Source: Polynucleobacter sp. MWH-Berg-3C6 (lineage in GTDB: Bacteria > Pseudomonadota > Gammaproteobacteria > Burkholderiales > Burkholderiaceae). From it: a stretch of 64,000 nt of DNA. The notes under the pieces are model-generated. The model did not search any database and had not been told where the DNA came from. It saw only the letters and a program-made list of their open reading frames with translations. The position numbers and the translations under genes were made by a program. Of this stretch, positions 1 to 64,000 are shown piece after piece. The DNA lies in the NCBI RefSeq assembly GCF_018881855.1, contig NZ_JACVPN010000004.1:1-64000 (forward strand). Reading direction: 5' to 3'. How positions within the stretch are numbered: position 1 is the first letter of the stretch; the number at the start of each line of letters is the position of its first letter.

Positions 1-93
1 GATATGGAGTCTTCAAGGGTACAAGCCCTAGAAAACCCATTTGGTCCCAAAGTATTGGGGATGTGATTGGTAAATGTGTAAACCATGTGGTCG

Positions 94-122
94 GTACCGG
101 ACGTAAAGCATGTGTCCGGTAC
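94..122. repeat. Inverted repeat, 9-bp arms
   Basis: GTACCGGAC at 94-102 is repeated in inverse as GTCCGGTAC at 114-122, with an 11-nt spacer. No T-run follows on either strand, so it is not a typical terminator. It lies just beyond the outermost att copy and may be a protein-binding site. Confidence 0.5.
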
Positions 123-132
123 GTACCGGTGT

Positions 133-181
133 TTCTTGGTGGCCCGGGGCGGAATCGAACCACCGACACAAGGATTTTCAA
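133..181 (-). repeat. tRNA-Phe 3'-end duplicate (outer att copy)
   Basis: These 49 bp are identical to 2843-2891 and to the 3' part of the complete tRNA-Phe (13023-13071). They cover the CCA end, acceptor strand, T arm and half of the anticodon loop. Beyond position 181 weaker similarity to the rest of the tRNA continues (a shared TCCTCTG and ACCG), so this copy may be the remnant of a longer tRNA duplicate. Duplications of this kind are the usual mark of tyrosine-integrase insertion at a tRNA 3' end. Confidence 0.85.
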
Positions 182-372
182 ATATCCTCTGATAGACCGC
201 TTTCGCTTTTATTTCAAGGGCTTGAGTCACCAGTCTGGACTTGTCTAAAAATTGTGCGTCCTTGTGCTGGTCAAATTTGGCAATGAAATCAGAATCTTGC
301 GAAGGGCAATTTTTCTGTGTGTATAGTTTGTGTTGCCATCACTGCACCAGTCAATCACCATAGTGTCTACTA

Positions 373-391
373 ATGTCGTTTTAAACGACAT
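373..391. repeat. Palindrome, left copy
   Basis: ATGTCGTTT-T-AAACGACAT is a perfect inverted repeat with a one-base centre. Almost the same palindrome recurs at 2696-2719, so the two copies bracket the outer-membrane cassette. It lies about 90 bp before the porin start, and could be an operator or a mobile repeat. Confidence 0.7.
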
Positions 392-410
392 AGAATCCCA
401 ATCTCTCCAA

Positions 411-456
411 TTGAGATTCATTCTCAATTATATGCTAAGATGAGAACGATTCTCAT
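411..456 (+). promoter_or_regulatory. Two Fur-like operator sites
   Basis: ATGAGAA-CGA-TTCTCAT at 440-456 is a perfect 7-bp inverted repeat that closely matches betaproteobacterial Fur boxes. A second, shorter one (TTGAGA and TCTCAA arms) lies at 411-427. Both sit within 70 bp of the porin start. The inferred role is iron-dependent repression of the two-gene cassette downstream. Confidence 0.6.
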
Positions 457-477
457 TAAGCATATTTGGCATTTAAG

Positions 478-1917
478 ATGTTTTTCTCATTTAGCACCAA
501 CCACACAGCCTTTTTCAGCCTAGTTAGCTCCCTTTGCTTGGTTGGGCTATCTTTGCCTGTCTATGCCGAGTCCCCCGTAAGCGATACCCCAATCGTTTTA
601 GCTGAGTCACCCGTCAGTAGCGCTCCCACCATCGACAGTCCAGTCGCTCTCGAAAGTGCATCAGAGCAATGGAGTGTTCATGGGCAAGCAACCTACATCA
701 ATCAATTTAAAAATAACTTTAATTCTCCCTATTACGGATCTAAGAGTCTTTTAAATAAATCTGATGGCGATATCTCTAAAAGCTATACCTTCTCGGCCAC
801 AGCATTTTTAGGAACGAGGCTATGGGAGGGTGCTGAAGCCTATATCAACCCTGAGATGTTTGAAGGCATCCCCTTTTCCGGTCTCAGCGGATTGGGTGGT
901 TTTAGTAATGGTGAGCTACAAAAAGGAACGGCAATTCCACCAATCTATTACATGGCAAGAATGTTTTTACGCCAGACCTTTGGCTTTGGTGGCGGACAAG
1001 AGCATATCGAAGGTGTTGCTAATCAGTTAGCAGGTAATGTAGATAAACGTCGCCTTGTAGTGACATACGGAACATTCTCGGCATTAGATTTCTTTGATGC
1101 CAATGCCTATAGCCATGATCCTCGCACACAGTTTTTAAACTGGTCGCTCATGGCCAGCGGTGCTTATGACTATGCCGCCAACTCTCGTGGCTACACCTAT
1201 GGCTTTGTAGGCGAGTATTACCATGATGAAGAATGGGTGATGCGCCTAGCTCGATTGGCTATGCCCAAGTCACCAAATTCATTAGCCCTAGACTATGACC
1301 TCACACAGCAGTACGGCAATACAGCCGAGATAACTCACCTTCATACGATTAATGGACAAGCTGGTAAGGCTCGAGTTCTAGTCTTTCAAAATCGCGGAAT
1401 CATGTCTACCTATAACAATGCGATGAATTTTGGCCAACAGAGCAATACCACTCCAGACATCTTAAGCACACGATATGGGTATCAAACTAAATGGGGCTAC
1501 GCATTAAATGGCGAGCAAGCAATTACAGAAAATATTGGCGCCTTTGGAAGGTGGAGTTGGAATAATGGCCAAACTGAAACGCAAGCATTTACAGATATCA
1601 GCAATTCATTATCTGGCGGCCTATCCATTAAAGGTGCTGGTTGGGGAAGACCACAAGACACTATTGGAATTGGTGCGGCACTCAATGGAATCTCATCACA
1701 ACAAATTAGCTACCTACAAAAAGGTGGTGTAACGATGTTCATTGGCGATGGCAGACTCAACTATAAGAAAGAACAAATCTTTGAAACTTTCTACAGCTGG
1801 AATGTTTATAAGAGTCTGTCGCTATCTGCCGACTATCAGCGTATCGCAAATCCTGGATACAACACAGATCGTGGGCCAGTCAATTTCTATGGATTAAGAG
1901 CCCACATTGAAATGTAA
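478..1917 (+). CDS. OprB-type carbohydrate porin family protein
   Basis: Predicted outer-membrane beta-barrel porin. An N-terminal signal peptide (about residues 1-30, ending VYA) is followed by a short repeated ESPVS-rich linker and then the OprB-like barrel. Motifs remembered from carbohydrate-selective porins in this lineage appear in order: WEGAEAYINPE, LRQTFGFGGG, DKRRLVVTYG and, near the end, YNTDRGPVNFYGLR. The protein ends in Met rather than the common terminal Phe. The ATG at 478 was preferred over an in-frame TTG at 466 because it starts directly at the signal peptide, but no strong ribosome-binding site is seen. Fur-like sites lie upstream and a second barrel gene follows after 26 bp, suggesting iron-regulated co-transcription. 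The substrate cannot be read from the sequence. Confidence 0.8.
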   Translation: MFFSFSTNHTAFFSLVSSLCLVGLSLPVYAESPVSDTPIVLAESPVSSAPTIDSPVALESASEQWSVHGQATYINQFKNNFNSPYYGSKSLLNKSDGDISKSYTFSATAFLGTRLWEGAEAYINPEMFEGIPFSGLSGLGGFSNGELQKGTAIPPIYYMARMFLRQTFGFGGGQEHIEGVANQLAGNVDKRRLVVTYGTFSALDFFDANAYSHDPRTQFLNWSLMASGAYDYAANSRGYTYGFVGEYYHDEEWVMRLARLAMPKSPNSLALDYDLTQQYGNTAEITHLHTINGQAGKARVLVFQNRGIMSTYNNAMNFGQQSNTTPDILSTRYGYQTKWGYALNGEQAITENIGAFGRWSWNNGQTETQAFTDISNSLSGGLSIKGAGWGRPQDTIGIGAALNGISSQQISYLQKGGVTMFIGDGRLNYKKEQIFETFYSWNVYKSLSLSADYQRIANPGYNTDRGPVNFYGLRAHIEM

Positions 1918-1943
1918 TCGCATTGATCCTTTATAGTGCCGAC

Positions 1944-2696
1944 ATGTCTCTTTTGCGATATTCACTTAAGCCCCTCAAGTCAGCGCCTTATTTGCTTTGC
2001 TTGAGTAGCATTGTATTTGCGGCACCTTTTGAGATTAAGGTTCACGACGAACTCATTGCAGAATATCAAGAATCTGCTTTTGAAGTAGAAACAAACTTAT
2101 TTCAAGCTCCGGCGTCCCAAGGCCTAAAGTCAAATGTCTTTCAAACTAGGCTTGAGTATAGCTATGGTATTACTGAAAAAAGTGAGATTGGTGCCAACAT
2201 CTACTTGAGCAACTACAACGGCGTGAGCTATGTTAACGGTGGCAAGATAAGTCATATGTATATTCCAACTCATGATGAGGAGGGCTTATGGCACTACGGG
2301 GTGAAGAATGAGATTAATTACATCAAAGATGTAGGCGGCACAGAAACTACCTTTTATGAATTAACTCCTATCTTGGCACTTCAACTTCAAGACTGGAGAT
2401 TTACCATCAACCCAAGCGTTGATGTGACATTAAATAAAAATAGCTCAGCTACATTTTCGCCGTCAGCTAAAGTGGCTTATGAGCTAACGCATGCCGTTGA
2501 TGTTGGTATGGAGTACTACGGAGATAACTTGCCTAATAAAAGTTTATACAACATCTCTCAACAGCCCCATACTGCCTATCTGGTCATGGATGCCAAACAT
2601 GGCAAGTCATCGTTTAACTTTGGTATTGGTAAAGGTGTCACGGCTAATAGTGACAATTGGGTGATTAAACTCATAGCCTCACTGAGCTTTAATTAG
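1944..2696 (+). CDS. Predicted outer-membrane beta-barrel protein
   Basis: Protein of 250 residues with a likely signal peptide (about residues 1-30, ending FAA) and alternating hydrophobic strands with aromatic girdles up to a C-terminal LIASLSFN, as in outer-membrane barrels. The overall pattern (TRLEYSYGITEKSEIGANIYLS) resembles the phenol-degradation MetA/transporter-like barrel group, but I cannot name a family with confidence. The start is the ATG at 1944. An upstream TTG at 1923 is possible but would precede the signal peptide. It lies 26 bp after the porin gene and shares its Fur-like control region. A palindrome begins at its stop codon. Confidence 0.65.
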   Translation: MSLLRYSLKPLKSAPYLLCLSSIVFAAPFEIKVHDELIAEYQESAFEVETNLFQAPASQGLKSNVFQTRLEYSYGITEKSEIGANIYLSNYNGVSYVNGGKISHMYIPTHDEEGLWHYGVKNEINYIKDVGGTETTFYELTPILALQLQDWRFTINPSVDVTLNKNSSATFSPSAKVAYELTHAVDVGMEYYGDNLPNKSLYNISQQPHTAYLVMDAKHGKSSFNFGIGKGVTANSDNWVIKLIASLSFN

Positions 2697-2719
2697 TGAT
2701 GTCGTTTAAACGACATCAC
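2696..2719. repeat. Palindrome, right copy
   Basis: A perfect 24-bp palindrome with centre GTCGTTTAAACGAC, starting at the stop codon of the barrel gene. It matches the 373-391 palindrome apart from one central T. A related but different inverted repeat (GTCCTTT-T-AAAGGAC) lies at 2745-2759. None has the T-run of an intrinsic terminator. Confidence 0.7.
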
Positions 2720-2812
2720 CGATACAGGGATGAAAATTTGATTTGTCCTTTTAAAGGACGCTTCTTGATGGGGATATCCTAATCTATGGCACTCAACCCT
2801 GCCAAGCCAAAA

Positions 2813-2837
2813 GAAAATAGCCCAACAAATGGGCTAT
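2813..2837 (-). terminator. Intrinsic terminator downstream of old tRNA-Phe end
   Basis: Read on the minus strand, ATAGCCCA, a five-base loop and TGGGCTAT form an 8-bp stem followed by TTTTCTTTT. It lies 6 bp beyond the tRNA-Phe 3'-end copy at 2847. It therefore looks like the terminator that once followed a complete tRNA-Phe gene before the island separated them. Confidence 0.7.
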
Positions 2838-2842
2838 CGTGG

Positions 2843-2891
2843 TTCTTGGTGGCCCGGGGCGGAATCGAACCACCGACACAAGGATTTTCAA
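2843..2891 (-). repeat. tRNA-Phe 3'-end duplicate (island attachment site)
   Basis: 49 bp identical to the 3' portion of the complete tRNA-Phe at 13023-13071. With that tRNA it bounds the integrase-bearing island. The island integrase is beside the tRNA, so this copy is the distal attachment site. The identity stops at 2892. Confidence 0.9.
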
Positions 2892-2948
2892 GACATTTGT
2901 TAGCGTAAGACGTATATTCTATATGCTTTAAATGTCTTTTTTGTGCTA

Positions 2949-2959
2949 TGTGTTATAGA
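2949..2959. repeat. Island-end repeat (possible integrase arm site), left
   Basis: TGTGTTATAGA occurs here, 58 bp inside the distal att copy, and again at 12978-12988, 35 bp inside the tRNA-proximal end. Partial forms (TGTGTTAAG, ACTGTGTAAAG) lie close by at both ends. Arm-type sites for tyrosine integrases are typically such short repeats near both ends, so this is inferred to be one. Confidence 0.45.
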
Positions 2960-3022
2960 CTGTGTTAAGCATACATCCTATATAATATAAGGATTTGCTG
3001 TCTGTTGGTTAAGTGTATCACG

Positions 3023-4360
3023 TCACTTAACAATAATCACCTCATCCTTACTCATCTTATCCACAGCATCAAATAATCTCTTATTACTGGTAATTCGTGC
3101 TTTCCAGTTCTTTGTACACATTAGCTCTTCTATTAAATGTAGGCAAGCTAATAGGTTTTTGGGCACAAATTGCTCTGCGTCTGCTTTGTCCAAAAATGCT
3201 AACTCATTAGCTTCTAACATTGCCCTTACATAAACCCACGTGTTGTGATGCGTTAAAAATGCTTGTGTCACATCATCAAAATTTACGCTACTGTATTTGT
3301 CGTATTTCACGTTTAAGTGTGACAGCTTTAACTTATCACCCAATGCTGATGGGAACGGGAAAGCAAACTCATCGCCACTATTTACATATATTTCGCCTTT
3401 TGGACAACGCACGGCACTTATTGCCCAGCTTTCCTCTTTGTTTGTAAATTTTGGGTAAACAGCAAGTTGCTCAAATTTGCCAGCAAGTATGTTTGGACTG
3501 GCACTATCAAAACTTACACGCAAGTTTGGATTAGTAGATTTACGCAACCCACGCTGTATAGCACTTAGGATTACAGCCCACTTTGTTTGTGAAACACCCA
3601 ATACGTGTAGCCAATCCATTCCTTTATCAAAAGCACCTTCGTCACGCATCATTAACACTTGCGTCACTACAGCCATACTGCCACCACGCCATCCCGTATC
3701 GCCAGCTAATGCCCAACCACCAAATCTATAACCTTTTACAGCATCCCACCACTGCTTCATATCTTTGCTGTTAGTGCCTTGTATAACGTTTAGCCACTTA
3801 GTGTTGCCACGTTTGTTTCTTTTAATAAATTCTAAGTTTTCAACCGTTAAATCAATTAACTGTTGGGTGCTACATTTGTGAAAAGGTGTTTTTTTGTTTT
3901 GTGGCAACTGTGCCCATAAAGGCATATCCAGCGTCATTGCGTAGTCGCTGTGTGTCTCTAACCAATTCACAATCCATTTTTTTAGCTGTGTTGCGTTTCT
4001 CCACGCTTCGCACACTTCGTCTGCTGTCTTTAGCTTATTGAGTGCTGTAAATCCAGCCAACGTGCCTTTGCCAATTTGAAAACCACCACTATCTCCCAAA
4101 ATGACTGTTTGCTTTTCATCACGTGTAGTCACCATATCACTTTGTGTTTCACCAATCTTAAATTGACCAGCACTATACAAGGCGTATTTGTAATGCCATA
4201 GCTTGTTTTTTGGGTTTATAAAATTAAGCGAACGCATAGTCACGTCTTTTGGCATTGTGCGTGTCTTATCGTCTGCCTTAATTGCTACCTTTGCGTAACT
4301 CTTTTGGATAGATGGCAAATAAACAGCAAAGTTATCCCAACGCTTATTAAAGTCGTCCAT
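3023..4360 (-). CDS. tRNA-guanine transglycosylase-like (DpdA-like) protein
   Basis: Protein of 445 residues with the tRNA-guanine transglycosylase (TGT) motifs in the canonical order: DSGGFQ (90-95, general-base Asp), TLDMP (143-147), VIQGT (192-196), GGWALAGD (214-221), LHVLGV (251-256) and FDSASP (284-289). The last corresponds to the segment with the nucleophilic Asp. The CxCxxC zinc cluster of bacterial TGT is not visible, and the protein is longer than the usual 370-385 residues. Divergent TGTs on phages and islands include DpdA, which inserts 7-deazaguanine bases into DNA, and a DpdA-like role is inferred. A tRNA or other nucleic-acid target is possible. It starts two bases after the upstream gene stops, with GGAGC as ribosome-binding site, so the two are translationally coupled. 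No 7-deazaguanine synthesis genes lie nearby, so any precursor would have to come from host queuosine metabolism. Confidence 0.7.
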   Translation of the reverse strand: MDDFNKRWDNFAVYLPSIQKSYAKVAIKADDKTRTMPKDVTMRSLNFINPKNKLWHYKYALYSAGQFKIGETQSDMVTTRDEKQTVILGDSGGFQIGKGTLAGFTALNKLKTADEVCEAWRNATQLKKWIVNWLETHSDYAMTLDMPLWAQLPQNKKTPFHKCSTQQLIDLTVENLEFIKRNKRGNTKWLNVIQGTNSKDMKQWWDAVKGYRFGGWALAGDTGWRGGSMAVVTQVLMMRDEGAFDKGMDWLHVLGVSQTKWAVILSAIQRGLRKSTNPNLRVSFDSASPNILAGKFEQLAVYPKFTNKEESWAISAVRCPKGEIYVNSGDEFAFPFPSALGDKLKLSHLNVKYDKYSSVNFDDVTQAFLTHHNTWVYVRAMLEANELAFLDKADAEQFVPKNLLACLHLIEELMCTKNWKARITSNKRLFDAVDKMSKDEVIIVK

Positions 4361-4362
4361 TC

Positions 4363-6021
4363 TTATGCTCCGTATGCTTGGAAGTGCTCTTCGTTACGTA
4401 TACCCTTGCTGTTTGTTGTAGGCACAGCAACGATATAGTCTGCGGACTTTGTTTTGTATTTGAAGATAACAGCGTTGTCATCTGTTTCTACTGTCACTCC
4501 ACCCACTAAGTCGCTATTCACAAATGAATTAAGCACTGGTATTACGTCTTTAGCCAACACTTCCACAGTAATTGCCTTTGTATTGCTTGCGTGTGTATAT
4601 CTAATAAATTCTTCTCTCGTATACCTATTGGCACGTTGGCAAAACTTAAACGTAATGCCAGTTTTGCCAAATGCCAAAGCAATCACAGCATATTCTTTAC
4701 GTTTAATGTTTTTACCCAAGCCATTTACCCACCTACTTAAAAACTCACCATTTAGTTCAGCCAACCACTTTGCGTCTAATTTGGCTGTATGAACAGCTTT
4801 GAATTTCATTCCACGTTTAAGTATTGCTTGCTGTCTACTTGCTTCTGTTTTAGGGACAGTGAGTGGGTAAAAGCGAATATAGCGATACTTTTTAGTGAGT
4901 GTGTTTTCTAACTCCAGCTTATATGTTGCTATCTCACCCTTAATTGCTTTTACTTTCGTAGGTGCGTCTGTCGTATAAAAGTTCACGTCACCACTATGTA
5001 TTAAGTTGTCTTCTATGTATGTTCTATCGTTTATTGCCAAAAACACATCTTTATTACCATCAATAATTTGCTTTTTTGGTATTGCGATAGTGACTGGACT
5101 ACACGTGCTACGGCTGGCACTTAAAACAAACACACGCTTCTCTGCCATATACAACAAACGCTTAAGCATCATCATTGCTGTGCCATCATCTGCTTTGAAT
5201 TTGCTTTTATCTGCCAAAGAACGCGATAGGCTTTCTAATGGTTTGGGCACAGTTTGCGTACTAATAATTTCAGTTATTAAACGTACTGTGTAAGGTACGC
5301 TATCAGTGCTACGTGCGTATGAACTTATTAATGCTTGCTCAATTAGCTCTTTATCGTCAATTGCCTTTAATAGCTCATACCCATTCTTTGTCTTTCTAAA
5401 CAACCCTAAACCAATTGAGCTATCTGCTGTAGGCAATGAATGTGTGCTTTGAAACTTAGAAATAGGTGTGGCACTTTTTGCGTAATAAGCGAACCCTTTA
5501 GCCAAATGCTCTTCGTGTCGCTTTTTCTCTACGTTTAAGTCTACTTTTGCTTTTTTCTGTTTTGGCTCTTTAGCTACGTCTACTTGGGTACTGTCATAAG
5601 CTGCCAATCCCCTTATGCCACCTTTAGTGTCTATATACGTAATGATTTTTTGAACTGTGTTTTGCTTGTAAAACGCTTTGTCTGCGTTTACGGCACCATT
5701 CACTTTGTTTAATGCTCTATTCCACAAGTCAATCGTGTTGCTATTAACTGTGCCATCCATACCCCACAAGTAACGCAATAAGGGAGAGTAATTTTCATCA
5801 GCTTTAATCTCTTTTTTGTACTGTATGCCATTGTCTTTGTAGAGCTTCTCCAGCAAACCCTTTTCCTTATTGGCTTCTTGCCACCACAAATAGACTTTAG
5901 CCAATCCCTCATAAAGCATATTGCGTGAACTTACGTACATATGCGACTGTTTGTCAGCAAGCTCTTTTAACTGTGCCAGTTCTTTTTGTAGCTTGCTCTT
6001 TAAGGTTTGTTTTGTAGCCAT
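4363..6021 (-). CDS. Large uncharacterised protein, partner of TGT-like gene
   Basis: I do not recognise this 552-residue protein. The N-terminal 150 residues are helical and charged, with an aromatic LAKVYLWWQEAN segment and, later, KGGIRGLA. A basic lysine-rich linker (around residues 150-175) follows, then a mixed alpha/beta region. The last 80 residues (ITVEVLAKDVIPVLNSF, then AVIFKYKTKSADYIVAVPT) look like the alternating strands of a sliding-clamp-type domain. That is a weak structural impression, not a family match. The ATG at 6021 has GAGGGA eight bases upstream and is preferred over a TTG two codons earlier. It heads a two-gene operon with the transglycosylase-like gene and is divergent from the restriction endonuclease gene across about 125 bp. 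Confidence 0.6.
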   Translation of the reverse strand: MATKQTLKSKLQKELAQLKELADKQSHMYVSSRNMLYEGLAKVYLWWQEANKEKGLLEKLYKDNGIQYKKEIKADENYSPLLRYLWGMDGTVNSNTIDLWNRALNKVNGAVNADKAFYKQNTVQKIITYIDTKGGIRGLAAYDSTQVDVAKEPKQKKAKVDLNVEKKRHEEHLAKGFAYYAKSATPISKFQSTHSLPTADSSIGLGLFRKTKNGYELLKAIDDKELIEQALISSYARSTDSVPYTVRLITEIISTQTVPKPLESLSRSLADKSKFKADDGTAMMMLKRLLYMAEKRVFVLSASRSTCSPVTIAIPKKQIIDGNKDVFLAINDRTYIEDNLIHSGDVNFYTTDAPTKVKAIKGEIATYKLELENTLTKKYRYIRFYPLTVPKTEASRQQAILKRGMKFKAVHTAKLDAKWLAELNGEFLSRWVNGLGKNIKRKEYAVIALAFGKTGITFKFCQRANRYTREEFIRYTHASNTKAITVEVLAKDVIPVLNSFVNSDLVGGVTVETDDNAVIFKYKTKSADYIVAVPTTNSKGIRNEEHFQAYGA

Positions 6022-6145
6022 TAGCAATCCCTCATTGATAAATTAATTACTGCTTGAGAGAGATTATCATTTTTATAGGCACTTTTAGCACTTCGTTGTT
6101 GGTTTTGGAATAAGATGCTCTTAATCACAAGCCAAAAATAACAAT

Positions 6146-7258
6146 ATGTCCTTAATTGATTTAGCAAAAGCAAATCAAATTCTCACTTTAGCTGTTTCAA
6201 AAGGGAATGAGATATTACAAACAAACAACGCACCAACTTATGGTGACTCCACTGTTTGCGAAGATTTTTTAGTGTCACTACTAAAGGATGCGTGTATTTC
6301 GCTTGGGGTTGACGCAAACCTTATTACACATCATCGCGGACACTCATTTCCAGACGTAACTATTAGCAACACTCCTTTTGGTATTGAAATAAAAGGGGCT
6401 AAAGCACATAGGTCATTTAACGGCAATAGCGTAATAGCAAGCACAATGAAAACTGGATTAAAAAAGGTTTTCTTAATGTATTGGATTGGCGATGACAAGG
6501 AGGTTGGGTTTCGCGACTATTTTGAATGTGTTGCTACACCTGTAGTTACTCATTCGCCACGCTTTCAATTGGATATTGATTTAGATTCAAGTAAATCAAT
6601 GTTTGGTACTGGCGAAGGCAAAGTAGGGCTGGTGGATGACATTATTTTTGGTGGCAAAAGCGTTAACTCAGAAAAAATAATTCAATGGATGGCAAACAAA
6701 GCAAAAGCAAAAGGTGAAACGCCGTGGTGGATATCAACAGATGAATCATTGCCTATTGGCTCAACGGGCTTAAGCAAGTTTACAAACCTCTCTATTGAAG
6801 ACAGAAATAGTTTCTTAAAAGAGGCTCTTTTAGCTTTTCCCAAAATATTTGATAAGACATCCAATACAAAATACAACGGGATTTTTGAATGGGCAATTCA
6901 AAAGAAATCTATATACACAAAACGAGATGACTACTCTGCTGGTGGCAAAGTGGAAATTAAAATTCCCACTTTTTCGCAAGATGCTTTATTGGTTCCACAA
7001 GTAATACAAGTAGCAACAAATGTATTCAAAAGTAATAGCAAGGTTTTTATTAATGAATTGGAAAATTCAACCCCCAACCAATTCCAAACAGCACAAGCCT
7101 TTTTGGATGCTTATAAGCTGGCACTAAGCAAAAACCTTTTACATATATATAAGGATGTAAAAGACAAAGATGAGAACAATGTTGGCAAGGACGAGTTTGC
7201 TTCTATGCTTGCCACCTACCTAATCTCTAAAATTAACGTAACCACGTTAATTGTTTAA
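6146..7258 (+). CDS. Type II restriction endonuclease (PD-(D/E)XK)
   Basis: Predicted DNA-cleaving partner of the adjacent cytosine methyltransferase. A nuclease core is visible as FPDV (PD at 69-70) followed after ten residues by EIKG (E81, K83), the PD-(D/E)XK arrangement. The region before it contains CEDFLVSLLKDAC, helix-rich as in such enzymes. The rest of the 370 residues matches no family I can name, so the recognition sequence is unknown. Its stop codon abuts that of the methyltransferase gene with no gap (convergent). The ATG lacks a good ribosome-binding site, which would keep endonuclease expression low. Assignment as endonuclease rests on the nuclease motif and the neighbouring methyltransferase. 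Confidence 0.75.
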   Translation: MSLIDLAKANQILTLAVSKGNEILQTNNAPTYGDSTVCEDFLVSLLKDACISLGVDANLITHHRGHSFPDVTISNTPFGIEIKGAKAHRSFNGNSVIASTMKTGLKKVFLMYWIGDDKEVGFRDYFECVATPVVTHSPRFQLDIDLDSSKSMFGTGEGKVGLVDDIIFGGKSVNSEKIIQWMANKAKAKGETPWWISTDESLPIGSTGLSKFTNLSIEDRNSFLKEALLAFPKIFDKTSNTKYNGIFEWAIQKKSIYTKRDDYSAGGKVEIKIPTFSQDALLVPQVIQVATNVFKSNSKVFINELENSTPNQFQTAQAFLDAYKLALSKNLLHIYKDVKDKDENNVGKDEFASMLATYLISKINVTTLIV

Positions 7259-8506
7259 CTATCTCTTCTTAAACAACTCATCCCAAATTTCATCCACTCT
7301 TTGTGCCAATCTATAGGCTAATAGAGGTGGGACAGCGTTGCCAATTAGCCTATAACCATCAGACGCAGAAAGTTTATTTGGGATTACAAACTCATAGTCG
7401 TTTGGAAATGTTTGTATCCTCGCACACTCCCTTACAGTCAATCTTCTTTGCTGTAATCCTTTTGCTAATTCCTCTAAATTCTTTCCACCATTTGCTTTGT
7501 TCAATCTTCTAAATTCAATGTTGCCGTGATGTTCAGCACGAATGGTTGGACCAGCACCCAATAAGTTTACTTCTGCTTGTCCTTGTAATTTTTTACCAAT
7601 ATATTTTGCTTTTGAATATGCTTGTTGCGACAAATCCTTGCTCAACTCTGGCTCTTTAAGCCCAGCGAATGCTGCCTTTGTAGTGCTTATAGGCAATATC
7701 TTTCTACCATCGCTTGTTTGATTTCCGTGCGTTTGTAAAGGATATGGATTAAGCGTATCTGGCAATGTGCCGTGTTTATCTACATATCGCAATACATCAG
7801 CCTTCAATTTTTGCTTATTGATTCCTATGAAAATAACTCGTTCGCGTGTTTGTGGAATTCCATAGTGCGTAGCATTCAAAACTTTAACTGGAACAACTAT
7901 GTATGAGCTTCCATCAATTGACGCAAAGTCTTTTTCAATTACTGCTTTGGCATCACCAAGTGATACCAAGCCTTTAACATTTTCAGCATAAAATATTTTT
8001 GGTTTTACTTGTGCGACATACTCACGCATCCAGTAATAAAGCATTCCGCGATTTTCTGCTGTTGGGTCTTCATTGTCTTGTAACAACTTTCTATTGCCCA
8101 AATGGCTTTTATCAGAATTGAAGCCAAGTCTTTTTCCAGCAACACTAAAGTCATTACAAGGAAATCCACCCGTTACAACGTCTATATCTTTTAAGTTTTT
8201 GCGTTTGCCAGCTTTAATATCTTTAACAATATCAACAATGCTTTCCGCTTCGTAAACGCCAGTTACGTCTCTCTTTTTACTAAAGTAAGAGTTCCACGCT
8301 TCTTTTGCTTTGTGGTTTACATCGCAAGCAAACACAGTTTCAAACCCTAAACTGTCTAACTTTACAAACCCACTTTTATCAGCTTTCTTTACTAAATGTT
8401 GTTCTGTTGAATTTAGGCAAGACTTATGAACTTCGAAGTCACCTTCAAAGCCAATATCCATTCCACCACAACCAGAAAATAAAGAAGCTACCTTGCGTTT
8501 ATTCAT
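7259..8506 (-). CDS. DNA (cytosine-5) methyltransferase
   Basis: C5-cytosine DNA methyltransferase of 415 residues, expected to protect host DNA from the convergent endonuclease. Motifs seen: SLFSGCGGMDIGF (8-20, AdoMet binding), GGFPCNDFS (113-121, catalytic Cys117; the site reads PCN instead of the more common PCQ), YAENVKGL (motif VI, Glu175), PQTRERVIF, and near the C terminus RECARIQTFP and RLIGNAVPP (motifs IX and X). The full motif set and length indicate an intact enzyme. It is the standard 5-methylcytosine type with a target-recognition region between residues 240 and 340. The target site cannot be deduced. Confidence 0.93.
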   Translation of the reverse strand: MNKRKVASLFSGCGGMDIGFEGDFEVHKSCLNSTEQHLVKKADKSGFVKLDSLGFETVFACDVNHKAKEAWNSYFSKKRDVTGVYEAESIVDIVKDIKAGKRKNLKDIDVVTGGFPCNDFSVAGKRLGFNSDKSHLGNRKLLQDNEDPTAENRGMLYYWMREYVAQVKPKIFYAENVKGLVSLGDAKAVIEKDFASIDGSSYIVVPVKVLNATHYGIPQTRERVIFIGINKQKLKADVLRYVDKHGTLPDTLNPYPLQTHGNQTSDGRKILPISTTKAAFAGLKEPELSKDLSQQAYSKAKYIGKKLQGQAEVNLLGAGPTIRAEHHGNIEFRRLNKANGGKNLEELAKGLQQRRLTVRECARIQTFPNDYEFVIPNKLSASDGYRLIGNAVPPLLAYRLAQRVDEIWDELFKKR

Positions 8507-8542
8507 TGTTTTATATATTAATTTTTATTGATTATATGATGC

Positions 8543-9214
8543 TTAAGCTAACTCCACAGCCTTACGTTTCATATCATCATTAACGTCTATGTAAGATTGG
8601 GTTGTACTAATATTTTTGTGTCCAGCCAAACTTGCCAATACACGTACACCCACCCCTTGCGTAGCTAAGTTAGTAATAAACGTTCTACGTCCACTATGGC
8701 TACTTGCTCCATCTATTCCACTGCGTTTGTATAGATAGTGAAAAAACTGCGTTAATGTGTTCGCTGTAAAGCCACCACCAGCACTATGACGCTTTTGACT
8801 ATAGAAAAACTTAGTCTCTCTATTTGCTGGTTTGTACACAACAATGTATTTCTCAAATTCTTTACGTAGTTTGTCATTTACAAATACAGTTCTTGCTTCA
8901 TTAGTTTTGGTGTTTTCAGCAATTAAGCGTATTTCGTTCTTAACTGTGCCATCTTCATTTACTACGTCGCAATAACGTAGCGACGCTACCTCTCCAACTC
9001 TCATACCACTTAAAAAGGTGGTGTACAGCAAACAACGATTGCGTAAGCTGTGTTTGCGTGTAGCCGTGTAATCTAAAACTTTGCGTAATTCGTTTTGGTT
9101 TAGTGTTTTTGCTTGCTTTGCCATAGTTTTTTTTCCCAAATAAAGGTTTGCTATAGCTATATGTTGTTTTCTTTGTTTATTTTTTCCTACCTCTTTTTGC
9201 CAAAAAGTTGTCAT
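8543..9214 (-). CDS. Small tyrosine recombinase
   Basis: Tyrosine recombinase/phage integrase catalytic domain of 223 residues. The catalytic set is complete: R72 (SGMRVGE), H173 and R176 (HSGRR), H199 (LAGHKN) and nucleophile Y208 (QSYIDV). The N-terminal DNA-binding arm is very short, unlike the main integrase of this island. The start at 9214 was chosen because GGAGG lies eight bases upstream. A later ATG at 9124 would still keep the catalytic domain. It may resolve or invert island DNA, or regulate excision. It is followed by the methyltransferase gene after 36 bp on the same strand. Confidence 0.85.
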   Translation of the reverse strand: MTTFWQKEVGKNKQRKQHIAIANLYLGKKTMAKQAKTLNQNELRKVLDYTATRKHSLRNRCLLYTTFLSGMRVGEVASLRYCDVVNEDGTVKNEIRLIAENTKTNEARTVFVNDKLRKEFEKYIVVYKPANRETKFFYSQKRHSAGGGFTANTLTQFFHYLYKRSGIDGASSHSGRRTFITNLATQGVGVRVLASLAGHKNISTTQSYIDVNDDMKRKAVELA

Positions 9215-9665
9215 TTGTAAAACCTCCATTTTTATATGCTTAAAGTGCGAAATTCGCTGTTTTTGAACCAAAACCAAAGCTCTTAACTAAAACCTTTGGT
9301 TTCTTATTTAGCTGTTTTTGTCGTCTAAATCCCACTTAAAAGCACAGACTTGTTAAAAGCGTCTACGTGCTTTTACCCCTACCCCCCGTATGTTTGCTAT
9401 TACTTGGTGGCTTTTAAGTGCTTACAGCGTTGATTTGACGTGTTTACTATGCGTAGCGACGAGAGGAGAAGGTTTTGAAGCAATCAGCACCCCTCAATCC
9501 AAAATGAAATGATTTGTCCTTTATTTCATTTCCCACTTAATTTCTATTAATCAGAGATTCTTTATTTTTAGCTGTTTTTATCTTTCTGCTCTTTAGTTAA
9601 ATTTAACCAAAGCAATATAACTACCCATTGCGTCCAATAGGTAGCCATAAAAACTAAACACAACT
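9215..9665. other. Noncoding stretch with inverted repeats, possible origin
   Basis: No gene is apparent. Overlapping inverted repeats are present: CACTTAAAAGC at 9333-9343 pairs with GCTTTTAAGTG at 9410-9420, and AAAAGCAC at 9338-9345 also pairs with GTGCTTTT at 9367-9374. A C-run (CCCCTACCCCCC) lies between them. Next to a possible replication protein gene, such a stretch could be an element origin, but this is only inferred. Confidence 0.4.
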
Positions 9666-10190
9666 TCAGTCAATGTTTAGTGCGTTGTAGGGGATTTGAG
9701 TGTTCTCAAAATCCCAACAACTTAAGTTTCCAAATTGCGTTTCTTTAGTGCCGTACTGTAATAAGTGTGATTGAGTGTTAGCTAACGGTTCTGTAATGTA
9801 TATGTCGTCTTTTTGATGTGCTTTTTCTACCCAACAGTAAGTCCATAGTATTTTTATGTCGTTCGTAGTTAGTACTGTTGGTATGTTGCCTAAATAGATG
9901 TTGTAGTGAAGTGTGTGTTTTGGACTTGTTGTCTGTTTGGTGCCTTCTAAAGTTGGTATTAGTAGTGGTTGATATGTAAGTGGTTTGCGTTTAGCTCCAT
10001 TCCCAAAAAGCTCTTTATTAAAGCAATTACGTGCGTGCCGTAAATCCTTAATTAAGGTGGTTCTCATACGCTCAATTTCCCAATCCTCTTTTTGGTACGT
10101 ATGAAAATGACTTTGGGCAACTACATAGTGGGTAATATGCTTTTGCTGTTTGTCCAAAAAGTCTCTTATTGTGTTTGCTGTAATTCGCAT
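9666..10190 (-). CDS. Uncharacterised island protein, possibly Rep-like
   Basis: Protein of 174 residues. The middle has PKHTLHYNIYLGN (His92 and His95) and further on WTYCWVEKAHQ, IYITEPL and LQYGTKE (Tyr146). The spacing, a His-pair strand followed by a late Tyr-x-x-Lys, recalls small rolling-circle Rep or inovirus-type replication proteins. The histidine pair is H-x-x-H rather than the standard H-hydrophobic-H, so the match is weak. The ATG at 10190 was chosen over an in-frame TTG at 10211. It is divergent from the DUF6641-like gene, and the noncoding repeat-rich stretch lies downstream. Confidence 0.4.
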   Translation of the reverse strand: MRITANTIRDFLDKQQKHITHYVVAQSHFHTYQKEDWEIERMRTTLIKDLRHARNCFNKELFGNGAKRKPLTYQPLLIPTLEGTKQTTSPKHTLHYNIYLGNIPTVLTTNDIKILWTYCWVEKAHQKDDIYITEPLANTQSHLLQYGTKETQFGNLSCWDFENTQIPYNALNID

Positions 10191-10326
10191 ACTTTTATTT
10201 ATGCGAACCAAAGGAAATCAATTAATTTTCTTGTCAAATCATTTGGTTTGACTGGCAAATATAGGTTGCCCAATCCGTTTTTCTGGTACTAAATTAAGTG
10301 TGCCCATTAACTTATAGGAGAACGAT

Positions 10327-10773
10327 ATGAGCACACTTAGCACTTTGAAATTGGTTACAAGCAAGAAACATCAAACTGTCGCACCCATTGTTTTACGTCG
10401 AAATAAGCTCTGTGCCAAATTGGATGAACAGCTTGCTTTATGCGAGGCACAAAAGGCTGGCAATACTTACGCACCCAAACGCTTAAAGACTTTTGTAAAC
10501 AAGCAAACTGGTGAACGTATGACAGCTGAAGTAGCAAAGCGTATAAAAGAATGGTTTTGGGTAAGCCACACAACTGGAAAAATCAATTTAGCTGTTAAGT
10601 ATGGCGCTAAAACACTACCCCTTAATAAAAAGGGTGCTAACGCAATTGAACTTAGCAATGGTGATGAACTAATCAGCACACTTAAGTCACTAAAGATGAT
10701 GGTGGCTAATGGTGAATTAGATGATGCTATGAATGAAGTAAGCACAGCAACACGCGAAGCGTTTAATAAGTGA
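10327..10773 (+). CDS. DUF6641-like conserved island protein
   Basis: Basic protein of 148 residues resembling, from memory, the DUF6641 family found in mobile regions of Burkholderiales. Recognisable pieces are LSTLKLV near the start, PIVLRRNKL, the Lys/Arg-rich APKRLKTF and KRIKEWFWVS, and AVKYGAKTLPL. No catalytic motif is visible, and the function is unknown. ATAGGAGAACGAT precedes the ATG, an excellent ribosome-binding site. Two more small genes follow on the same strand after a 14-bp inverted repeat, and the three genes seem to travel together. Confidence 0.6.
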   Translation: MSTLSTLKLVTSKKHQTVAPIVLRRNKLCAKLDEQLALCEAQKAGNTYAPKRLKTFVNKQTGERMTAEVAKRIKEWFWVSHTTGKINLAVKYGAKTLPLNKKGANAIELSNGDELISTLKSLKMMVANGELDDAMNEVSTATREAFNK

Positions 10774-10777
10774 TTTT

Positions 10778-10818
10778 ATTTACGTGCCCCATCTAATATG
10801 TATTTGGGGCACGTAAAT
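10778..10818. repeat. 14-bp perfect inverted repeat
   Basis: ATTTACGTGCCCCA at 10778-10791 is followed, after 13 bases, by its exact complement TGGGGCACGTAAAT at 10805-10818. It lies 5 bp after the DUF6641-like stop codon and before the next small gene. No T-run follows, so it is more likely an RNA-stability hairpin or protein site than a standard terminator. Confidence 0.65.
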
Positions 10819-10839
10819 GTAATAAACAATAAATACTGT

Positions 10840-10986
10840 ATGAAACGATACAAAGCTACAGTAAATGCGAGTGGAATGTGGATAGAAACTATCTTGTATG
10901 CCCAAAATCAAGCACAGGCATATAAATTATTTCAAACAATATTTGGAAGTGGCAATGTGCCTCATCAGCCCACACAACTTGGATGA
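10840..10986 (+). CDS. Small conserved island protein (48 aa)
   Basis: Protein of 48 residues starting MKRYKATVNASGMWIET. The pattern of a short strand, a GMW turn and a helix (AQAYKLFQTIFGSGNV) suggests a compact folded domain and recalls small proteins that accompany DUF6641-like genes. No function is known to me. The ATG at 10840 was chosen over an upstream ATG at 10798 that would run through the inverted repeat. It is immediately followed by another small gene. Confidence 0.5.
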   Translation: MKRYKATVNASGMWIETILYAQNQAQAYKLFQTIFGSGNVPHQPTQLG

Positions 10987-10987
10987 T

Positions 10988-11167
10988 ATGAAGATACTTG
11001 AAATAACAACAATAAAGCCTTTAACTCCACAGCAAGCACGTATAGATGGACTTAAGCGACAAAAGGAAGCTAGTACGAAAGCACTACAAGCTGAGCGTGA
11101 TAGGCAAAAGGTTGCTAAAGCACAGCAAACGATTGCCAATACCAAAAACAATCAATCAACTTTGTAG
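10988..11167 (+). CDS. Small charged helical island protein (59 aa)
   Basis: Protein of 59 residues with a short hydrophobic start (MKILEITTIKPLTPQQARIDGL) followed by a Lys/Arg/Gln-rich helix (KRQKEASTKALQAERDRQK) that could be a coiled coil or nucleic-acid-binding helix. It begins one base after the preceding gene stops, with GGATG at the junction. Its 3' end overlaps the convergent HEPN-like gene by 16 bases. Function unknown; similar short proteins seem to accompany DUF6641-like genes. Confidence 0.5.
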   Translation: MKILEITTIKPLTPQQARIDGLKRQKEASTKALQAERDRQKVAKAQQTIANTKNNQSTL

Positions 11168-11604
11168 CCAATCCCAATCTCTTTTCTTTGTGCCGTTCGT
11201 AAAGCATTTAATTCTTTTGCCAAATTTAATGCTCTATCTGCCATTTCTTTGTCAAACTCATCTAACCTCCACATAGCACCGTGTAGCAAACTATTCCTTG
11301 CTTTAATTTCAGCCTCTATTTTCTTTGCCGTAGCTAACGGAATGGTTTTCTTTTTTTCCAAATAATTTATATATTTCATCATTACGTCACGTGGGTTCTT
11401 TGTAATTGCTATCTCACCCGTTTCCACTCTTTTAGCAACTACGTACATTGAAAATACTCTGTCTTCAATAATGCTAAAAGCCGTAACGTAAGCCGCTATA
11501 TAAATTTCATCGTTTATTGACTTGTTAATAAGGCTAAATGCTTTACGCAAATTAATATGAACTTGTTTTCGTGCTTCTGCCGTATCGCCTATAGGACGTG
11601 CCAT
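11152..11604 (-). CDS. HEPN-like all-helical protein
   Basis: Helical protein of 150 residues. Near the C terminus ARNSLLHGAMW (R103 to H108) matches the R-polar-x(3)-H signature of HEPN domains, many of which are RNases in toxin-antitoxin and abortive-infection systems. The preceding helix AAYVTAFSIIEDRVFSMY fits the first HEPN helix. No separate antitoxin (for example a MNT nucleotidyltransferase) is next to it, so a toxin role is only a possibility. It has AGGGGTAGCA directly before the ATG and lies 21 bp after the integrase gene on the same strand. Confidence 0.5.
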   Translation of the reverse strand: MARPIGDTAEARKQVHINLRKAFSLINKSINDEIYIAAYVTAFSIIEDRVFSMYVVAKRVETGEIAITKNPRDVMMKYINYLEKKKTIPLATAKKIEAEIKARNSLLHGAMWRLDEFDKEMADRALNLAKELNALRTAQRKEIGIGYKVD

Positions 11605-11625
11605 TGCTACCCCTATTTTAGATAA

Positions 11626-12903
11626 TTACTGTTTATCAGAGATTATGGGTTTTACAGGTTTATGCTTGCCCATTCGTTTGCCTGCTAATTGGTTAGCTAC
11701 GTGTGCGGGTGTTACGTGTCCATAATATTGTTCAATCATCTTAACGCTTGTGCCCATTTGTTTGGATAGCTTAAATATGTCTATTCCTTCTTCCAGTATT
11801 GCCAAATGTGCGTATGTATGTCGCAAGCTATACAGCGTCTTTTGCTTGCTGCCTTTCTTATTCAAACCACTATCACGCATTAAGTGTCTAAACGTAGCAC
11901 CTAAGTTTTCTGTTGTTGTGCCATCACGCAACCTAAATACAAATTCATCCACACCCTTTTTAATTAAGTTATCAAAACTTAGCTTACTAATAGCTGGGTC
12001 ACGCAACTGTATGCGTTCCAAATAATCTTGTGTGTTGTGCCTTGCTATTAACGTGCGTTCACCCCTTTTGCCATTAACTGTGAACTGTAAATAACGCTTT
12101 CCATCTGTTGTAATCCAACGTATGTCTTTCCATTTAAGCCCCAATGCCTCTGTGCCGTGTCGCATTCCCGTATTCGCAAGCACTAATACGTAATCACGCA
12201 ACAATTCACGCATATCTTTAGTTCTTTGTGTATGCCCTTGCTTACTCCACTTCGTCATATAACTGGTAAGACTCTTATATTCACTTTTGCTAAATGCGGG
12301 ACGTGGGACGCTTTTAGCTCCATCATTGCGTAGGTTGGGCAAATGAACTTTGCTCATATACCCCATATCTATTGCGTATTCCAATACACGATTTATTGTT
12401 GAGTTGTGATTGGTAATGGTTGAAGCACGTGGCTTTTTACCCATTTCTTTTTCACGCCATTCGTCAAATTTTGTAAGTGCTTCGTAATCTATGCCATTTA
12501 CGTTATATTTTTCAAAAAATGGGATGAGATATTTGTTAATAACAGCAATGTAGGTTTGGTAAACAACTTTGCCACCACCACCATTCAATTCGTCTTGTAA
12601 TTGCTTTGCCACTACTTTTGCTACAGCACCAAATTTCTTACTTGTAATAACAATGTCTTCGTCTGCCAAAAACCTTGCTCTATCAAATGCTTCGCAAGCT
12701 ACTTTGCCAGCCCAATCTACGTTACGCTCTTTTGTGCTTACTCTATGCCACTTATTAAATAGCTTGTAACGTGCTTGCCATTTGTCGCTGTTCTCTCTTT
12801 TGTAGAGCACAACGTCACCATCACGCAAATGAACAAGCGTGTCGCTGATGGCAACAGATTTAACTTTTGATTGTTTGTGTGGGACAGCGTTTTTGGTTGG
12901 CAT
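11626..12903 (-). CDS. Island tyrosine integrase
   Basis: Phage-type integrase of 425 residues that would recombine the tRNA-Phe attachment sites. N-terminal arm-binding and core-binding regions (about 1-200) precede the catalytic domain. Catalytic residues are R248 (NTGMRHG), R361-H362 (YSLRHTYAH) and the Tyr pair 393-394 (EQYYGHV). The position usually held by the second His (as in MGHSS) reads MGTSV, a variation tolerated in some integrases. It sits 120 bp from the tRNA-Phe 3' end, the normal position for an integrase that uses this site. Confidence 0.92.
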   Translation of the reverse strand: MPTKNAVPHKQSKVKSVAISDTLVHLRDGDVVLYKRENSDKWQARYKLFNKWHRVSTKERNVDWAGKVACEAFDRARFLADEDIVITSKKFGAVAKVVAKQLQDELNGGGGKVVYQTYIAVINKYLIPFFEKYNVNGIDYEALTKFDEWREKEMGKKPRASTITNHNSTINRVLEYAIDMGYMSKVHLPNLRNDGAKSVPRPAFSKSEYKSLTSYMTKWSKQGHTQRTKDMRELLRDYVLVLANTGMRHGTEALGLKWKDIRWITTDGKRYLQFTVNGKRGERTLIARHNTQDYLERIQLRDPAISKLSFDNLIKKGVDEFVFRLRDGTTTENLGATFRHLMRDSGLNKKGSKQKTLYSLRHTYAHLAILEEGIDIFKLSKQMGTSVKMIEQYYGHVTPAHVANQLAGKRMGKHKPVKPIISDKQ

Positions 12904-12977
12904 ACGGACAGCAAAGCCTTGTAAACATTGAATGTAATGTTTTACAGCGTATACCCAAATTAAAACTGTGTAAAGAG

Positions 12978-12988
12978 TGTGTTATAGA
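12978..12988. repeat. Island-end repeat (possible integrase arm site), right
   Basis: Second copy of TGTGTTATAGA, in the 120-bp gap between the integrase start and the tRNA-Phe. It partly overlaps an inverted repeat, GTGTTA with TAACAC. It is paired with 2949-2959 at the other end. Confidence 0.45.
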
Positions 12989-13026
12989 ATTTTGTAACAC
13001 ATTATCGGGCTGAGAGCCTTTATTCT

Positions 13027-13102
13027 TGGTGGCCCGGGGCGGAATCGAACCACCGACACAAGGATTTTCAATCCTCTGCTCTACCGACTGAGCTACCAGG
13101 CC
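13027..13102 (-). tRNA. tRNA-Phe (GAA)
   Basis: Read on the minus strand, 76 nt fold as a complete tRNA: acceptor GGCCTGG paired with CCGGGCC, D arm GCTC...GAGC, anticodon loop TTGAAAA (anticodon GAA, Phe), T arm GGTGG-TTCGATT-CCGCC, discriminator A and an encoded CCA. Its 3' 49 bp serve as the integration site of the island. No strong terminator follows its present 3' end; the likely original one is now at 2813-2837. Confidence 0.97.
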
Positions 13103-13159
13103 AAGACTGAGAATTATAAATGAAACTGCCTCCCAGGCCGGAAATCGGTTTTGTGCTAG

Positions 13160-15364
13160 CTAACTACCTGTGGCTGTGGCTCTGGAGCGCGCCACGTGCA
13201 ACTTTCTATAGCTATCGATCATACGGTGATGCCTATCAAGGCCCTCCAGCTTTATGCTGGTTGGGGTGAGGCCATAGAAGCGCACGCCGCCATCAACTGA
13301 GCTGATTACAGCATCCATTCTGCTCTCACCAAACATCCGGCGTAGGTTAGTTATGTAGTCGTCAATCACCAAGTCATCATCTAAGTAAATCTCCAGCACA
13401 GCATTTAGGGCCTGATAAAACAATTTGCGCTCAACTGTGTTGTCGTTATATTGAAGGAATGCGCCAACTAGTTCATAGGCCTCATCAAGTTGCTTTAGCG
13501 CCAGATGAATAAGAAGCTTCAACTCCAAAACTGTGAGCTGGCCCCAAGTTGTATTCTCGTCAAACTCCACCCCAATCAATGTAGCAATATCACCATACTC
13601 ATCGAGTTCATTATTTTCAAGACGCTCAAGGAGTGCACCTAGACTTGCATCATCGAGTGAATGAAGATTCAAAATATCTTCGCGGAACAGCAACGCCTTA
13701 TTGGTGTTATCCCAAACTAAATCTTCTATTGGATAAACCTCTGAATAAGCAGGAACGATAATTCGGCACGCGGTTGCTCCGAGCTCGTCATATACCGTCA
13801 CATAAGATTCTTTACCGATATCTTTGAGAATGCCAAATAGAGTGGCTGCCTCTTCACTATTTGAGTTTTCACCTTGACTCGAAAAATCCCACTCAACAAA
13901 ATCGTAATTTGATTTTGCACTGAAGAATCGCCACGACACAATCCCGCTTGAATCGATAAAGTGTTCAACAAAGTTATTGGGCTCAGTGACTGCTTCGCTT
14001 GCAAAAGTAGGGGGAGGAAGATCGTTCAAACCCTCCAAGCTTCGACCTTGCAGCAATTCTGTAAGGCTTCGCTCCAGCGCGACCTCCAGGCTTGGGTGTG
14101 CACCAAAAGATGCAAACACTCCGCCAGTCCTTGGATTCATTAAAGTAACGCACATCACTGGATAAATTCCGCCCAGCGATGCATCCTTTACCAAAACTGG
14201 AAAGCCCTGCTCCTCAAGCGCGCGAATGCCAGCAAGAATGCCAGGATATTTTGCAAGCACTTCCTGCGGCACATCAGGCAGAGCAATTTCACCTTCTAAA
14301 ATTTCGCGCTTGATTGCTCGTTCAAAAATTTCAGATAAGCATTGCACCTGCGCCTCAGCTAGCGTATTGCCTGCACTCATGCCATTACTTACGTAAAGAT
14401 TTTCAATCAGGTTAGAAGGAAAATAAACAGTCTGGCCATCTGACTGGCGTACATACGGCAACGAGCAGATGCCGCGCTGGGCATTGCCAGAGTTTGTATC
14501 AATCAAATGTGAGCCGCGTAATTCGCCATCGGGATTAAAAATATTCAGACAATACTCATCCAAAATTTCTGTTGGGAGAGAATCATCTTTGCCCGGCTTA
14601 AACCAACGCTCGCTTGGATAATGTACAAATGCTCTATTGGCAATATCCTCACCCCAGTAGGTGCCAGCATAAAAATGGTTATTGCTCAATCGCTCGATGT
14701 ACTCACCTAAAGCTGAAGCGAGTGCGCTTTCTTTTGTAGACCCCTTTCCATTGGTAAAGCACATTGGGGAATGTGCATCGCGAATATGCAAAGACCAAAC
14801 ATTCGGAATAATGTTGCGCCACGAAGCAATCTCAATCTTGATTCCCAAGTTTGCCAATACGCCAGACATATTGGCAATCGTTTGCTCTAGAGGCAAATCT
14901 TTGCCTGCAATATAGGTGCTAGCGTCAGCGCCTGGCTTTAAGGTCAATAAAGTCTGCGCATCCTCATCCAAATTCTTGACTTCTTCAATCACAAACTCTG
15001 GACCAGCTTGTACTGCTTTTTTAACCGTACAGCGGTCAATTGAGCGCAAAATTCCCTGGCGGTCATTGGCAGAAATATCCTCTGGCAATTCAACCTGAAT
15101 CTTGAAAACCTGTCGATATCGGTTCTCGGGGTCAACAATATTATTTTGTGAAAGACGAATATTTTCAGTAGAAATATTGCGAGTGTCACAGTACAGCTTT
15201 ACAAAATAAGCCGCGCATAAAGCCGATGAAGCTAAAAAATAATCAAAAGGGCCTGGGGCTGAACCATCACCCTTATATCGTATAGGCTGGTCAGCAATTA
15301 CAGTGAAGTCATCAAACTTGGCTTCAAGGCGCAGCTTGTCGAGAAAATTGACCTTAATTTCCAT
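13160..15364 (-). CDS. OsmC-YcaO fusion protein
   Basis: A 734-residue fusion. Residues 1-150 are an OsmC-like domain (PGPFDYFLASSALCAAYFVKLY with the conserved Cys, later DRCTVKKAVQAGPEF). They are followed by a YcaO domain of about 400 residues (KGSTKESALASALGEYIERLSN, where the Glu residues of the ATP-binding site lie, and later SEIFERAIKREI) and a helical C-terminal region of about 170 residues. YcaO proteins activate amides with ATP in thioamide, azoline and ribosomal-protein modification, while OsmC domains reduce organic peroxides. The substrate here is unknown and no peptide-precursor gene is seen alongside. The ATG at 15364 was chosen over a TTG nine codons upstream. Confidence 0.85.
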   Translation of the reverse strand: MEIKVNFLDKLRLEAKFDDFTVIADQPIRYKGDGSAPGPFDYFLASSALCAAYFVKLYCDTRNISTENIRLSQNNIVDPENRYRQVFKIQVELPEDISANDRQGILRSIDRCTVKKAVQAGPEFVIEEVKNLDEDAQTLLTLKPGADASTYIAGKDLPLEQTIANMSGVLANLGIKIEIASWRNIIPNVWSLHIRDAHSPMCFTNGKGSTKESALASALGEYIERLSNNHFYAGTYWGEDIANRAFVHYPSERWFKPGKDDSLPTEILDEYCLNIFNPDGELRGSHLIDTNSGNAQRGICSLPYVRQSDGQTVYFPSNLIENLYVSNGMSAGNTLAEAQVQCLSEIFERAIKREILEGEIALPDVPQEVLAKYPGILAGIRALEEQGFPVLVKDASLGGIYPVMCVTLMNPRTGGVFASFGAHPSLEVALERSLTELLQGRSLEGLNDLPPPTFASEAVTEPNNFVEHFIDSSGIVSWRFFSAKSNYDFVEWDFSSQGENSNSEEAATLFGILKDIGKESYVTVYDELGATACRIIVPAYSEVYPIEDLVWDNTNKALLFREDILNLHSLDDASLGALLERLENNELDEYGDIATLIGVEFDENTTWGQLTVLELKLLIHLALKQLDEAYELVGAFLQYNDNTVERKLFYQALNAVLEIYLDDDLVIDDYITNLRRMFGESRMDAVISSVDGGVRFYGLTPTSIKLEGLDRHHRMIDSYRKLHVARSRATATGS

Positions 15365-15457
15365 GCAAAAAATTCCGGGTATGGTGGGCAAACGATGTAG
15401 GCGCCATCGTCAACAATAAAACTGACGCGCCTAGCAAACGCCAATTTACAAAATAAT

Positions 15458-16141
15458 TTATTGCTCGCCCTTGTTGCGAGAAGTATCAATGCCCAGAGCC
15501 TTAAGCTTGCGATATAAATGCGTTCTCTCTAGGCCAGTGTACTCAGAAATCTTGGTCATACTACCGCCCATAATTTGCATTTGATGCTCAAAGTAGGCTT
15601 TTTCAAAAAGATCTCTGGCCTCTCTTAATGGCAAATCAAAATAGGTTTTTGCAATACCGCTGATGAACTCGCCCTCAAGTGACGCTGGGGCTGGCTCACT
15701 CACAGCAGGCTTTGGAGCCACGGCCTGATTGGGGCTGGGCTGAACCGCCCTCTCTACCTCAGGCTCAACATATTTTGGTGAACTCTCGAGCGCCTTACTT
15801 ACCGTCTTTAGAAGCTTTTGAAGTGCAATGGGCTTTTCTAGGAAATTTAATGCGCCAATGCGCGTAGCTTCAACTGCTGTATCAATGGTAGCGTGCCCTG
15901 ACATCATCACTACAGGCATCGTGAGTTGACCTGTTTTGGACCACTCTTTCAGTAGAGTGATGCCGTCAGTATCTGGCATCCAAATATCTAGCAACACAAG
16001 ATCCGGGCGCATTTGTTCGCGAATAGTTCGAGCCTGAATAGCGCTCTCTGCTGCATACACGGTATGGCCTTCATCCGTCAGAATCTCATTGAGAAGCTCA
16101 CGAATTCCCATCTCGTCATCAACAACCAAAATACTAGCCAT
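15458..16141 (-). CDS. Response regulator, NtrX-like without AAA+ domain
   Basis: Response regulator of 227 residues for the sensor kinase just upstream. The receiver domain (1-120) has D8-D9, phosphoacceptor D52 in LVLLDIWMPDTDG and a conserved Lys in FLEKPI. After a Pro-rich linker the C-terminal segment (AKTYFDLPLREARDLFEKAYF, then TEYTGLERTHLYRKLKALG) is a Fis-type helix-turn-helix as in NtrX. The sigma-54-activating AAA+ domain of full-length NtrX is missing, so it probably binds DNA without acting as a sigma-54 activator. It starts 2 bp after the kinase gene stops. Confidence 0.88.
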   Translation of the reverse strand: MASILVVDDEMGIRELLNEILTDEGHTVYAAESAIQARTIREQMRPDLVLLDIWMPDTDGITLLKEWSKTGQLTMPVVMMSGHATIDTAVEATRIGALNFLEKPIALQKLLKTVSKALESSPKYVEPEVERAVQPSPNQAVAPKPAVSEPAPASLEGEFISGIAKTYFDLPLREARDLFEKAYFEHQMQIMGGSMTKISEYTGLERTHLYRKLKALGIDTSRNKGEQ

Positions 16142-16143
16142 AC

Positions 16144-18456
16144 TTAGGCCGCCTCTTTTGCTAGATTCATAAACAATATTGATACCTGCGCACCAACCAC
16201 TTCTGTTCCTTGCATGCGATTTCGTATTTCAATTTTGGCAGAGTGATCATCAATAATTTTTTTAACGACCGCCAAGCCCAATCCCGTGCCTTTACTCTTA
16301 GTAGTGACATAAGGCTCAAATGCCCTTGCCAATATCTTAGCTGGAAATCCTACTCCCGAATCACTTATTGTTAAGCGTACTGCTTTTTGCTCAGTGTCAT
16401 TGTGCTCTCCATAGGGCACTAACTCCGTTTTTACTTCAACTGCCTCGCCAGGGTGGGGCCCCTCTAGCGTAGCATCTTGAGCGTTTTGTAATAGATTATG
16501 AATAACCTGTCTGAGCTGGGTTGGGTCACCCATAATTTCTGGGCAGCGTGGATCAAGCTGTGTACGCAAAGGGCTGCCTTCATATAGTCCCAAAATTTCT
16601 GATGTAAGCGTATTGATAGAAACTGCCTTTAGCTGAGGCGTCGGTGTTTTAGCAAAATCTCTAAAGTCGTTGACCATTTCCTTCATCGCCTGCACCTGGC
16701 TAATAATAGTTTCGGTACTGCGATTAATCATTTCCTCTTGCTCAGGACTGAGCTTGCCAGAAAGCTTGTGCTGCAAGCGCTCCGCAGATAGCTGAATTGG
16801 AGTAAGTGGATTCTTGATTTCATGAGCTAAGCGCCTAGCAACTTCACTCCAGGCAATTGATCTTTGTGCACTAACCACATCGGTGATGTCATCAAAGACC
16901 ACCATGCGTAAATCTGCCGTTAATTCTGTGCCTCGCACAAACAAAGTAATGCCTAATTCATTTTCAAACTCATTGGTCGTGTGAAGCTGAACTTGCTTTT
17001 GCCAAACGGGAGTATTTTGATGGCTGATTTGTGCCGCAGGGTTATCTTGTGCGCCAGTAACGGCAAGCTTCATTGTGGAGAAGCCCTCTTTAATGGCGCC
17101 CTCAAACTCTAATAACGCTGGGTTACTGCTCAAAGGCTTGCCGTCGAGATAGGTAAGGTCTTGACCAAAAATGCGATCAGCCCCCGCGTTGCTCGAGACT
17201 ACGTTGAAACGCTTATCAAAAATACAAACGCCAGCCGTCAAGCTTCCTAAAACCCGCTCTAAAAAGGCCTTGGATTCTTGCAAGGAAGTCCGCGTATCAG
17301 CAAGCTGCCGAGTCATGACATTAAATTGGCGGGTAAGCATGCCCAGTTCATCACCAGTATCTAGCTCCGGTTTTGGTGATAAATCACCCTGCGCTACTGC
17401 TTGCGTACCCTTGAGCAACATTAATAATGGACGCGCCAATTGACGGCCCAACAACAAAGCTAATGTGATAGCAACAAATAAGGCAAAAAATAAGGTGAGC
17501 GTTAATGTGCCAACGAACATCTTGCGAAGGCCGGCGCGCCCTAGGGACTTCTCTTGATATTCAGTATAAGCAGATTCAACTGCAAAAATATTCTTAGTCA
17601 GCGGGGTCGGCATGAAGCGTACTAATTGCAAAAAATATTTATCGTCTGCGTCTTTATTGGAATCTGCTTTTCCTAGAATGGGCTTTTTCCGAATAATAGG
17701 AACAATCGCTCTAACTTGGTAGCCACGCTGTCCATCTTGCATTTCGATCTGATCTAAAAAAGTAATGCCCTTCTTTTTAAATGCTTCAGCCACCACCTCT
17801 GCGCTGGGGGCGGGTAAGTATTTTTTGGGCCTTAGCTCGCTGGTTAAGATCAAGCTGCGCTGCATATTAAAAAGGCTTACCTCTTGTATGCCAAATTGAT
17901 TCCGGATCTTCATAATCATGGCGCCAACCTGATCAGAGGTCGAGCCCGCAGGAACTTGTACAACTTGATCGGCAATGAAATTACCTTCAGCCAAAATTTC
18001 TTCTTGCGCAATTCGCAAAGTAACGCGCCCTAACTCCAAACCAGAGTTAAGCGCAGATTCAACCTTCACATCAAACCAGGTTTCAATACTGCGAGATACG
18101 AACTGGAGTGAAACCCCATACAAAATTAGGCCTGGAACAATTCCCACTAACGCAAAAATCATCGCCAACTTGGCAATCAAGCGAGTGCCGAAGTGACCGC
18201 GATACCAGCGCACACCGATCACAATCACCAGAGTCAAAATCACCAGAGTTAAGCAAACTCCGATGACAACATTGGCTGCGTAAAGCCAAATAAAGTAGTT
18301 ATCAAAAAACTCTGTATTAGATGAAGCAATCGATAGCAGGATCAGAAGCAGCAAAGCAAATACGCCGATTACGCCAATAGCGATTGGGATTATCTTTTTT
18401 CTCCAGACCTTTGATATAAAAAAGGCGCTCTTGAGTGGGGTTGAGGATGCGCTCAT
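16144..18456 (-). CDS. NtrY-like membrane sensor histidine kinase
   Basis: Inner-membrane sensor kinase of 770 residues. Hydrophobic segments occur in the first 130 residues and another near residues 310-340, with an extracytoplasmic region between. Then come a HAMP domain (RQLARPLLMLLKGTQAVAQGD), a PAS domain (ERVLGSLTAGVCIFD) and the kinase core: H box ARRLAHEIKNPLTPIQ, N box HNLLQNAQDA and G boxes SDSGVGFP and KGTGLGLAVV. It phosphorylates the adjacent NtrX-like regulator by family logic; the signal is unknown. Its start overlaps the stop of the DUF4390 gene by four bases (ATGA), placing it in the rsmB-DUF4390-ntrY-ntrX operon. Confidence 0.92.
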   Translation of the reverse strand: MSASSTPLKSAFFISKVWRKKIIPIAIGVIGVFALLLLILLSIASSNTEFFDNYFIWLYAANVVIGVCLTLVILTLVIVIGVRWYRGHFGTRLIAKLAMIFALVGIVPGLILYGVSLQFVSRSIETWFDVKVESALNSGLELGRVTLRIAQEEILAEGNFIADQVVQVPAGSTSDQVGAMIMKIRNQFGIQEVSLFNMQRSLILTSELRPKKYLPAPSAEVVAEAFKKKGITFLDQIEMQDGQRGYQVRAIVPIIRKKPILGKADSNKDADDKYFLQLVRFMPTPLTKNIFAVESAYTEYQEKSLGRAGLRKMFVGTLTLTLFFALFVAITLALLLGRQLARPLLMLLKGTQAVAQGDLSPKPELDTGDELGMLTRQFNVMTRQLADTRTSLQESKAFLERVLGSLTAGVCIFDKRFNVVSSNAGADRIFGQDLTYLDGKPLSSNPALLEFEGAIKEGFSTMKLAVTGAQDNPAAQISHQNTPVWQKQVQLHTTNEFENELGITLFVRGTELTADLRMVVFDDITDVVSAQRSIAWSEVARRLAHEIKNPLTPIQLSAERLQHKLSGKLSPEQEEMINRSTETIISQVQAMKEMVNDFRDFAKTPTPQLKAVSINTLTSEILGLYEGSPLRTQLDPRCPEIMGDPTQLRQVIHNLLQNAQDATLEGPHPGEAVEVKTELVPYGEHNDTEQKAVRLTISDSGVGFPAKILARAFEPYVTTKSKGTGLGLAVVKKIIDDHSAKIEIRNRMQGTEVVGAQVSILFMNLAKEAA

Positions 18457-19034
18457 CGCTTAATCAGGTTGGTTCCGGCTGGGGAAAAGGGGAAACGCAG
18501 CCAATCGCTGGAAACATTCCAATCCCGATTATTCAGGGCATTCACCTGGAATGGCTTAGGCAGCTTGCTTAAATCTAAAGTCATTCGCAAAGAAGCTGTA
18601 TAGGATTTGCTGCTATCTAATTGATTGCCATCAATCACACGCCAGCCACCGATACTGCCAACCGCTTGCAATGCCTCTGCAATTGTCCTCGCCGAAAATG
18701 TAAAGCCCTCAGAAGCAATTCGGTATTGCTGAGTAAGGGGCTGGTAGGACAGTCGGGTTTGTCTCTGAGCAATCGCCGGTCTCTCATCAAACCAATACCA
18801 ACGCGAACGTGTTACATCGAATTCTGTTTGAAAGTACAAGACCACGCCTTTTTGAACTGCATCCTCAAGACCGTTAGAGAGCTCAATCTGAAAGGTGGCA
18901 TTTAAAAGCCAGTCGTTATCAACCTTTTCCAATTCAAAGGATTTGATCTTGATTCCTTCTGCGCTTGCGCTTGTTGAAAATACACTCAACACCATCAAGC
19001 ATAAGAAGATGAGTTGTTTAATTCTTTGGCTCAT
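18453..19034 (-). CDS. DUF4390 family exported protein
   Basis: Protein of 193 residues with an N-terminal signal peptide (LIFLCLMVLSVFSTSASA, about 9-26) and a beta-rich body containing LLNATFQIELSNGLEDAVQKGV and TRSRWYWFDE, typical of the DUF4390 family. The family regularly lies between rsmB and the NtrY-like kinase gene in betaproteobacteria, so it may be a periplasmic accessory of the kinase. That is inferred from context only. Four-base ATGA overlaps link it to both neighbours. Confidence 0.85.
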   Translation of the reverse strand: MSQRIKQLIFLCLMVLSVFSTSASAEGIKIKSFELEKVDNDWLLNATFQIELSNGLEDAVQKGVVLYFQTEFDVTRSRWYWFDERPAIAQRQTRLSYQPLTQQYRIASEGFTFSARTIAEALQAVGSIGGWRVIDGNQLDSSKSYTASLRMTLDLSKLPKPFQVNALNNRDWNVSSDWLRFPFSPAGTNLIKR

Positions 19035-20347
19035 GGCCCATTTTTCTTAAACAAAGCATAGTAAAAGCCGTCGCTTACATCAGTAGGCAGAATCTGTCCT
19101 GGAGCGTCTAATCGTACCGCATTGCCATGCTCCCCAGCAAACCAACTTGCTTGCGCCTCGCCCTCTTCAGGAAATACCGAACAGGTAACGTAGAGCATGA
19201 GGCCCTCTGGCTTTAGCATTTTCCAGGCCTGCTCCAAAATACCGCGCTGCTTTTGCTGCAGGGACTTGATATCAGCCTCGCGTCTTAAAAAGGGGATATC
19301 TGGATGTCTAGCCACAATGCCCGAAGCCGAACATGGAGCATCGAGCAAGATTTTGTCGAAAAGGCGGCCATCCCACCAAGAAGCTTTTGAAGCATCGCCA
19401 CGCAGGACCTGCACCTGATCAGAATGTAAACGTAGACGGTCCAAGTTGCCGCCAATCTTGCCAAGACGCTCACCATCAAGCTCTAAAGCCACCATCTCAC
19501 AGTCTGCTAACTCCAGCATATGGGCCGTCTTGCCGCCGGGCGCGGCGCAGGCATCTAAAACTCTCTCGCCAGTACTGGGGTTCAAGAGAGTTGCAGCCAG
19601 CTGCGCCCCGGCATCTTGAACTGATGCCGCACCACTATAAAAACCTGGCAACTCTGAGACCGGAACAGGGTTAGACAAAAGCAAGGCGGATGCTAATTTC
19701 ACTCCAGCAACTTCGTCAATTGGAGAAGAGGTAATTCCAGCCTCGCTTAATAAGCCTTGATATTGCTCTCGTGAATATTGTTTTTGATTAACGCGCAAAA
19801 TTAATGGCGCACGTTTTGCCTGCGCAAACAAAATGGATTGCCAGGCCTTGGAGTAATTGCGTTTTAAGTTTGCACGCCACCAAGGTGGGACAAACATTGG
19901 AATAGGATCTGGAGGAAAGCGGGTTTCGCCCTCAGGCGGCTGAACAATCAGGCTTACCTTGCGCAATACTGCATTCACCAAGCCCTTGGCATACATGGTT
20001 TTATCGTAGTTAGTACAAGCGCTGACGGCTTGATCAACTATTGTGTGTGCTGCATAACCTTTGCCATCAGCGTTTTCATTTAAGAACAACGCAATGGCGA
20101 CGCTTAATAAATGATCTACTTCGGGTGGCGGACTCTTTGGAACAAATTGCTTGATTAACTCATGCGATCGGACCCATTTACGCAAAGCATCAAAGCTTAA
20201 GCTCTGCACTATAGGGCGCTCATGAGGCTCCAACTGATCAAGCACCTCTGTCAGAGACCTGCCACTCATTACCTCGCTAATCGCTTGTGCAGCAATACTG
20301 ATTGCTTCAGAAAGTGGAAGGCTATGTGGCGTTTTTTTATCAGTCAA
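19031..20347 (-). CDS. rsmB: 16S rRNA m5C967 methyltransferase RsmB
   Basis: Methylates cytosine 967 of 16S rRNA with AdoMet. The N-terminal 150 residues are the NusB-like RNA-binding domain ([13 protein letters not shown], then HTIVDQAV). The C-terminal domain holds the AdoMet site ([18 protein letters not shown]) and the two conserved cysteines, in DAPCSASG and [11 protein letters not shown]. Length 438 residues is normal. The start codon is TTG, overlapping the htpX stop by eight bases, so translation is coupled to htpX. Confidence 0.95.
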
Positions 20348-21215
20348 ATGAATTTACTCTGGGGTATGTCCCATTTTTTGCCATGTCCATGAGGCGCGCT
20401 ACCCGCTCTTCGGTTGGCGGGTGGGTTGAAAACAATTGCGCAAGGCCACCGGCACTTAAAGGGTTCAGAATCATCATCTGTGCAGTTTCTGGATGTTGCT
20501 CTACCGCCTGAAATGGAATGCCCTGCGCATAGTTGTGAATTTTCTCTAGTGCATGTGCAAGGGCCTCTGGATCGGCGCTAATTTCTGCCCCGCCACGATC
20601 TGCTTCATATTCCCTGGCGCGTGAAATACTCATCTGAATCAAACTTGCAGCAATGGGCGCCAAAATGGCCACTAATAAACTGGCGATTGGATTGTTAGGC
20701 CTGCCTTCAGAATCGCGGCCACCAAAAAACATTGCAAAGTTGGCTAATGCAGAAATTGCCCCGGCCATCGTTGCCGCAACTGTAGAAATCAAAATATCGC
20801 GGTGCTGAACATGCGCCAACTCATGGGCCATGACCCCGCGGAGTTCGCGGTTAGACAAAATTTTCAGAATGCCAGTGGTGGCTGCTACAGAGGCATTCTC
20901 TGGATTGCGCCCGGTTGCAAATGCATTAGGCGCATCTTCATCAATTAAAAATACTTTGGGCATTGGTAAGCCAGCCTTATCTGCAAGCTCTTTTACCAAG
21001 GCGTAAAACTGTGGCGCAGATCGTTCGTCAACCTGTTGTGCATTGGTCATCTTCAACACCATCGTGTCGGAAAACCAATAGCTAAAAAAGTTCATGCCGA
21101 TCGCCAACAGTAATGCCATCAGCATCCCCTGCTCGCCGCCCAACATACCCCCAACCACAATAAACAACGCAGTAATGGCCGCCATCAAAACAGCAGTTTT
21201 TGCGAAATTAAACAT
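20340..21215 (-). CDS. htpX: Membrane zinc protease HtpX
   Basis: Inner-membrane metalloprotease for quality control of membrane proteins. The zinc site HELAH is in [14 protein letters not shown] (about residue 130), with the third ligand likely in [12 protein letters not shown]. Two hydrophobic segments precede it (1-40) and two follow the active site, as usual for HtpX. Length 291 residues is typical. A strong ribosome-binding site (AGGAGTAGGA) directly precedes the ATG. It lies 2 bp after fmt and overlaps rsmB. Confidence 0.95.
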
Positions 21216-21217
21216 TC

Positions 21218-22216
21218 CTACTCCTTTGTATGAAAACGTAATGCTTGTTTATTGGAATCCAAAGACTGCAAACAAAGACTGGCTGACATTTTCTTGCCGC
21301 CTGGTTTTTGCATTTCTAAAACCTCGATAACGCCATCGCCACACTGAATATAAGCGCCATCCTCACTAAAACCTAATAATTCGCCGGGCAAGCCAGTTTT
21401 GTTGCAAGCGCCTACCTTTGGAATACGTGAGCTCCAAAATTTCATCGTCAGTTCTTGCGCATTACTGGTTGCACCAGGAAAGGGGTTAAAAGCTCGAATG
21501 CGACGATCGATTTCTGGGGCGCTCAAGCTCCAGTCAATTTCTGCTTCGCTCTTTAATATTTTTTCTGCGTAAGTAATGTCATTGATTTCTTGTGGAGCAC
21601 GAAGCAAGTCTTTGCCTAGTTGTAAATGGTTCAGCACATTCACAATAGAGTGCGCGCCTAATTCTGCTAATCGATTATGTAAAGTCTCGCTTGTTTCTTC
21701 AGGAATAATTTCAAGCTCGCTGATGAGGACGGTATCGCCTGTGTCAAGACCGGCATCCATTTGCATGATGCAAATACCTGTTTTTAAATCTCCCGCCTCA
21801 ATCGCGCGCTGTATTGGGGCTGCGCCCCGCCAACGCGGCAATAAAGAGGCATGAATATTAAAGCTACCGTGTCTTCCTGGCCGTTGAGAAATATCCAATA
21901 CATCCTGCGGCAGGATAAGCCCATAAGCAACTACCACCATGGCATCAAAATCGATTTCGGACAATTGCCGATACGCCTCTTGAGCCTGAACTTGTTTTTC
22001 AGGATCGACACTATTGCGCTTCAGCGTTTCTGGTTGAATTACAGGAATATTTTTTTCTAATGCAAATTCTTTAACCGGGCTAGCCTGGAGATGCATGCCT
22101 CTACCGGCCCGGCGATCAGGCTGGGTTAGCGCCAGGACAATTTCATGGCCAGCGTCATATATTGCGCGCATTGCTTGCGCGGCAAACTCAGGAGTTCCAG
22201 CAAATACAATTTTCAT
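21218..22216 (-). CDS. fmt: Methionyl-tRNA formyltransferase
   Basis: Formylates initiator Met-tRNA using 10-formyltetrahydrofolate. Family signatures: [13 protein letters not shown] at the N terminus, [26 protein letters not shown], and a C-terminal OB-like domain (RAFNPFPGA onward). Length 332 residues is standard. It follows def on the same strand with a 9-bp gap, the common def-fmt pairing, and is followed by htpX and rsmB. Confidence 0.96.
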
Positions 22217-22225
22217 CAGCGGCGC

Positions 22226-22741
22226 TTAGCGCTCACCCGCTAACTCTTTGGCGCGCTTTTTTAGTTTTTGTGAAATACGAGTTCGCTTCAGTATCGACAA
22301 ATACTCAACAAACACTTTGCCCTGCAAATGATCGAGCTCGTGCTGCAAACAAACTGCTAATAAACCATCTGCATCAAGCTCGAACTCTTTGCCTTCAACA
22401 TCTAAAGCCTTCACCCGAACTTGCGCAGACCTTTCAACTTCATCAAAGAAATCCGGAACCGAAAGACAGCCTTCACGCCAAGATTTTTTTTCTGGGCTTG
22501 ACCAAACAATTTCTGGATTGATAAAAACCATCAACTCGTTTTGCTCTTCAGATACGTCGATGACAACAATCCGCTCGTGAATATCTACTTGTGTTGCAGC
22601 CAAACCAACGCCTGGAGCTTCGTACATGGTGTCGGCCATATCGGCAACGATTTTTTTAATGCGTGCATCTACCTGCTCAACGGGTTTAGCAACCTTATGC
22701 AAGCGCGGGTCTGGATAGCAAAGGACGTTTAATAAAGCCAT
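22226..22741 (-). CDS. def: Peptide deformylase
   Basis: Removes the formyl group from new proteins and pairs functionally with Fmt. The three deformylase motifs are present: [15 protein letters not shown] (metal-binding Cys) and QHELDHLQG (HExxH-type site). Length 171 residues from the ATG at 22741. A TTG-type start five codons upstream is possible but less likely, because [13 protein letters not shown] is the normal N terminus. It is divergent from dprA, with a 71-bp gap. Confidence 0.96.
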
Positions 22742-22812
22742 ATAGGAATTATCCAACAGAGCAATCGGTCTGTCCTGATTGCTGTAATTCCCCCAAAGAT
22801 CAAAATCTTTTA

Positions 22813-23487
22813 ATGCCTATATTCCCAAAATCAAATTGCACCGCTTGTATTGCTAGGGGTGATAAAAATTACCCAAACCGCTTAAACGATTTATATGATC
22901 CGCCAAGCAGTCTCTATATAGATGGAGATCTTGGTTTACTAAAAACACCCATGATCGCAATCGTAGGTTCGCGCAAGGCCAGCGCTGAGGGCCTTAAAAA
23001 CGCATCTGCTTTTGCCCAAGAGCTCTCGCGGGCGGGTTTACTTATCGTCTCTGGGCTTGCAAGAGGCATTGATGGGGCCGCCCATCAAGCAACCCTTAAC
23101 CTTGGGCCCAAGCACTTCACTATGGCGGTCTGTGGGGCCGGCTTGGATGTGATTTACCCCAAAGAACATCTGGATTTAGCCAGAAATATCCAGAATCAGG
23201 GGCTTTTAGTCTCTGAATACCCCCTGGGGACAGCACCAAAATCGAGCAACTTCCCCAGGCGCAACCGAATCATTGCTGCGTTTTCGATTGGCGTTCTAGT
23301 CATTGAGGCGGCCGAAAGATCCGGCTCTCTCATTACTGCCAGACTGGCTTTGGAGATGGGGAGGGAGGTTTTTGCGGTGCCAGGCTCTATTCGGCAGCCC
23401 CTTTCTAGGGGGTGTAACCTTTTGATTCAGCAGGGTGCAAAGCTAGCCCAAAACCCGGAGGATGTACTAGAAGAGTTGGTTTTTTGA
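22813..23487 (+). CDS. dprA: Short DprA-type DNA processing protein
   Basis: DprA loads RecA onto incoming single-stranded DNA during natural transformation. The Rossmann-like core is complete: [53 protein letters not shown] and VFAVPGSI. At 224 residues the protein is much shorter than the usual 350-380. It lacks the N-terminal SAM-like domain and the C-terminal winged helix, and starts just before [12 protein letters not shown]. The 71 bp upstream leave no room for an N-terminal domain. It follows def/fmt divergently, the usual neighbourhood for dprA, so it is probably a minimal version rather than a misplaced fragment. Confidence 0.88.
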
Positions 23488-23708
23488 GAAAAACCCTATT
23501 TAAAGTGGTTTAAATGCGGTTTTTTAGTCATTAATTGCCTGGGAAGTTAAGCGTTCATCGTCAAAAAACTACGCTTTTTGGACTTTTCTTAATTTATCGG
23601 TTAATAATAAAAAAGGGGTAAACAGCTGACCAAGTCCTGATTTGGTTTAAATTGTTCATCCTTTTTCCTATAAAAAACATCATTTCAGGCTCATATTTAG
23701 GCAAACGC

Positions 23709-26372
23709 GTGGCTAAAGCATCTACCAAAAGCAGCTCCAAGACCCCTTCCGTGGATCACCCCAGGGCCCTCATCATTGCCGAGAAGCCATCGGTTGCCAA
23801 TGACATTGCCAAAGCCCTAGGCGGCTTTACTAAATATGAGGACTATTTTGAAAGCGACGACTTTGTTATCTCGTCTGCTGTTGGTCACCTCTTAGAAATA
23901 GCGGCCCCAGAAGAATATGACGTTAAGCGTGGCAAATGGTCTTTTGCCAACCTGCCTGTAGTACCTCCTTATTTTGACTTGCGGCCAATTGTCAAAACCG
24001 AATCGCGCCTGAAAGTTTTACAAAAACTTATTAAGCGCAAAGACATTACTTCCCTGATTAACGCATGTGACGCGGGGCGTGAGGGTGAGCTGATTTTTCG
24101 CTTAATTGCACAGCACGCAAAAGCATCGCAGGGCATTAAGCGTTTATGGTTGCAGTCCATGACTCCAGCAGCAATTCGCGATGGCTTTGCAAGCTTGCGC
24201 ACCGACGAGGATATGCAACCACTGGCGGATGCGGCGCGTTGCCGCTCAGAAGCAGACTGGTTGGTGGGCATTAATGGTACGCGCGCCATGACCGCCTTTA
24301 ATAGCAAGAGTGGCGGCTTCTTTTTAACTACTGTTGGTCGTGTTCAAACGCCCACCCTATCAATTGTGGTGGAGCGCGAAGAATTAATCCGCAAGTTTGT
24401 TTCTAAAGATTATTGGGAAGTAAAAGCCGAATTTATTGCTGCTGCCGGAGTCTATGAGGGCCGCTGGTTTGATCCGAAATTTAAGAAAGATGTTGCGGAA
24501 CCAGATGCTCGCGAGAACCGCCTATGGAGCGAAGCTGCAGCACAAAGCATTGTTGCTGCTTGTCGTGGCAAAAAGGCGAGCGTTACTGAAGAAGCTAAGC
24601 CAGCAACTCAACTAGCACCACAACTGTTTGACTTAACCAGCTTGCAACGGGAAGCGAATGCCCGTTTTGGTTTTTCTGCAAAAAATACGCTGGGCCTTGC
24701 TCAAGCGCTATATGAGCGTCACAAGGTTTTAACCTATCCACGTACCGATGCTAAGGCGCTACCAGAAGACTATCTAGATACTGTCAAACAAACCATGGAA
24801 ATTCTTGCTGAAAACTCGCAAGACTATCGTGCGTTTGCAAAACAAATTCTGAAGGGTGATCCGAAAGATCCAAAAGCAAAGGCTGGTTATGGTTGGATTA
24901 AGCCTAACAAGCGCATCTTTGATAACTCCAAAATTTCTGATCACTTTGCGATTATTCCGACTCTCGAAACTCCCAAGAATTTAAGTGAGCCCGAGGCAAA
25001 GTTATATGACTTAGTAGTTCGCCGTTTCTTAGCAGTCTTTTATCCTGCCGCTGAATTCAAGGTCACCACCAGAATTACTGAGGTTTCAGGGCACCATTTC
25101 AAAACCGAAGGTCGCGTCCTAGTGAACCCTGGCTTCCTCACAGTCTATGGCAAATCGAATCAAGCCGACGATGAGCTTGTAGCCGTCCAAGAAGGCGAAG
25201 CCGTTCAGAGCGAATCCATTGCTGCAGTTCCATTGAAAACAAAGCCGCCAGCACGCTACTCAGAAGCAACGCTGCTCTCGGCAATGGAAAGCGCCGGCAA
25301 GTGGGTTGATGACGATGACATGCGCGAAGCAATGGCAGAAAAGGGTTTGGGTACTCCTGCAACCCGCGCAGCAATTATCGAGGGACTGCTCGCCGAAAAA
25401 TACATTGTGCGCGAAGCACGCGAACTCATTCCTACAGCAAAAGCTTTTCAATTGATGACTTTATTGCGTGGCCTGGATGTTGAGGAGCTCACGCGCCCTG
25501 ACTTGACTGGTAGCTGGGAGAACAAGCTCTCTCTAATTGAGCAGGGCAAGATGAATCGCGATACCTTCATGCAAGAAATTGCGCAGATGACTCAGCGCAT
25601 CGTCAAACGCGCCAAGGAATATGACAGCGATACAATTCCAGGCGACTACGCAACAATGACCACACCATGCCCGCACTGTAAGGGGCCGGTAAAGGAGAAC
25701 TACCGACGGTTTGCCTGTGAAAAGTGTGGCTTTACGATCAGCAAAACTCCGGGCGGTCGCGCATTTGAATATCCCGAAGTGGAAGAGCTGCTGCGTGAGA
25801 AAACGATCGGGCCACTCCAGGGCTTTCGCAGCAAAATGGGCCGTCCATTTGCTGCCATCATTAAGTTAAGCGAAATTCCGGAAGATGACAGCGACTATCC
25901 AAACGCAGGCTTCAAACTTGAGTTTGACTTTGGCAATGCGCAGGATGAAGAAACTGAGGCTGTAGATTTCACGGGTCGCCAAGCATTGGGTGTTTGTCCA
26001 AAATGTTCTGGTGCAATTTATGAAGACGGCATGCGTTACGTTTGTGAACACAATACTGGGCCAAGTAAGACCTGTGATTTCAAAACCGGCAAAGTGGTTC
26101 TACAACAAGAAATTTCTGCTGAGCAAGTACAAAAACTACTCAAAGAAGGCAAGACCGATCTCTTGACGAACTTCAAGTCAAACCGTACTGGGCGTGGCTT
26201 TAAGGCCTACTTGGCCTTAGGGGCTGATGGCAAAATTGGTTTTGAGTTTGAGGCCAAAGCCGCTGGTGCAGCCAAAGCACCGGCAAAGAAACGTTCAGGT
26301 GCTAGTGCAGCAAGCAAGTCTGTTGCAAAGCCCAAGCGCGCCAGTAAAGCAAAGTCATCCTCTAGCACCTGA
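23709..26372 (+). CDS. topB: DNA topoisomerase III (type IA)
   Basis: Type IA topoisomerase of about 887 residues that relaxes and decatenates DNA. TOPRIM domain: ALIIAEKPSVA at the N terminus and NACDAGREGELI. The active-site Tyr is in LTYPRTDAKAL. Two C-terminal zinc-binding modules follow (PCPHCKGPVK...CEKCGF and CPKCSGAIYEDG...C), then a Lys/Ala/Ser-rich basic tail. GTG at 23709 is preferred over a TTG 19 codons upstream, because AKASTKSSS-PRALIIAEK is the usual N terminus; neither start is certain. Its last 166 bp overlap the convergent mnmC gene. The 220 bp before it contain no recognisable feature. Confidence 0.92.
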   Translation: MAKASTKSSSKTPSVDHPRALIIAEKPSVANDIAKALGGFTKYEDYFESDDFVISSAVGHLLEIAAPEEYDVKRGKWSFANLPVVPPYFDLRPIVKTESRLKVLQKLIKRKDITSLINACDAGREGELIFRLIAQHAKASQGIKRLWLQSMTPAAIRDGFASLRTDEDMQPLADAARCRSEADWLVGINGTRAMTAFNSKSGGFFLTTVGRVQTPTLSIVVEREELIRKFVSKDYWEVKAEFIAAAGVYEGRWFDPKFKKDVAEPDARENRLWSEAAAQSIVAACRGKKASVTEEAKPATQLAPQLFDLTSLQREANARFGFSAKNTLGLAQALYERHKVLTYPRTDAKALPEDYLDTVKQTMEILAENSQDYRAFAKQILKGDPKDPKAKAGYGWIKPNKRIFDNSKISDHFAIIPTLETPKNLSEPEAKLYDLVVRRFLAVFYPAAEFKVTTRITEVSGHHFKTEGRVLVNPGFLTVYGKSNQADDELVAVQEGEAVQSESIAAVPLKTKPPARYSEATLLSAMESAGKWVDDDDMREAMAEKGLGTPATRAAIIEGLLAEKYIVREARELIPTAKAFQLMTLLRGLDVEELTRPDLTGSWENKLSLIEQGKMNRDTFMQEIAQMTQRIVKRAKEYDSDTIPGDYATMTTPCPHCKGPVKENYRRFACEKCGFTISKTPGGRAFEYPEVEELLREKTIGPLQGFRSKMGRPFAAIIKLSEIPEDDSDYPNAGFKLEFDFGNAQDEETEAVDFTGRQALGVCPKCSGAIYEDGMRYVCEHNTGPSKTCDFKTGKVVLQQEISAEQVQKLLKEGKTDLLTNFKSNRTGRGFKAYLALGADGKIGFEFEAKAAGAAKAPAKKRSGASAASKSVAKPKRASKAKSSSST

Positions 26373-27430
26373 GCTGTAATCAGCTTGGCTGCTAGCGCTG
26401 ACCACAAAATACCTCGTGAACCTAAAGCAGTGGCTAAAAAGATTCCAGGTCTTTGAGTGAGCGCACCAATGATTGGTAAACGATCGCCTGCAACACATCG
26501 CACACCAACAAAATCTCCAGCCTTAATTAACGCTCCCGGATCTCCCTCGGGGTATGCAAGCAAACCTTGCGCTTGCTCTCGATTGAATTCATCGCTGCTG
26601 TCTCTTGAACCAAGATCATCCTCACCCTCATCAAAACTTGAGCCCACCATCCAACGGTAGCTGCCATCTTCAAGCCGATCGGCTGGGAGACAATAACCAT
26701 CGCCGGATATACCAACTCTAGGTAATTTTTTTATCCAAGCATCTTCTTGAATTGAAAAAATACTGAGCTGACCGCGCACCGGCTTAAGAGGGAGGCGAAT
26801 TCCAATACTACTCATGAGCGCCTTGGAATCCATTGCGGTAGCCACTATCACCTTATCCGCAGAAATGATTACTTCATTATTCTGATTGAATAAAAGCCAA
26901 CACTCATCATCTCTCTCAAGTTTTGCGACGCGCGCATTCCATAAGCAAGTTAAGTGGTTCTGATCTTGCAATAGTGCATTGCTTGTCTCAAATAGATTGA
27001 GAGATGCGCCACGCGGCAACCACACTCCACTCTGTTTGATGCCGCAAATTTTTTCTGCTTCTTGAGCATCTAAAGCCAATGCCATATCCTGATCAAGATC
27101 TAAAGACTGCAAATGTTTGCTTACTTCTGCTCGATCAAAATACTTATCTTTTTTGGTAGGCTGAAAAATACCGTGCTTGTTCCAAGCCTTGCCCCACCTA
27201 GCCTCAGCCAATAAAAAGGCAATGCGCGTTAAGCGCAATAAACGCGGCGATCCCTTCCCGATATGGGGATGAGCAATAGCGTAGGCGTGACTTGAGCAAG
27301 CGGTGGCAGGTGAAGATGCGGCGTCAATAATACAAACAGATTTGCCGCGCAGGAGCAACTCATTTGCAATGGTTGCGCCACAAATGCCTGCCCCAATCAC
27401 CACTATTTCATGGTGTTGGGGTTTGGTCAT
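26207..27430 (-). CDS. mnmC: MnmC FAD-dependent oxidoreductase domain protein
   Basis: FAD-dependent enzyme of 407 residues corresponding to the C-terminal half of bifunctional MnmC, which converts cmnm5(s2)U34 of tRNA toward nm5(s2)U. The FAD-binding motif VVIGAGICGATIANEL is at the N terminus, with PVRGQLS and GVRCVAGDRLPIIG further on and a closing GSRGILWSALAAKLI typical of MnmC. The methyltransferase half is absent, so the next methylation would need a separate enzyme. The 3' end overlaps topB antiparallel by 166 bp, and the recognisable homology (LAPERF) continues into the overlap. Another DAO-family oxidoreductase role is less likely. Confidence 0.82.
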   Translation of the reverse strand: MTKPQHHEIVVIGAGICGATIANELLLRGKSVCIIDAASSPATACSSHAYAIAHPHIGKGSPRLLRLTRIAFLLAEARWGKAWNKHGIFQPTKKDKYFDRAEVSKHLQSLDLDQDMALALDAQEAEKICGIKQSGVWLPRGASLNLFETSNALLQDQNHLTCLWNARVAKLERDDECWLLFNQNNEVIISADKVIVATAMDSKALMSSIGIRLPLKPVRGQLSIFSIQEDAWIKKLPRVGISGDGYCLPADRLEDGSYRWMVGSSFDEGEDDLGSRDSSDEFNREQAQGLLAYPEGDPGALIKAGDFVGVRCVAGDRLPIIGALTQRPGIFLATALGSRGILWSALAAKLITAQVLEDDFALLARLGFATDLLAALAPERFFAGALAAPAALASNSKPILPSAPKAK

Positions 27431-27468
27431 TTAACTAATGTGAATAAAACGTCTTGTACTGCTGATGC

Positions 27469-29334
27469 TTAAACGCTGAGGCGCTGTTCAATCTTGGCGC
27501 GAGTCTCTTTCAACTCTTTTGGCAAGCGATCACCAAGGTGATCAAACAATTCCGTATGCAGCTTCAACTCATTCTGCCAGTCATCCACTGCAACATGAAT
27601 GGCTTTAGCAAATTTCTCAGCAGAATAGTCGAGGCCATTCCAATGGATATCGCCGTGTTCTGGGCAAATACCAAATGGCGTTTCTTTGCCTTTTGCCTTA
27701 CCTTCAGCGCGCTCCAAAATCCATGAAAGCACGCGCATGTTTTCGCCAAAGCCTGGCCAAACAAACTTGCCATTCTCATCCTTGCGGAACCAGTTAACGC
27801 AATAGATCTTGGGCAATACAGCGCCTTCGGCCTCTAACTTTTTACCGATATTGAGCCAATGCTGGAAATAGTCGCTCATGTTGTAACCGGCAAACGCAAT
27901 CATCGCGAATGGATCGCGACGCACAACACCGATTTGGCCGGTGATCGCAGCAGTGGTTTCTGAACCAAGCGTTGCAGCCATGTAAACACCCTCAACCCAA
28001 TCACGTGCCTCGCTAACCAAAGGCACAGTGTTTGAGCGGCGGCCGCCAAACAAGAATGCGTCAATTGGAACGCCCTCTGGATCATCCCACTTAGGATCAA
28101 CCGCCGGGTTGTTAGTTGCAGCAACTGTAAAGCGTGAGTTTGGATGCGCAGCTTTGCGACCTGCTGCGCCATCTGCTGGAGTCCAGTCTTTGCCTTGCCA
28201 ATCAATCAAATGCGCTGGTGGTGTTTCTGTCAAGCCTTCCCACCAAACATCACCATCATCAGTCAAGCCAACGTTTGTAAAGATCACATCTTGATTTAAA
28301 GAATCAATACAGTTTTGATTGGTTTGGCGGTTAGTGCCAGGCGCCACACCAAAGTAACCAGACTCTGGGTTAATCGCAAACAATCGAGTTTTGCCGGTAA
28401 CTGGGTCTTTGCGCGGCTTGATCCATGCAATGTCGTCACCAATAGTAGTTACCTTCCAGCCATCAAATCCTTTTGGAGGAATCATCATAGAGAAGTTGGT
28501 TTTGCCACAGGCAGATGGGAATGCGGCAGCGATATGGTATTTCTTGCCCTCGGGTGAAGTTACGCCCAAGATCAACATATGTTCTGCCAACCAACCTTGC
28601 TCGCGGCCCATATTAGATGCAATACGCAGAGCGAAACATTTCTTACCCAACAATGCATTGCCGCCGTAGCCAGAACCAAATGACCAAATCTCACGGGTTT
28701 CTGGGTAATGAACAATGTACTTATTCTTGTTGTTTGGCCATGCAACATCTTTTTCGCCAGCAGCCAAAGGCTTGCCAACAGTGTGAATACAAGGAACAAA
28801 CTCGCCGTCAGCACCTAATTGATCAATAACAGCCTTGCCCATGCGAGTCATGAGACGCATATTAATTGCAACGTATGGGCTGTCAGATAGCTCAACGCCA
28901 ATGTGGGCAATGGGGGAGCCAATTGGGCCCATGGAGAATGGCACCACGTACATTGTTCTGCCACGCATACAACCATCAAACAGCGGATTTAGTGTTGCGC
29001 GCATTTCGCTTGGCTCTACCCAGTTATTGGTGGGGCCGGCATCTTCTTTTTTTGCTGAACAGATAAAAGTGCGGTCTTCAACGCGCGCCACATCCTCAGG
29101 GTCCGAGAGCGCTAAAAATGAATTTTTACGCTTGGCTGGGTTGAGGCGCTTGAAAACGCCTGCGCTAACCAATAGCTCGCAGAGCTCGTCATATTCGGCC
29201 TGAGAGCCATCACACCAACGAATTGCATCCGGCTTAGTCAGGGCTGCAATCTCTCCAACCCACTTAATTAATTGCTTGTTTTTTACGTAAGCTGGCGCAT
29301 TTACATTAATTTGGTCCGCAGTTTCTGTGGTCAT
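27469..29334 (-). CDS. pckG: Phosphoenolpyruvate carboxykinase (GTP)
   Basis: Cytosolic GTP-dependent PEP carboxykinase linking oxaloacetate and PEP. Length 621 residues matches the GTP-type family. The kinase P-loop with its reactive Cys is [13 protein letters not shown], and further family motifs are [32 protein letters not shown] and [16 protein letters not shown]-like [13 protein letters not shown] good ribosome-binding site (AGGA, eight bases from ATG) precedes it. It is probably a single gene. Confidence 0.97.
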
Positions 29335-29423
29335 ATGTTTTCCTATGAAGATTTAATTTTTAATCCAATGATTTTAACATTTTGGTCATATTTGAAGCCC
29401 TGACACGGCAGAGAGGAGGCTCT

Positions 29424-30782
29424 TTACTTGCCAATACAGAATTGGCTAAAAATTTTGCCCAAAAGGTCGTCTGGAAGCAACTTTCCAGTAATTTGCCCAA
29501 GGTGATTTTGGGCTAAAAATAGCTCTTCTGCGAATAATTCCAGCGAATTGTTGCCATTTGCTGCGAACTGCTCTGATCTTGCAATGTGCTCCGATGCCCG
29601 CTCTAAGCAGTCTAAATGGCGCCTTCTAGCCACAATCGCCCCTTCTTGGGGGCCGTTCCAGCCGACTGTTTCCAGTATTTTTTGCTTAAGGCCCTCAACT
29701 CCATCACCATTTTTAGCGGAAATCAAAATAGCCTGTTTTGGGGCCGGGGAAGGGGCCGAAGACAACAAATCTGACTTGTTAACAACCTCTAAAACCGGGC
29801 ATTTTGGAGGCAGCTCTCTCAAAATTTGTTCTTTTAGGCCATCTTCTGTTGAATTGGGGTCGGTTAAAAAAATGACCAGATCTGCCAACCGAATGGCATC
29901 CCAAGACCTTTCAATTCCTTTTGCCTCAACTAGATCATTGGTTTCGCGCAGTCCGGCCGTATCAATGATGTGCATTGGTACGCCTTCAATGGTGATGCTT
30001 TCCTTCACGCGATCGCGAGTGGTGCCTGCAACAGGGGTAACAATGGCGATGTCTTCGCCAGCGAGTCTATTGAGCAAAGAGCTTTTGCCAACGTTTGGCG
30101 CGCCAGCAAGAACAAGCTGTATGCCATCGCGCAAAATCTTTCCTTGTTTAGCGCCAGCACGCAAAGACTCTAGTTTTTCTTTAACAGCAAATAGACGAGC
30201 ACGGGCTTGCGCATTCTCCAAAAACTCAATTTCTTCCTCTGGAAAATCTAAAGTTGATTCCACCAAAATACGCAGCTGTGTAATCTCTTCGATCAAATCG
30301 TTAATGTTCTCTGAAAAAACGCCTTGTAAAGATCTTGCTGCGCCACGAACCGCAGCCTCACTTTGTGCATCTATTAAATCTGCAATCGCTTCAGCTTGGG
30401 CTAGGTCTATTTTGTTATTAAGATAAGCTCGCAAAGTAAATTCGCCAGGCTCTGCAATTACCAATCCATCGCTCTTGCCTAGCTCAAGGCAGCGCTTCAT
30501 TACTAACTCCAGAAGCTGAGGGCCTCCATGGCACTGAAGCTCTAAAACATCCTCACCAGTAAATGAGGCGGGGGCGACAAAATAAATGGCGATGAGCTGA
30601 TCAATAGTTTGCCCATCGGCAGCACGCAAAGTGATTAGGTTTGCCTGGCGAGGCGAGAGCTCTTTCTGAAAAAGTGCTTTTGTAATGGCCTTGAGGTTTT
30701 GGCCGCTAATGCGTACAACCCCAACGCCCGCCTTGCCCGGAGCAGTTGCTATAGCAATGATGGGCAGCTTTCTGGTCATCAT
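29424..30782 (-). CDS. mnmE: tRNA modification GTPase MnmE
   Basis: GTPase that works with MnmG to make cmnm5U34 in tRNAs. The N-terminal tetrahydrofolate-binding domain (ATAPGKAGVGVVRISG, GEFTLRAYLNNKIDLAQAEAI) precedes the G domain (GAPNVGKSSLLNRL, TPVAGTTRDRV, DTAGLRE, NKSD). The C terminus has the conserved FCIGK with the functional Cys. Length 452 residues is normal. Its partner gene mnmG lies at 45159. The start may be the first or second of two adjacent ATGs. It is downstream of yidC on the same strand. Confidence 0.97.
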   Translation of the reverse strand: MMTRKLPIIAIATAPGKAGVGVVRISGQNLKAITKALFQKELSPRQANLITLRAADGQTIDQLIAIYFVAPASFTGEDVLELQCHGGPQLLELVMKRCLELGKSDGLVIAEPGEFTLRAYLNNKIDLAQAEAIADLIDAQSEAAVRGAARSLQGVFSENINDLIEEITQLRILVESTLDFPEEEIEFLENAQARARLFAVKEKLESLRAGAKQGKILRDGIQLVLAGAPNVGKSSLLNRLAGEDIAIVTPVAGTTRDRVKESITIEGVPMHIIDTAGLRETNDLVEAKGIERSWDAIRLADLVIFLTDPNSTEDGLKEQILRELPPKCPVLEVVNKSDLLSSAPSPAPKQAILISAKNGDGVEGLKQKILETVGWNGPQEGAIVARRRHLDCLERASEHIARSEQFAANGNNSLELFAEELFLAQNHLGQITGKLLPDDLLGKIFSQFCIGK

Positions 30783-30821
30783 TGCTATGTGTTTTCCATT
30801 AAAGACTAAGCCATTAAAAAA

Positions 30822-32534
30822 TTACTTGGCTTCTTTCTTTGCAAACATTTGATTGATTTGCCATTGTTGGGCAATCGACAATAAGTTATTCACCACCCAG
30901 TACAACACCAAGCCGGCCGGGAAGAAGAAGAACATCACCGAGAACACGATTGGCATATACATCATCACCTTTGCCTGGATAGGATCTGGTGGGGTTGGAT
31001 TCAACTTGGTTTGAACAAACATTGAAACAGCCATGATGATTGGCAAGATTCCAATTGGGAACATTTGTGTAATTCCCAACACATCACTAATCGATGTATC
31101 CGGGAGCGATAGATCGTGTACCCACAAAATCCATGGGGCACCGCGCAGCTCTACAGATGACAACAACACCCAATACAAAGCAATAAAGACAGGGATCTGA
31201 ATCACCACTGGCAAACATCCGCCTAGTGGATTAATTTTTTCTTTGCGATACATCTCCATCATTGCTTGATTTAGCTTTTGTGGCTCACCCTTGTATTGCT
31301 CTTTCATGGCCATCAAACGAGGCTGCACCTCTTTCATGCGAGCCATTGACTTATAGCTTGCAGCGGAAAGCGGAAAGAACGCCAACTTAATCAAAACAGT
31401 AAGAAGCACAATAGACCAACCCCAGTTACCAACATAACCATGGATTTTTTCCAAGAGCCAAAAAATAGGTTTTGCCAAAATCGTTAAGTAACCATAATCT
31501 TTTAACAGCTCAAAACCTGGGGCAATGGTTTCTAAAACACTCTCTTCTTGGGGGCCAACAAAGAGACGAGATTTTTCAACAATCGTCGCTCCTTGAACAA
31601 CCACGCCGAGCGGTGTTTGCATACCAATACGATAGAGGCCGTTATCAATTCTTCCAGCATAGATATCGCGCGCAAATTTGTCGCCTGGGATCCATGCGCT
31701 AGCAAAATAGTGCTGAACCATTGCAACCCACGCCGGGTCACCAGCAGGAACCTGAGTTGGAATGGTAATTTTATTTTTATCGATTGCTGTGAATTCAAGC
31801 TTATTGAATTTTTCTTTGTCTGTGTATGTTGCTGGGCCGGTAAAGGTGCTTGCCGAAAAAGCGCCGTCGAATGGACCAATTTTTTGCTCCTGGCTGCCGT
31901 CACGCACTAGCTCGGTGTAAAGAACTAATGGCGTAGCGTTCGCGCTTGACTGAGTCACGCGATGCCCAACATCCACCACATAACTTCCTGGGTTAAGGAT
32001 GAACGTTTTTTCTAATTTAACGCCATTGCGCTCGCTTGCGAGCGTGAGGAAGGGTCGGCCCGAGCCATCTTTACCAGACTGAACAAGTTTGAAGGTACTG
32101 GTGTGATTTGGTAAATCATTATTGTTTAAAGAAATCAAACCTGAGCGCGCAAAATATTTATGGTTTGCGGTGTATTGAAAAAGTTCGACCGGCTTGTTTT
32201 CAGCGGTCAATGACTTTAATAGTTTTGCATCCACTACGTTAGCGCCATTAGCGCTAATTTCTAATACCAGCACATCATTTTTCAATGTAAATTTTTCAGC
32301 GCTATCAATTGCACCCAAATTCACAGCAGGGGTTGCGGCAATGACCGGCTGACCCGATATTTGAGTTGGTACGTCTAGCTTATTGCTTGCAGCGGCCTTA
32401 TCGGCAGCGGCTGGAGCGCTTGCGGGTGCGCCCCCAAATAAGGATGGCTTACCCTCGTGGACCTGCCAATTGTTGTAGAGCATGAGACCCGACATCGAGA
32501 ATACTGCCCAAAGAATTGTTTTTTTAAAGTCCAT
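30822..32534 (-). CDS. yidC: Membrane protein insertase YidC
   Basis: Inserts and folds inner-membrane proteins. An N-terminal signal-anchor (FKKTILWAVFSMSGLMLYNNW) is followed by the large periplasmic beta domain (about 60-340) and the conserved insertase core with five transmembrane segments (GYVGNWGWSIVLLTVLIKLAFFP-type, then GGCLPVVIQIPVFIALYWVL). The C terminus is basic. Of two closely spaced ATGs, the second (32534) was chosen because family members begin MDxKKT. It lies in the conserved order rpmH-rnpA-yidD-yidC-mnmE. Confidence 0.96.
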   Translation of the reverse strand: MDFKKTILWAVFSMSGLMLYNNWQVHEGKPSLFGGAPASAPAAADKAAASNKLDVPTQISGQPVIAATPAVNLGAIDSAEKFTLKNDVLVLEISANGANVVDAKLLKSLTAENKPVELFQYTANHKYFARSGLISLNNNDLPNHTSTFKLVQSGKDGSGRPFLTLASERNGVKLEKTFILNPGSYVVDVGHRVTQSSANATPLVLYTELVRDGSQEQKIGPFDGAFSASTFTGPATYTDKEKFNKLEFTAIDKNKITIPTQVPAGDPAWVAMVQHYFASAWIPGDKFARDIYAGRIDNGLYRIGMQTPLGVVVQGATIVEKSRLFVGPQEESVLETIAPGFELLKDYGYLTILAKPIFWLLEKIHGYVGNWGWSIVLLTVLIKLAFFPLSAASYKSMARMKEVQPRLMAMKEQYKGEPQKLNQAMMEMYRKEKINPLGGCLPVVIQIPVFIALYWVLLSSVELRGAPWILWVHDLSLPDTSISDVLGITQMFPIGILPIIMAVSMFVQTKLNPTPPDPIQAKVMMYMPIVFSVMFFFFPAGLVLYWVVNNLLSIAQQWQINQMFAKKEAK

Positions 32535-32549
32535 TTGCATTCACTTAAA

Positions 32550-32783
32550 TTAATGAGAGGTTTGTTTTACTGCAGGATCATAACCACCTCGTGACAATGG
32601 ATTGCAGCGCAAAATTCGCCATGCAACCAAGCCGAAGCTTTTGATAAATCCGTAATGATTGAAGCAATCGCACGCATATTGTGAGCAGCTTGGTGCGTAC
32701 TTGCAGTGCATGCCAAGGTAAGGGCTCAGGAGTAATTGATAAACCTTTACCAACTTAATTGCGGCTTTATTGAAAACGCGCAC
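32550..32783 (-). CDS. yidD: Membrane insertion efficiency factor YidD
   Basis: Small protein of 77 residues that assists YidC. The family core is intact: YQLLLSPYLG, CKYAPSCSQYACDCFNHYG and RILRCNPLSRGGYDP, with the conserved cysteines. The start codon is GTG, one base beyond the rnpA stop, so translation is coupled. It lies directly upstream of yidC. Confidence 0.95.
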   Translation of the reverse strand: MRVFNKAAIKLVKVYQLLLSPYLGMHCKYAPSCSQYACDCFNHYGFIKSFGLVAWRILRCNPLSRGGYDPAVKQTSH

Positions 32784-32784
32784 C

Positions 32785-33102
32785 TTAAATTAATCCCGAC
32801 ATCTGAGAGCGCAGAAGCTCTTTTTCTTTTTTTCTAAGCCTGCCACGAGTCTCGCGACCAATCGGTTTTTTAAGCTTAACCACCACATCTTTCTTCAGTG
32901 TGCTGGCTTGAGCCGTCCAAACTAATTCGCGAATCATTCTCTTTAGGCGATTGCGATCAACCGCTCTTTTAGCCAACTTCTTGGCTACTGCAACACCTAA
33001 ATCTGGCTTACTGCCCGCCAGGGCGGGCGCAGCATAAAAACCCCAATACATACTTGTCTTGGGGTTTATTTTCAATAATTCAGAAATCCTAGCGCTGTTC
33101 AA
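32785..33102 (-). CDS. rnpA: Ribonuclease P protein component
   Basis: Protein subunit of RNase P for tRNA 5'-end maturation. The basic family signature AKRAVDRNRLKRMIREL (about 44-60) is present, preceded by YWGFYAAPAL and LGVAVAKKLA. Length 105 residues is normal. The start appears to be TTG, eight bases beyond rpmH, with no better start in frame. It sits between rpmH and yidD as in most bacteria. Confidence 0.93.
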   Translation of the reverse strand: MNSARISELLKINPKTSMYWGFYAAPALAGSKPDLGVAVAKKLAKRAVDRNRLKRMIRELVWTAQASTLKKDVVVKLKKPIGRETRGRLRKKEKELLRSQMSGLI

Positions 33103-33110
33103 TGGCTAAA

Positions 33111-33245
33111 TTAAACAGCCAAACGCTTGCGACCTTTTGCGCGACGTGCATTTAATACTGCGCGTCCGCTCTTAGTTTTCATGCGAATACGAAAACCGTG
33201 TGTGCGCTTACGACGGGTTACTGATGGTTGGTATGTTCTTTTCAT
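33111..33245 (-). CDS. rpmH: 50S ribosomal protein L34
   Basis: The 44-residue ribosomal protein L34: it begins [18 protein letters not shown], continues [18 protein letters not shown] and ends RKRLAV. This is an essentially invariant sequence. AGGGATCTATC precedes the ATG. It is divergent from dnaA across the origin-proximal region. Confidence 0.98.
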
Positions 33246-33360
33246 GATAGATCCCTGCAAAACCAAGTATTTTCCTTGTTGCAGGGCAAAAGGTCAATCA
33301 ATCTCGATGAATATATAGGTGTTTTTCTCTATTTTTGTGTGGTTTTCTAATAACCTATTA

Positions 33361-33432
33361 ATTTATATAGATTTTTTGCTTTTATACACAAGTTATCCAC
33401 AGCTTTTCCACGTTTTTGTAGCTTGTGGATAA
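33361..33432. promoter_or_regulatory. DnaA-box cluster upstream of dnaA
   Basis: DnaA boxes upstream of dnaA: TTATACACA (33382-33390), TTATCCACA (33393-33401), the weaker TTTTCCACG (33404-33412), and TGTGGATAA on the other strand (33424-33432). An AT-rich motif ATTTATATAGATTTTTT starts at 33361 and is repeated in nearly the same form at 35074, beside the dnaN-side boxes. The cluster could autoregulate dnaA or be half of a bipartite origin. Confidence 0.75.
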
Positions 33433-33467
33433 CTTTGCAGGATGGCTACAATGGATCCTCTAAAAAT

Positions 33468-34895
33468 ATGAGCAGCCTACAAAATCCCTCCGCCTTGAAT
33501 TCAATCAACCCCTTGGGTTTTTGGGACGGTGCGCTTAGCACCCTTTCCCGCGAGCTGTCGCCCCAACAGTTTAAAACATGGATTCAGCCCTTAACTCTCG
33601 TATCTTTTGATGAGAGTGATCACTCACTAACTGTTGGCGCCCCAAACCGATTCAAGCTGGATTGGATTAAGAAAACATTTGCCGACCGCTTCCAAGAGTT
33701 GGCCTCCCAGTATTTTGGCTCGTCTATTAATATTAATTTTGTCCTCGATGTCGAGGTCGGCGCGGCGCCAGTTGCGGCGCCAGCAATTATCGAAAGCGCC
33801 CCTCCAGAGCAGCAAACGAACAATACATCCGAAGAGGCCACATCTCTGGAAGAGGGGGCCTTTGAGATTGAGGATCACTCCAAACTCAACCCTAACCTTA
33901 CTTTTGAAACTTTTGTTACCGGCAAAGCAAACCAACTTGCCAGGGCGGCCTCTATTCAGGTTGCGCACAACCCAGGTAGCTCATATAACCCAATGTTTTT
34001 ATACGGTGGTGTTGGTCTGGGCAAAACACACCTAATTCATGCGATTGGTAATCACCTTTTAAAAGAAAAACCCAATGCGCGCATACGCTATATCCACGCC
34101 GAGCAATATGTATCGGATGTTGTGCGAGCTTACCAACAAAAAGCTTTTGATCGCTTTAAGCGGTACTACCACTCCCTTGATTTATTGTTAATTGACGATA
34201 TCCAATTCTTTAGCGGTAAATCAAGAACTCAGGAAGAGTTTTTTTATGCTTTTGAGGCGCTTTTAAGCAACAAAGCCCAAGTCATCATCACCAGCGATAC
34301 CTACCCAAAAGAGATGGCAGGCATTGATGATCGACTAATTTCACGTTTTGATTCTGGTTTAACAGTTGCCATTGAGCCGCCCGAGCTCGAAATGCGGGTC
34401 GCTATCTTGATGAAGAAGGCGATTAGTGAGGGCATCCCAATGAGTGAAGATGTGGCCTTCTTTGTAGCAAAGCACTTACGCTCCAATGTCCGAGAGCTTG
34501 AGGGGGCGCTGAGAAAGATATTGGCCTTTGTACGCTTTCATGGCCGTGAGGTCACCATCGAGGTCGCTAGAACCGCACTGAAAGATCTTCTATCAATACA
34601 AAACCGACAAATCTCGGTCGAAAATATTCAAAAAGCTGTGGCTGATTTTTACAGTATTAAGGTCGCTGATATGTACTCAAAGAAGCGACCAGCCAACATT
34701 GCTCGCCCACGGCAAATTGCGATGTTTATGGCGAAAGAATTAACCCAAAAGAGCCTGCCTGAGATTGGTGAACTCTTTGGGGGTAGGGACCACACAACGG
34801 TTTTGCATGCGGTTCGGAAAATTGCGGATGAGCGCGCGCATGATGGGCAGTTAAATCACGAAATCCACGTCATTGAACAAACTTTGAAGGCTTGA
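33468..34895 (+). CDS. dnaA: Chromosomal replication initiator DnaA
   Basis: Initiator ATPase that binds the DnaA boxes on both sides of this gene and opens the origin. Domain I is N-terminal ([25 protein letters not shown]). The AAA+ domain has [17 protein letters not shown] (Walker A) and [14 protein letters not shown] (Walker B). The C-terminal DNA-binding domain carries the signature [15 protein letters not shown]. The ATG at 33468 gives 475 residues. An upstream in-frame TTG at 33423 lies inside a DnaA box and is unlikely. Confidence 0.98.
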
Positions 34896-35158
34896 TTTTT
34901 GCTTGTGGATAAAGGTGTGGACAACCCTAGGGATAAGTTTGGGGATTGTGTGTGGATAAATTGTGGAAAGACTCAGCTTCATGCAAAAATAGGGTATTGA
35001 AAAAAGGTTATCCACTTTTTATGCAGTGCTTATACAAAGGTTTTCCACAGGTTTTTTGTCTTCTAATGCTTTGATTTATATAGGTTTTTTAAGTTATCCA
35101 CGGAAATAAGAAGCCTTATTACTATTACTACTAAGATATATACAAGGATTTAAAAGCA
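34896..35158. other. oriC: Replication origin oriC (dnaA-dnaN intergenic)
   Basis: This gap holds DnaA boxes in both orientations: TGTGGATAA at 34904 and 34951, TGTGGACAA at 34916, a weak TGTGGAAAG at 34962, TTATCCACT at 35008, TTTTCCACA at 35041 and TTATCCACG at 35094. AT-rich stretches follow, ending in a DnaA-trio-like element (35116-35135). Together with the flanking dnaA and dnaN genes this identifies the chromosomal origin. Confidence 0.9.
35116..35135. promoter_or_regulatory. DnaA-trio-like unwinding element
   Basis: TTATTACTATTACTACTAAG is a run of TA-centred triplets 13 bp after the last DnaA box (35094-35102). The arrangement of box, short spacer and triplet run matches the DnaA-trio elements described at bacterial unwinding sites such as that of Bacillus subtilis. 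It marks the likely strand-opening point. Confidence 0.65.
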
Positions 35159-36274
35159 ATGCAACTCGTTAACACTTCTCGCGATAACTTACTAAAACCA
35201 CTTCAGGTTGTTAGTGGGATTGTTGAACGTAGACACACACTTCCAATCCTGGCAAATCTTCTGTTTAAAAAGAGCGGTGAAAAAGTGTCTTTCGTCTCTA
35301 CTGATATTGAAATCCAAATTACCACTAATGCAAATTTTGGTGTTGGTACGGAAGATGTGACTACAACAGTTGCTGCCAGAAAGTTGTTGGATATTTTGCG
35401 CGCACTTCCTGAGGGCCCTGTTTCCTTAAATTTAAAAGACAACCGTATGGTTGTGCAAAGTGGAAAAAGCCGCTTCTCATTACAAACTTTATCTGCGGCA
35501 GAATTTCCAGTAATGCAAAGTGTTGGTGAGGTAACTGCTGCTTGGAAGATGTCACAGAAAAGTTTTCGCCAGCTAATTAGCCAAGTTCATTTTTCAATGG
35601 CGCAACAAGATATTCGTTATTACCTTAATGGAATGCTTTTGGTTATTGAGGGTAAAGAAGTTGTAGCGGTAGCAACGGATGGCCATCGCCTAGCCTACTC
35701 TCAAGTTGAGTTGGCTGAAGCGCCCTCTGGTTCCGGCCAAAGGCAGGAAATCATTATTCCTCGTAAAACAATCTTAGAGTGCCAACATCTTTTAGAGGAT
35801 TCTGATGAGTTGTTAGAAATTAGCCTTACTGCAAATCAAGTGAAGTTTGCTTTTGGTGATATTGAATTAATTTCTAAATTGGTAGAAGGTAAATTCCCAG
35901 ACTTCCAAAGAGTAATTCCAAAAGGGCATAAAAATACTTTAGTTGTTGGTCGAGACGTTTTGCAGTCAGCGCTACAACGTGCTGCTATTTTGACTACAGA
36001 TAAATTTAAAGGTGTTCGCTTCTCTTTATCCCCCAATCGAATTACCGTTCAATCTACTAATGCTGAACAAGAAGAGGCGCAAGAAGAGATTGAAACTGAA
36101 TACAGTGGGGATACTGTGGAGATTGGGTTTAACGTAAGCTACCTTTTGGATGTTTTATCTAACCTCAAGAATGAAAAAATTCAAATTAGTTTGGGTGATG
36201 CAAATAGTAGTGCTGTGATTACTCTGCCTGGCTCAGAGAGCTTCAAGTATGTTGTGATGCCAATGCGTATTTAA
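35159..36274 (+). CDS. dnaN: DNA polymerase III beta subunit (sliding clamp)
   Basis: Processivity clamp of the replicative polymerase, also used for repair and initiation control. Length 371 residues with the three clamp domains. Typical pieces include the N-terminal RDNLLKPLQVVSGIVERRHTLPILANLL, VATDGHRLA in the second domain and the C-terminal YVVMPMRI. It begins after the origin and is followed by gyrB with an 11-bp gap. Confidence 0.98.
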   Translation: MQLVNTSRDNLLKPLQVVSGIVERRHTLPILANLLFKKSGEKVSFVSTDIEIQITTNANFGVGTEDVTTTVAARKLLDILRALPEGPVSLNLKDNRMVVQSGKSRFSLQTLSAAEFPVMQSVGEVTAAWKMSQKSFRQLISQVHFSMAQQDIRYYLNGMLLVIEGKEVVAVATDGHRLAYSQVELAEAPSGSGQRQEIIIPRKTILECQHLLEDSDELLEISLTANQVKFAFGDIELISKLVEGKFPDFQRVIPKGHKNTLVVGRDVLQSALQRAAILTTDKFKGVRFSLSPNRITVQSTNAEQEEAQEEIETEYSGDTVEIGFNVSYLLDVLSNLKNEKIQISLGDANSSAVITLPGSESFKYVVMPMRI

Positions 36275-36279
36275 CTTAG

Positions 36280-38784
<2,505 letters not shown>

Positions 38785-38786
38785 AT

Positions 38787-39281
38787 ATGAAATCAAAAAA
38801 AATAACACCCCCCAAGGTGGATCGGTCTTCTATTGTTGTTAAATCCTCGCCCATTCATGGCAAGGGCGTTTTTGTAGCAAAGCCAATTAAAAAAGGCCAA
38901 GCAATCATTGAATACAAAGGGGAGCGCATTAGCTGGAAGCTGGCTATCAAGCGTCATCCGCATGATAAGAAAGACCCCAACCATACCTTTTATTTTTCTT
39001 TAGATGATGGCCGAGTGATTGATGCAAAGTATGGTGGCAACGCTGCCCGTTGGATCAACCACTCTTGCAAGCCAAGCTGTGAGACCAAAGAGGGTATATA
39101 TGATGGTGAGCCACGAGTTTTTATTTACGCCAAGCGCGCACTAAAGATTGGCGAAGAGCTTTTTTATGACTACTCTCTTGATGTTGATGGCCGCGTTACC
39201 AAGCAGATGAAAAAAGACTACGAGTGCCGTTGTGGCGCCAAAAAATGTCGCGGCACAATGCTTGCCATTGAAGAAAAGTAA
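38787..39281 (+). CDS. SET-domain protein (putative lysine methyltransferase)
   Basis: SET-domain protein of 164 residues, a fold that transfers methyl groups from AdoMet to lysines. Seen in order: SPIHGKGVFVAKPIKKGQ (N-SET, AdoMet contact), GGNAARWINHSCKPSCE (the RxxNHxC core), GEELFYDYSLD (catalytic Tyr) and a post-SET Cys cluster CRCGAKKCRGTM. All core elements are intact. Such genes occur in scattered bacteria; the substrate here is unknown. It begins 2 bp after gyrB and is probably co-transcribed with it. Confidence 0.9.
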   Translation: MKSKKITPPKVDRSSIVVKSSPIHGKGVFVAKPIKKGQAIIEYKGERISWKLAIKRHPHDKKDPNHTFYFSLDDGRVIDAKYGGNAARWINHSCKPSCETKEGIYDGEPRVFIYAKRALKIGEELFYDYSLDVDGRVTKQMKKDYECRCGAKKCRGTMLAIEEK

Positions 39282-39295
39282 GACACCGATAACCC

Positions 39296-39520
39296 ATGTT
39301 GTATGTAAGTATTCAGGAGCTTGAGGCCGCCATTAATTATTGGCGCAGCCAATCCCCAGCAGAAGGTGAGGAGCTTCGTTTGTGTCCCGAAGCTGCTGCC
39401 CTTGCAAAACCTTACGCACTAATGATTGTTCAGGGCGCACAACGCGTTCCATTGGATGTTTTGGATGAGCTTGCGCGCACCGCAATTCAAAAATTTATAA
39501 AAATCAACCAAAACTCATAG
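39296..39520 (+). CDS. DUF3717 family protein
   Basis: Small protein of 74 residues with SIQELEAAINYWRSQSPAEGEELRLCPEAAALAKPYALMI, the pattern of the betaproteobacterial DUF3717 family. Function unknown; it is helical and without catalytic residues I can recognise. It is 14 bp downstream of the SET-domain gene on the same strand, and a 95-bp gap with a new ribosome-binding site separates it from the transporter genes. Confidence 0.8.
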   Translation: MLYVSIQELEAAINYWRSQSPAEGEELRLCPEAAALAKPYALMIVQGAQRVPLDVLDELARTAIQKFIKINQNS

Positions 39521-39615
39521 GGCCCAAGTATTAATGGGTTTAGGGTTATTGCTATATAAAGCAGGTCTATCTTGGGTTATCCTCAAACTCTTGCCTCAAA
39601 TGAGGGGTAGGGGGC

Positions 39616-40383
39616 ATGAGATTGCAAGAAACAATATTAAAAACAATTGGGCTTGGCAAATCCTTTAAGGGGTTTTCCGCTGTTAGTGATGTAAACCTGG
39701 ATGTAAGCAGGGGGACCATTCACGCCTTAATTGGCCCAAATGGGGCTGGCAAAACCACCTGTTTTAATTTGTTAACCAAATTTCTTGAGCCCAGTAGCGG
39801 GCAAATTTTATTTAATGGACTCGACATTACAAACGAGGCTCCGGCGCAGATAGCACGAAGGGGCGTTATCCGTTCTTTTCAGATTTCTGCTGTTTTTCCA
39901 CATTTGACTGTGCTCGAAAATGTTCGTGTTGCACTGCAGCGAGGATTGGGCACAGAGTTTAATTTTTGGAAATCAGGCGATTCATTGCGGGTGCTTAATG
40001 AGCGTGCTCTTGAGCTCTTGCACGAGGTTGGCCTAGAGGGTTTTGCCAATGAAGAAACTCTCAATTTAGCCTATGGTCGCAAAAGAGCTCTCGAGATTGC
40101 CACAACTTTAGCTATGGAGCCAGAGTTGATGCTGCTTGATGAGCCTACCCAGGGAATGGGTCACGAAGATGTGGAGCGCGTAACAGAGCTAATTGATCGG
40201 GTGGCCAAGGGCCGCACGATATTGATGGTAGAGCACAATATGAAGGTGGTTTCTTCTATTGCGGATCGCATCACTGTATTGCAGCGAGGCTCAGTTTTGG
40301 CTGAAGGCTCTTATCACGAGGTATCAAACAACCCACTGGTGGTTGAGGCCTACATGGGCAGCCACGGGGGCGACAAGCTATGA
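39616..40383 (+). CDS. ABC transporter ATPase, LivG type
   Basis: ATP-binding subunit of 255 residues of a branched-chain-amino-acid-type (HAAT) ABC importer. Walker A IGPNGAGKTTCFNLLTKF, Walker B LMLLDEPTQGM, and the variant signature LAYGRKRALEIA, usual for LivG-like proteins. The C-terminal HNMKVVSSIADRI is also characteristic. GAGGGGTAGGGGG before the ATG is a very strong ribosome-binding region. It overlaps the second ATPase gene by four bases and heads a five-gene transport operon. Confidence 0.92.
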   Translation: MRLQETILKTIGLGKSFKGFSAVSDVNLDVSRGTIHALIGPNGAGKTTCFNLLTKFLEPSSGQILFNGLDITNEAPAQIARRGVIRSFQISAVFPHLTVLENVRVALQRGLGTEFNFWKSGDSLRVLNERALELLHEVGLEGFANEETLNLAYGRKRALEIATTLAMEPELMLLDEPTQGMGHEDVERVTELIDRVAKGRTILMVEHNMKVVSSIADRITVLQRGSVLAEGSYHEVSNNPLVVEAYMGSHGGDKL

Positions 40384-41084
40384 GCGCTATGGCCCTAGAG
40401 GTTAAAAATTTAGAGTCTTGGTATGGGGAGTCTCATATTCTGCATGGCGTGAATTTCGCTGTGCGCGATGGAGAGGTTGTCACCCTATTGGGCAGAAATG
40501 GTGCTGGCCGAAGCACGATCCTTAAAACCATTTTGGGCCTTACAAGCAAGAGAACGGGTTCTGTGGGGGTTTATGGCACCGAAACAATCTCCATGCCGAC
40601 TTACAAAATTGCTCGTTTAGGTGTTGGTTATTGCCCTGAAGAGCGGGGTATTTTTGGAAGTCTAAGCGCCGAAGAAAATCTTTTGCTGTTACCAGAAATT
40701 GCGCCAGGCGGGATGGGTTTGGATGAGATTTATGAAATGTTTCCAAACTTATATGAAAGACGGAACAGTCCAGGAACGAGATTGTCTGGTGGTGAGCAGC
40801 AAATGTTGGCTATGGCGCGCATTTTAAGGACGGGCGCCAAATTATTGCTGCTCGATGAAATTACAGAAGGCTTGGCCCCTGTGATTGTGCAAAAACTAGG
40901 TGAAGTTGTAACCAGCTTGCGCAATAAAGGGTTCACGATTGTTCTGGTTGAGCAAAATTTCCGCTTTGCTGCACCCTTGGCTGATTGCCATTATGTGGTT
41001 GAGCATGGAAATGTGGTTGAGGTGGTGCAACAGAGTGAGCTTGCTGCAAAAGCATCCTTATTAAATGAGTATCTTGGTGTTTAG
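40380..41084 (+). CDS. ABC transporter ATPase, LivF type, with Walker A Arg
   Basis: Second ATP-binding subunit of the same importer, 234 residues. The signature LSGGEQQMLAMARIL and Walker B LLLLDEITEGLAP are present (DEIT in place of DEPT). The Walker A motif reads GRNGAGRST, with Arg where the invariant Lys is expected. I recall similar Arg forms in some betaproteobacterial LivF proteins, so the subunit may still bind nucleotide or act as a degenerate partner of the LivG-type ATPase. Four-base ATGA overlap with the upstream gene. Confidence 0.92.
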   Translation: MSAMALEVKNLESWYGESHILHGVNFAVRDGEVVTLLGRNGAGRSTILKTILGLTSKRTGSVGVYGTETISMPTYKIARLGVGYCPEERGIFGSLSAEENLLLLPEIAPGGMGLDEIYEMFPNLYERRNSPGTRLSGGEQQMLAMARILRTGAKLLLLDEITEGLAPVIVQKLGEVVTSLRNKGFTIVLVEQNFRFAAPLADCHYVVEHGNVVEVVQQSELAAKASLLNEYLGV

Positions 41085-41106
41085 TTCTGATCTATAGGAG
41101 ATAGAA

Positions 41107-42333
41107 ATGAAGTTAAAGCAAATAACCGCGTGTCTGGTTGCAGCAACCATGTTTGGTGGCAATCCAGCCTTCGCACAAAGCGGTGCAAAAGTGAGCGGGG
41201 ATGTAGTTAAGATCGGCGTATTAACCGATCTTTCCTCTACCTATTCTGATTTGGCTGGGCCTGGAGCTGTAATCGCGGCAAAAATGGCAATTGCCGATTT
41301 TTCTAAAGACGGCACTGTTATTGGTAAAAAGATTGAGCTTTTAAGCGCAGATCATCAAAACAAGGCTGATATTGCTGCAAACAAGGCTCGTGAGTGGTAC
41401 GACAAAGATGGTGTTGACGTGATTGTTGAGTTGGTTTCAACCAACGTTGCGCTTGCTGTAATGGAAGTGGCTGAGCAAAAGAACAAAATTACCCTGGTAT
41501 CTGGTGCAGCATCTTTGCCGATTACCAATGAAAAATGCACTGCCAACAACGTTCACTGGACGTATGACACGTATGCGCTTTCAAACGGTACAGCGAAGGC
41601 GGTTGTAAAGCAGGGTAAAAAGAATTGGTATTTCTTAACTGCTGATTACGCATTCGGTGCCGCCTTAGAAAGAGATTCAACCAACGTTCTTACGGCCAAC
41701 GGCGGTAAGGTATTGGGAACCAGCAAGCACCCGTTTCCTAACAGCGACTTCTCTTCATACCTCTTAAAGGCTCAGGCTAGTGGCGCAGACGTTGTTGCAC
41801 TTGCGAATGCTGGTCAAGACACCATTAATAGTGTGAAACAGGCCTCAGAGTTTGGTATCAACAAAAAACAAACCGTTGTTCCTTTGTTGATGTTTATTAC
41901 CGATGTTCACTCTTTAGGTTTAAATGCCGCACAAGGCATGTACCTAACCGAGGGCTTCTATTGGGATAAGGACGACAAGACCCGCGCTTTCGCAAAACGC
42001 TTCATCTTGCAACATAAGCGTATGCCATCCAGCGTTCAGGCTGGCGTTTACTCTTCAGTTCTTGCCTACTTAAATGCAGTACAAAAGGCCGGCACGGATG
42101 ATACTCAGGCTGTAATGAAGGCTCTTAAGTCCACCAACATTGATGACGGTCTTTTCAAAGGCAAGATTCGTGCTGATGGTAAGTTTGAGCATGATATGTA
42201 TCTGCTTGAAGTGAAGAAGCCTTCTGAGTCAACAAGCCCATGGGATTATTACAACGTTCGTGCAGTGATTCCTGCTGCTGAAGCGACACAACCACTTTCA
42301 TTGTCACGATGCAAGTTGGTTACTAATAAGTAA
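41107..42333 (+). CDS. ABC transporter periplasmic substrate-binding protein
   Basis: LivK-type (type I fold) binding protein of 408 residues with a signal peptide (about 1-23, cleaved after NPAFA). VVKIGVLTDLSSTYSDLAGPGAV and AKMAIADF near the start, and WYFLTADYAFGAALERD in the middle, are typical of the Peripla_BP_6 family. The ligand could be a branched-chain amino acid, an amide or an aromatic acid; the sequence does not decide. It is followed by both permease genes. Confidence 0.9.
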   Translation: MKLKQITACLVAATMFGGNPAFAQSGAKVSGDVVKIGVLTDLSSTYSDLAGPGAVIAAKMAIADFSKDGTVIGKKIELLSADHQNKADIAANKAREWYDKDGVDVIVELVSTNVALAVMEVAEQKNKITLVSGAASLPITNEKCTANNVHWTYDTYALSNGTAKAVVKQGKKNWYFLTADYAFGAALERDSTNVLTANGGKVLGTSKHPFPNSDFSSYLLKAQASGADVVALANAGQDTINSVKQASEFGINKKQTVVPLLMFITDVHSLGLNAAQGMYLTEGFYWDKDDKTRAFAKRFILQHKRMPSSVQAGVYSSVLAYLNAVQKAGTDDTQAVMKALKSTNIDDGLFKGKIRADGKFEHDMYLLEVKKPSESTSPWDYYNVRAVIPAAEATQPLSLSRCKLVTNK

Positions 42334-42347
42334 TTCATCCCTTAAGC

Positions 42348-43268
42348 ATGTTTGAACTTCTCGGAATTACCCCTCAAGGGCTGGTAGCCCAGCTCTTGGT
42401 GGGGCTTATCAATGGCTCGTTTTATGCCATATTGAGTTTGGGGCTGGCCATTATTTTTGGCCTTCTCAACATCATTAATTTTGCACACGGCGCCCAGTAC
42501 ACCATGGGTGCTTTTATTGCCTGGATTGGCCTAACTCAAATTAGCCAATGGCTGGGCTTTCCTGATTTATCGATTAATTATTGGTTTGCATTAATTATTG
42601 TTCCGCTTGTGTTGGCGGGGTTTGGTTTGATTCTTGAGCGCACGATGTTGCGTCGCTTGTATCACCTTGATCATTTGTATGGCCTCTTACTGACTTTTGG
42701 TCTGGCTTTAATTATTGAGGGCATGTTCCGTCATTGGTACGGAATTTCTGGCGAGAGCTATCCGGCCCCAGAACTTTTACAGGGCGCCATTCCACTGGAA
42801 TCGATTGGCATCATTTTGCCGAAATATCGTATGTGGGTGGTTGCTATTTCTTTGGTGGTTTGTTTCTCCACTTGGTATGTAATCGAGAGAACAAAGTTGG
42901 GCGCCTACTTGCGCGCCGGAACTGAAAACCCAAAACTACTCCAAGCTTTTGGTATCAATGTTCCTTTGATGATTTCTTTGGCTTACGCTTATGGCGTTGG
43001 CCTCGCTGGCTTTGCCGGTGTTTTGGCTGCCCCAATCTTTCAAGTTAACCCATTGATGGGTTCGAACCTGATTATTGTGGTGTTCGCAGTGGTAGTCATC
43101 GGTGGAATGGGCTCAATCATGGGCGCCATTTTGACTGGCCTGGGTTTGGGCCTGATTGAGGGGCTCACAAAAGTGTTCTACCCAGAGGCTTCTGGCGTAG
43201 TGATCTTTGTGATCATGGCAATTGTTTTGTTGATTCGTCCTGCTGGACTGTTTGGGCGGGAAAAATAA
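42348..43268 (+). CDS. ABC transporter permease, LivH type
   Basis: Inner-membrane permease of 306 residues with about eight hydrophobic segments. The family motif INFAHGAQYTMGAFIAW is near residue 45, with GLILERTMLRRLY and a C-terminal VVVIGGMGSIMGAILTGLGLGLIEGL, both standard for LivH. It follows the binding-protein gene by 14 bp and is 2 bp from the LivM-type gene. Confidence 0.94.
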   Translation: MFELLGITPQGLVAQLLVGLINGSFYAILSLGLAIIFGLLNIINFAHGAQYTMGAFIAWIGLTQISQWLGFPDLSINYWFALIIVPLVLAGFGLILERTMLRRLYHLDHLYGLLLTFGLALIIEGMFRHWYGISGESYPAPELLQGAIPLESIGIILPKYRMWVVAISLVVCFSTWYVIERTKLGAYLRAGTENPKLLQAFGINVPLMISLAYAYGVGLAGFAGVLAAPIFQVNPLMGSNLIIVVFAVVVIGGMGSIMGAILTGLGLGLIEGLTKVFYPEASGVVIFVIMAIVLLIRPAGLFGREK

Positions 43269-43270
43269 TC

Positions 43271-44200
43271 ATGAATCAAAAAACAAAACTGCTTTACGGC
43301 ATTCTAGTTTTAATTGCTTTGTTATTGCCGTTTCAGGACTTCATCTATTTGGTTTTTGCAATGAAGGTTTTGTGTTTTGCCCTATTTGCTTGTGCTTTCA
43401 ATTTGCTGCTTGGCTTCACCGGACTTTTATCCTTTGGTCACGCAGCATTTTTTGGAACTTCCGCTTACATTACTGCCTACCTTTGCAAAGAGGCGGGCTT
43501 TGCCCCGGAGCTGGGAATTGTCTTGGGTGTGCTTGGTTCGGGCGCGCTTGGATTCATCATTGGCTCTTTGGCAATTCGTCGCCAAGGCATTTATTTTGCA
43601 ATGGTTACCTTGGCTCTCTCGCAAATGATTTACTTTTTGGCGGTCCAGATGCCATTTACGGGCGGTGAAGATGGCATTCAAGGTGTACCGCGCGGAATGC
43701 TATTTGGTCTTATAGATCTAAAAAATGATGTCGCCATGTACTACTTTGTTCTTGCAGTTTTCTTGTTTGGTTTTGCGCTCATCATGCGCGCTGTTAACTC
43801 GCCATTTGGTCAGGTCTTAAAAGCAATTCGAGAAAATGAGCCGCGCGCTATTTCTTTGGGTTATGACGTTGATCGCTTCAAGCTAATGTCTTTTGTAATT
43901 TCAGCCGCCCTCTCTGGTTTGGCTGGGTCGATGAAGTCTTTGGTATTCCAATTAGCAACATTGACCGATGTTCATTGGCACATGTCTGGCGAAGTGGTGT
44001 TGATGACCTTGCTTGGTGGCATGGGAACTATTCTTGGCCCAGTGGTTGGTGCTGGCATCGTGGTGGGTTTGCAAAATTACTTAGCAAACATTGGTTCCTG
44101 GAGCACGATTGCAACAGGCTTTATTTTTGTGATTTGTGTCTTGGCATTCCGTCGCGGTGTAGTAGGCGAAATTGTTGCGCACTACAAAAACAAAAACTGA
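43271..44200 (+). CDS. ABC transporter permease, LivM type
   Basis: Second inner-membrane permease, 309 residues. It has LLGFTGLLSFGHAAFFGTSAY near residue 45, AIRENEPRAISLGYDVDRFK in the cytoplasmic loop and LLGGMGTILGPVVGAGIVVGL near the C terminus, as in LivM proteins. Together with the LivH-type gene it forms the channel. It ends the transporter operon and is followed by a GC-rich hairpin and a TSUP permease gene. Confidence 0.94.
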   Translation: MNQKTKLLYGILVLIALLLPFQDFIYLVFAMKVLCFALFACAFNLLLGFTGLLSFGHAAFFGTSAYITAYLCKEAGFAPELGIVLGVLGSGALGFIIGSLAIRRQGIYFAMVTLALSQMIYFLAVQMPFTGGEDGIQGVPRGMLFGLIDLKNDVAMYYFVLAVFLFGFALIMRAVNSPFGQVLKAIRENEPRAISLGYDVDRFKLMSFVISAALSGLAGSMKSLVFQLATLTDVHWHMSGEVVLMTLLGGMGTILGPVVGAGIVVGLQNYLANIGSWSTIATGFIFVICVLAFRRGVVGEIVAHYKNKN

Positions 44201-44231
44201 GTTTTTGTTTTTCCTTTTATTATTTGGTTTT

Positions 44232-44253
44232 AGTGCGGCGCACTCGCCGCACT
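44232..44253. repeat. GC-rich hairpin after transporter operon
   Basis: AGTGCGGCG and CGCCGCACT form a perfect 9-bp stem with the four-base loop CACT. It lies 32 bp after the LivM-type stop codon. No T-run follows, so termination at this site is possible but not the textbook form. Confidence 0.5.
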
Positions 44254-44314
44254 CATTTAAATAAAAGAGACTCTCATCGAATTTTCAATTTACATTTGGC
44301 CCCTGCTTCTAGCC

Positions 44315-45052
44315 ATGGCCTTTTTTGCTGGCTTAGTTGATGCAGTGGCTGGCGGCGGCGGCTTGATTCAGGTCCCGGCTTTGTTTGCGGCCTACCCAGA
44401 GGCCCCGCCAGCAACACTTCTTTCTACTAATAAAGTTTCTGCTATTGGCGGGACTCTCAATGCTGCGCGAAGATATTTGCGCCACGTTTCATTGCCATGG
44501 GCAATTGTTTTACCTGCGATCGTGGCTGGTTTTGTCGGTTCTCTTTTGGGCGCCAACGCCGTTAGCAATTTTCCGGCAGAGCCATTGCGAAAAGCTTTGC
44601 CGTTTTTACTGCTCTTTCTTTTGTTCTACACCTGGTTTCAGCCTTCATTGGGAGAGCAGCATGCGCCAAAGGAAAAGAGCCGCTTTCAGCAATTCAAAGC
44701 CGTTCTTCTGGGATTAATAATCGGTTTTTATGATGGCTTTTTCGGCCCCGGCACCGGCAGCTTTTTGCTGTTTGGCTTTGTGAGATTTTTTGCCTTTGAT
44801 TTTTTGCATGCCTCTGCCGCAACTAAGCTCGTGAACGTTGCAACAAACTTGGCAGCAATTCTGATGCTGGCTAGCCTTGGTCAAATTAATTGGCCTCTTG
44901 GCATTGCCATGATGATTGCCAATATTGCAGGTAGCCAATTTGGCAGTCGACTTGCAATTAAGCATGGGAGCGCCTTTGTCAGGAAGGCTTTCCTCTTAAT
45001 TGTGAGTGTGCTGATCCTCAAGTCTGCGTGGAATGCCTATTTCTTGAATTAA
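44315..45052 (+). CDS. TSUP (TauE/SafE) family membrane protein
   Basis: Sulfite-exporter-type (TSUP) inner-membrane transporter with seven to eight hydrophobic segments. Family motifs: FFAGLVDAVAGGGGLIQVPAL at the start and GFYDGFFGPGTGSFLLF in the second half. The first ATG (44315) gives 245 residues but cuts off most of the expected first membrane helix. The reading frame is open upstream to 44261 and encodes a hydrophobic IEFSIYIWPLLLA, without any ATG, GTG or TTG. A non-standard start such as ATC at 44276, preceded by AAAAGAGA, is possible. The substrate is unknown; the neighbouring importer is the only context. Confidence 0.85.
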   Translation: MAFFAGLVDAVAGGGGLIQVPALFAAYPEAPPATLLSTNKVSAIGGTLNAARRYLRHVSLPWAIVLPAIVAGFVGSLLGANAVSNFPAEPLRKALPFLLLFLLFYTWFQPSLGEQHAPKEKSRFQQFKAVLLGLIIGFYDGFFGPGTGSFLLFGFVRFFAFDFLHASAATKLVNVATNLAAILMLASLGQINWPLGIAMMIANIAGSQFGSRLAIKHGSAFVRKAFLLIVSVLILKSAWNAYFLN

Positions 45053-45103
45053 ATCAAAGACTTAAAAAACGCCGCTTATCTTTCTAGGTTTTTTCACCAC
45101 TTT

Positions 45104-45119
45104 TGTTTCACGTGAAACA
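45104..45119. promoter_or_regulatory. parS: parS centromere site 1
   Basis: TGTTTCACGTGAAACA, a perfect match to the bacterial parS consensus, lies 40 bp upstream of mnmG and 2.7 kb from parA/parB. ParB binds this palindrome to organise the origin region for segregation. Confidence 0.95.
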
Positions 45120-45158
45120 AACAAAATGCTATGATCATCGCCCTATCTGAGGCAAATC

Positions 45159-47078
45159 ATGCGTTATTCCAAAAGTTTCGATGTCATCGTAGTTGGCGGC
45201 GGCCACGCCGGGACTGAGGCCGCCCTCGCATCGGCACGCATGGGATGCGACACCCTATTAATTACCCATAGCATTGAGAGCTTGGGGGCAATGAGTTGCA
45301 ACCCTTCTATTGGAGGGATTGGCAAAGGCCACCTGGTTAAAGAAATTGATGCCATGGGCGGCGCTATGGCTGCAGCAACCGATGAGGCCGGCATCCAATT
45401 TCGTATTCTAAATTCCAGTAAAGGCCCGGCCGTCCGAGCGACCCGCGCCCAAGGTGATCGCATCTTATATAAAGCAGCAATTCGCCGCCGTTTAGAAAAT
45501 CAGCCGAATCTGACCCTTTTTCAGGCTGCGGTAGATGATCTTTTGGTAAAGGGCGACGAGGTTCAGGGCGTCGTAACCCAAATGGGCCTAGAGTTTATGG
45601 CCAAAAAGGTGGTTTTGACTGCCGGAACCTTTTTGGATGGAAAAATCCATGTTGGCTTAAATAATTATGCTGGTGGCCGCGCTGGTGATCCTGCGGCAGC
45701 TTCATTGTCTGCGCGCTTAAAAGAGTTAAAGCTTCCTCAGGGAAGATTAAAGACTGGTACCCCGCCCCGAATTGACGGCCGAACCATCGACTTTTCAGTC
45801 ATGCTTGAGCAGCCTGGAGATCTCGATCCAGTCCCAGTTTTCTCTTATTTAGGGCGCCCAGAACAACATCCAAAGCAAGTGCCTTGCTGGATTTCTCACA
45901 CAAATGAAAAGACTCATGACATTATTCGGGGCGGCTTAGACCGCTCCCCAATGTATACCGGGGTAATTGAGGGGGTTGGCCCACGCTACTGCCCTTCTAT
46001 TGAGGACAAAATTCATCGTTTTGCCTCTAGAAATAGCCACCAGATCTTTTTGGAGCCAGAAGGCTTAACTACCAATGAGTTTTATCCCAATGGAATCTCT
46101 ACAAGTCTGCCTTTTGATATTCAATGGGATTTGGTCCGCAGCATTCGAGGTCTAGAGTCAGCTGTCATTGTTCGCCCTGGCTACGCCATTGAATATGATT
46201 TCTTTGATCCGCGCCAATTGCGCCATAGCTTAGAAACCAGGGCTATTGGTGGGCTTTACTTTGCTGGGCAGATCAATGGCACCACGGGTTATGAAGAGGC
46301 TGCAGCCCAAGGAATGCTGGCGGGAATTAATGCTGGTTTGGCCTCTAAAGGTAAAGAGCCTTGGCTGCCCAAGCGCAGCGAGTCTTATATTGGCGTTTTG
46401 GTGGACGATTTGATTACTCGTGGCGTTCAAGAGCCCTATCGGATGTTTACTAGCCGAGCGGAATACCGCCTTAGCTTGCGGGAAGATAACGCAGATATGC
46501 GTTTAACAGCAATTGGACGAGACCTCGGTTTGGTAGACGACTATCGCTGGGAAGTATTTTGTAGAAAACAAGAAGCTGTTTCACGTGAAACATCTCGTCT
46601 TCAGGATATTTGGGTGGGCCCAAAGCATGAGGCGGCCGCCCTGGTTTCCGATCTTTTAGGCCAAGACTTGTCCCACGAGTGCAATTTAACCGAGCTATTA
46701 CGTCGTCCGGGCGTAACTTATGAGGCAATTACAAGCTTGGGCGATGGATTATGGTCGCCCGGGGTTTTGGACGATGACATTGGGCTTGCAGCTCAAATTA
46801 GTGATCAAGTGGAAATTTCGGTCAAATATCAAGGCTATATTGATCGCCAGGCGGTTGAAATTGCTCGCCAAGAACATAACGAAACATTCCCCCTGCCCGA
46901 ATCTTTGGATTATTCAAATGTATTGGGTCTATCCAAAGAGGTTCAGCAAAAGCTGAACCTACATAAGCCAGAAACATTGGGACAGGCAGGCAGGATATCC
47001 GGAGTAACTCCGGCCGCACTCTCTTTGCTTTTGGTTCACCTTAAAAAGGGTTTGGGCCGCGCCCAAGAAACCACATGA
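45159..47078 (+). CDS. mnmG: tRNA uridine-5-carboxymethylaminomethyl enzyme MnmG
   Basis: FAD-dependent partner of MnmE for U34 tRNA modification. The FAD-binding motif [14 protein letters not shown] is at the N terminus, [22 protein letters not shown] follows (conserved Cys), and [17 protein letters not shown] and [16 protein letters not shown] are further signatures. Length 639 residues is normal. Its coding sequence contains a second perfect parS site. It overlaps rsmG by four bases. Confidence 0.98.
46577..46592. promoter_or_regulatory. parS: parS centromere site 2
   Basis: A second perfect TGTTTCACGTGAAACA, inside the mnmG coding sequence where it encodes the residues VSRE. It is about 1.5 kb from site 1 and under 2 kb from parB. 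Confidence 0.95.
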
Positions 47079-47743
47079 GCGAGAGCTTGCTTGCTCTGGG
47101 AATTGCCGAGCTCGGTTTAAATTTAAATGACGCAAATATTGCTAATTTAGAGCTTTTTTTGCAAGAGATGGGACGCTGGAATCAGGTGCATAACCTAACC
47201 GCGATTGAGGGCGAAAAGGATTCAATCAGCCTTCATCTTATTGATTCTATTGCAGTTTTACCGGTTTTGAGGCAGTTTTTAAAAAGTCAAAATCCCAGCA
47301 TTGCAGATTTAGGTTCTGGCGGCGGCCTTCCCGCAATTCCGATTGCTATTGTGGAGCCCGAGTGGCGCTTGACCCTAATCGAGGCGGTCAGAAAGAAGAC
47401 TGCTTTCTTGCAGCATGTGCGGGGAAAGTTGAAGCTAAAAAATATCGAAGTGTTGAGCGAGCGCGTTGAAGATGTTGCAGTGCAACAACCAGCCCAGTTT
47501 GATGCCGTTATTTCTCGAGCATTTACGAATCTTGCGCGCTTTTTAGACTTGTCATTGCCTTTTTTAAAGCCCGATGGTCTGGTGTTTGCAATGAAAGGCA
47601 AGCGCGCAGATGAAGAGATGCAGGCGGTTTGTATGAATGACTGGCGCTTATTGGCAGATGAACCCTTGCATATACCCAATTTATCGGTGGAAAGACGCCT
47701 TTTGGTCTTAACCCCCATGAGAAAATCACCCCTCACCTCTTAA
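47075..47743 (+). CDS. rsmG: 16S rRNA m7G527 methyltransferase RsmG
   Basis: AdoMet-dependent enzyme that methylates G527 of 16S rRNA. Family motifs: [38 protein letters not shown] (AdoMet binding), [12 protein letters not shown] and [15 protein letters not shown]. Length 222 residues. It shares a four-base overlap with mnmG and is followed by parA, the classic gidA-gidB-parA-parB order. Confidence 0.97.
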
Positions 47744-47762
47744 GCAAAGTCACAAAGTAGCT

Positions 47763-48533
47763 ATGGCAAAAATATTCTGTATCGCGAATCAAAAAGGTGG
47801 TGTTGGCAAGACTACCACCGCTGTAAATTTGGCCGCCGGCCTGGCCGGCCTGAAGCAGCGAGTGTTGTTGGTAGATTTGGATCCACAGGGCAATGCCACC
47901 ATGGGCTCTGGGGTTGAGAAGGCAGATTTAAATAACAGCGTTTACCAAGTTTTAATTGGTTTGGCTTCAGTAAAAGATTGTGCTCAACGTTGTGAGAGCT
48001 CTGGATATGACGTGTTGCCCGCAAATCGTGATTTAGCTGGTGCAGAAATTGAATTAGTAGATATTGATGCGCGCGAATCTCGCTTGAAAGATGCGTTAGC
48101 TGCAGTGGCAAATGATTACGATTTTATTTTGATCGATTGTCCGCCTGCATTGTCATTGTTAACGCTCAATGGACTGTGTGCAGCAAATGGCGTCATCGTG
48201 CCAATGCAGTGTGAATATTTTGCACTTGAAGGATTGTCAGATTTAGTAAACACCATCAAGCAAGTGCATGCAAATTTAAATCCCGATTTAGTGATTATTG
48301 GTTTATTGCGCGTGATGTTTGATGCGCGCATGACGCTACAACAACAAGTTTCTGATCAACTGCTAGAGCACTTCGGCGACAAAGTATTTAAGACGATTAT
48401 TCCGCGCAATGTACGCCTTGCTGAGGCCCCATCTTATGGGCTTCCTGGCGTTGCGTTTGATAAGTCATCACGCGGTGCAAAAGCCTATTTAGAGTTTGGC
48501 GCTGAGATGGTTGAGCGCATCAAACACATGTAA
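47763..48533 (+). CDS. parA: Chromosome partitioning ATPase ParA
   Basis: Walker-type ATPase that moves ParB-parS complexes during chromosome segregation. The deviant Walker A motif NQKGGVGKTTTAVNLAA is near the N terminus, with LLVDLDPQGNATMGSG and FILIDCPPALSLLTLN following. At 256 residues it is a typical chromosomal ParA (Soj). It lies between rsmG and parB. Confidence 0.98.
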   Translation: MAKIFCIANQKGGVGKTTTAVNLAAGLAGLKQRVLLVDLDPQGNATMGSGVEKADLNNSVYQVLIGLASVKDCAQRCESSGYDVLPANRDLAGAEIELVDIDARESRLKDALAAVANDYDFILIDCPPALSLLTLNGLCAANGVIVPMQCEYFALEGLSDLVNTIKQVHANLNPDLVIIGLLRVMFDARMTLQQQVSDQLLEHFGDKVFKTIIPRNVRLAEAPSYGLPGVAFDKSSRGAKAYLEFGAEMVERIKHM

Positions 48534-48555
48534 TTTTTTAAGAAGATAAAACACC

Positions 48556-49449
48556 ATGGTTGCAATTAAGAAAAAAGGTTTGGGCAGAGGATTAGAGGCG
48601 CTGCTCGGCGAGAAAACCTCTCAAGTAAATTCAACAGCAGAAATTAATCGTCTGCCATTAACTGCGTTGCAGGCCGGTAAATATCAGCCGCGTCAAAAAA
48701 TGGAATCTGGCGCGTTGCAAGAACTGGCAGAGAGCATTCGTGAACAAGGTGTAATGCAACCACTATTGGTCAGACTTGTGGCTCCAGGCAAATATGAAAT
48801 CATTGCCGGCGAACGACGCTTTCGTGCGGCCACAATTGCTGGGCTAAAAGAAGTCCCCGTTTTGGTTTCTAGTGCAGATGACCAAGCTGCAGCAGCAATG
48901 GCTTTGGTTGAAAACATGCAAAGGGAAGATTTAAATCCCCTTGAAGAGTCGCAAGGCCTGGCAAGGCTGATTGAAGAGTTTGGCTTTACCCATGAACAGG
49001 CTGCAAAAGCAGTTGGCAAGTCTCGCAGCGCCATTACCAACCTGTTGCGCCTAGCCCAGCTCGCAAAGCCTGTGCAGGCAATGCTTTTGGCTGGTGATAT
49101 CGATATGGGCCATGCCCGCGCCCTATTGCCCCTCCCGGGAGCTAGCCAGGTTGCTTTGGCTCAAAGAATTGCCGCCCAAGGCCTATCTGTGCGTGAGGCG
49201 GAAAAAATGTCAGCAGCTTTGGCAATCGCTGGAGGCCAGATTGGCGACAAGAAGCCCAAAAGCAAGGCGGGGGCCAGTTCCCCCAGTCGCGATCCTGACA
49301 TGCGTCGCCTTTCCCAAGAAATCGCTGATTTAATAGGCCTAAACGTCGAATTTAAGCTCAAAGGCAAGGGCGGCGAGCTCCGCATTGGCTTTAGCCAGTT
49401 TGATGAGCTTGATTCCTTATTAAAAAAGTTGGGTATTGCAGCTGATTAA
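48556..49449 (+). CDS. parB: Chromosome partitioning protein ParB
   Basis: parS-binding CTP-dependent clamp. The basic N terminus KKKGLGRGLEALLG is the ParA-stimulating segment. The nuclease-like N domain has YQPRQKME and the CTP-binding GERRFRAATIAG with ENMQREDLNPLEE. The helix-turn-helix is THEQAAKAVGKSRSAITNLLRL. Length 297 residues. Two perfect parS sites occur within 4 kb upstream. Confidence 0.98.
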   Translation: MVAIKKKGLGRGLEALLGEKTSQVNSTAEINRLPLTALQAGKYQPRQKMESGALQELAESIREQGVMQPLLVRLVAPGKYEIIAGERRFRAATIAGLKEVPVLVSSADDQAAAAMALVENMQREDLNPLEESQGLARLIEEFGFTHEQAAKAVGKSRSAITNLLRLAQLAKPVQAMLLAGDIDMGHARALLPLPGASQVALAQRIAAQGLSVREAEKMSAALAIAGGQIGDKKPKSKAGASSPSRDPDMRRLSQEIADLIGLNVEFKLKGKGGELRIGFSQFDELDSLLKKLGIAAD

Positions 49450-49471
49450 TGACCTTTGAGAAATCAATTTA

Positions 49472-49960
49472 GTGAATAAAAATCAGCCAGCTACTAAGCG
49501 CCAATGGGACGAAATCGAGGAAGACTCCTTTAAAACTCTTAGCAAAGAGGAAATGGATGCATTGCGCAAAGCAAAACCGCGCAATTTTGCTTCAATCAAC
49601 TCATGGTGGGTTGTTCTGAGTCAGGTTGTTATCACCCTAGTAATTGCTGGTACCTGCTATGTTTTTTCAAGTCTGGCTGACAAAAACGTTTATACTTATT
49701 CGGCTTTAGTAGGCGGTTTGATTGGATTTTTGCCTTCCGCGTTGTTTTTAATGCGCATAGAGGCGGCAAAAAAGAGCATCAAATCTAGCCCCGGCGGCTT
49801 TTTGGCGGCAGTGGTTTCTGGTGAATTTATCAAAATCCTAGCAACTATCGTTTTGTTCATAGGCTTTGCCCTAAAGCAGCCTGATTTGAAATGGATCCCG
49901 TTGCTTGTTACTTATTTGGCTACCCTCAAGTGTTACTTGTTGGCGTGGTTTTGGAAGTAA
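49472..49960 (+). CDS. atpI: ATP synthase subunit I (AtpI)
   Basis: Accessory membrane protein of the ATP synthase operon, thought to help c-ring assembly. It has a charged N-terminal region (about 1-40) and four hydrophobic segments, with GGLIGFLPSALFLMRI in the middle and the basic AKKSIKS loop. Start codon GTG; length 162 residues. It precedes atpB by 31 bp. The conservation of AtpI is low, so the call depends partly on position. Confidence 0.88.
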   Translation: MNKNQPATKRQWDEIEEDSFKTLSKEEMDALRKAKPRNFASINSWWVVLSQVVITLVIAGTCYVFSSLADKNVYTYSALVGGLIGFLPSALFLMRIEAAKKSIKSSPGGFLAAVVSGEFIKILATIVLFIGFALKQPDLKWIPLLVTYLATLKCYLLAWFWK

Positions 49961-49991
49961 CAAGAAGCAAATAAACAAGGACAAGTAATAG

Positions 49992-50882
<891 letters not shown>

Positions 50883-50897
50883 CTTTTTTATTTTTAA

Positions 50898-51191
<294 letters not shown>

Positions 51192-51254
51192 TTGTTTTGG
51201 CGTGGATGACCACAGGGTCATCCAACCGTTCTCAACAATACTGAAAGGAATATC

Positions 51255-51725
51255 GTGAATCTGAACGCGACCCTATTCGCGCAAATGATCGTCTTCTTCG
51301 TCTTATGGTGGGTTGTTGCACGCTTCGTGTGGCCACCGCTGGTTAAGGCGCTAGATGAGCGTTCAACCAAAATTGCTGATGGTTTGGCTGCTGCCGAGCG
51401 CGGAAAAGAAGAATTAGCACTTGCTAATAATGCTGCTGAATTAGAGCTCTCAAAAGCGCGCCAAGAAGGTGTGCTGCGTGTAGCTGAAGCAGAAAAGCGC
51501 GCACAAATGTCAGCCGATGAAATCCGTGCTAACGCACAAGCTGAAGCAACCCGCATTATTTCTCAAGCAAAAGAAGATGCAGACCAACAAGTAACACGTG
51601 CTCGCGAAGTTTTGCGTGCTGAGGTTGCTGTATTGGCTGTAAAAGGTGCTGAGCAAATTTTGCGTCGGGAAGTAGACGCTAAGGCCCACGGCGCATTGCT
51701 AGACCAACTTAAGGCAGAGCTTTGA
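51255..51725 (+). CDS. atpF: ATP synthase F0 subunit b
   Basis: Peripheral-stalk subunit of 156 residues: one N-terminal membrane helix ([26 protein letters not shown]) followed by a long charged coiled coil. It starts at GTG, with GAAAGGA upstream. It lies between atpE and atpH, which begins 1 bp later. Confidence 0.97.
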
Positions 51726-51726
51726 T

Positions 51727-52263
51727 ATGGCTGAGTTAGCCACGATTGCTCGCCCTTATGCTGAAGCACTTTTTCAAAGTGCTAAGCCTGCTGAGCTTGC
51801 TTCAATCTTGGAGCAGCTTAACGAGTTGGCCCAGCTTGCTGCGCAACCTGAAGTTGCTGGCTTATCCAACAACCCAAAAGTTTCTGCAGATGATTTAACC
51901 AAGCTCCTATCTGGCATGGTGAAGACGAAGTTAGATGGAAAAGTAGCAAGCTTTTTAAGTCTTGTGAATCAAAGTCATCGCTTGGCAGCCATCCCTGAAA
52001 TTGCAAGTCAATTTGAGGCGATGAAAAACAAGAGCGAAGGTGCAGCAGAAGTAATGATTACCAGCGCATTCCCTATCGAAGGAAGTGCACTAAATGATTT
52101 GTTGTCAAGTTTGAAGAAGCGCTTTGGGGGTAAAGATTTGCGCCCTACTATTCAGATTGATCCAACTTTGATTGGCGGTGTCCGCGTTCAAGTTGGTGAC
52201 GAAGTAATGGATAGTTCCGTAAAGGCACGGTTAGCTCAAATGCAAGCAAGTCTTGGCGCATAA
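51727..52263 (+). CDS. atpH: ATP synthase F1 subunit delta
   Basis: Subunit of 178 residues that links the peripheral stalk to the F1 head. The N-terminal helical bundle starts TIARPYAEALFQSA, and the C-terminal part contains the signature PTIQIDPTLIGGVRVQVGDEVMDSSVKARL. It directly follows atpF and precedes atpA. Confidence 0.97.
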   Translation: MAELATIARPYAEALFQSAKPAELASILEQLNELAQLAAQPEVAGLSNNPKVSADDLTKLLSGMVKTKLDGKVASFLSLVNQSHRLAAIPEIASQFEAMKNKSEGAAEVMITSAFPIEGSALNDLLSSLKKRFGGKDLRPTIQIDPTLIGGVRVQVGDEVMDSSVKARLAQMQASLGA

Positions 52264-52308
52264 GTTATCCCTATTAAGAACATACGAAATAAGACCCAGG
52301 AGTAAGTA

Positions 52309-53850
52309 ATGCAACTCAACCCTTCCGAGATCAGCGAGCTGATCAAAAGCCGAATTAGCGAAATGGGTGTTGATACCCAGTCTCGCAACGAAGGCACTGT
52401 AATTTCAGTGACCGACGGTATTTGCCGTGTACACGGTTTGTCTGGTGTGATGCAGGGCGAAATGTTGGAGTTTCCGAACAACACAATCGGCCTTGCTTTG
52501 AACCTTGAGCGCGATTCTGTTGGTGCTGTGGTGTTGGGTGAGTACACCCACATTAAAGAAGGCGACTCAGTTAAATGTACTGGCCGCATTTTGGAAGTTC
52601 CAGTTGGCCCAGAGTTGCTCGGTCGCGTTGTAAACGCGCTTGGTCAGCCGATTGATGGCAAAGGCCCAATCAATACCAAGTTAACTGACTTTATTGAAAA
52701 AGTTGCTCCTGGCGTTATCGCACGTCAATCTGTTAGCCAGCCAGTTCAAACTGGTTTGAAGGCGATTGATGCGATGGTTCCAATTGGTCGTGGTCAGCGC
52801 GAGTTGATCATTGGCGACCGCCAAACAGGTAAGACAGCTGTTGCGGTTGACGCAATCATTAACCAAAAAGGCAAAGGCGTTTATTGCGTTTATGTTGCTA
52901 TTGGTCAAAAAGCTTCAACCATTGCTAACGTTGTTCGCAAGCTCACTGAATTGGGCGCGATGGAGTACACCGTAGTTGTTGCAGCGAGTGCTTCTGAGTC
53001 TGCAGCGATGCAGTACCTCTCTGCATACGCAGGTTGCACCATGGGTGAATACTTCCGTGATCGCGGCGAAGACGCTTTGATTGTTTATGATGACTTGACC
53101 AAACAAGCCGTTGCTTATCGTCAAATTTCCTTATTGCTCCGCCGCCCACCAGGCCGCGAAGCTTATCCTGGTGACGTGTTCTACCTCCACTCACGTTTGC
53201 TCGAGCGCGCTGCTCGTGTAAATGCTGAGTACGTTGAGAAGTTCACCAACGGTGCAGTTAAAGGTAAAACCGGTTCTTTGACAGCATTGCCAATCATTGA
53301 AACTCAAGCTGGTGACGTTTCTGCATTCGTTCCGACCAACGTGATTTCGATTACAGACGGTCAGATCTTCTTGGAAACTGACTTGTTCAATGCTGGTGTG
53401 CGTCCTGCGATTAACGCTGGTATTTCTGTTTCCCGCGTTGGTGGTGCAGCTCAAACTAAAGTCATTAAGAAATTGTCTGGCGGTATTCGTACCGACTTGG
53501 CGCAGTATCGTGAATTAGCAGCGTTTGCTCAGTTTGCTTCCGATCTTGACGAAGCAACTCGCAAGCAGCTCGAGCGTGGTCGTCGCGTTACAGAATTGTG
53601 TAAACAAGCCCAGTACAGGCCACTCCAAGTTTGGGAAATGGCTGCCTCACTCTATGCTGTTAACAATGGCTTCTTTGATGATCTCGAAGTGAAGAACGTG
53701 TTGGCATTCGAAAAAGGCTTGCAAGATCACTTGAAATCTAAATACGCTGACTTAGTGGCACGTATTGAAGAAACCAAAGATCTCAGCAAAGATGACGAAG
53801 CTGCTTTGCGTGCTGCAATTGAGGATTACAAGCGTTCAGCCTCTTTCTAA
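52309..53850 (+). CDS. atpA: ATP synthase F1 subunit alpha
   Basis: Non-catalytic nucleotide-binding F1 subunit, 513 residues. The P-loop is [15 protein letters not shown] (about 169-183), and the family signature [17 protein letters not shown] follows later. CAGGAGTAAGT precedes the ATG. It is part of the atpIBEFHAGDC operon. Confidence 0.98.
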
Positions 53851-53867
53851 GAGGGCTCGCATAAATC

Positions 53868-54737
53868 ATGGCAAGCACAAAAGAGATACGATCAAAGATC
53901 AAGAGCGTGCAAAACACGCGCAAGATCACGAAGGCAATGGAAATGGTCGCCGCATCCAAGATGCGTCGCGCCCAGGAGCGCATGCGTAATGCGCGTCCTT
54001 ATGCTGAAAAAATTCGTGAAATTGTTGCCAATCTTTCTAAAGCTAATCCTGAGTTCCGCCCTGCTTATATGGCCACTCGCGAAGTTAAGAAGGCCGGCAC
54101 TATTTTGGTTACAACAGATAAAGGCTTGTGCGGTGGTTTAAATACCAACGTCTTGCGTTTGATTGCAAACCAAGTGCGCGATTTGCAGGAAAAAAATATT
54201 GAGATTGCGTATACCGCAATTGGTTCGAAAGGCCTGCAATTTTTGAATCGCTCAAAAGCAAAACTGATTTCTCAAACCATTCAAATTGGTGATACACCGC
54301 ATTTGGATGTTTTGATTGGCGCAATTACTGCCCAGTTAGAAGCGTTTGAGCGCGGCGAGATAGATGCTGTTTATTTGGCATACACCCGCTTTGTAAATGC
54401 AATGAAACAAGAGCCTGTTTTGGAAAAGCTGTTGCCTTTGGAGCCAGCCGATCTGACTCCTGAGGACAAAGCAGGACCATCTTGGGATTACATCTACGAA
54501 CCTGACGCAGAGTCCATTTTGAATGGCCTATTAAAGCGTTATGTTGAGGCAATGATTTATCAGGCTGTTGCTGAAAATATGGCTTCTGAGCAATCTGCTC
54601 GCATGGTCTCAATGAAGGCCGCTTCAGATAACGCAAAGAACGTGATCGGCGAATTGCAATTGGATTACAACAAAACACGACAAGCTGCTATTACCAAAGA
54701 GTTGTCTGAAATTGTTGGCGGAGCGGCTGCTGTTTAA
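53868..54737 (+). CDS. atpG: ATP synthase F1 subunit gamma
   Basis: Central rotor shaft of F1, 289 residues. It starts with the coiled-coil [28 protein letters not shown], has [12 protein letters not shown] near residue 83 and ends with the second helix [26 protein letters not shown] and SEIVGGAAA. It lies between atpA and atpD. Confidence 0.98.
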
Positions 54738-54777
54738 GCGGTCAGCATTTAGGAATACGAAAGAATTTAGGAATTAA

Positions 54778-56193
<1,416 letters not shown>

Positions 56194-56214
56194 TCGCTTT
56201 CATCTAGGGAAATT

Positions 56215-56631
56215 ATGTCAAACATACATGTCGACGTAGTTAGTGCCGAGCAGTCTATTTTCAGTGGAGAGGCTAAGTTTGTAGCCCTTCCAGGCGAAGG
56301 TGGTGAGCTCGGTATCTTGCATGGCCACACCCCATTAATTACACGCATTCGTCCAGGTTCTGTTCGTATTGAAAAGGCAAACGGCGATGAAGAATTTGTG
56401 TTTGTTGCTGGTGGTTACTTAGAAGTTCAGCCAGATCGCGTCACCGTATTAGCGGATACCGCTATTCGTGGTCATGATCTTGACGAAGCAAAAGCAATCG
56501 AAGCTAAGAAGCGTGCAGAAGAAGCAATGCAAAACCGTGGCACTGACTTTGATTTGGCTTTGGCCCAATCCGAGTTCGCTATGGCTGCTGCACAGCTGGC
56601 TGCTATTGCCCGCTTCCGTCGTAAGAAGTAA
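56215..56631 (+). CDS. atpC: ATP synthase F1 subunit epsilon
   Basis: Regulatory rotor subunit of 138 residues. The N-terminal beta sandwich has [35 protein letters not shown], and the C-terminal helical hairpin is present (RAEEAMQNR...[15 protein letters not shown]). It is the last gene of the atp operon; hemE follows 15 bp later. Confidence 0.97.
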
Positions 56632-56646
56632 TTACCGGTCACCGCT

Positions 56647-57756
56647 TTGCTGCTAAATGATCGTTTCTTAAAGGCCTGCTTGGGCGAAGCGGTTGATCAA
56701 ACTCCGCTTTGGCTCATGCGTCAGGCTGGCCGCTATCTCCCTGAATACAATGCGACCCGTGCTAAAGCAGGAAGCTTTCTTGGGCTCGCAAAAAATCCTG
56801 CATACGCTACCGAAGTAACCCTTCAGCCATTGGATCGTTATCCACTGGATGCAGCCATTTTGTTTTCTGATATTTTGACCATTCCAGATGCAATGGGATT
56901 GGGTCTCAAATTTACTGGTGGTGAAGGCCCAAGCTTTGATCACCCACTTCGCACGGAAGAGGCAGTTAAAAAACTACGCGTCGCCGATATGGGCGAATTG
57001 AAGTATGTATTTGATGCTGTTTCTGAAATTCGTAAAGCACTTATTCAAGATGGTAAGCAGCGCGTGCCTTTGATTGGCTTCTCTGGAAGCCCATGGACAT
57101 TGGCCTGCTACATGATTGACGGTTCTGGCTCTGATGATTTTCGTCATGCCAAAACCATGATGTTTAGCCGCCCTGATTTGTTGCAGCACATCCTAGATAT
57201 CAACGCTCAATCAGTTGCTGCCTATTTAACTGAACAAGCAAAAGCCGGCGCACAAGCGTTGATGATTTTTGATACTTGGGGCGGAATGTTGCCGGATGGT
57301 TGGTATCAAAAGATGTCATTGGCATCAATGCAAAAAGTGATTTCCTTATTGCCGCGTGAACATGAAGGTAGAAAAATTCCGATCATCATGTTTACTAAGG
57401 GCGGCGCAATTTGGTTAAACGATATGGCACATGCCGGTGCCGATGTCATTGCAATTGATTGGACGATCTCACTGAGTCGTGCCCGCAAGCAACTGCTCGC
57501 ATTAAATAAGCCTTTGGCATTACAAGGTAACTTAGACCCTCTAATTCTGTTCTCTGAGCCAAAACAGATTGCAGAGCAGGCCAACCTACTCTTAGAGGAT
57601 TTGGCGGGTGCCCCAGCGCTTAAACCAGGCCTACATCCTTTAGATGGGCACATCTTCAACCTGGGTCACGGAATTTCCCAATTTACGCCACCTGAACACG
57701 TAACTGCTTTGTCAGAAACCGTAATTCAGCGTTCCAGAGCTCTTAGATCCAAGTAA
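56647..57756 (+). CDS. hemE: Uroporphyrinogen decarboxylase
   Basis: Cytosolic heme-pathway enzyme that converts uroporphyrinogen III to coproporphyrinogen III. The N-terminal signature [15 protein letters not shown] and the second signature [16 protein letters not shown] are present, with GNLDP and LGHGI near the C terminus. Length 369 residues. The start is TTG at 56647, giving the usual [12 protein letters not shown] terminus; no ATG is available. It lies 15 bp after atpC and may be co-transcribed with it. Confidence 0.97.
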
Positions 57757-58023
57757 TAATCCCGAGTAGCCGCTAACTTAGGATTGAAATTTTGATAAAA
57801 GTTATGCACAGATTGGTGCAAATTTCAAAATTCATGAAGATTCCGTATAAAGATAAACATTAACTTCTAGAGTTTATCCCAAGACATTGATTTTTATAGA
57901 CTTTTAATAAAAAGCTCAAAAACAGTGCATATCTAGATAGCTGGTAAATTGGCTTGTAAATCAAAATCATTGGATGATATCCACAGACTTATCCACAGGC
58001 AAAACGAAAGATTGAAGTAAATA
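57757..58023. promoter_or_regulatory. priA upstream region with DnaA-box-like sites
   Basis: A gene-free stretch of 267 bp. It contains TTATGCACA (57802-57810), ATATCCACA (57977-57985) and a perfect TTATCCACA (57989-57997), the last two only 27-47 bp from the priA start. A sequence GATTTTTATAGACTTTT also resembles the AT-rich motif next to the boxes at oriC. No terminator for hemE is evident. Confidence 0.6.
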
Positions 58024-60156
58024 ATGGCCCTACCCATCGTAGTTCAGGTAGTTGTTGATAAGCCCTTGGCGCAGGGCTTTGATTACTTGTGGGATTCGGA
58101 AAGGTTGGGGGAGGCCCCACAAACAGGACACGTAGTAGAGGTACCTTTTGGGCGCTCAAGTTTGGTTGGTATTGTAATAAAAGTAAGCACACACTCCGAT
58201 TTTGAAATTGACAAACTCAAGTCGGTGACAAAGTTAGCCCCCTTACCGGCTTTTGATCCAGCAGCTCTGAGGCTGATTAATTTTGCAAGCCAGTATTACA
58301 TTCATGCGCTTGGAGAAACCATTATTCCAACGATTCCACAGATGTGGAAAAAGTCTGAGAATTGGGAAAAAATCCCCAAAAAACTCATTGCTACAGAAGA
58401 GAAGAAAAAGAAAAAAAGCCTGGAAGAGAAAAGCGAAGGATTTATTAGTGAGGCGGAGTTAAACCGAGAACAAAGGCAGGCATTAGAAAAAATCCGCCAT
58501 AGCAGCAGCAATAAAAACGAATTTAAAGCAATGTTGCTTCAAGGCCAAACCGGTAGCGGAAAGACAGCAGTCTTTTTAAATTGGATCAGAGAAGTCCTAA
58601 ACGATGGAAGTGCACAGGTGTTGCTACTTGTTCCTGAAATTAATTTAACTCCACAGCTCGAGCGAAGAGTTCGAGCCTATTTTCCAGAAAAGAAAATGGT
58701 AGTGCTTCACAGTGGGGTAACAGAGAAAGAAAGAGGCATTGCTTGGTACAAGGCAATGACCGGTAAAGCACAAATTATTCTTGGCACCAGATTGGCAGCG
58801 CTGACGCCGCTCCCAAATTTGCGCGCAATTGTTGTGGACGAGGAGCACGACCCGTCTTATAAGCAACAAGATGGCATTCGGTACTCAGCGCGAGATCTTG
58901 CCATTTGGCGGGCGCATGATGTGAGGCTACCAATCTTGCTGTCATCTGCTACACCCTCTTTAGAAACATGGACGGCAGCGAAAGCTGGGCGTTATGAGCA
59001 CATTCGCTTGGACCAGAGAGCACAAGGCGCAGGCTTGCCTAGAGTGCACCTCATCAATACTCGCGACCCCCAGAATCAATATAGCCCTGGTGACGCCGGT
59101 AAGCCCAAAGATAAAAGCCCGATTACTAAGACATTAGCGAATGCAATTAGTAAAAATTTAGAAGATAAAAAACAAAGCTTAGTTTTAATTAACCGCAGGG
59201 GATATGCCCCGGTATTAAGCTGTAACGCTTGCACGTGGCTTTCTAAATGTCAGCAGTGCAGCTCGTATATGGTGGTGCACAAAGCGGGCGCGCTGACAAA
59301 AAAATCCGTTCTAAGTTGTCATCATTGTGGTCTGGCAAAGCCTATTCCAAGTCATTGCCCGGATTGTGGCAATGCCGATCTAAAAACACTGGGACAAGGC
59401 ACGCAAAAGATTGAAGATGCAATTGAGGAAATGTGGCCTGCGGCTAGAGTGCTGCGAGTCGACACCGATGCAAGTAGAGGTAGCAAGGGAACAGAAGAGC
59501 TATTTCAAGAGATTCATCAAGGCAAGGTGGATATCGTTGTCGGCACGCAAATGATCGCCAAAGGCCATGACTATCAAAACATTGGGCTTGTGGGCGTATT
59601 GGATGCCGATGGAAGATTGTTTTCTCAAGACTTTAGGGCTGCAGAAAGACTTTTTGCGCAATTGGTGCAAGTGGCCGGTCGTGCGGGACGCGCCGGCAAA
59701 GAGGGTCAAGTCAGTGGCGATATTTATATCGAGACGCAATATCCTGAGGCAGCTGTATTTCAGTATTTGCTGCGACATGATGTAGATGGATTTTTATCTC
59801 ACACTACCAATGAGAGACAAGAGGCTGGACTTCCACCATTTTCACATCAGGCTTTAGTGCATGCTGAAGCAAAAAATTTGGATAAGGCAATTCAATTCTT
59901 AAGTGCTCTTAAGGGGCGACTCAAGTTACAAGGTCATACATCTGCAGGGCTGCGAGTGTATGATCCTGTTCCCAAGCCGGTTATGCGGGTAGCCGGTACA
60001 GAGCGCGCGCAACTCGTGATTGAGGCAGATAGTCGAAAGCAGCTGCAGGAAGTTTTGGAGGCGGTTGATCGAGAATTACGTGCCAACTCTCAAGGACGCA
60101 TTAGCAAAACAACACGTGTTCGCTGGCTAATTGAACGCGACCCAATCGCGATCTAA
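58024..60156 (+). CDS. priA: Primosomal protein N' (PriA helicase)
   Basis: Replication-restart helicase of 710 residues. The N-terminal 3'-DNA-binding domain (VVQVVVDKPLAQGFDYLW, then GHVVEVPFGRSSLVGIV) is followed by the helicase core: LLQGQTGSGKTAVFLNWI (Walker A) and VVDEEHDPSYKQQ (DEEH box). An inserted zinc-binding region has CNACTWLSKCQQC and CHHCGLAKPIPSHCPDCG. A Lys-rich stretch (KKKKKSLEEK, about 125-137) is an unusual basic insert before the helicase core. Confidence 0.97.
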   Translation: MALPIVVQVVVDKPLAQGFDYLWDSERLGEAPQTGHVVEVPFGRSSLVGIVIKVSTHSDFEIDKLKSVTKLAPLPAFDPAALRLINFASQYYIHALGETIIPTIPQMWKKSENWEKIPKKLIATEEKKKKKSLEEKSEGFISEAELNREQRQALEKIRHSSSNKNEFKAMLLQGQTGSGKTAVFLNWIREVLNDGSAQVLLLVPEINLTPQLERRVRAYFPEKKMVVLHSGVTEKERGIAWYKAMTGKAQIILGTRLAALTPLPNLRAIVVDEEHDPSYKQQDGIRYSARDLAIWRAHDVRLPILLSSATPSLETWTAAKAGRYEHIRLDQRAQGAGLPRVHLINTRDPQNQYSPGDAGKPKDKSPITKTLANAISKNLEDKKQSLVLINRRGYAPVLSCNACTWLSKCQQCSSYMVVHKAGALTKKSVLSCHHCGLAKPIPSHCPDCGNADLKTLGQGTQKIEDAIEEMWPAARVLRVDTDASRGSKGTEELFQEIHQGKVDIVVGTQMIAKGHDYQNIGLVGVLDADGRLFSQDFRAAERLFAQLVQVAGRAGRAGKEGQVSGDIYIETQYPEAAVFQYLLRHDVDGFLSHTTNERQEAGLPPFSHQALVHAEAKNLDKAIQFLSALKGRLKLQGHTSAGLRVYDPVPKPVMRVAGTERAQLVIEADSRKQLQEVLEAVDRELRANSQGRISKTTRVRWLIERDPIAI

Positions 60157-60163
60157 TGTTTGC

Positions 60164-60556
60164 TTAGGCGCCAGCAGTAGTGCTGTATTTATCCAGATCC
60201 ATTAATTGATCAAGCTCAGATGCGAGATCGCTTTGAGAAGTTGGTTTGATTTTGAATAACCAAACCCCATAAGGATTTTCATTCACTATTTCAGGAGAGG
60301 CATCTACTTCTTCATTCAGGGCAATAATCTCGCCACTCACTGGTGCGTGGATGTCGCTTGCCGCTTTAACCGATTCAATCACGGCAATTGCTTCGCCCTG
60401 CTTTACTTGTTGACCAAGTTTGGGCGCCTGAAAAAACATGACGTCACCCAAAGCCTCTTGTGCATGGTTACTAATTCCAACCCATACCAAGTCGTCGGTC
60501 TCCAGATCAGCCCACTCATGAGTCTCGGCAAATTTGAATGTATCTTGGGTGTTCAT
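60164..60556 (-). CDS. gcvH: Glycine cleavage system H protein
   Basis: Lipoyl-carrier protein of the glycine cleavage system, 130 residues. The lipoylation site is Lys64 in VIESVKAASDIHAPVSGEI, with the family N-terminal pattern FKFAETHEWADLE. The ATG at 60556 was preferred over a TTG ten codons upstream, since MNTQDTFKF is a normal start. The gcvT and gcvP genes are not adjacent. It is convergent with priA across a 7-bp gap. Confidence 0.95.
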   Translation of the reverse strand: MNTQDTFKFAETHEWADLETDDLVWVGISNHAQEALGDVMFFQAPKLGQQVKQGEAIAVIESVKAASDIHAPVSGEIIALNEEVDASPEIVNENPYGVWLFKIKPTSQSDLASELDQLMDLDKYSTTAGA

Positions 60557-60623
60557 TGTCAGCGTTTCATTGGGGGCAGATTTCAATCCCCATGTGTGTG
60601 ATGGCCTTGGCCATCAGTACGTA

Positions 60624-60809
60624 TTAAGTTTTAGCTGAACCAGTACGGTGTGTACGGTTGTATAGGCAGCTTGCGCAAATCCAGCGTTGTTTGCGATTGC
60701 TTGTCGGAATCCATGTGCCGCCCTCAAGTCGTTTTTCGCGACTGCAAGAAGAGCAAAACTTGAGGCTCTGGGAAGTATCTTGGGTAGCAGCTGGAGTTGA
60801 GGTAGTCAT
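60624..60809 (-). CDS. Small zinc-ribbon-like protein
   Basis: Protein of 61 residues with two Cys pairs (FCSSCSREKRLEGG and ICASCLYNR) separated by about 25 residues, consistent with a single zinc ribbon. The first 20 residues are Thr/Ser/Ala-rich and probably unstructured. I do not recognise a named family. The ATG at 60809 is preferred over a TTG two codons earlier. It lies 42 bp after the desaturase gene on the same strand and may share its transcript. Confidence 0.6.
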   Translation of the reverse strand: MTTSTPAATQDTSQSLKFCSSCSREKRLEGGTWIPTSNRKQRWICASCLYNRTHRTGSAKT

Positions 60810-60851
60810 GGGCAATCCGGGTCAGGCAATTCTTTATACAGAAGGTCTATT

Positions 60852-61994
60852 TTACCCGTTTTGTCCCACTGGGGCTGGGCTTAAGACAACTCTGACAGAA
60901 TCCGCCGTTTTATTGCCATCAAAGTCTAGCCAAGCCTTGTTCTCAAAGTCATAAAGCTTGCACTTGCGGGCGGTATCGAAATACCAGTCCCAAGAGAACT
61001 TTTGCACAAAAATACGCTCTGGAAGGATGGTTTCCAGGGTATTTTGGGCCTCTTGGAGGCGATATAGGGGCACGCTCATGTCCACGTGATGGGCTGTGTG
61101 CTCCATGATGTGGTGCATTAAAGAGCCCCAAATCCAATTGAATGTGAGGTGAACCGTGGTTGAAACAAACGGCTGGGCACGTAGCCACTCAGACTTTTTG
61201 TCATACCAAGAGACAGAAGGATGGGTATGGTGAACGTACACTACAAAACCAATCATGCCGTTCCAGAATAAGAATGGAACTGCGAAACCAGTAATGAGCC
61301 CAACCCAAATAGACTGACCAGTAGCAATTGCACCTGCAATTAAACAAGCAAGCCAAATGATTGCGAAACCAGTAACCAGCAAATTATCTTTTAAGAAAAT
61401 TGGGCGATCGCCCGGCTTATTTTTAGCATTTGGGAAGTACTCGCGTCTCCACCAAATCTCAATCAAATAATAAAAAACTGGACCCCAGCCACTGCGATAA
61501 AGGCGCTCTAGAGCCTTACGCCCTGGGGATAGCGCGTCATACTCAGATTTAGATAGGGGCGCCCAAACAAAATCAAAACCTTTTAAATTTGTTTGACCGT
61601 GGTGCACCACGTTGTGACCAACATCCCACAAGCTATATGGTGTGAGTGATGGCAAGAATGCAATACGCCCCAATACTTTGTTGAGTTCGCGATTTGGGGT
61701 AAAGCTTTGATGACAAGCATCATGACCCAAAATAAAAATGCGACCAGTTACAAATCCAGCAACTAAACCGAAAATCACTTTGAGGAGAATGTTTTCAACA
61801 AATATCGTGCCAGCAATGCAGCCAAGCCATAGGGCTGCGTCAATAAAGAGCAGCATGATTGCACGACCTATTTCGCCTTGCGCCATTGGAATTAGCCAGC
61901 TCCGAATAATCTTGCGGTGCGGTAATGGGGCCTCTGGGGGCAGCGGATTAGTTAGGGATGGCTCTGAAAGGGCTGAATTTAGATGTGTAGACAC
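60852..61994 (-). CDS. Membrane fatty acid desaturase family protein
   Basis: Di-iron membrane desaturase of about 380 residues. The histidine boxes are GHDACHQ, HNVVHHG and EHTAHHVD, and an extra YVHHTHP lies between them. Four or more hydrophobic segments surround the boxes (AIMLLFIDAALWLGCIAGTIFV, then LVTGFAIIWLACLIAGAIA). It probably introduces a double bond into a lipid acyl chain at the inner membrane; regiospecificity cannot be read. The start is uncertain: GTG at 61994 (MSTHLNS) is preferred over TTG at 62006, and neither has a clear ribosome-binding site. Confidence 0.88.
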   Translation of the reverse strand: MSTHLNSALSEPSLTNPLPPEAPLPHRKIIRSWLIPMAQGEIGRAIMLLFIDAALWLGCIAGTIFVENILLKVIFGLVAGFVTGRIFILGHDACHQSFTPNRELNKVLGRIAFLPSLTPYSLWDVGHNVVHHGQTNLKGFDFVWAPLSKSEYDALSPGRKALERLYRSGWGPVFYYLIEIWWRREYFPNAKNKPGDRPIFLKDNLLVTGFAIIWLACLIAGAIATGQSIWVGLITGFAVPFLFWNGMIGFVVYVHHTHPSVSWYDKKSEWLRAQPFVSTTVHLTFNWIWGSLMHHIMEHTAHHVDMSVPLYRLQEAQNTLETILPERIFVQKFSWDWYFDTARKCKLYDFENKAWLDFDGNKTADSVRVVLSPAPVGQNG

Positions 61995-62076
61995 GATAAG
62001 AATCAATAAGTTAGACTCAAATGATAGTGGTTTTTGCTTTTCTATGCATGATGTAAGTCAAAAACCCCTTCTATTT

Positions 62077-62152
62077 TGGCGCGCCCGGCAGGAATCGAAC
62101 CTGCGACCCTTGGCTTCGGAGGCCAATACTCTATCCACTGAGCTACGGGCGC
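62077..62152 (-). tRNA. tRNA-Arg (CCG)
   Basis: A 76-nt minus-strand tRNA: acceptor GCGCCCG with CGGGCGC, D arm GCTC...GAGT, anticodon loop CTCCGAA giving anticodon CCG (Arg, codon CGG), T arm GCAGG-TTCGATT-CCTGC, discriminator G and an encoded CCA. No duplicated 3' end is seen nearby, so it carries no island in this window. Confidence 0.96.
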
Positions 62153-62253
62153 TAGGAAAAACTAGATACCTCGCCATTGTAAGTGCCTATAGCCCTACTC
62201 TCTAGTTATAATCACCGCAAAACAACCTTAAAACCCACAAATAATAAATTCCT

Positions 62254-62484
62254 ATGAGCAACGAGCACGGAAATCTGATCAAGTCCCCAAAACAACTCAT
62301 CATCACGGTGTTTGCAAGCTTTTTTGTACCCCTGATCATCATTTTGTTGTTAATGGTGTTTGTAAATAATGGCAAGCGCGGTGACTCTTCCACGACTAGT
62401 GAGCAATTGATTAAGCCGGTTGCACAGCTCAATTTTCAAGACTCCAGCGCGCCAGCGGATCCTAAAGCACCTGCTGCTAAGTAA
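62254..62484 (+). CDS. Small single-span membrane protein
   Basis: Protein of 76 residues: short polar N terminus (MSNEHGNLIKSPKQ), one membrane helix (LIITVFASFFVPLIIILLLMVFV) and a periplasmic tail ending DPKAPAAK. It closely resembles, from memory, the N-terminal anchor of cytochrome c5-type proteins of this lineage (SNEH...IKTPKQL, then IKPVA), but there is no heme-binding CxxCH. It may be a stand-alone anchor or the remains of a longer cytochrome gene. A strong terminator follows 16 bp later. Confidence 0.7.
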   Translation: MSNEHGNLIKSPKQLIITVFASFFVPLIIILLLMVFVNNGKRGDSSTTSEQLIKPVAQLNFQDSSAPADPKAPAAK

Positions 62485-62500
62485 CGATTTTTGGCACCCA

Positions 62501-62536
62501 ATAAAAGCTCGCTATATGCGAGCTTTTATTTTTTTT
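62501..62536 (+). terminator. Intrinsic terminator
   Basis: ATAAAAGCTCGC and GCGAGCTTTTAT form a 12-bp stem with loop TATAT (62501-62529), followed by TTTTTTT. It ends the small membrane protein gene on the plus strand. Its T-run runs into the stop codon of rsmI on the other strand. Confidence 0.92.
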
Positions 62537-63434
62537 AGTTGCCTTGCTCTTTTGCATCAAGGGCAACTTGATAGGCCTCTTTTTTTGTAATGCCCAATGC
62601 TTGAGACAGAACTGCGGCGATTTCTTTGCTGCCAAGATAGGGGCTAAGAGCGTTTGCCCATAGCAAGAGCGATTCTTGCCCTGGAGCCTCATCAGAGCTA
62701 GCCTGCCGCCCTGCTACTAGAACAACAAATTCACCCTTTAAGCTCTCTGCATTTTCTAGCCATGATGCGATTTCGTTTGCCTTTATGGAAACAAGCTGCT
62801 CAAACTTTTTAGTTAATTCACGGCAAATAAATACTTGGCGCTTTGGCTCTAAAGCATTTGAAAGTAAAAGCAGTGTTTCGCGAATGTGATGCGGAGACTC
62901 AAAAAAGATACTCGTTTTTTTACTGCTGCAAATGTCATGCAGCAGCGCATCTCGCTCTTTAGTTTTATTGGGCCAGAAACCTAGGAACTGAAAACGCCCA
63001 TCCGCATTCAGCATGACAGAGCCGGATGCGGAGATTGCGCAAGATACCGCGCTAGCCCCGGGAATGGGGAGCACTCGATAGCCAGCCCTTTGTACTTCAT
63101 TTACTAATCTTGCGCCAGGATCTGAAACTCCCGGGGTTCCTGCATCCGAAATGTATGCCCAGCGCTCACCGCTCGCAAGACTTTGAATAACAGTTTGCGC
63201 GCCTCCAACTTCATTGTGTTCATGAAGTGCCAGACATTTTTTATGAATGCCAAATTGCTGTAACAACGCTGCACTATGTCTTGTATCTTCACAGGCAATG
63301 CCATCCACTGCGTTTAATACATGTAATGCTCGCAAAGTGATATCCCCCATATTGCCGATTGGTGTGGCAACCATATAGAGGGCTCCGGCAGGCAAATCCT
63401 GTTGGTTTAAAAAATCAAATGAGCCTATTTCCAT
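62535..63434 (-). CDS. rsmI: 16S rRNA 2'-O-methyltransferase RsmI
   Basis: Methylates the 2'-OH of C1402 in 16S rRNA. The family motifs are present: LYMVATPIGNMGDITLRAL, ACEDTRHSAALLQ, YISDAGTPGVSDPGARLV and PIPGASAVSCAISASG. Length 299 residues. It is divergent from the SIS-domain gene. The usual neighbour yraN is not present in the 85-bp gap between them. Confidence 0.95.
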   Translation of the reverse strand: MEIGSFDFLNQQDLPAGALYMVATPIGNMGDITLRALHVLNAVDGIACEDTRHSAALLQQFGIHKKCLALHEHNEVGGAQTVIQSLASGERWAYISDAGTPGVSDPGARLVNEVQRAGYRVLPIPGASAVSCAISASGSVMLNADGRFQFLGFWPNKTKERDALLHDICSSKKTSIFFESPHHIRETLLLLSNALEPKRQVFICRELTKKFEQLVSIKANEIASWLENAESLKGEFVVLVAGRQASSDEAPGQESLLLWANALSPYLGSKEIAAVLSQALGITKKEAYQVALDAKEQGN

Positions 63435-63519
63435 GGGGGCATCTTCTGCGTAAGATTAGTCATAAGTAAGAGCATACGTTGCTTTAGAAATTAACCCCAG
63501 TTTGGCGCATAATATTGAC

Positions 63520-64000
63520 ATGGATAAAAACACTCTTGAAGCCTTGCGTAAGCGAGCATCACAACATTTTTTAGACAGCATTGCAGTAAAGCAAGAGGCC
63601 GAAAAGGTCTTGCCTGAAGCTGTTGCTCGCGGCGTGTTGGCAATGGTAGATTGTTTGAAATCTGGTGGCAAAGTGATGGCTTGTGGGAATGGTGGTTCTG
63701 CTGCCGATGCTCAGCACTTTGCTGCTGAACTGATTGGCCGATTTGAGCGAGAGCGTGAAGAGTTGGCAGCTATCGCCTTAACAACAGACTCATCCATTCT
63801 GACCGCTGTTGGAAATGATTACAGCTATGACGATATCTTTAGCAAACAAGTGCGTGGACTTGGAAAAAAAGGCGACATTCTTCTGGGAATTTCAACATCT
63901 GGCAACTCTAAGAATGTTGTGAAAGCAATTGAAGCAGCAAAAAAGATGGGCATCAAAATTATTGCTTTTACTGGCAATGGTGGCGGCAAGATTGCGAGCT
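63520..64000 (+). CDS. SIS-domain phosphoheptose isomerase-like protein (partial)
   Basis: The gene begins at the ATG at 63520 and runs off the window after about 160 residues. It encodes MDKNTLEALRKRASQHFLDSI-type N-terminal helices followed by the SIS core KVMACGNGGSAADAQHFAAELIGRF and ILLGISTSGNSKNVVKAIEA. This pattern fits GmhA (sedoheptulose-7-phosphate isomerase, for LPS heptose) and its close relative DiaA, a DnaA-binding initiator factor. The position beside rsmI favours the DiaA/GmhA-like gene common there; which activity it has is not decided by sequence. Confidence 0.88.
   Translation, partial: MDKNTLEALRKRASQHFLDSIAVKQEAEKVLPEAVARGVLAMVDCLKSGGKVMACGNGGSAADAQHFAAELIGRFEREREELAAIALTTDSSILTAVGNDYSYDDIFSKQVRGLGKKGDILLGISTSGNSKNVVKAIEAAKKMGIKIIAFTGNGGGKIAS

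Follow-up and report, generated by a model that had tools for sequence, protein, structure and literature searches.

A mobile island of Polynucleobacter sp. MWH-Berg-3C6 carries, within the 64,000-nucleotide stretch of DNA analysed here (the window), two adjacent genes that raise the question of what a TGT-fold protein without a zinc cluster acts on, and what its large partner contributes. The question bears on a wider one, as the mode by which DNA transglycosylases gain access to guanines within double-stranded DNA is, to our knowledge, not settled. With moderate confidence, the two products, P0001 and P0002, are read here as a clamp-tethered DNA-guanine transglycosylase that uses host-made 7-deazaguanine.

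The island and its gene content

The island spans 10.2 kb at tRNA-Phe between 49-nt att repeats (Table 1). Its integrative nature, proposed in an earlier sequence-only reading, is borne out by the perfect direct repeats, the overlap of one copy with the tRNA gene and the presence of an integrase, Int1. The GC fraction is 0.36-0.40 in the island as against about 0.44-0.46 in the flanks; immediately before the distal island end it is 0.40. The P0002 gene comes first and the P0001 gene second, with a gap of 2 nt between them, and an alternative TTG start for P0002 is possible two codons upstream of the ATG. The start codon of the second recombinase, Int2, is uncertain, with homology from residue 54 on; the protein shares 50% identity with a copy on Azospirillum pAB510d. 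Short intergenic repeats are suggestive of recombination sites. No clamp loader was recognised among the island proteins scanned, nor was a polymerase recognised on the island.

Table 1. Features of the island, with positions in the window
Feature	Position	Strand	Basis or remark
att repeat copy (49 nt), distal island end	2843..2891		perfect direct repeat of 13023-13071
TGT-fold protein P0001 (445 aa, ATG), predicted DNA-guanine transglycosylase	3023..4360	-	motifs and structural alignment
Partner P0002 (P2), helical N-terminal part and predicted sliding-clamp fold	4363..6021	-	552 aa from ATG; predicted structure
Predicted sliding-clamp (PCNA-like) fold, P0002 residues 241-539	4405..5301	-	VIA-align of predicted model
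Type II restriction endonuclease-like protein, probable cargo	6146..7258	+	PADLOC REase_II E 1.1e-10
C5-cytosine DNA methyltransferase, probable cargo	7259..8506	-	PF00145 E 1.9e-50
Int2, small Xer-like tyrosine recombinase	8543..9277	-	PF00589 E 3.5e-28
181-aa protein, no confident family	9666..10211	-	ORF
DUF6641 / phrog_31551 protein, recurs in related islands	10327..10773	+	family match; 10/28 loci
89-aa protein	10898..11167	+	tblastn to 99-aa protein of island L130: 49% over 41 residues, E 7e-8
150-aa protein	11152..11604	-	relative in L009 (cluster C22)
Int1, island integrase (tyrosine recombinase, SAM-like domain)	11626..12903	-	PF00589 E 2.3e-7, PF13102 E 5.4e-6
att repeat copy	13023..13071		overlaps tRNA-Phe (13027-13102, -)

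The type II restriction-modification (R-M) pair noticed beside the two genes is genuine, as the methyltransferase also matches the PADLOC type II MTase model (E 3e-72) and the endonuclease has the PADLOC match listed in Table 1. Its supposed place as a stable part of the system was not upheld. The MTase cluster occurs in 5 of 28 bacterial loci, and the related island L130, from a one-contig genome, has relatives of the TGT, P2, Int1, Int2, the DUF6641 protein and the 89-aa protein, with no tblastn relative of either the REase or the MTase; seven other L130 proteins matched nothing in PADLOC and none of the Pfam families for R-M proteins. An R-M association as a core feature was thus rejected, and because L130 has none, the pair looks like cargo.

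P0001 has a TGT fold and active site

All five ordered motifs ascribed to P0001 (DSGGFQ, VIQGT, GGWALAGD, LHVLGV and FDSASP) are present in its translation, and its active-site residues are in register with the motifs of the host TGT. D90, D145 and D285 are invariant in 59/59 aligned family members and Q194 is kept in 58/59, while CxCxxC, noted earlier as missing from P0001, occurs in 0/59; the pattern is therefore not one of chance. The roles of the catalytic Asp pair and of the base-binding Asp and Gln we take to be those of Z. mobilis TGT. The PTR segment that follows the catalytic Asp is replaced by ASP in P0001. Structure prediction (pLDDT 93) gives a TGT TIM-barrel, for which the best 50 rows of VIA-align are all TGTs (top Z 21.2, rmsd 4.5, 307 aligned), although plain Foldseek places GH10 xylanases on top and TGTs lead only after VIA re-alignment. 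A profile check does not place P0001 among the ordinary tRNA TGTs, as the Pfam model PF01702 gave no family match up to E 1 and the zinc motif is missing; four family libraries yielded a confident name for neither P0001 nor P0002. As the sequence-only reading had held, no dpd or queuosine-synthesis family was found among the ten island proteins scanned. The host encodes QueC and QueF together with a canonical TGT.

P0002 is predicted to contain a sliding clamp

The predicted model of P0002 matches a chain of human Rad9-Hus1-Rad1 in Foldseek (prob 1.00, E 7e-8). For residues 241-539, the best 50 rows of VIA-align are all clamps by title (top Z 14.3, rmsd 3.5, 234 aligned), and this region is predicted to adopt a two-domain sliding-clamp fold of the PCNA superfamily. 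The earlier guess that the large protein might act as a clamp fits this model. Resemblance to PCNA and Rad9-Hus1-Rad1 is confined to the predicted fold of these residues, with about 10% identity, and P0002 differs from both in a helical N-terminal extension of about 200 residues. The link to clamps rests on predicted structure because that at the level of sequence is weak or absent: hhalign of P2 against viral clamps gave prob 12 and E 0.0024, and profile A4 found no clamp match among PDB sequences. In P0002, the four helices that would probably form the wall of a channel are not basic (net charge 0, -2, 0 and 0), and overall basicity is clear in 5 of 12 P2a proteins. In loci L019, L020, L021 and L023, P2 bears an extra C-terminal domain that is GT-A-like by eye only, with no match in Pfam (L019, L023) or the PDB (L019).

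Since the partner is predicted to have the shape of the ring-like clamps that travel along DNA, P0001 probably marks DNA rather than tRNA. A target in tRNA or another host RNA, with the clamp-fold partner serving as an RNA-binding or scaffold protein, is quite improbable. The best 50 structural matches of P0001 are entirely tRNA enzymes, and both P0001 and P0002 are basic (pI 9.2 and 9.6), as such a role would suggest; against it stand the family-wide loss of CxCxxC, the change of PTR to ASP, the canonical TGT already in the host, the DNA polymerase and clamp-like genes that adjoin viral relatives, and the predicted DNA-clamp fold of P0002 itself.

The pair recurs in bacterial islands

A neighbourhood survey, one of the checks proposed for the pair, showed that it recurs, with a P2-type gene in 27 of the 28 bacterial loci counted; among 300 genomes from the order, P2 and TGT were each present in two, and these were the same two. 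The distances of TGT and P2 are strongly correlated (r 0.90 over 13 loci, Mantel p 0.0005), as compared with 0.15 for TGT and Int2 (12 loci). The TGT also correlates, at lower values, with DUF6641 (0.62, 9 loci) and Int1 (0.55, 7 loci), so that shared island descent explains part of the co-variation of TGT and P2. Int2 is present in 21/28 bacterial loci and a Vut/YhhQ-type gene in 7/28. The bacterial TGT-family genes do not form a single clade in the tree.

The recurrence of TGT, P2, Int2 and often DUF6641 while other genes vary would also suit a role of the pair in replicating or transferring the element, whose own DNA would be the main target of modification during replication or movement and could thereby escape restriction on entering a new host. 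Cluster C13, from four related loci, resembles an HUH replication protein by eye. Such a maintenance role is distinctly unlikely, given that in Roseobacter-group loci the pair is accompanied instead by a transporter and a glycosyltransferase-like gene. It overlaps with the clamp-tethered reading, the target being the sole difference between them.

Relatives in large viruses

Members of the TGT family occur widely among large viruses, and relatives are common in large phages. A clamp-like gene lies upstream on the same strand in 76/80 viral loci (73/74 where at least 2.5 kb upstream is available) and within 400 nt of the TGT in 65 loci. The clamp-like copy of a Vibrio phage matches the PHROG of DNA polymerase processivity factors (E 7e-5), and in two cases the record annotation of the relatives is PCNA or sliding clamp. 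Exceptions among phages are two with a clamp in which no TGT was found, and Phosso, where the clamp and TGT lie apart.

A polymerase-like C-terminal peptide occurs in the tails of 75/84 viral TGTs (shuffles 15.3), by a permissive pattern written after the tails were inspected and in related rows, so that these are not 84 independent cases. Other viral ORFs of at least 150 aa carry the pattern in 134/823 (92.9 expected). In the peptide test, FxxLF stands at the very end in 72 proteins, 71 of which match the polymerase profile. The P0001 tail shows no match to the viral peptide; the loose pattern occurs in 11/27 bacterial TGTs (shuffles 4.5), elsewhere in the protein end than in the viral ones.

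Deazaguanine genes are also among the viral neighbours. Where 5 kb or more of downstream sequence is available, FolE is found in 32/42 viral loci and QueE in 31/42. QueC was matched in 2 of 24 chosen records (21 virus contigs and 3 phages, which may be fragments), one match being partial; given this scarcity, the base used by the viruses may be a precursor that does not require QueC. A 125-aa neighbour in 41/42 loci with room is QueD-like by eye, with prob 0.4 against nt-1 QueD in hhalign and nothing in Pfam. Neighbours of the C4 family occur in 41/42 viral loci with room and 7/28 bacterial loci; their glycosyltransferase call is weak (PF00534 at E about 0.001, below the cut-off, in two members and absent in two others), and viral C4 tails carry the peptide in 2/60 (shuffles 6.1). 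A glycosylated base, considered for these C4 neighbours and for the extra C-terminal domain of P2, was rejected.

These relatives allow another scenario, in which P2, a clamp of viral type that was captured, would become part of an invading phage's replisome or sense it, whereupon the TGT would mark or damage the DNA of that phage, for example for restriction by a neighbour gene. P2 is PCNA-like, unlike bacterial clamps, which are of the three-domain beta type. Its best three viral structure matches are proteins of 235-239 aa, of which two belong to uncultured Caudovirales phages and the third is unnamed; the TGT family is common to islands and large viruses, and some islands carry R-M genes. 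This defence is nevertheless unlikely, as the neighbours of TGT/P2 included no recognisable conserved effector nuclease, PADLOC names neither P0001 nor P0002, and the R-M genes are as inconstant as described above, both in L130 and in the MTase cluster.

Comparison with known systems

No direct match of P0001 was found to either 9g DpdA or nt-1 DpdA2. DpdA2 (nt-1 YP_008125322, phrog_10773) likewise belongs to the TGT superfamily and is found in phages beside preQ0 genes; nt-1 DNA contains dPreQ0, dADG and dG+, according to the accessible part of the report (PMC6884629). The P0001 family aligns to DpdA2 with prob 96 and E 2e-9 over 187 columns in hhalign, as against E 0.19 in hmmscan. By tblastn, the family member of Vibrio phage 2.275.O did not find nt-1, and neither that phage nor PA5oct was among the matches listed for nt-1 DpdA2. 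Membership in DpdA2, examined with nt-1, KVP40, pf16, X1 and Moby, was set aside as unlikely: the two are kin at the profile level, with no tblastn match among those listed and a separate place in the tree, where they form distinct 100/100 clades, although these meet through long branches. The P0001 family thus appears distinct from DpdA2, though distantly related. The arrangement of nt-1 also differs, with gp45 about 26 kb away from dpdA2.

The DpdA of 9g-type phages is a DNA transglycosylase, as stated in the accessible text of PMC6884629. In five of six hand-picked 9g-type phages, dpdA adjoins a clamp gene, or lies at most two small ORFs away, followed by a polymerase; those five DpdA end in -LF peptides, in BP15 only beyond an internal stop. 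One 9g sequence showed no detectable similarity to the P0001 family (hhalign prob 0.3), and these phages differ in that the clamp is annotated as polymerase beta subunit and the synthesis genes are their own.

A protein of the jumbo phage PA5oct is a direct relative of P0001 (25% identity, E 8e-40), and in this phage type the clamp gene is separate and the TGT bears the C-terminal peptide. A deazaguanine synthesis and incorporation system in PA5oct, and such systems in several bacteria, were described by Iyer et al. 2021, the accessible portion of which makes no mention of a clamp partner or of these islands (PMC7824862). T4 alpha-glucosyltransferase, which is unrelated to P0001 and acts on hydroxymethylcytosine, provides a precedent for the modification of DNA bases by an enzyme that attaches to the gp45 replication clamp, with the modification ratio set mostly by expression and not by clamp binding, as far as the available part of that paper states (PMC13216743).

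Among the ten island proteins scanned there is no member of the bacterial dpd gene set. That system consists of dpdA with dpdB, dpdC and restriction genes. No description of a transglycosylase-clamp pair was found in the literature searched, which most subscription journals lie outside.

Proposed mechanism

In the clamp-tethered reading, the clamp-folded P0002 would hold P0001 on double-stranded DNA, presumably by physical contact between the two, with the clamp perhaps loaded as a ring. DNA is the likely substrate, with gene context in support. P0001 would exchange chosen guanines for a base from the host queuosine pathway, putatively a 7-deazaguanine; in this exchange Asp285 would form the covalent intermediate and Asp90 would act as the general acid/base. 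DNA that bears the island, or into which it moves, would thereby gain an epigenetic or anti-restriction mark, for which a protective purpose may be supposed.

A broader proposal is more tentative: the islands may have captured a PCNA-like clamp, fused to a helical module, and dedicated it to a DNA transglycosylase, so that bases could be replaced processively in a cell that itself has a clamp of another type. Three distant DNA transglycosylase families might then have separately taken up clamp tethering, and the island form may target the replisomes of invading phages.

Implications

A two-gene unit of a transglycosylase and a protein of predicted clamp fold makes clamp tethering a simple and testable answer to how such enzymes reach guanines in double-stranded DNA. 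Tethering of this kind would account for the position of several phage dpdA genes next to those for clamp and polymerase, and for the clamp-type peptides with which their products end. The analysis also adds an enzyme family that occurs widely in viruses, and two protein families for which none of four family libraries has a confident model, and the pair offers a compact tool that could put modified guanines into DNA.

The transglycosylase-fold enzyme

The AlphaFold model of the TGT-fold protein P0001, computed with 59 relatives as input, has a mean pLDDT of 93.1. Plain Foldseek places TIM-barrel enzymes in the lead, xylanases topmost, at weak scores; on VIA re-alignment of the 1000 best Foldseek chains, TGTs occupy 50 of the 50 best rows (top row 2ash, Z 21.2, rmsd 4.5, 307 aligned). 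All 13 PDB sequences listed for the P0001-family profile are likewise TGTs, at weak E-values (from 0.43), and the host TGT aligns with it at prob 69 in one alignment and 86.5 in another. DSGGFQ is common to the two proteins, and the other motifs (host/P0001) stay in register: FDE/LDM, IVQGG/VIQGT, GGLSVGE/GGWALAGD, YLMGVG/HVLGVS and FDCVMPTR/FDSASP. Among 59 family members, D90, D145 and D285 are kept in all, H372 in 58 and N373 in 57, while CxCxxC occurs in none. Taking the residue roles to be those of Z. mobilis TGT, catalysis and base recognition therefore look intact; the tRNA-enzyme zinc site and PTR segment are lost. Fold, residues and the 2-nt spacing between the P0002 end and the P0001 ATG bear out the sequence-only reading, which had described a TGT-like protein with ordered motifs, no CxCxxC and a coupled 552-residue partner.

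Recurrence of the pair

A scan of genome contigs gave 33 loci, or 35 with the window and an Azospirillum plasmid; seven (contig ends, fragments, virus-like contigs) were set aside. The neighbourhood survey suggested earlier shows the pair to recur, with a gene of the partner (P2) type in 27 of the 28 bacterial loci counted; in the other, L036, the contig stops 46 nt past the TGT gene. L031 has a partial P2-type gene 1.8 kb from TGT, an extra ORF separates the two genes in L009, and in L020 TGT is present though not called by the gene caller. Three sequence types are distinguished, P2a (12 loci, the window type), P2b (13) and P2c (two). The P2a and P2b profiles share an alignment of 503 columns (prob 96, E 4e-9); that between P2b and P2c is weaker (prob 75.5), and P2a and P2c give none. 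TGT and P2 occur in the same two of 300 genomes from the order, and P2 only in the window's own among 369 from the class. TGT distances correlate with those of P2 at r 0.90 (13 loci, Mantel p 0.0005), and with those of the small recombinase Int2, DUF6641 and the island integrase Int1 at 0.15 (12 loci), 0.62 (nine) and 0.55 (seven). TGT and P2 recur and travel as a pair.

Other genes accompany particular loci. In L019, L020, L021 and L023 the P2b gene has about 270 additional C-terminal residues including a DDDAVLM stretch; by eye this domain looks like a GT-A glycosyltransferase, and the copies examined have no Pfam or PDB match. In Roseobacter-group loci (L032-L035, L037) the genes for a Vut/YhhQ-type transporter, a glycosyltransferase-like protein, TGT and P2 are consecutive; a MASE1 histidine kinase gene lies upstream, and a LuxR-type response regulator is often present as well. 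A 277-aa protein is convergent with TGT in L016 (6244-7068) and L017 (11234-12064); the L016 copy has a weak, below-cut-off match (E 0.013) to PF21790, an OGG-like 8-oxoguanine DNA glycosylase, which is of interest next to a guanine-swapping enzyme, and the L017 copy has no PF21790 match. A 461-aa protein with PHLHAII (L019 16106-17491, cluster C13), present in four related loci, has no Pfam match and by eye is perhaps an HUH replication initiator.

Island layout and cargo

The pair lies in an island bounded by a perfect 49-nt repeat at both ends, with a GC content of 0.36-0.40. Starting at the tRNA and following the minus strand, the order is Int1, small genes including one for a DUF6641 protein, Int2, a C5 methyltransferase, P0002 and P0001; a type II REase-like gene lies between Int2 and P0002, on the opposite strand from the methyltransferase. 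Searches of Pfam, PADLOC and NCBIfam up to E 1 return no family for P0001 or P0002. Against PHROGs, P0001 weakly matches phrog_10773 (E 0.19), and P0002 two families of unknown function (E 0.053 and 0.26).

Features in and beside the window island
Feature	Position	Strand	Remark
Island	2843-13071		49-nt repeat at both ends
tRNA-Phe	13027-13102	-	overlapped by one repeat copy
P0001	3023-4360	-	TGT-fold protein, 445 aa
P0002	4363-6021	-	partner P2, 552 aa
Int2	8543-9277	-	small Xer-like tyrosine recombinase
Int1	11626-12903	-	island integrase
Third att-like copy	129-181		
Possible second unit	129-2891		OprB porin gene and 257-aa protein
Boundary sequence, 31-36 nt	6044-6079, 9538-9568, 11623-11658		imperfect copies, 77-78% pairwise

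The R-M genes are not supported as a stable part of the system. The related island L130, in a one-contig genome, has Int1, DUF6641, Int2, TGT and P2 and no relative of the window R-M genes, and in L015 a BsaWI-type REase and an MTase adjoin the pair; R-M is therefore probably changing cargo of these islands.

The third att-like copy is matched at 98% (53 nt) by L007 1605-1657; this L007 stretch also matches window 13022-13071 at 100% over 50 nt and continues through the repeat copy at 2843-2891. The boundary sequences, found where genes meet, are perhaps cassette edges or recombination sites. In L130, a palindromic AAAACC...GGTTTT repeat (5348-5377, 8954-8983, 12098-12127), terminators or recombinase sites, stands on both sides of the TGT-P2 unit and of the segment after it.

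A predicted sliding clamp

Of the P2 proteins, the one folded was that of the window. Its model (22 sequences) has a mean pLDDT of 82.8 and pTM of 0.64, with a poor stretch at residues 142-165. Foldseek returns 385 PDB matches under 0.001, the best 50 of which are all Rad9-Rad1-Hus1 or PCNA entries (top E 7e-8, prob 1.00); the 50 best VIA rows are all clamps by title, one a beta clamp, the top row aligning 234 residues within 241-537 (Z 14.3, rmsd 3.5). Among viral structures, proteins of 235-239 aa rank first (two from uncultured Caudovirales phages, one without a name), followed by PCNA and beta-subunit proteins. P0002 is accordingly modelled, and here predicted, to have a sliding-clamp fold. 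This fold is not shown by sequence methods alone, as hhalign against viral clamps, C-terminus on C-terminus, gives prob 12 (E 0.0024) and the P2 profile retrieves no clamp from PDB sequences. The N-terminal 200 residues are helical. Four helices likely lining a channel have net charges of 0, -2, 0 and 0, a fifth stretch (435-445) has +3, and five of 12 P2a proteins are clearly basic.

Viral relatives and known DNA transglycosylases

By tblastn, TGT relatives occur in P. aeruginosa jumbo phages (PA5oct group), Sinorhizobium phage Phosso and Vibrio phage 2.275.O, with weak matches in Peetri-group phages of P. putida; an IMG/VR scan gave at least 595, of which the best 80 were analysed. A phrog_12062-type gene lies upstream of TGT, co-directional and no further than 1.5 kb off, in 76 of these 80 loci (within 400 nt in 65), and in 73 of 74 having at least 2.5 kb upstream, the exception being L059. 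FolE and QueE occur in 32 and 31 of 42 viral loci having at least 5 kb downstream, and QueC in two of 24 picked records. The phrog_12062 type is clamp-like: the Vibrio copy matches a PHROG of DNA polymerase processivity factors (E 7e-5), and relatives are annotated as PCNA or sliding clamp in two records and as hypothetical or structural protein in most, with no confident Pfam match. Phosso has its clamp gene at another place than TGT and two other phages have this clamp and no TGT found, so the phrog_12062 type is probably the clamp that the phage uses in its own replication. Peptides such as NTFNKLFDFE terminate most viral polymerases, and similar ones (NTFGSLFEVE, FNSLFDV) lie in the tails of 75 of 84 viral TGTs, against 15.3 in shuffles. 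T4-type polymerases bear clamp-binding tails, which these peptides resemble; nt-1 gp43 ends in LESFFG. At L002 1611-6837 lies the split DNA polymerase gene of PA5oct; an intein-like domain closes its first part, and a homing endonuclease gene comes next.

Among DpdA phages hand-picked from 236 and 70 records, rather than taken as a census, dpdA adjoins, or is at most two small ORFs from, a clamp gene and then a polymerase in 9g, JG054, KurtStettler, BP15 and RHEph04. The bacterial beta-clamp motif is QL(S/D)LF, and the DpdA proteins end in LQDLFDE (9g), IQELF (JG054), VMELF (KurtStettler), EQRLF (RHEph04) and TQGLF (BP15, read beyond an internal stop). In Nadezda dpdA does not have this setting, and its DpdA has no LF-type end. 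Two of five DpdA2 proteins examined end in SLEELFG and SLDDLFG, and three have no such end.

Structure prediction and profile search had been proposed to place P0001. Besides the fold, there is a profile match of the TGT family to DpdA2 (prob 96, E 2e-9), with 98 for Peetri and no match to 9g DpdA (prob 0.3). In a tree, five DpdA2 separate from 64 TGT-family rows at 100/100, subject to a long-branch warning. Bacterial rows do not form a single group: P2a loci stand together, P2b loci beside Phosso and L059, and two P2c Azospirillum rows apart. Vibrio phage nt-1, which has DpdA2, is reported to carry the DNA bases dPreQ0, dADG and dG+ (PMC6884629), and PA5oct is described as having a deazaguanine system (PMC7824862).

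Proposed function

The mechanism is built on predicted folds, conserved residues, gene linkage and context. P2 would contact TGT, which would act on DNA and use preQ0, preQ1 or an earlier precursor from the host, whose genome has QueC, QueF and TGT. Since the window TGT is without a tail of the viral type, the simplest reading for the window pair is a direct and lasting complex of the enzyme with P2. The earlier interpretation as a DNA-modifying pair was right in outline, the clamp being the surprising part. Alternatively, the pair may act in defence against phages having PCNA-like clamps. In the mechanism proposed here, the modification made by the TGT-P2 pair would serve self-protection.
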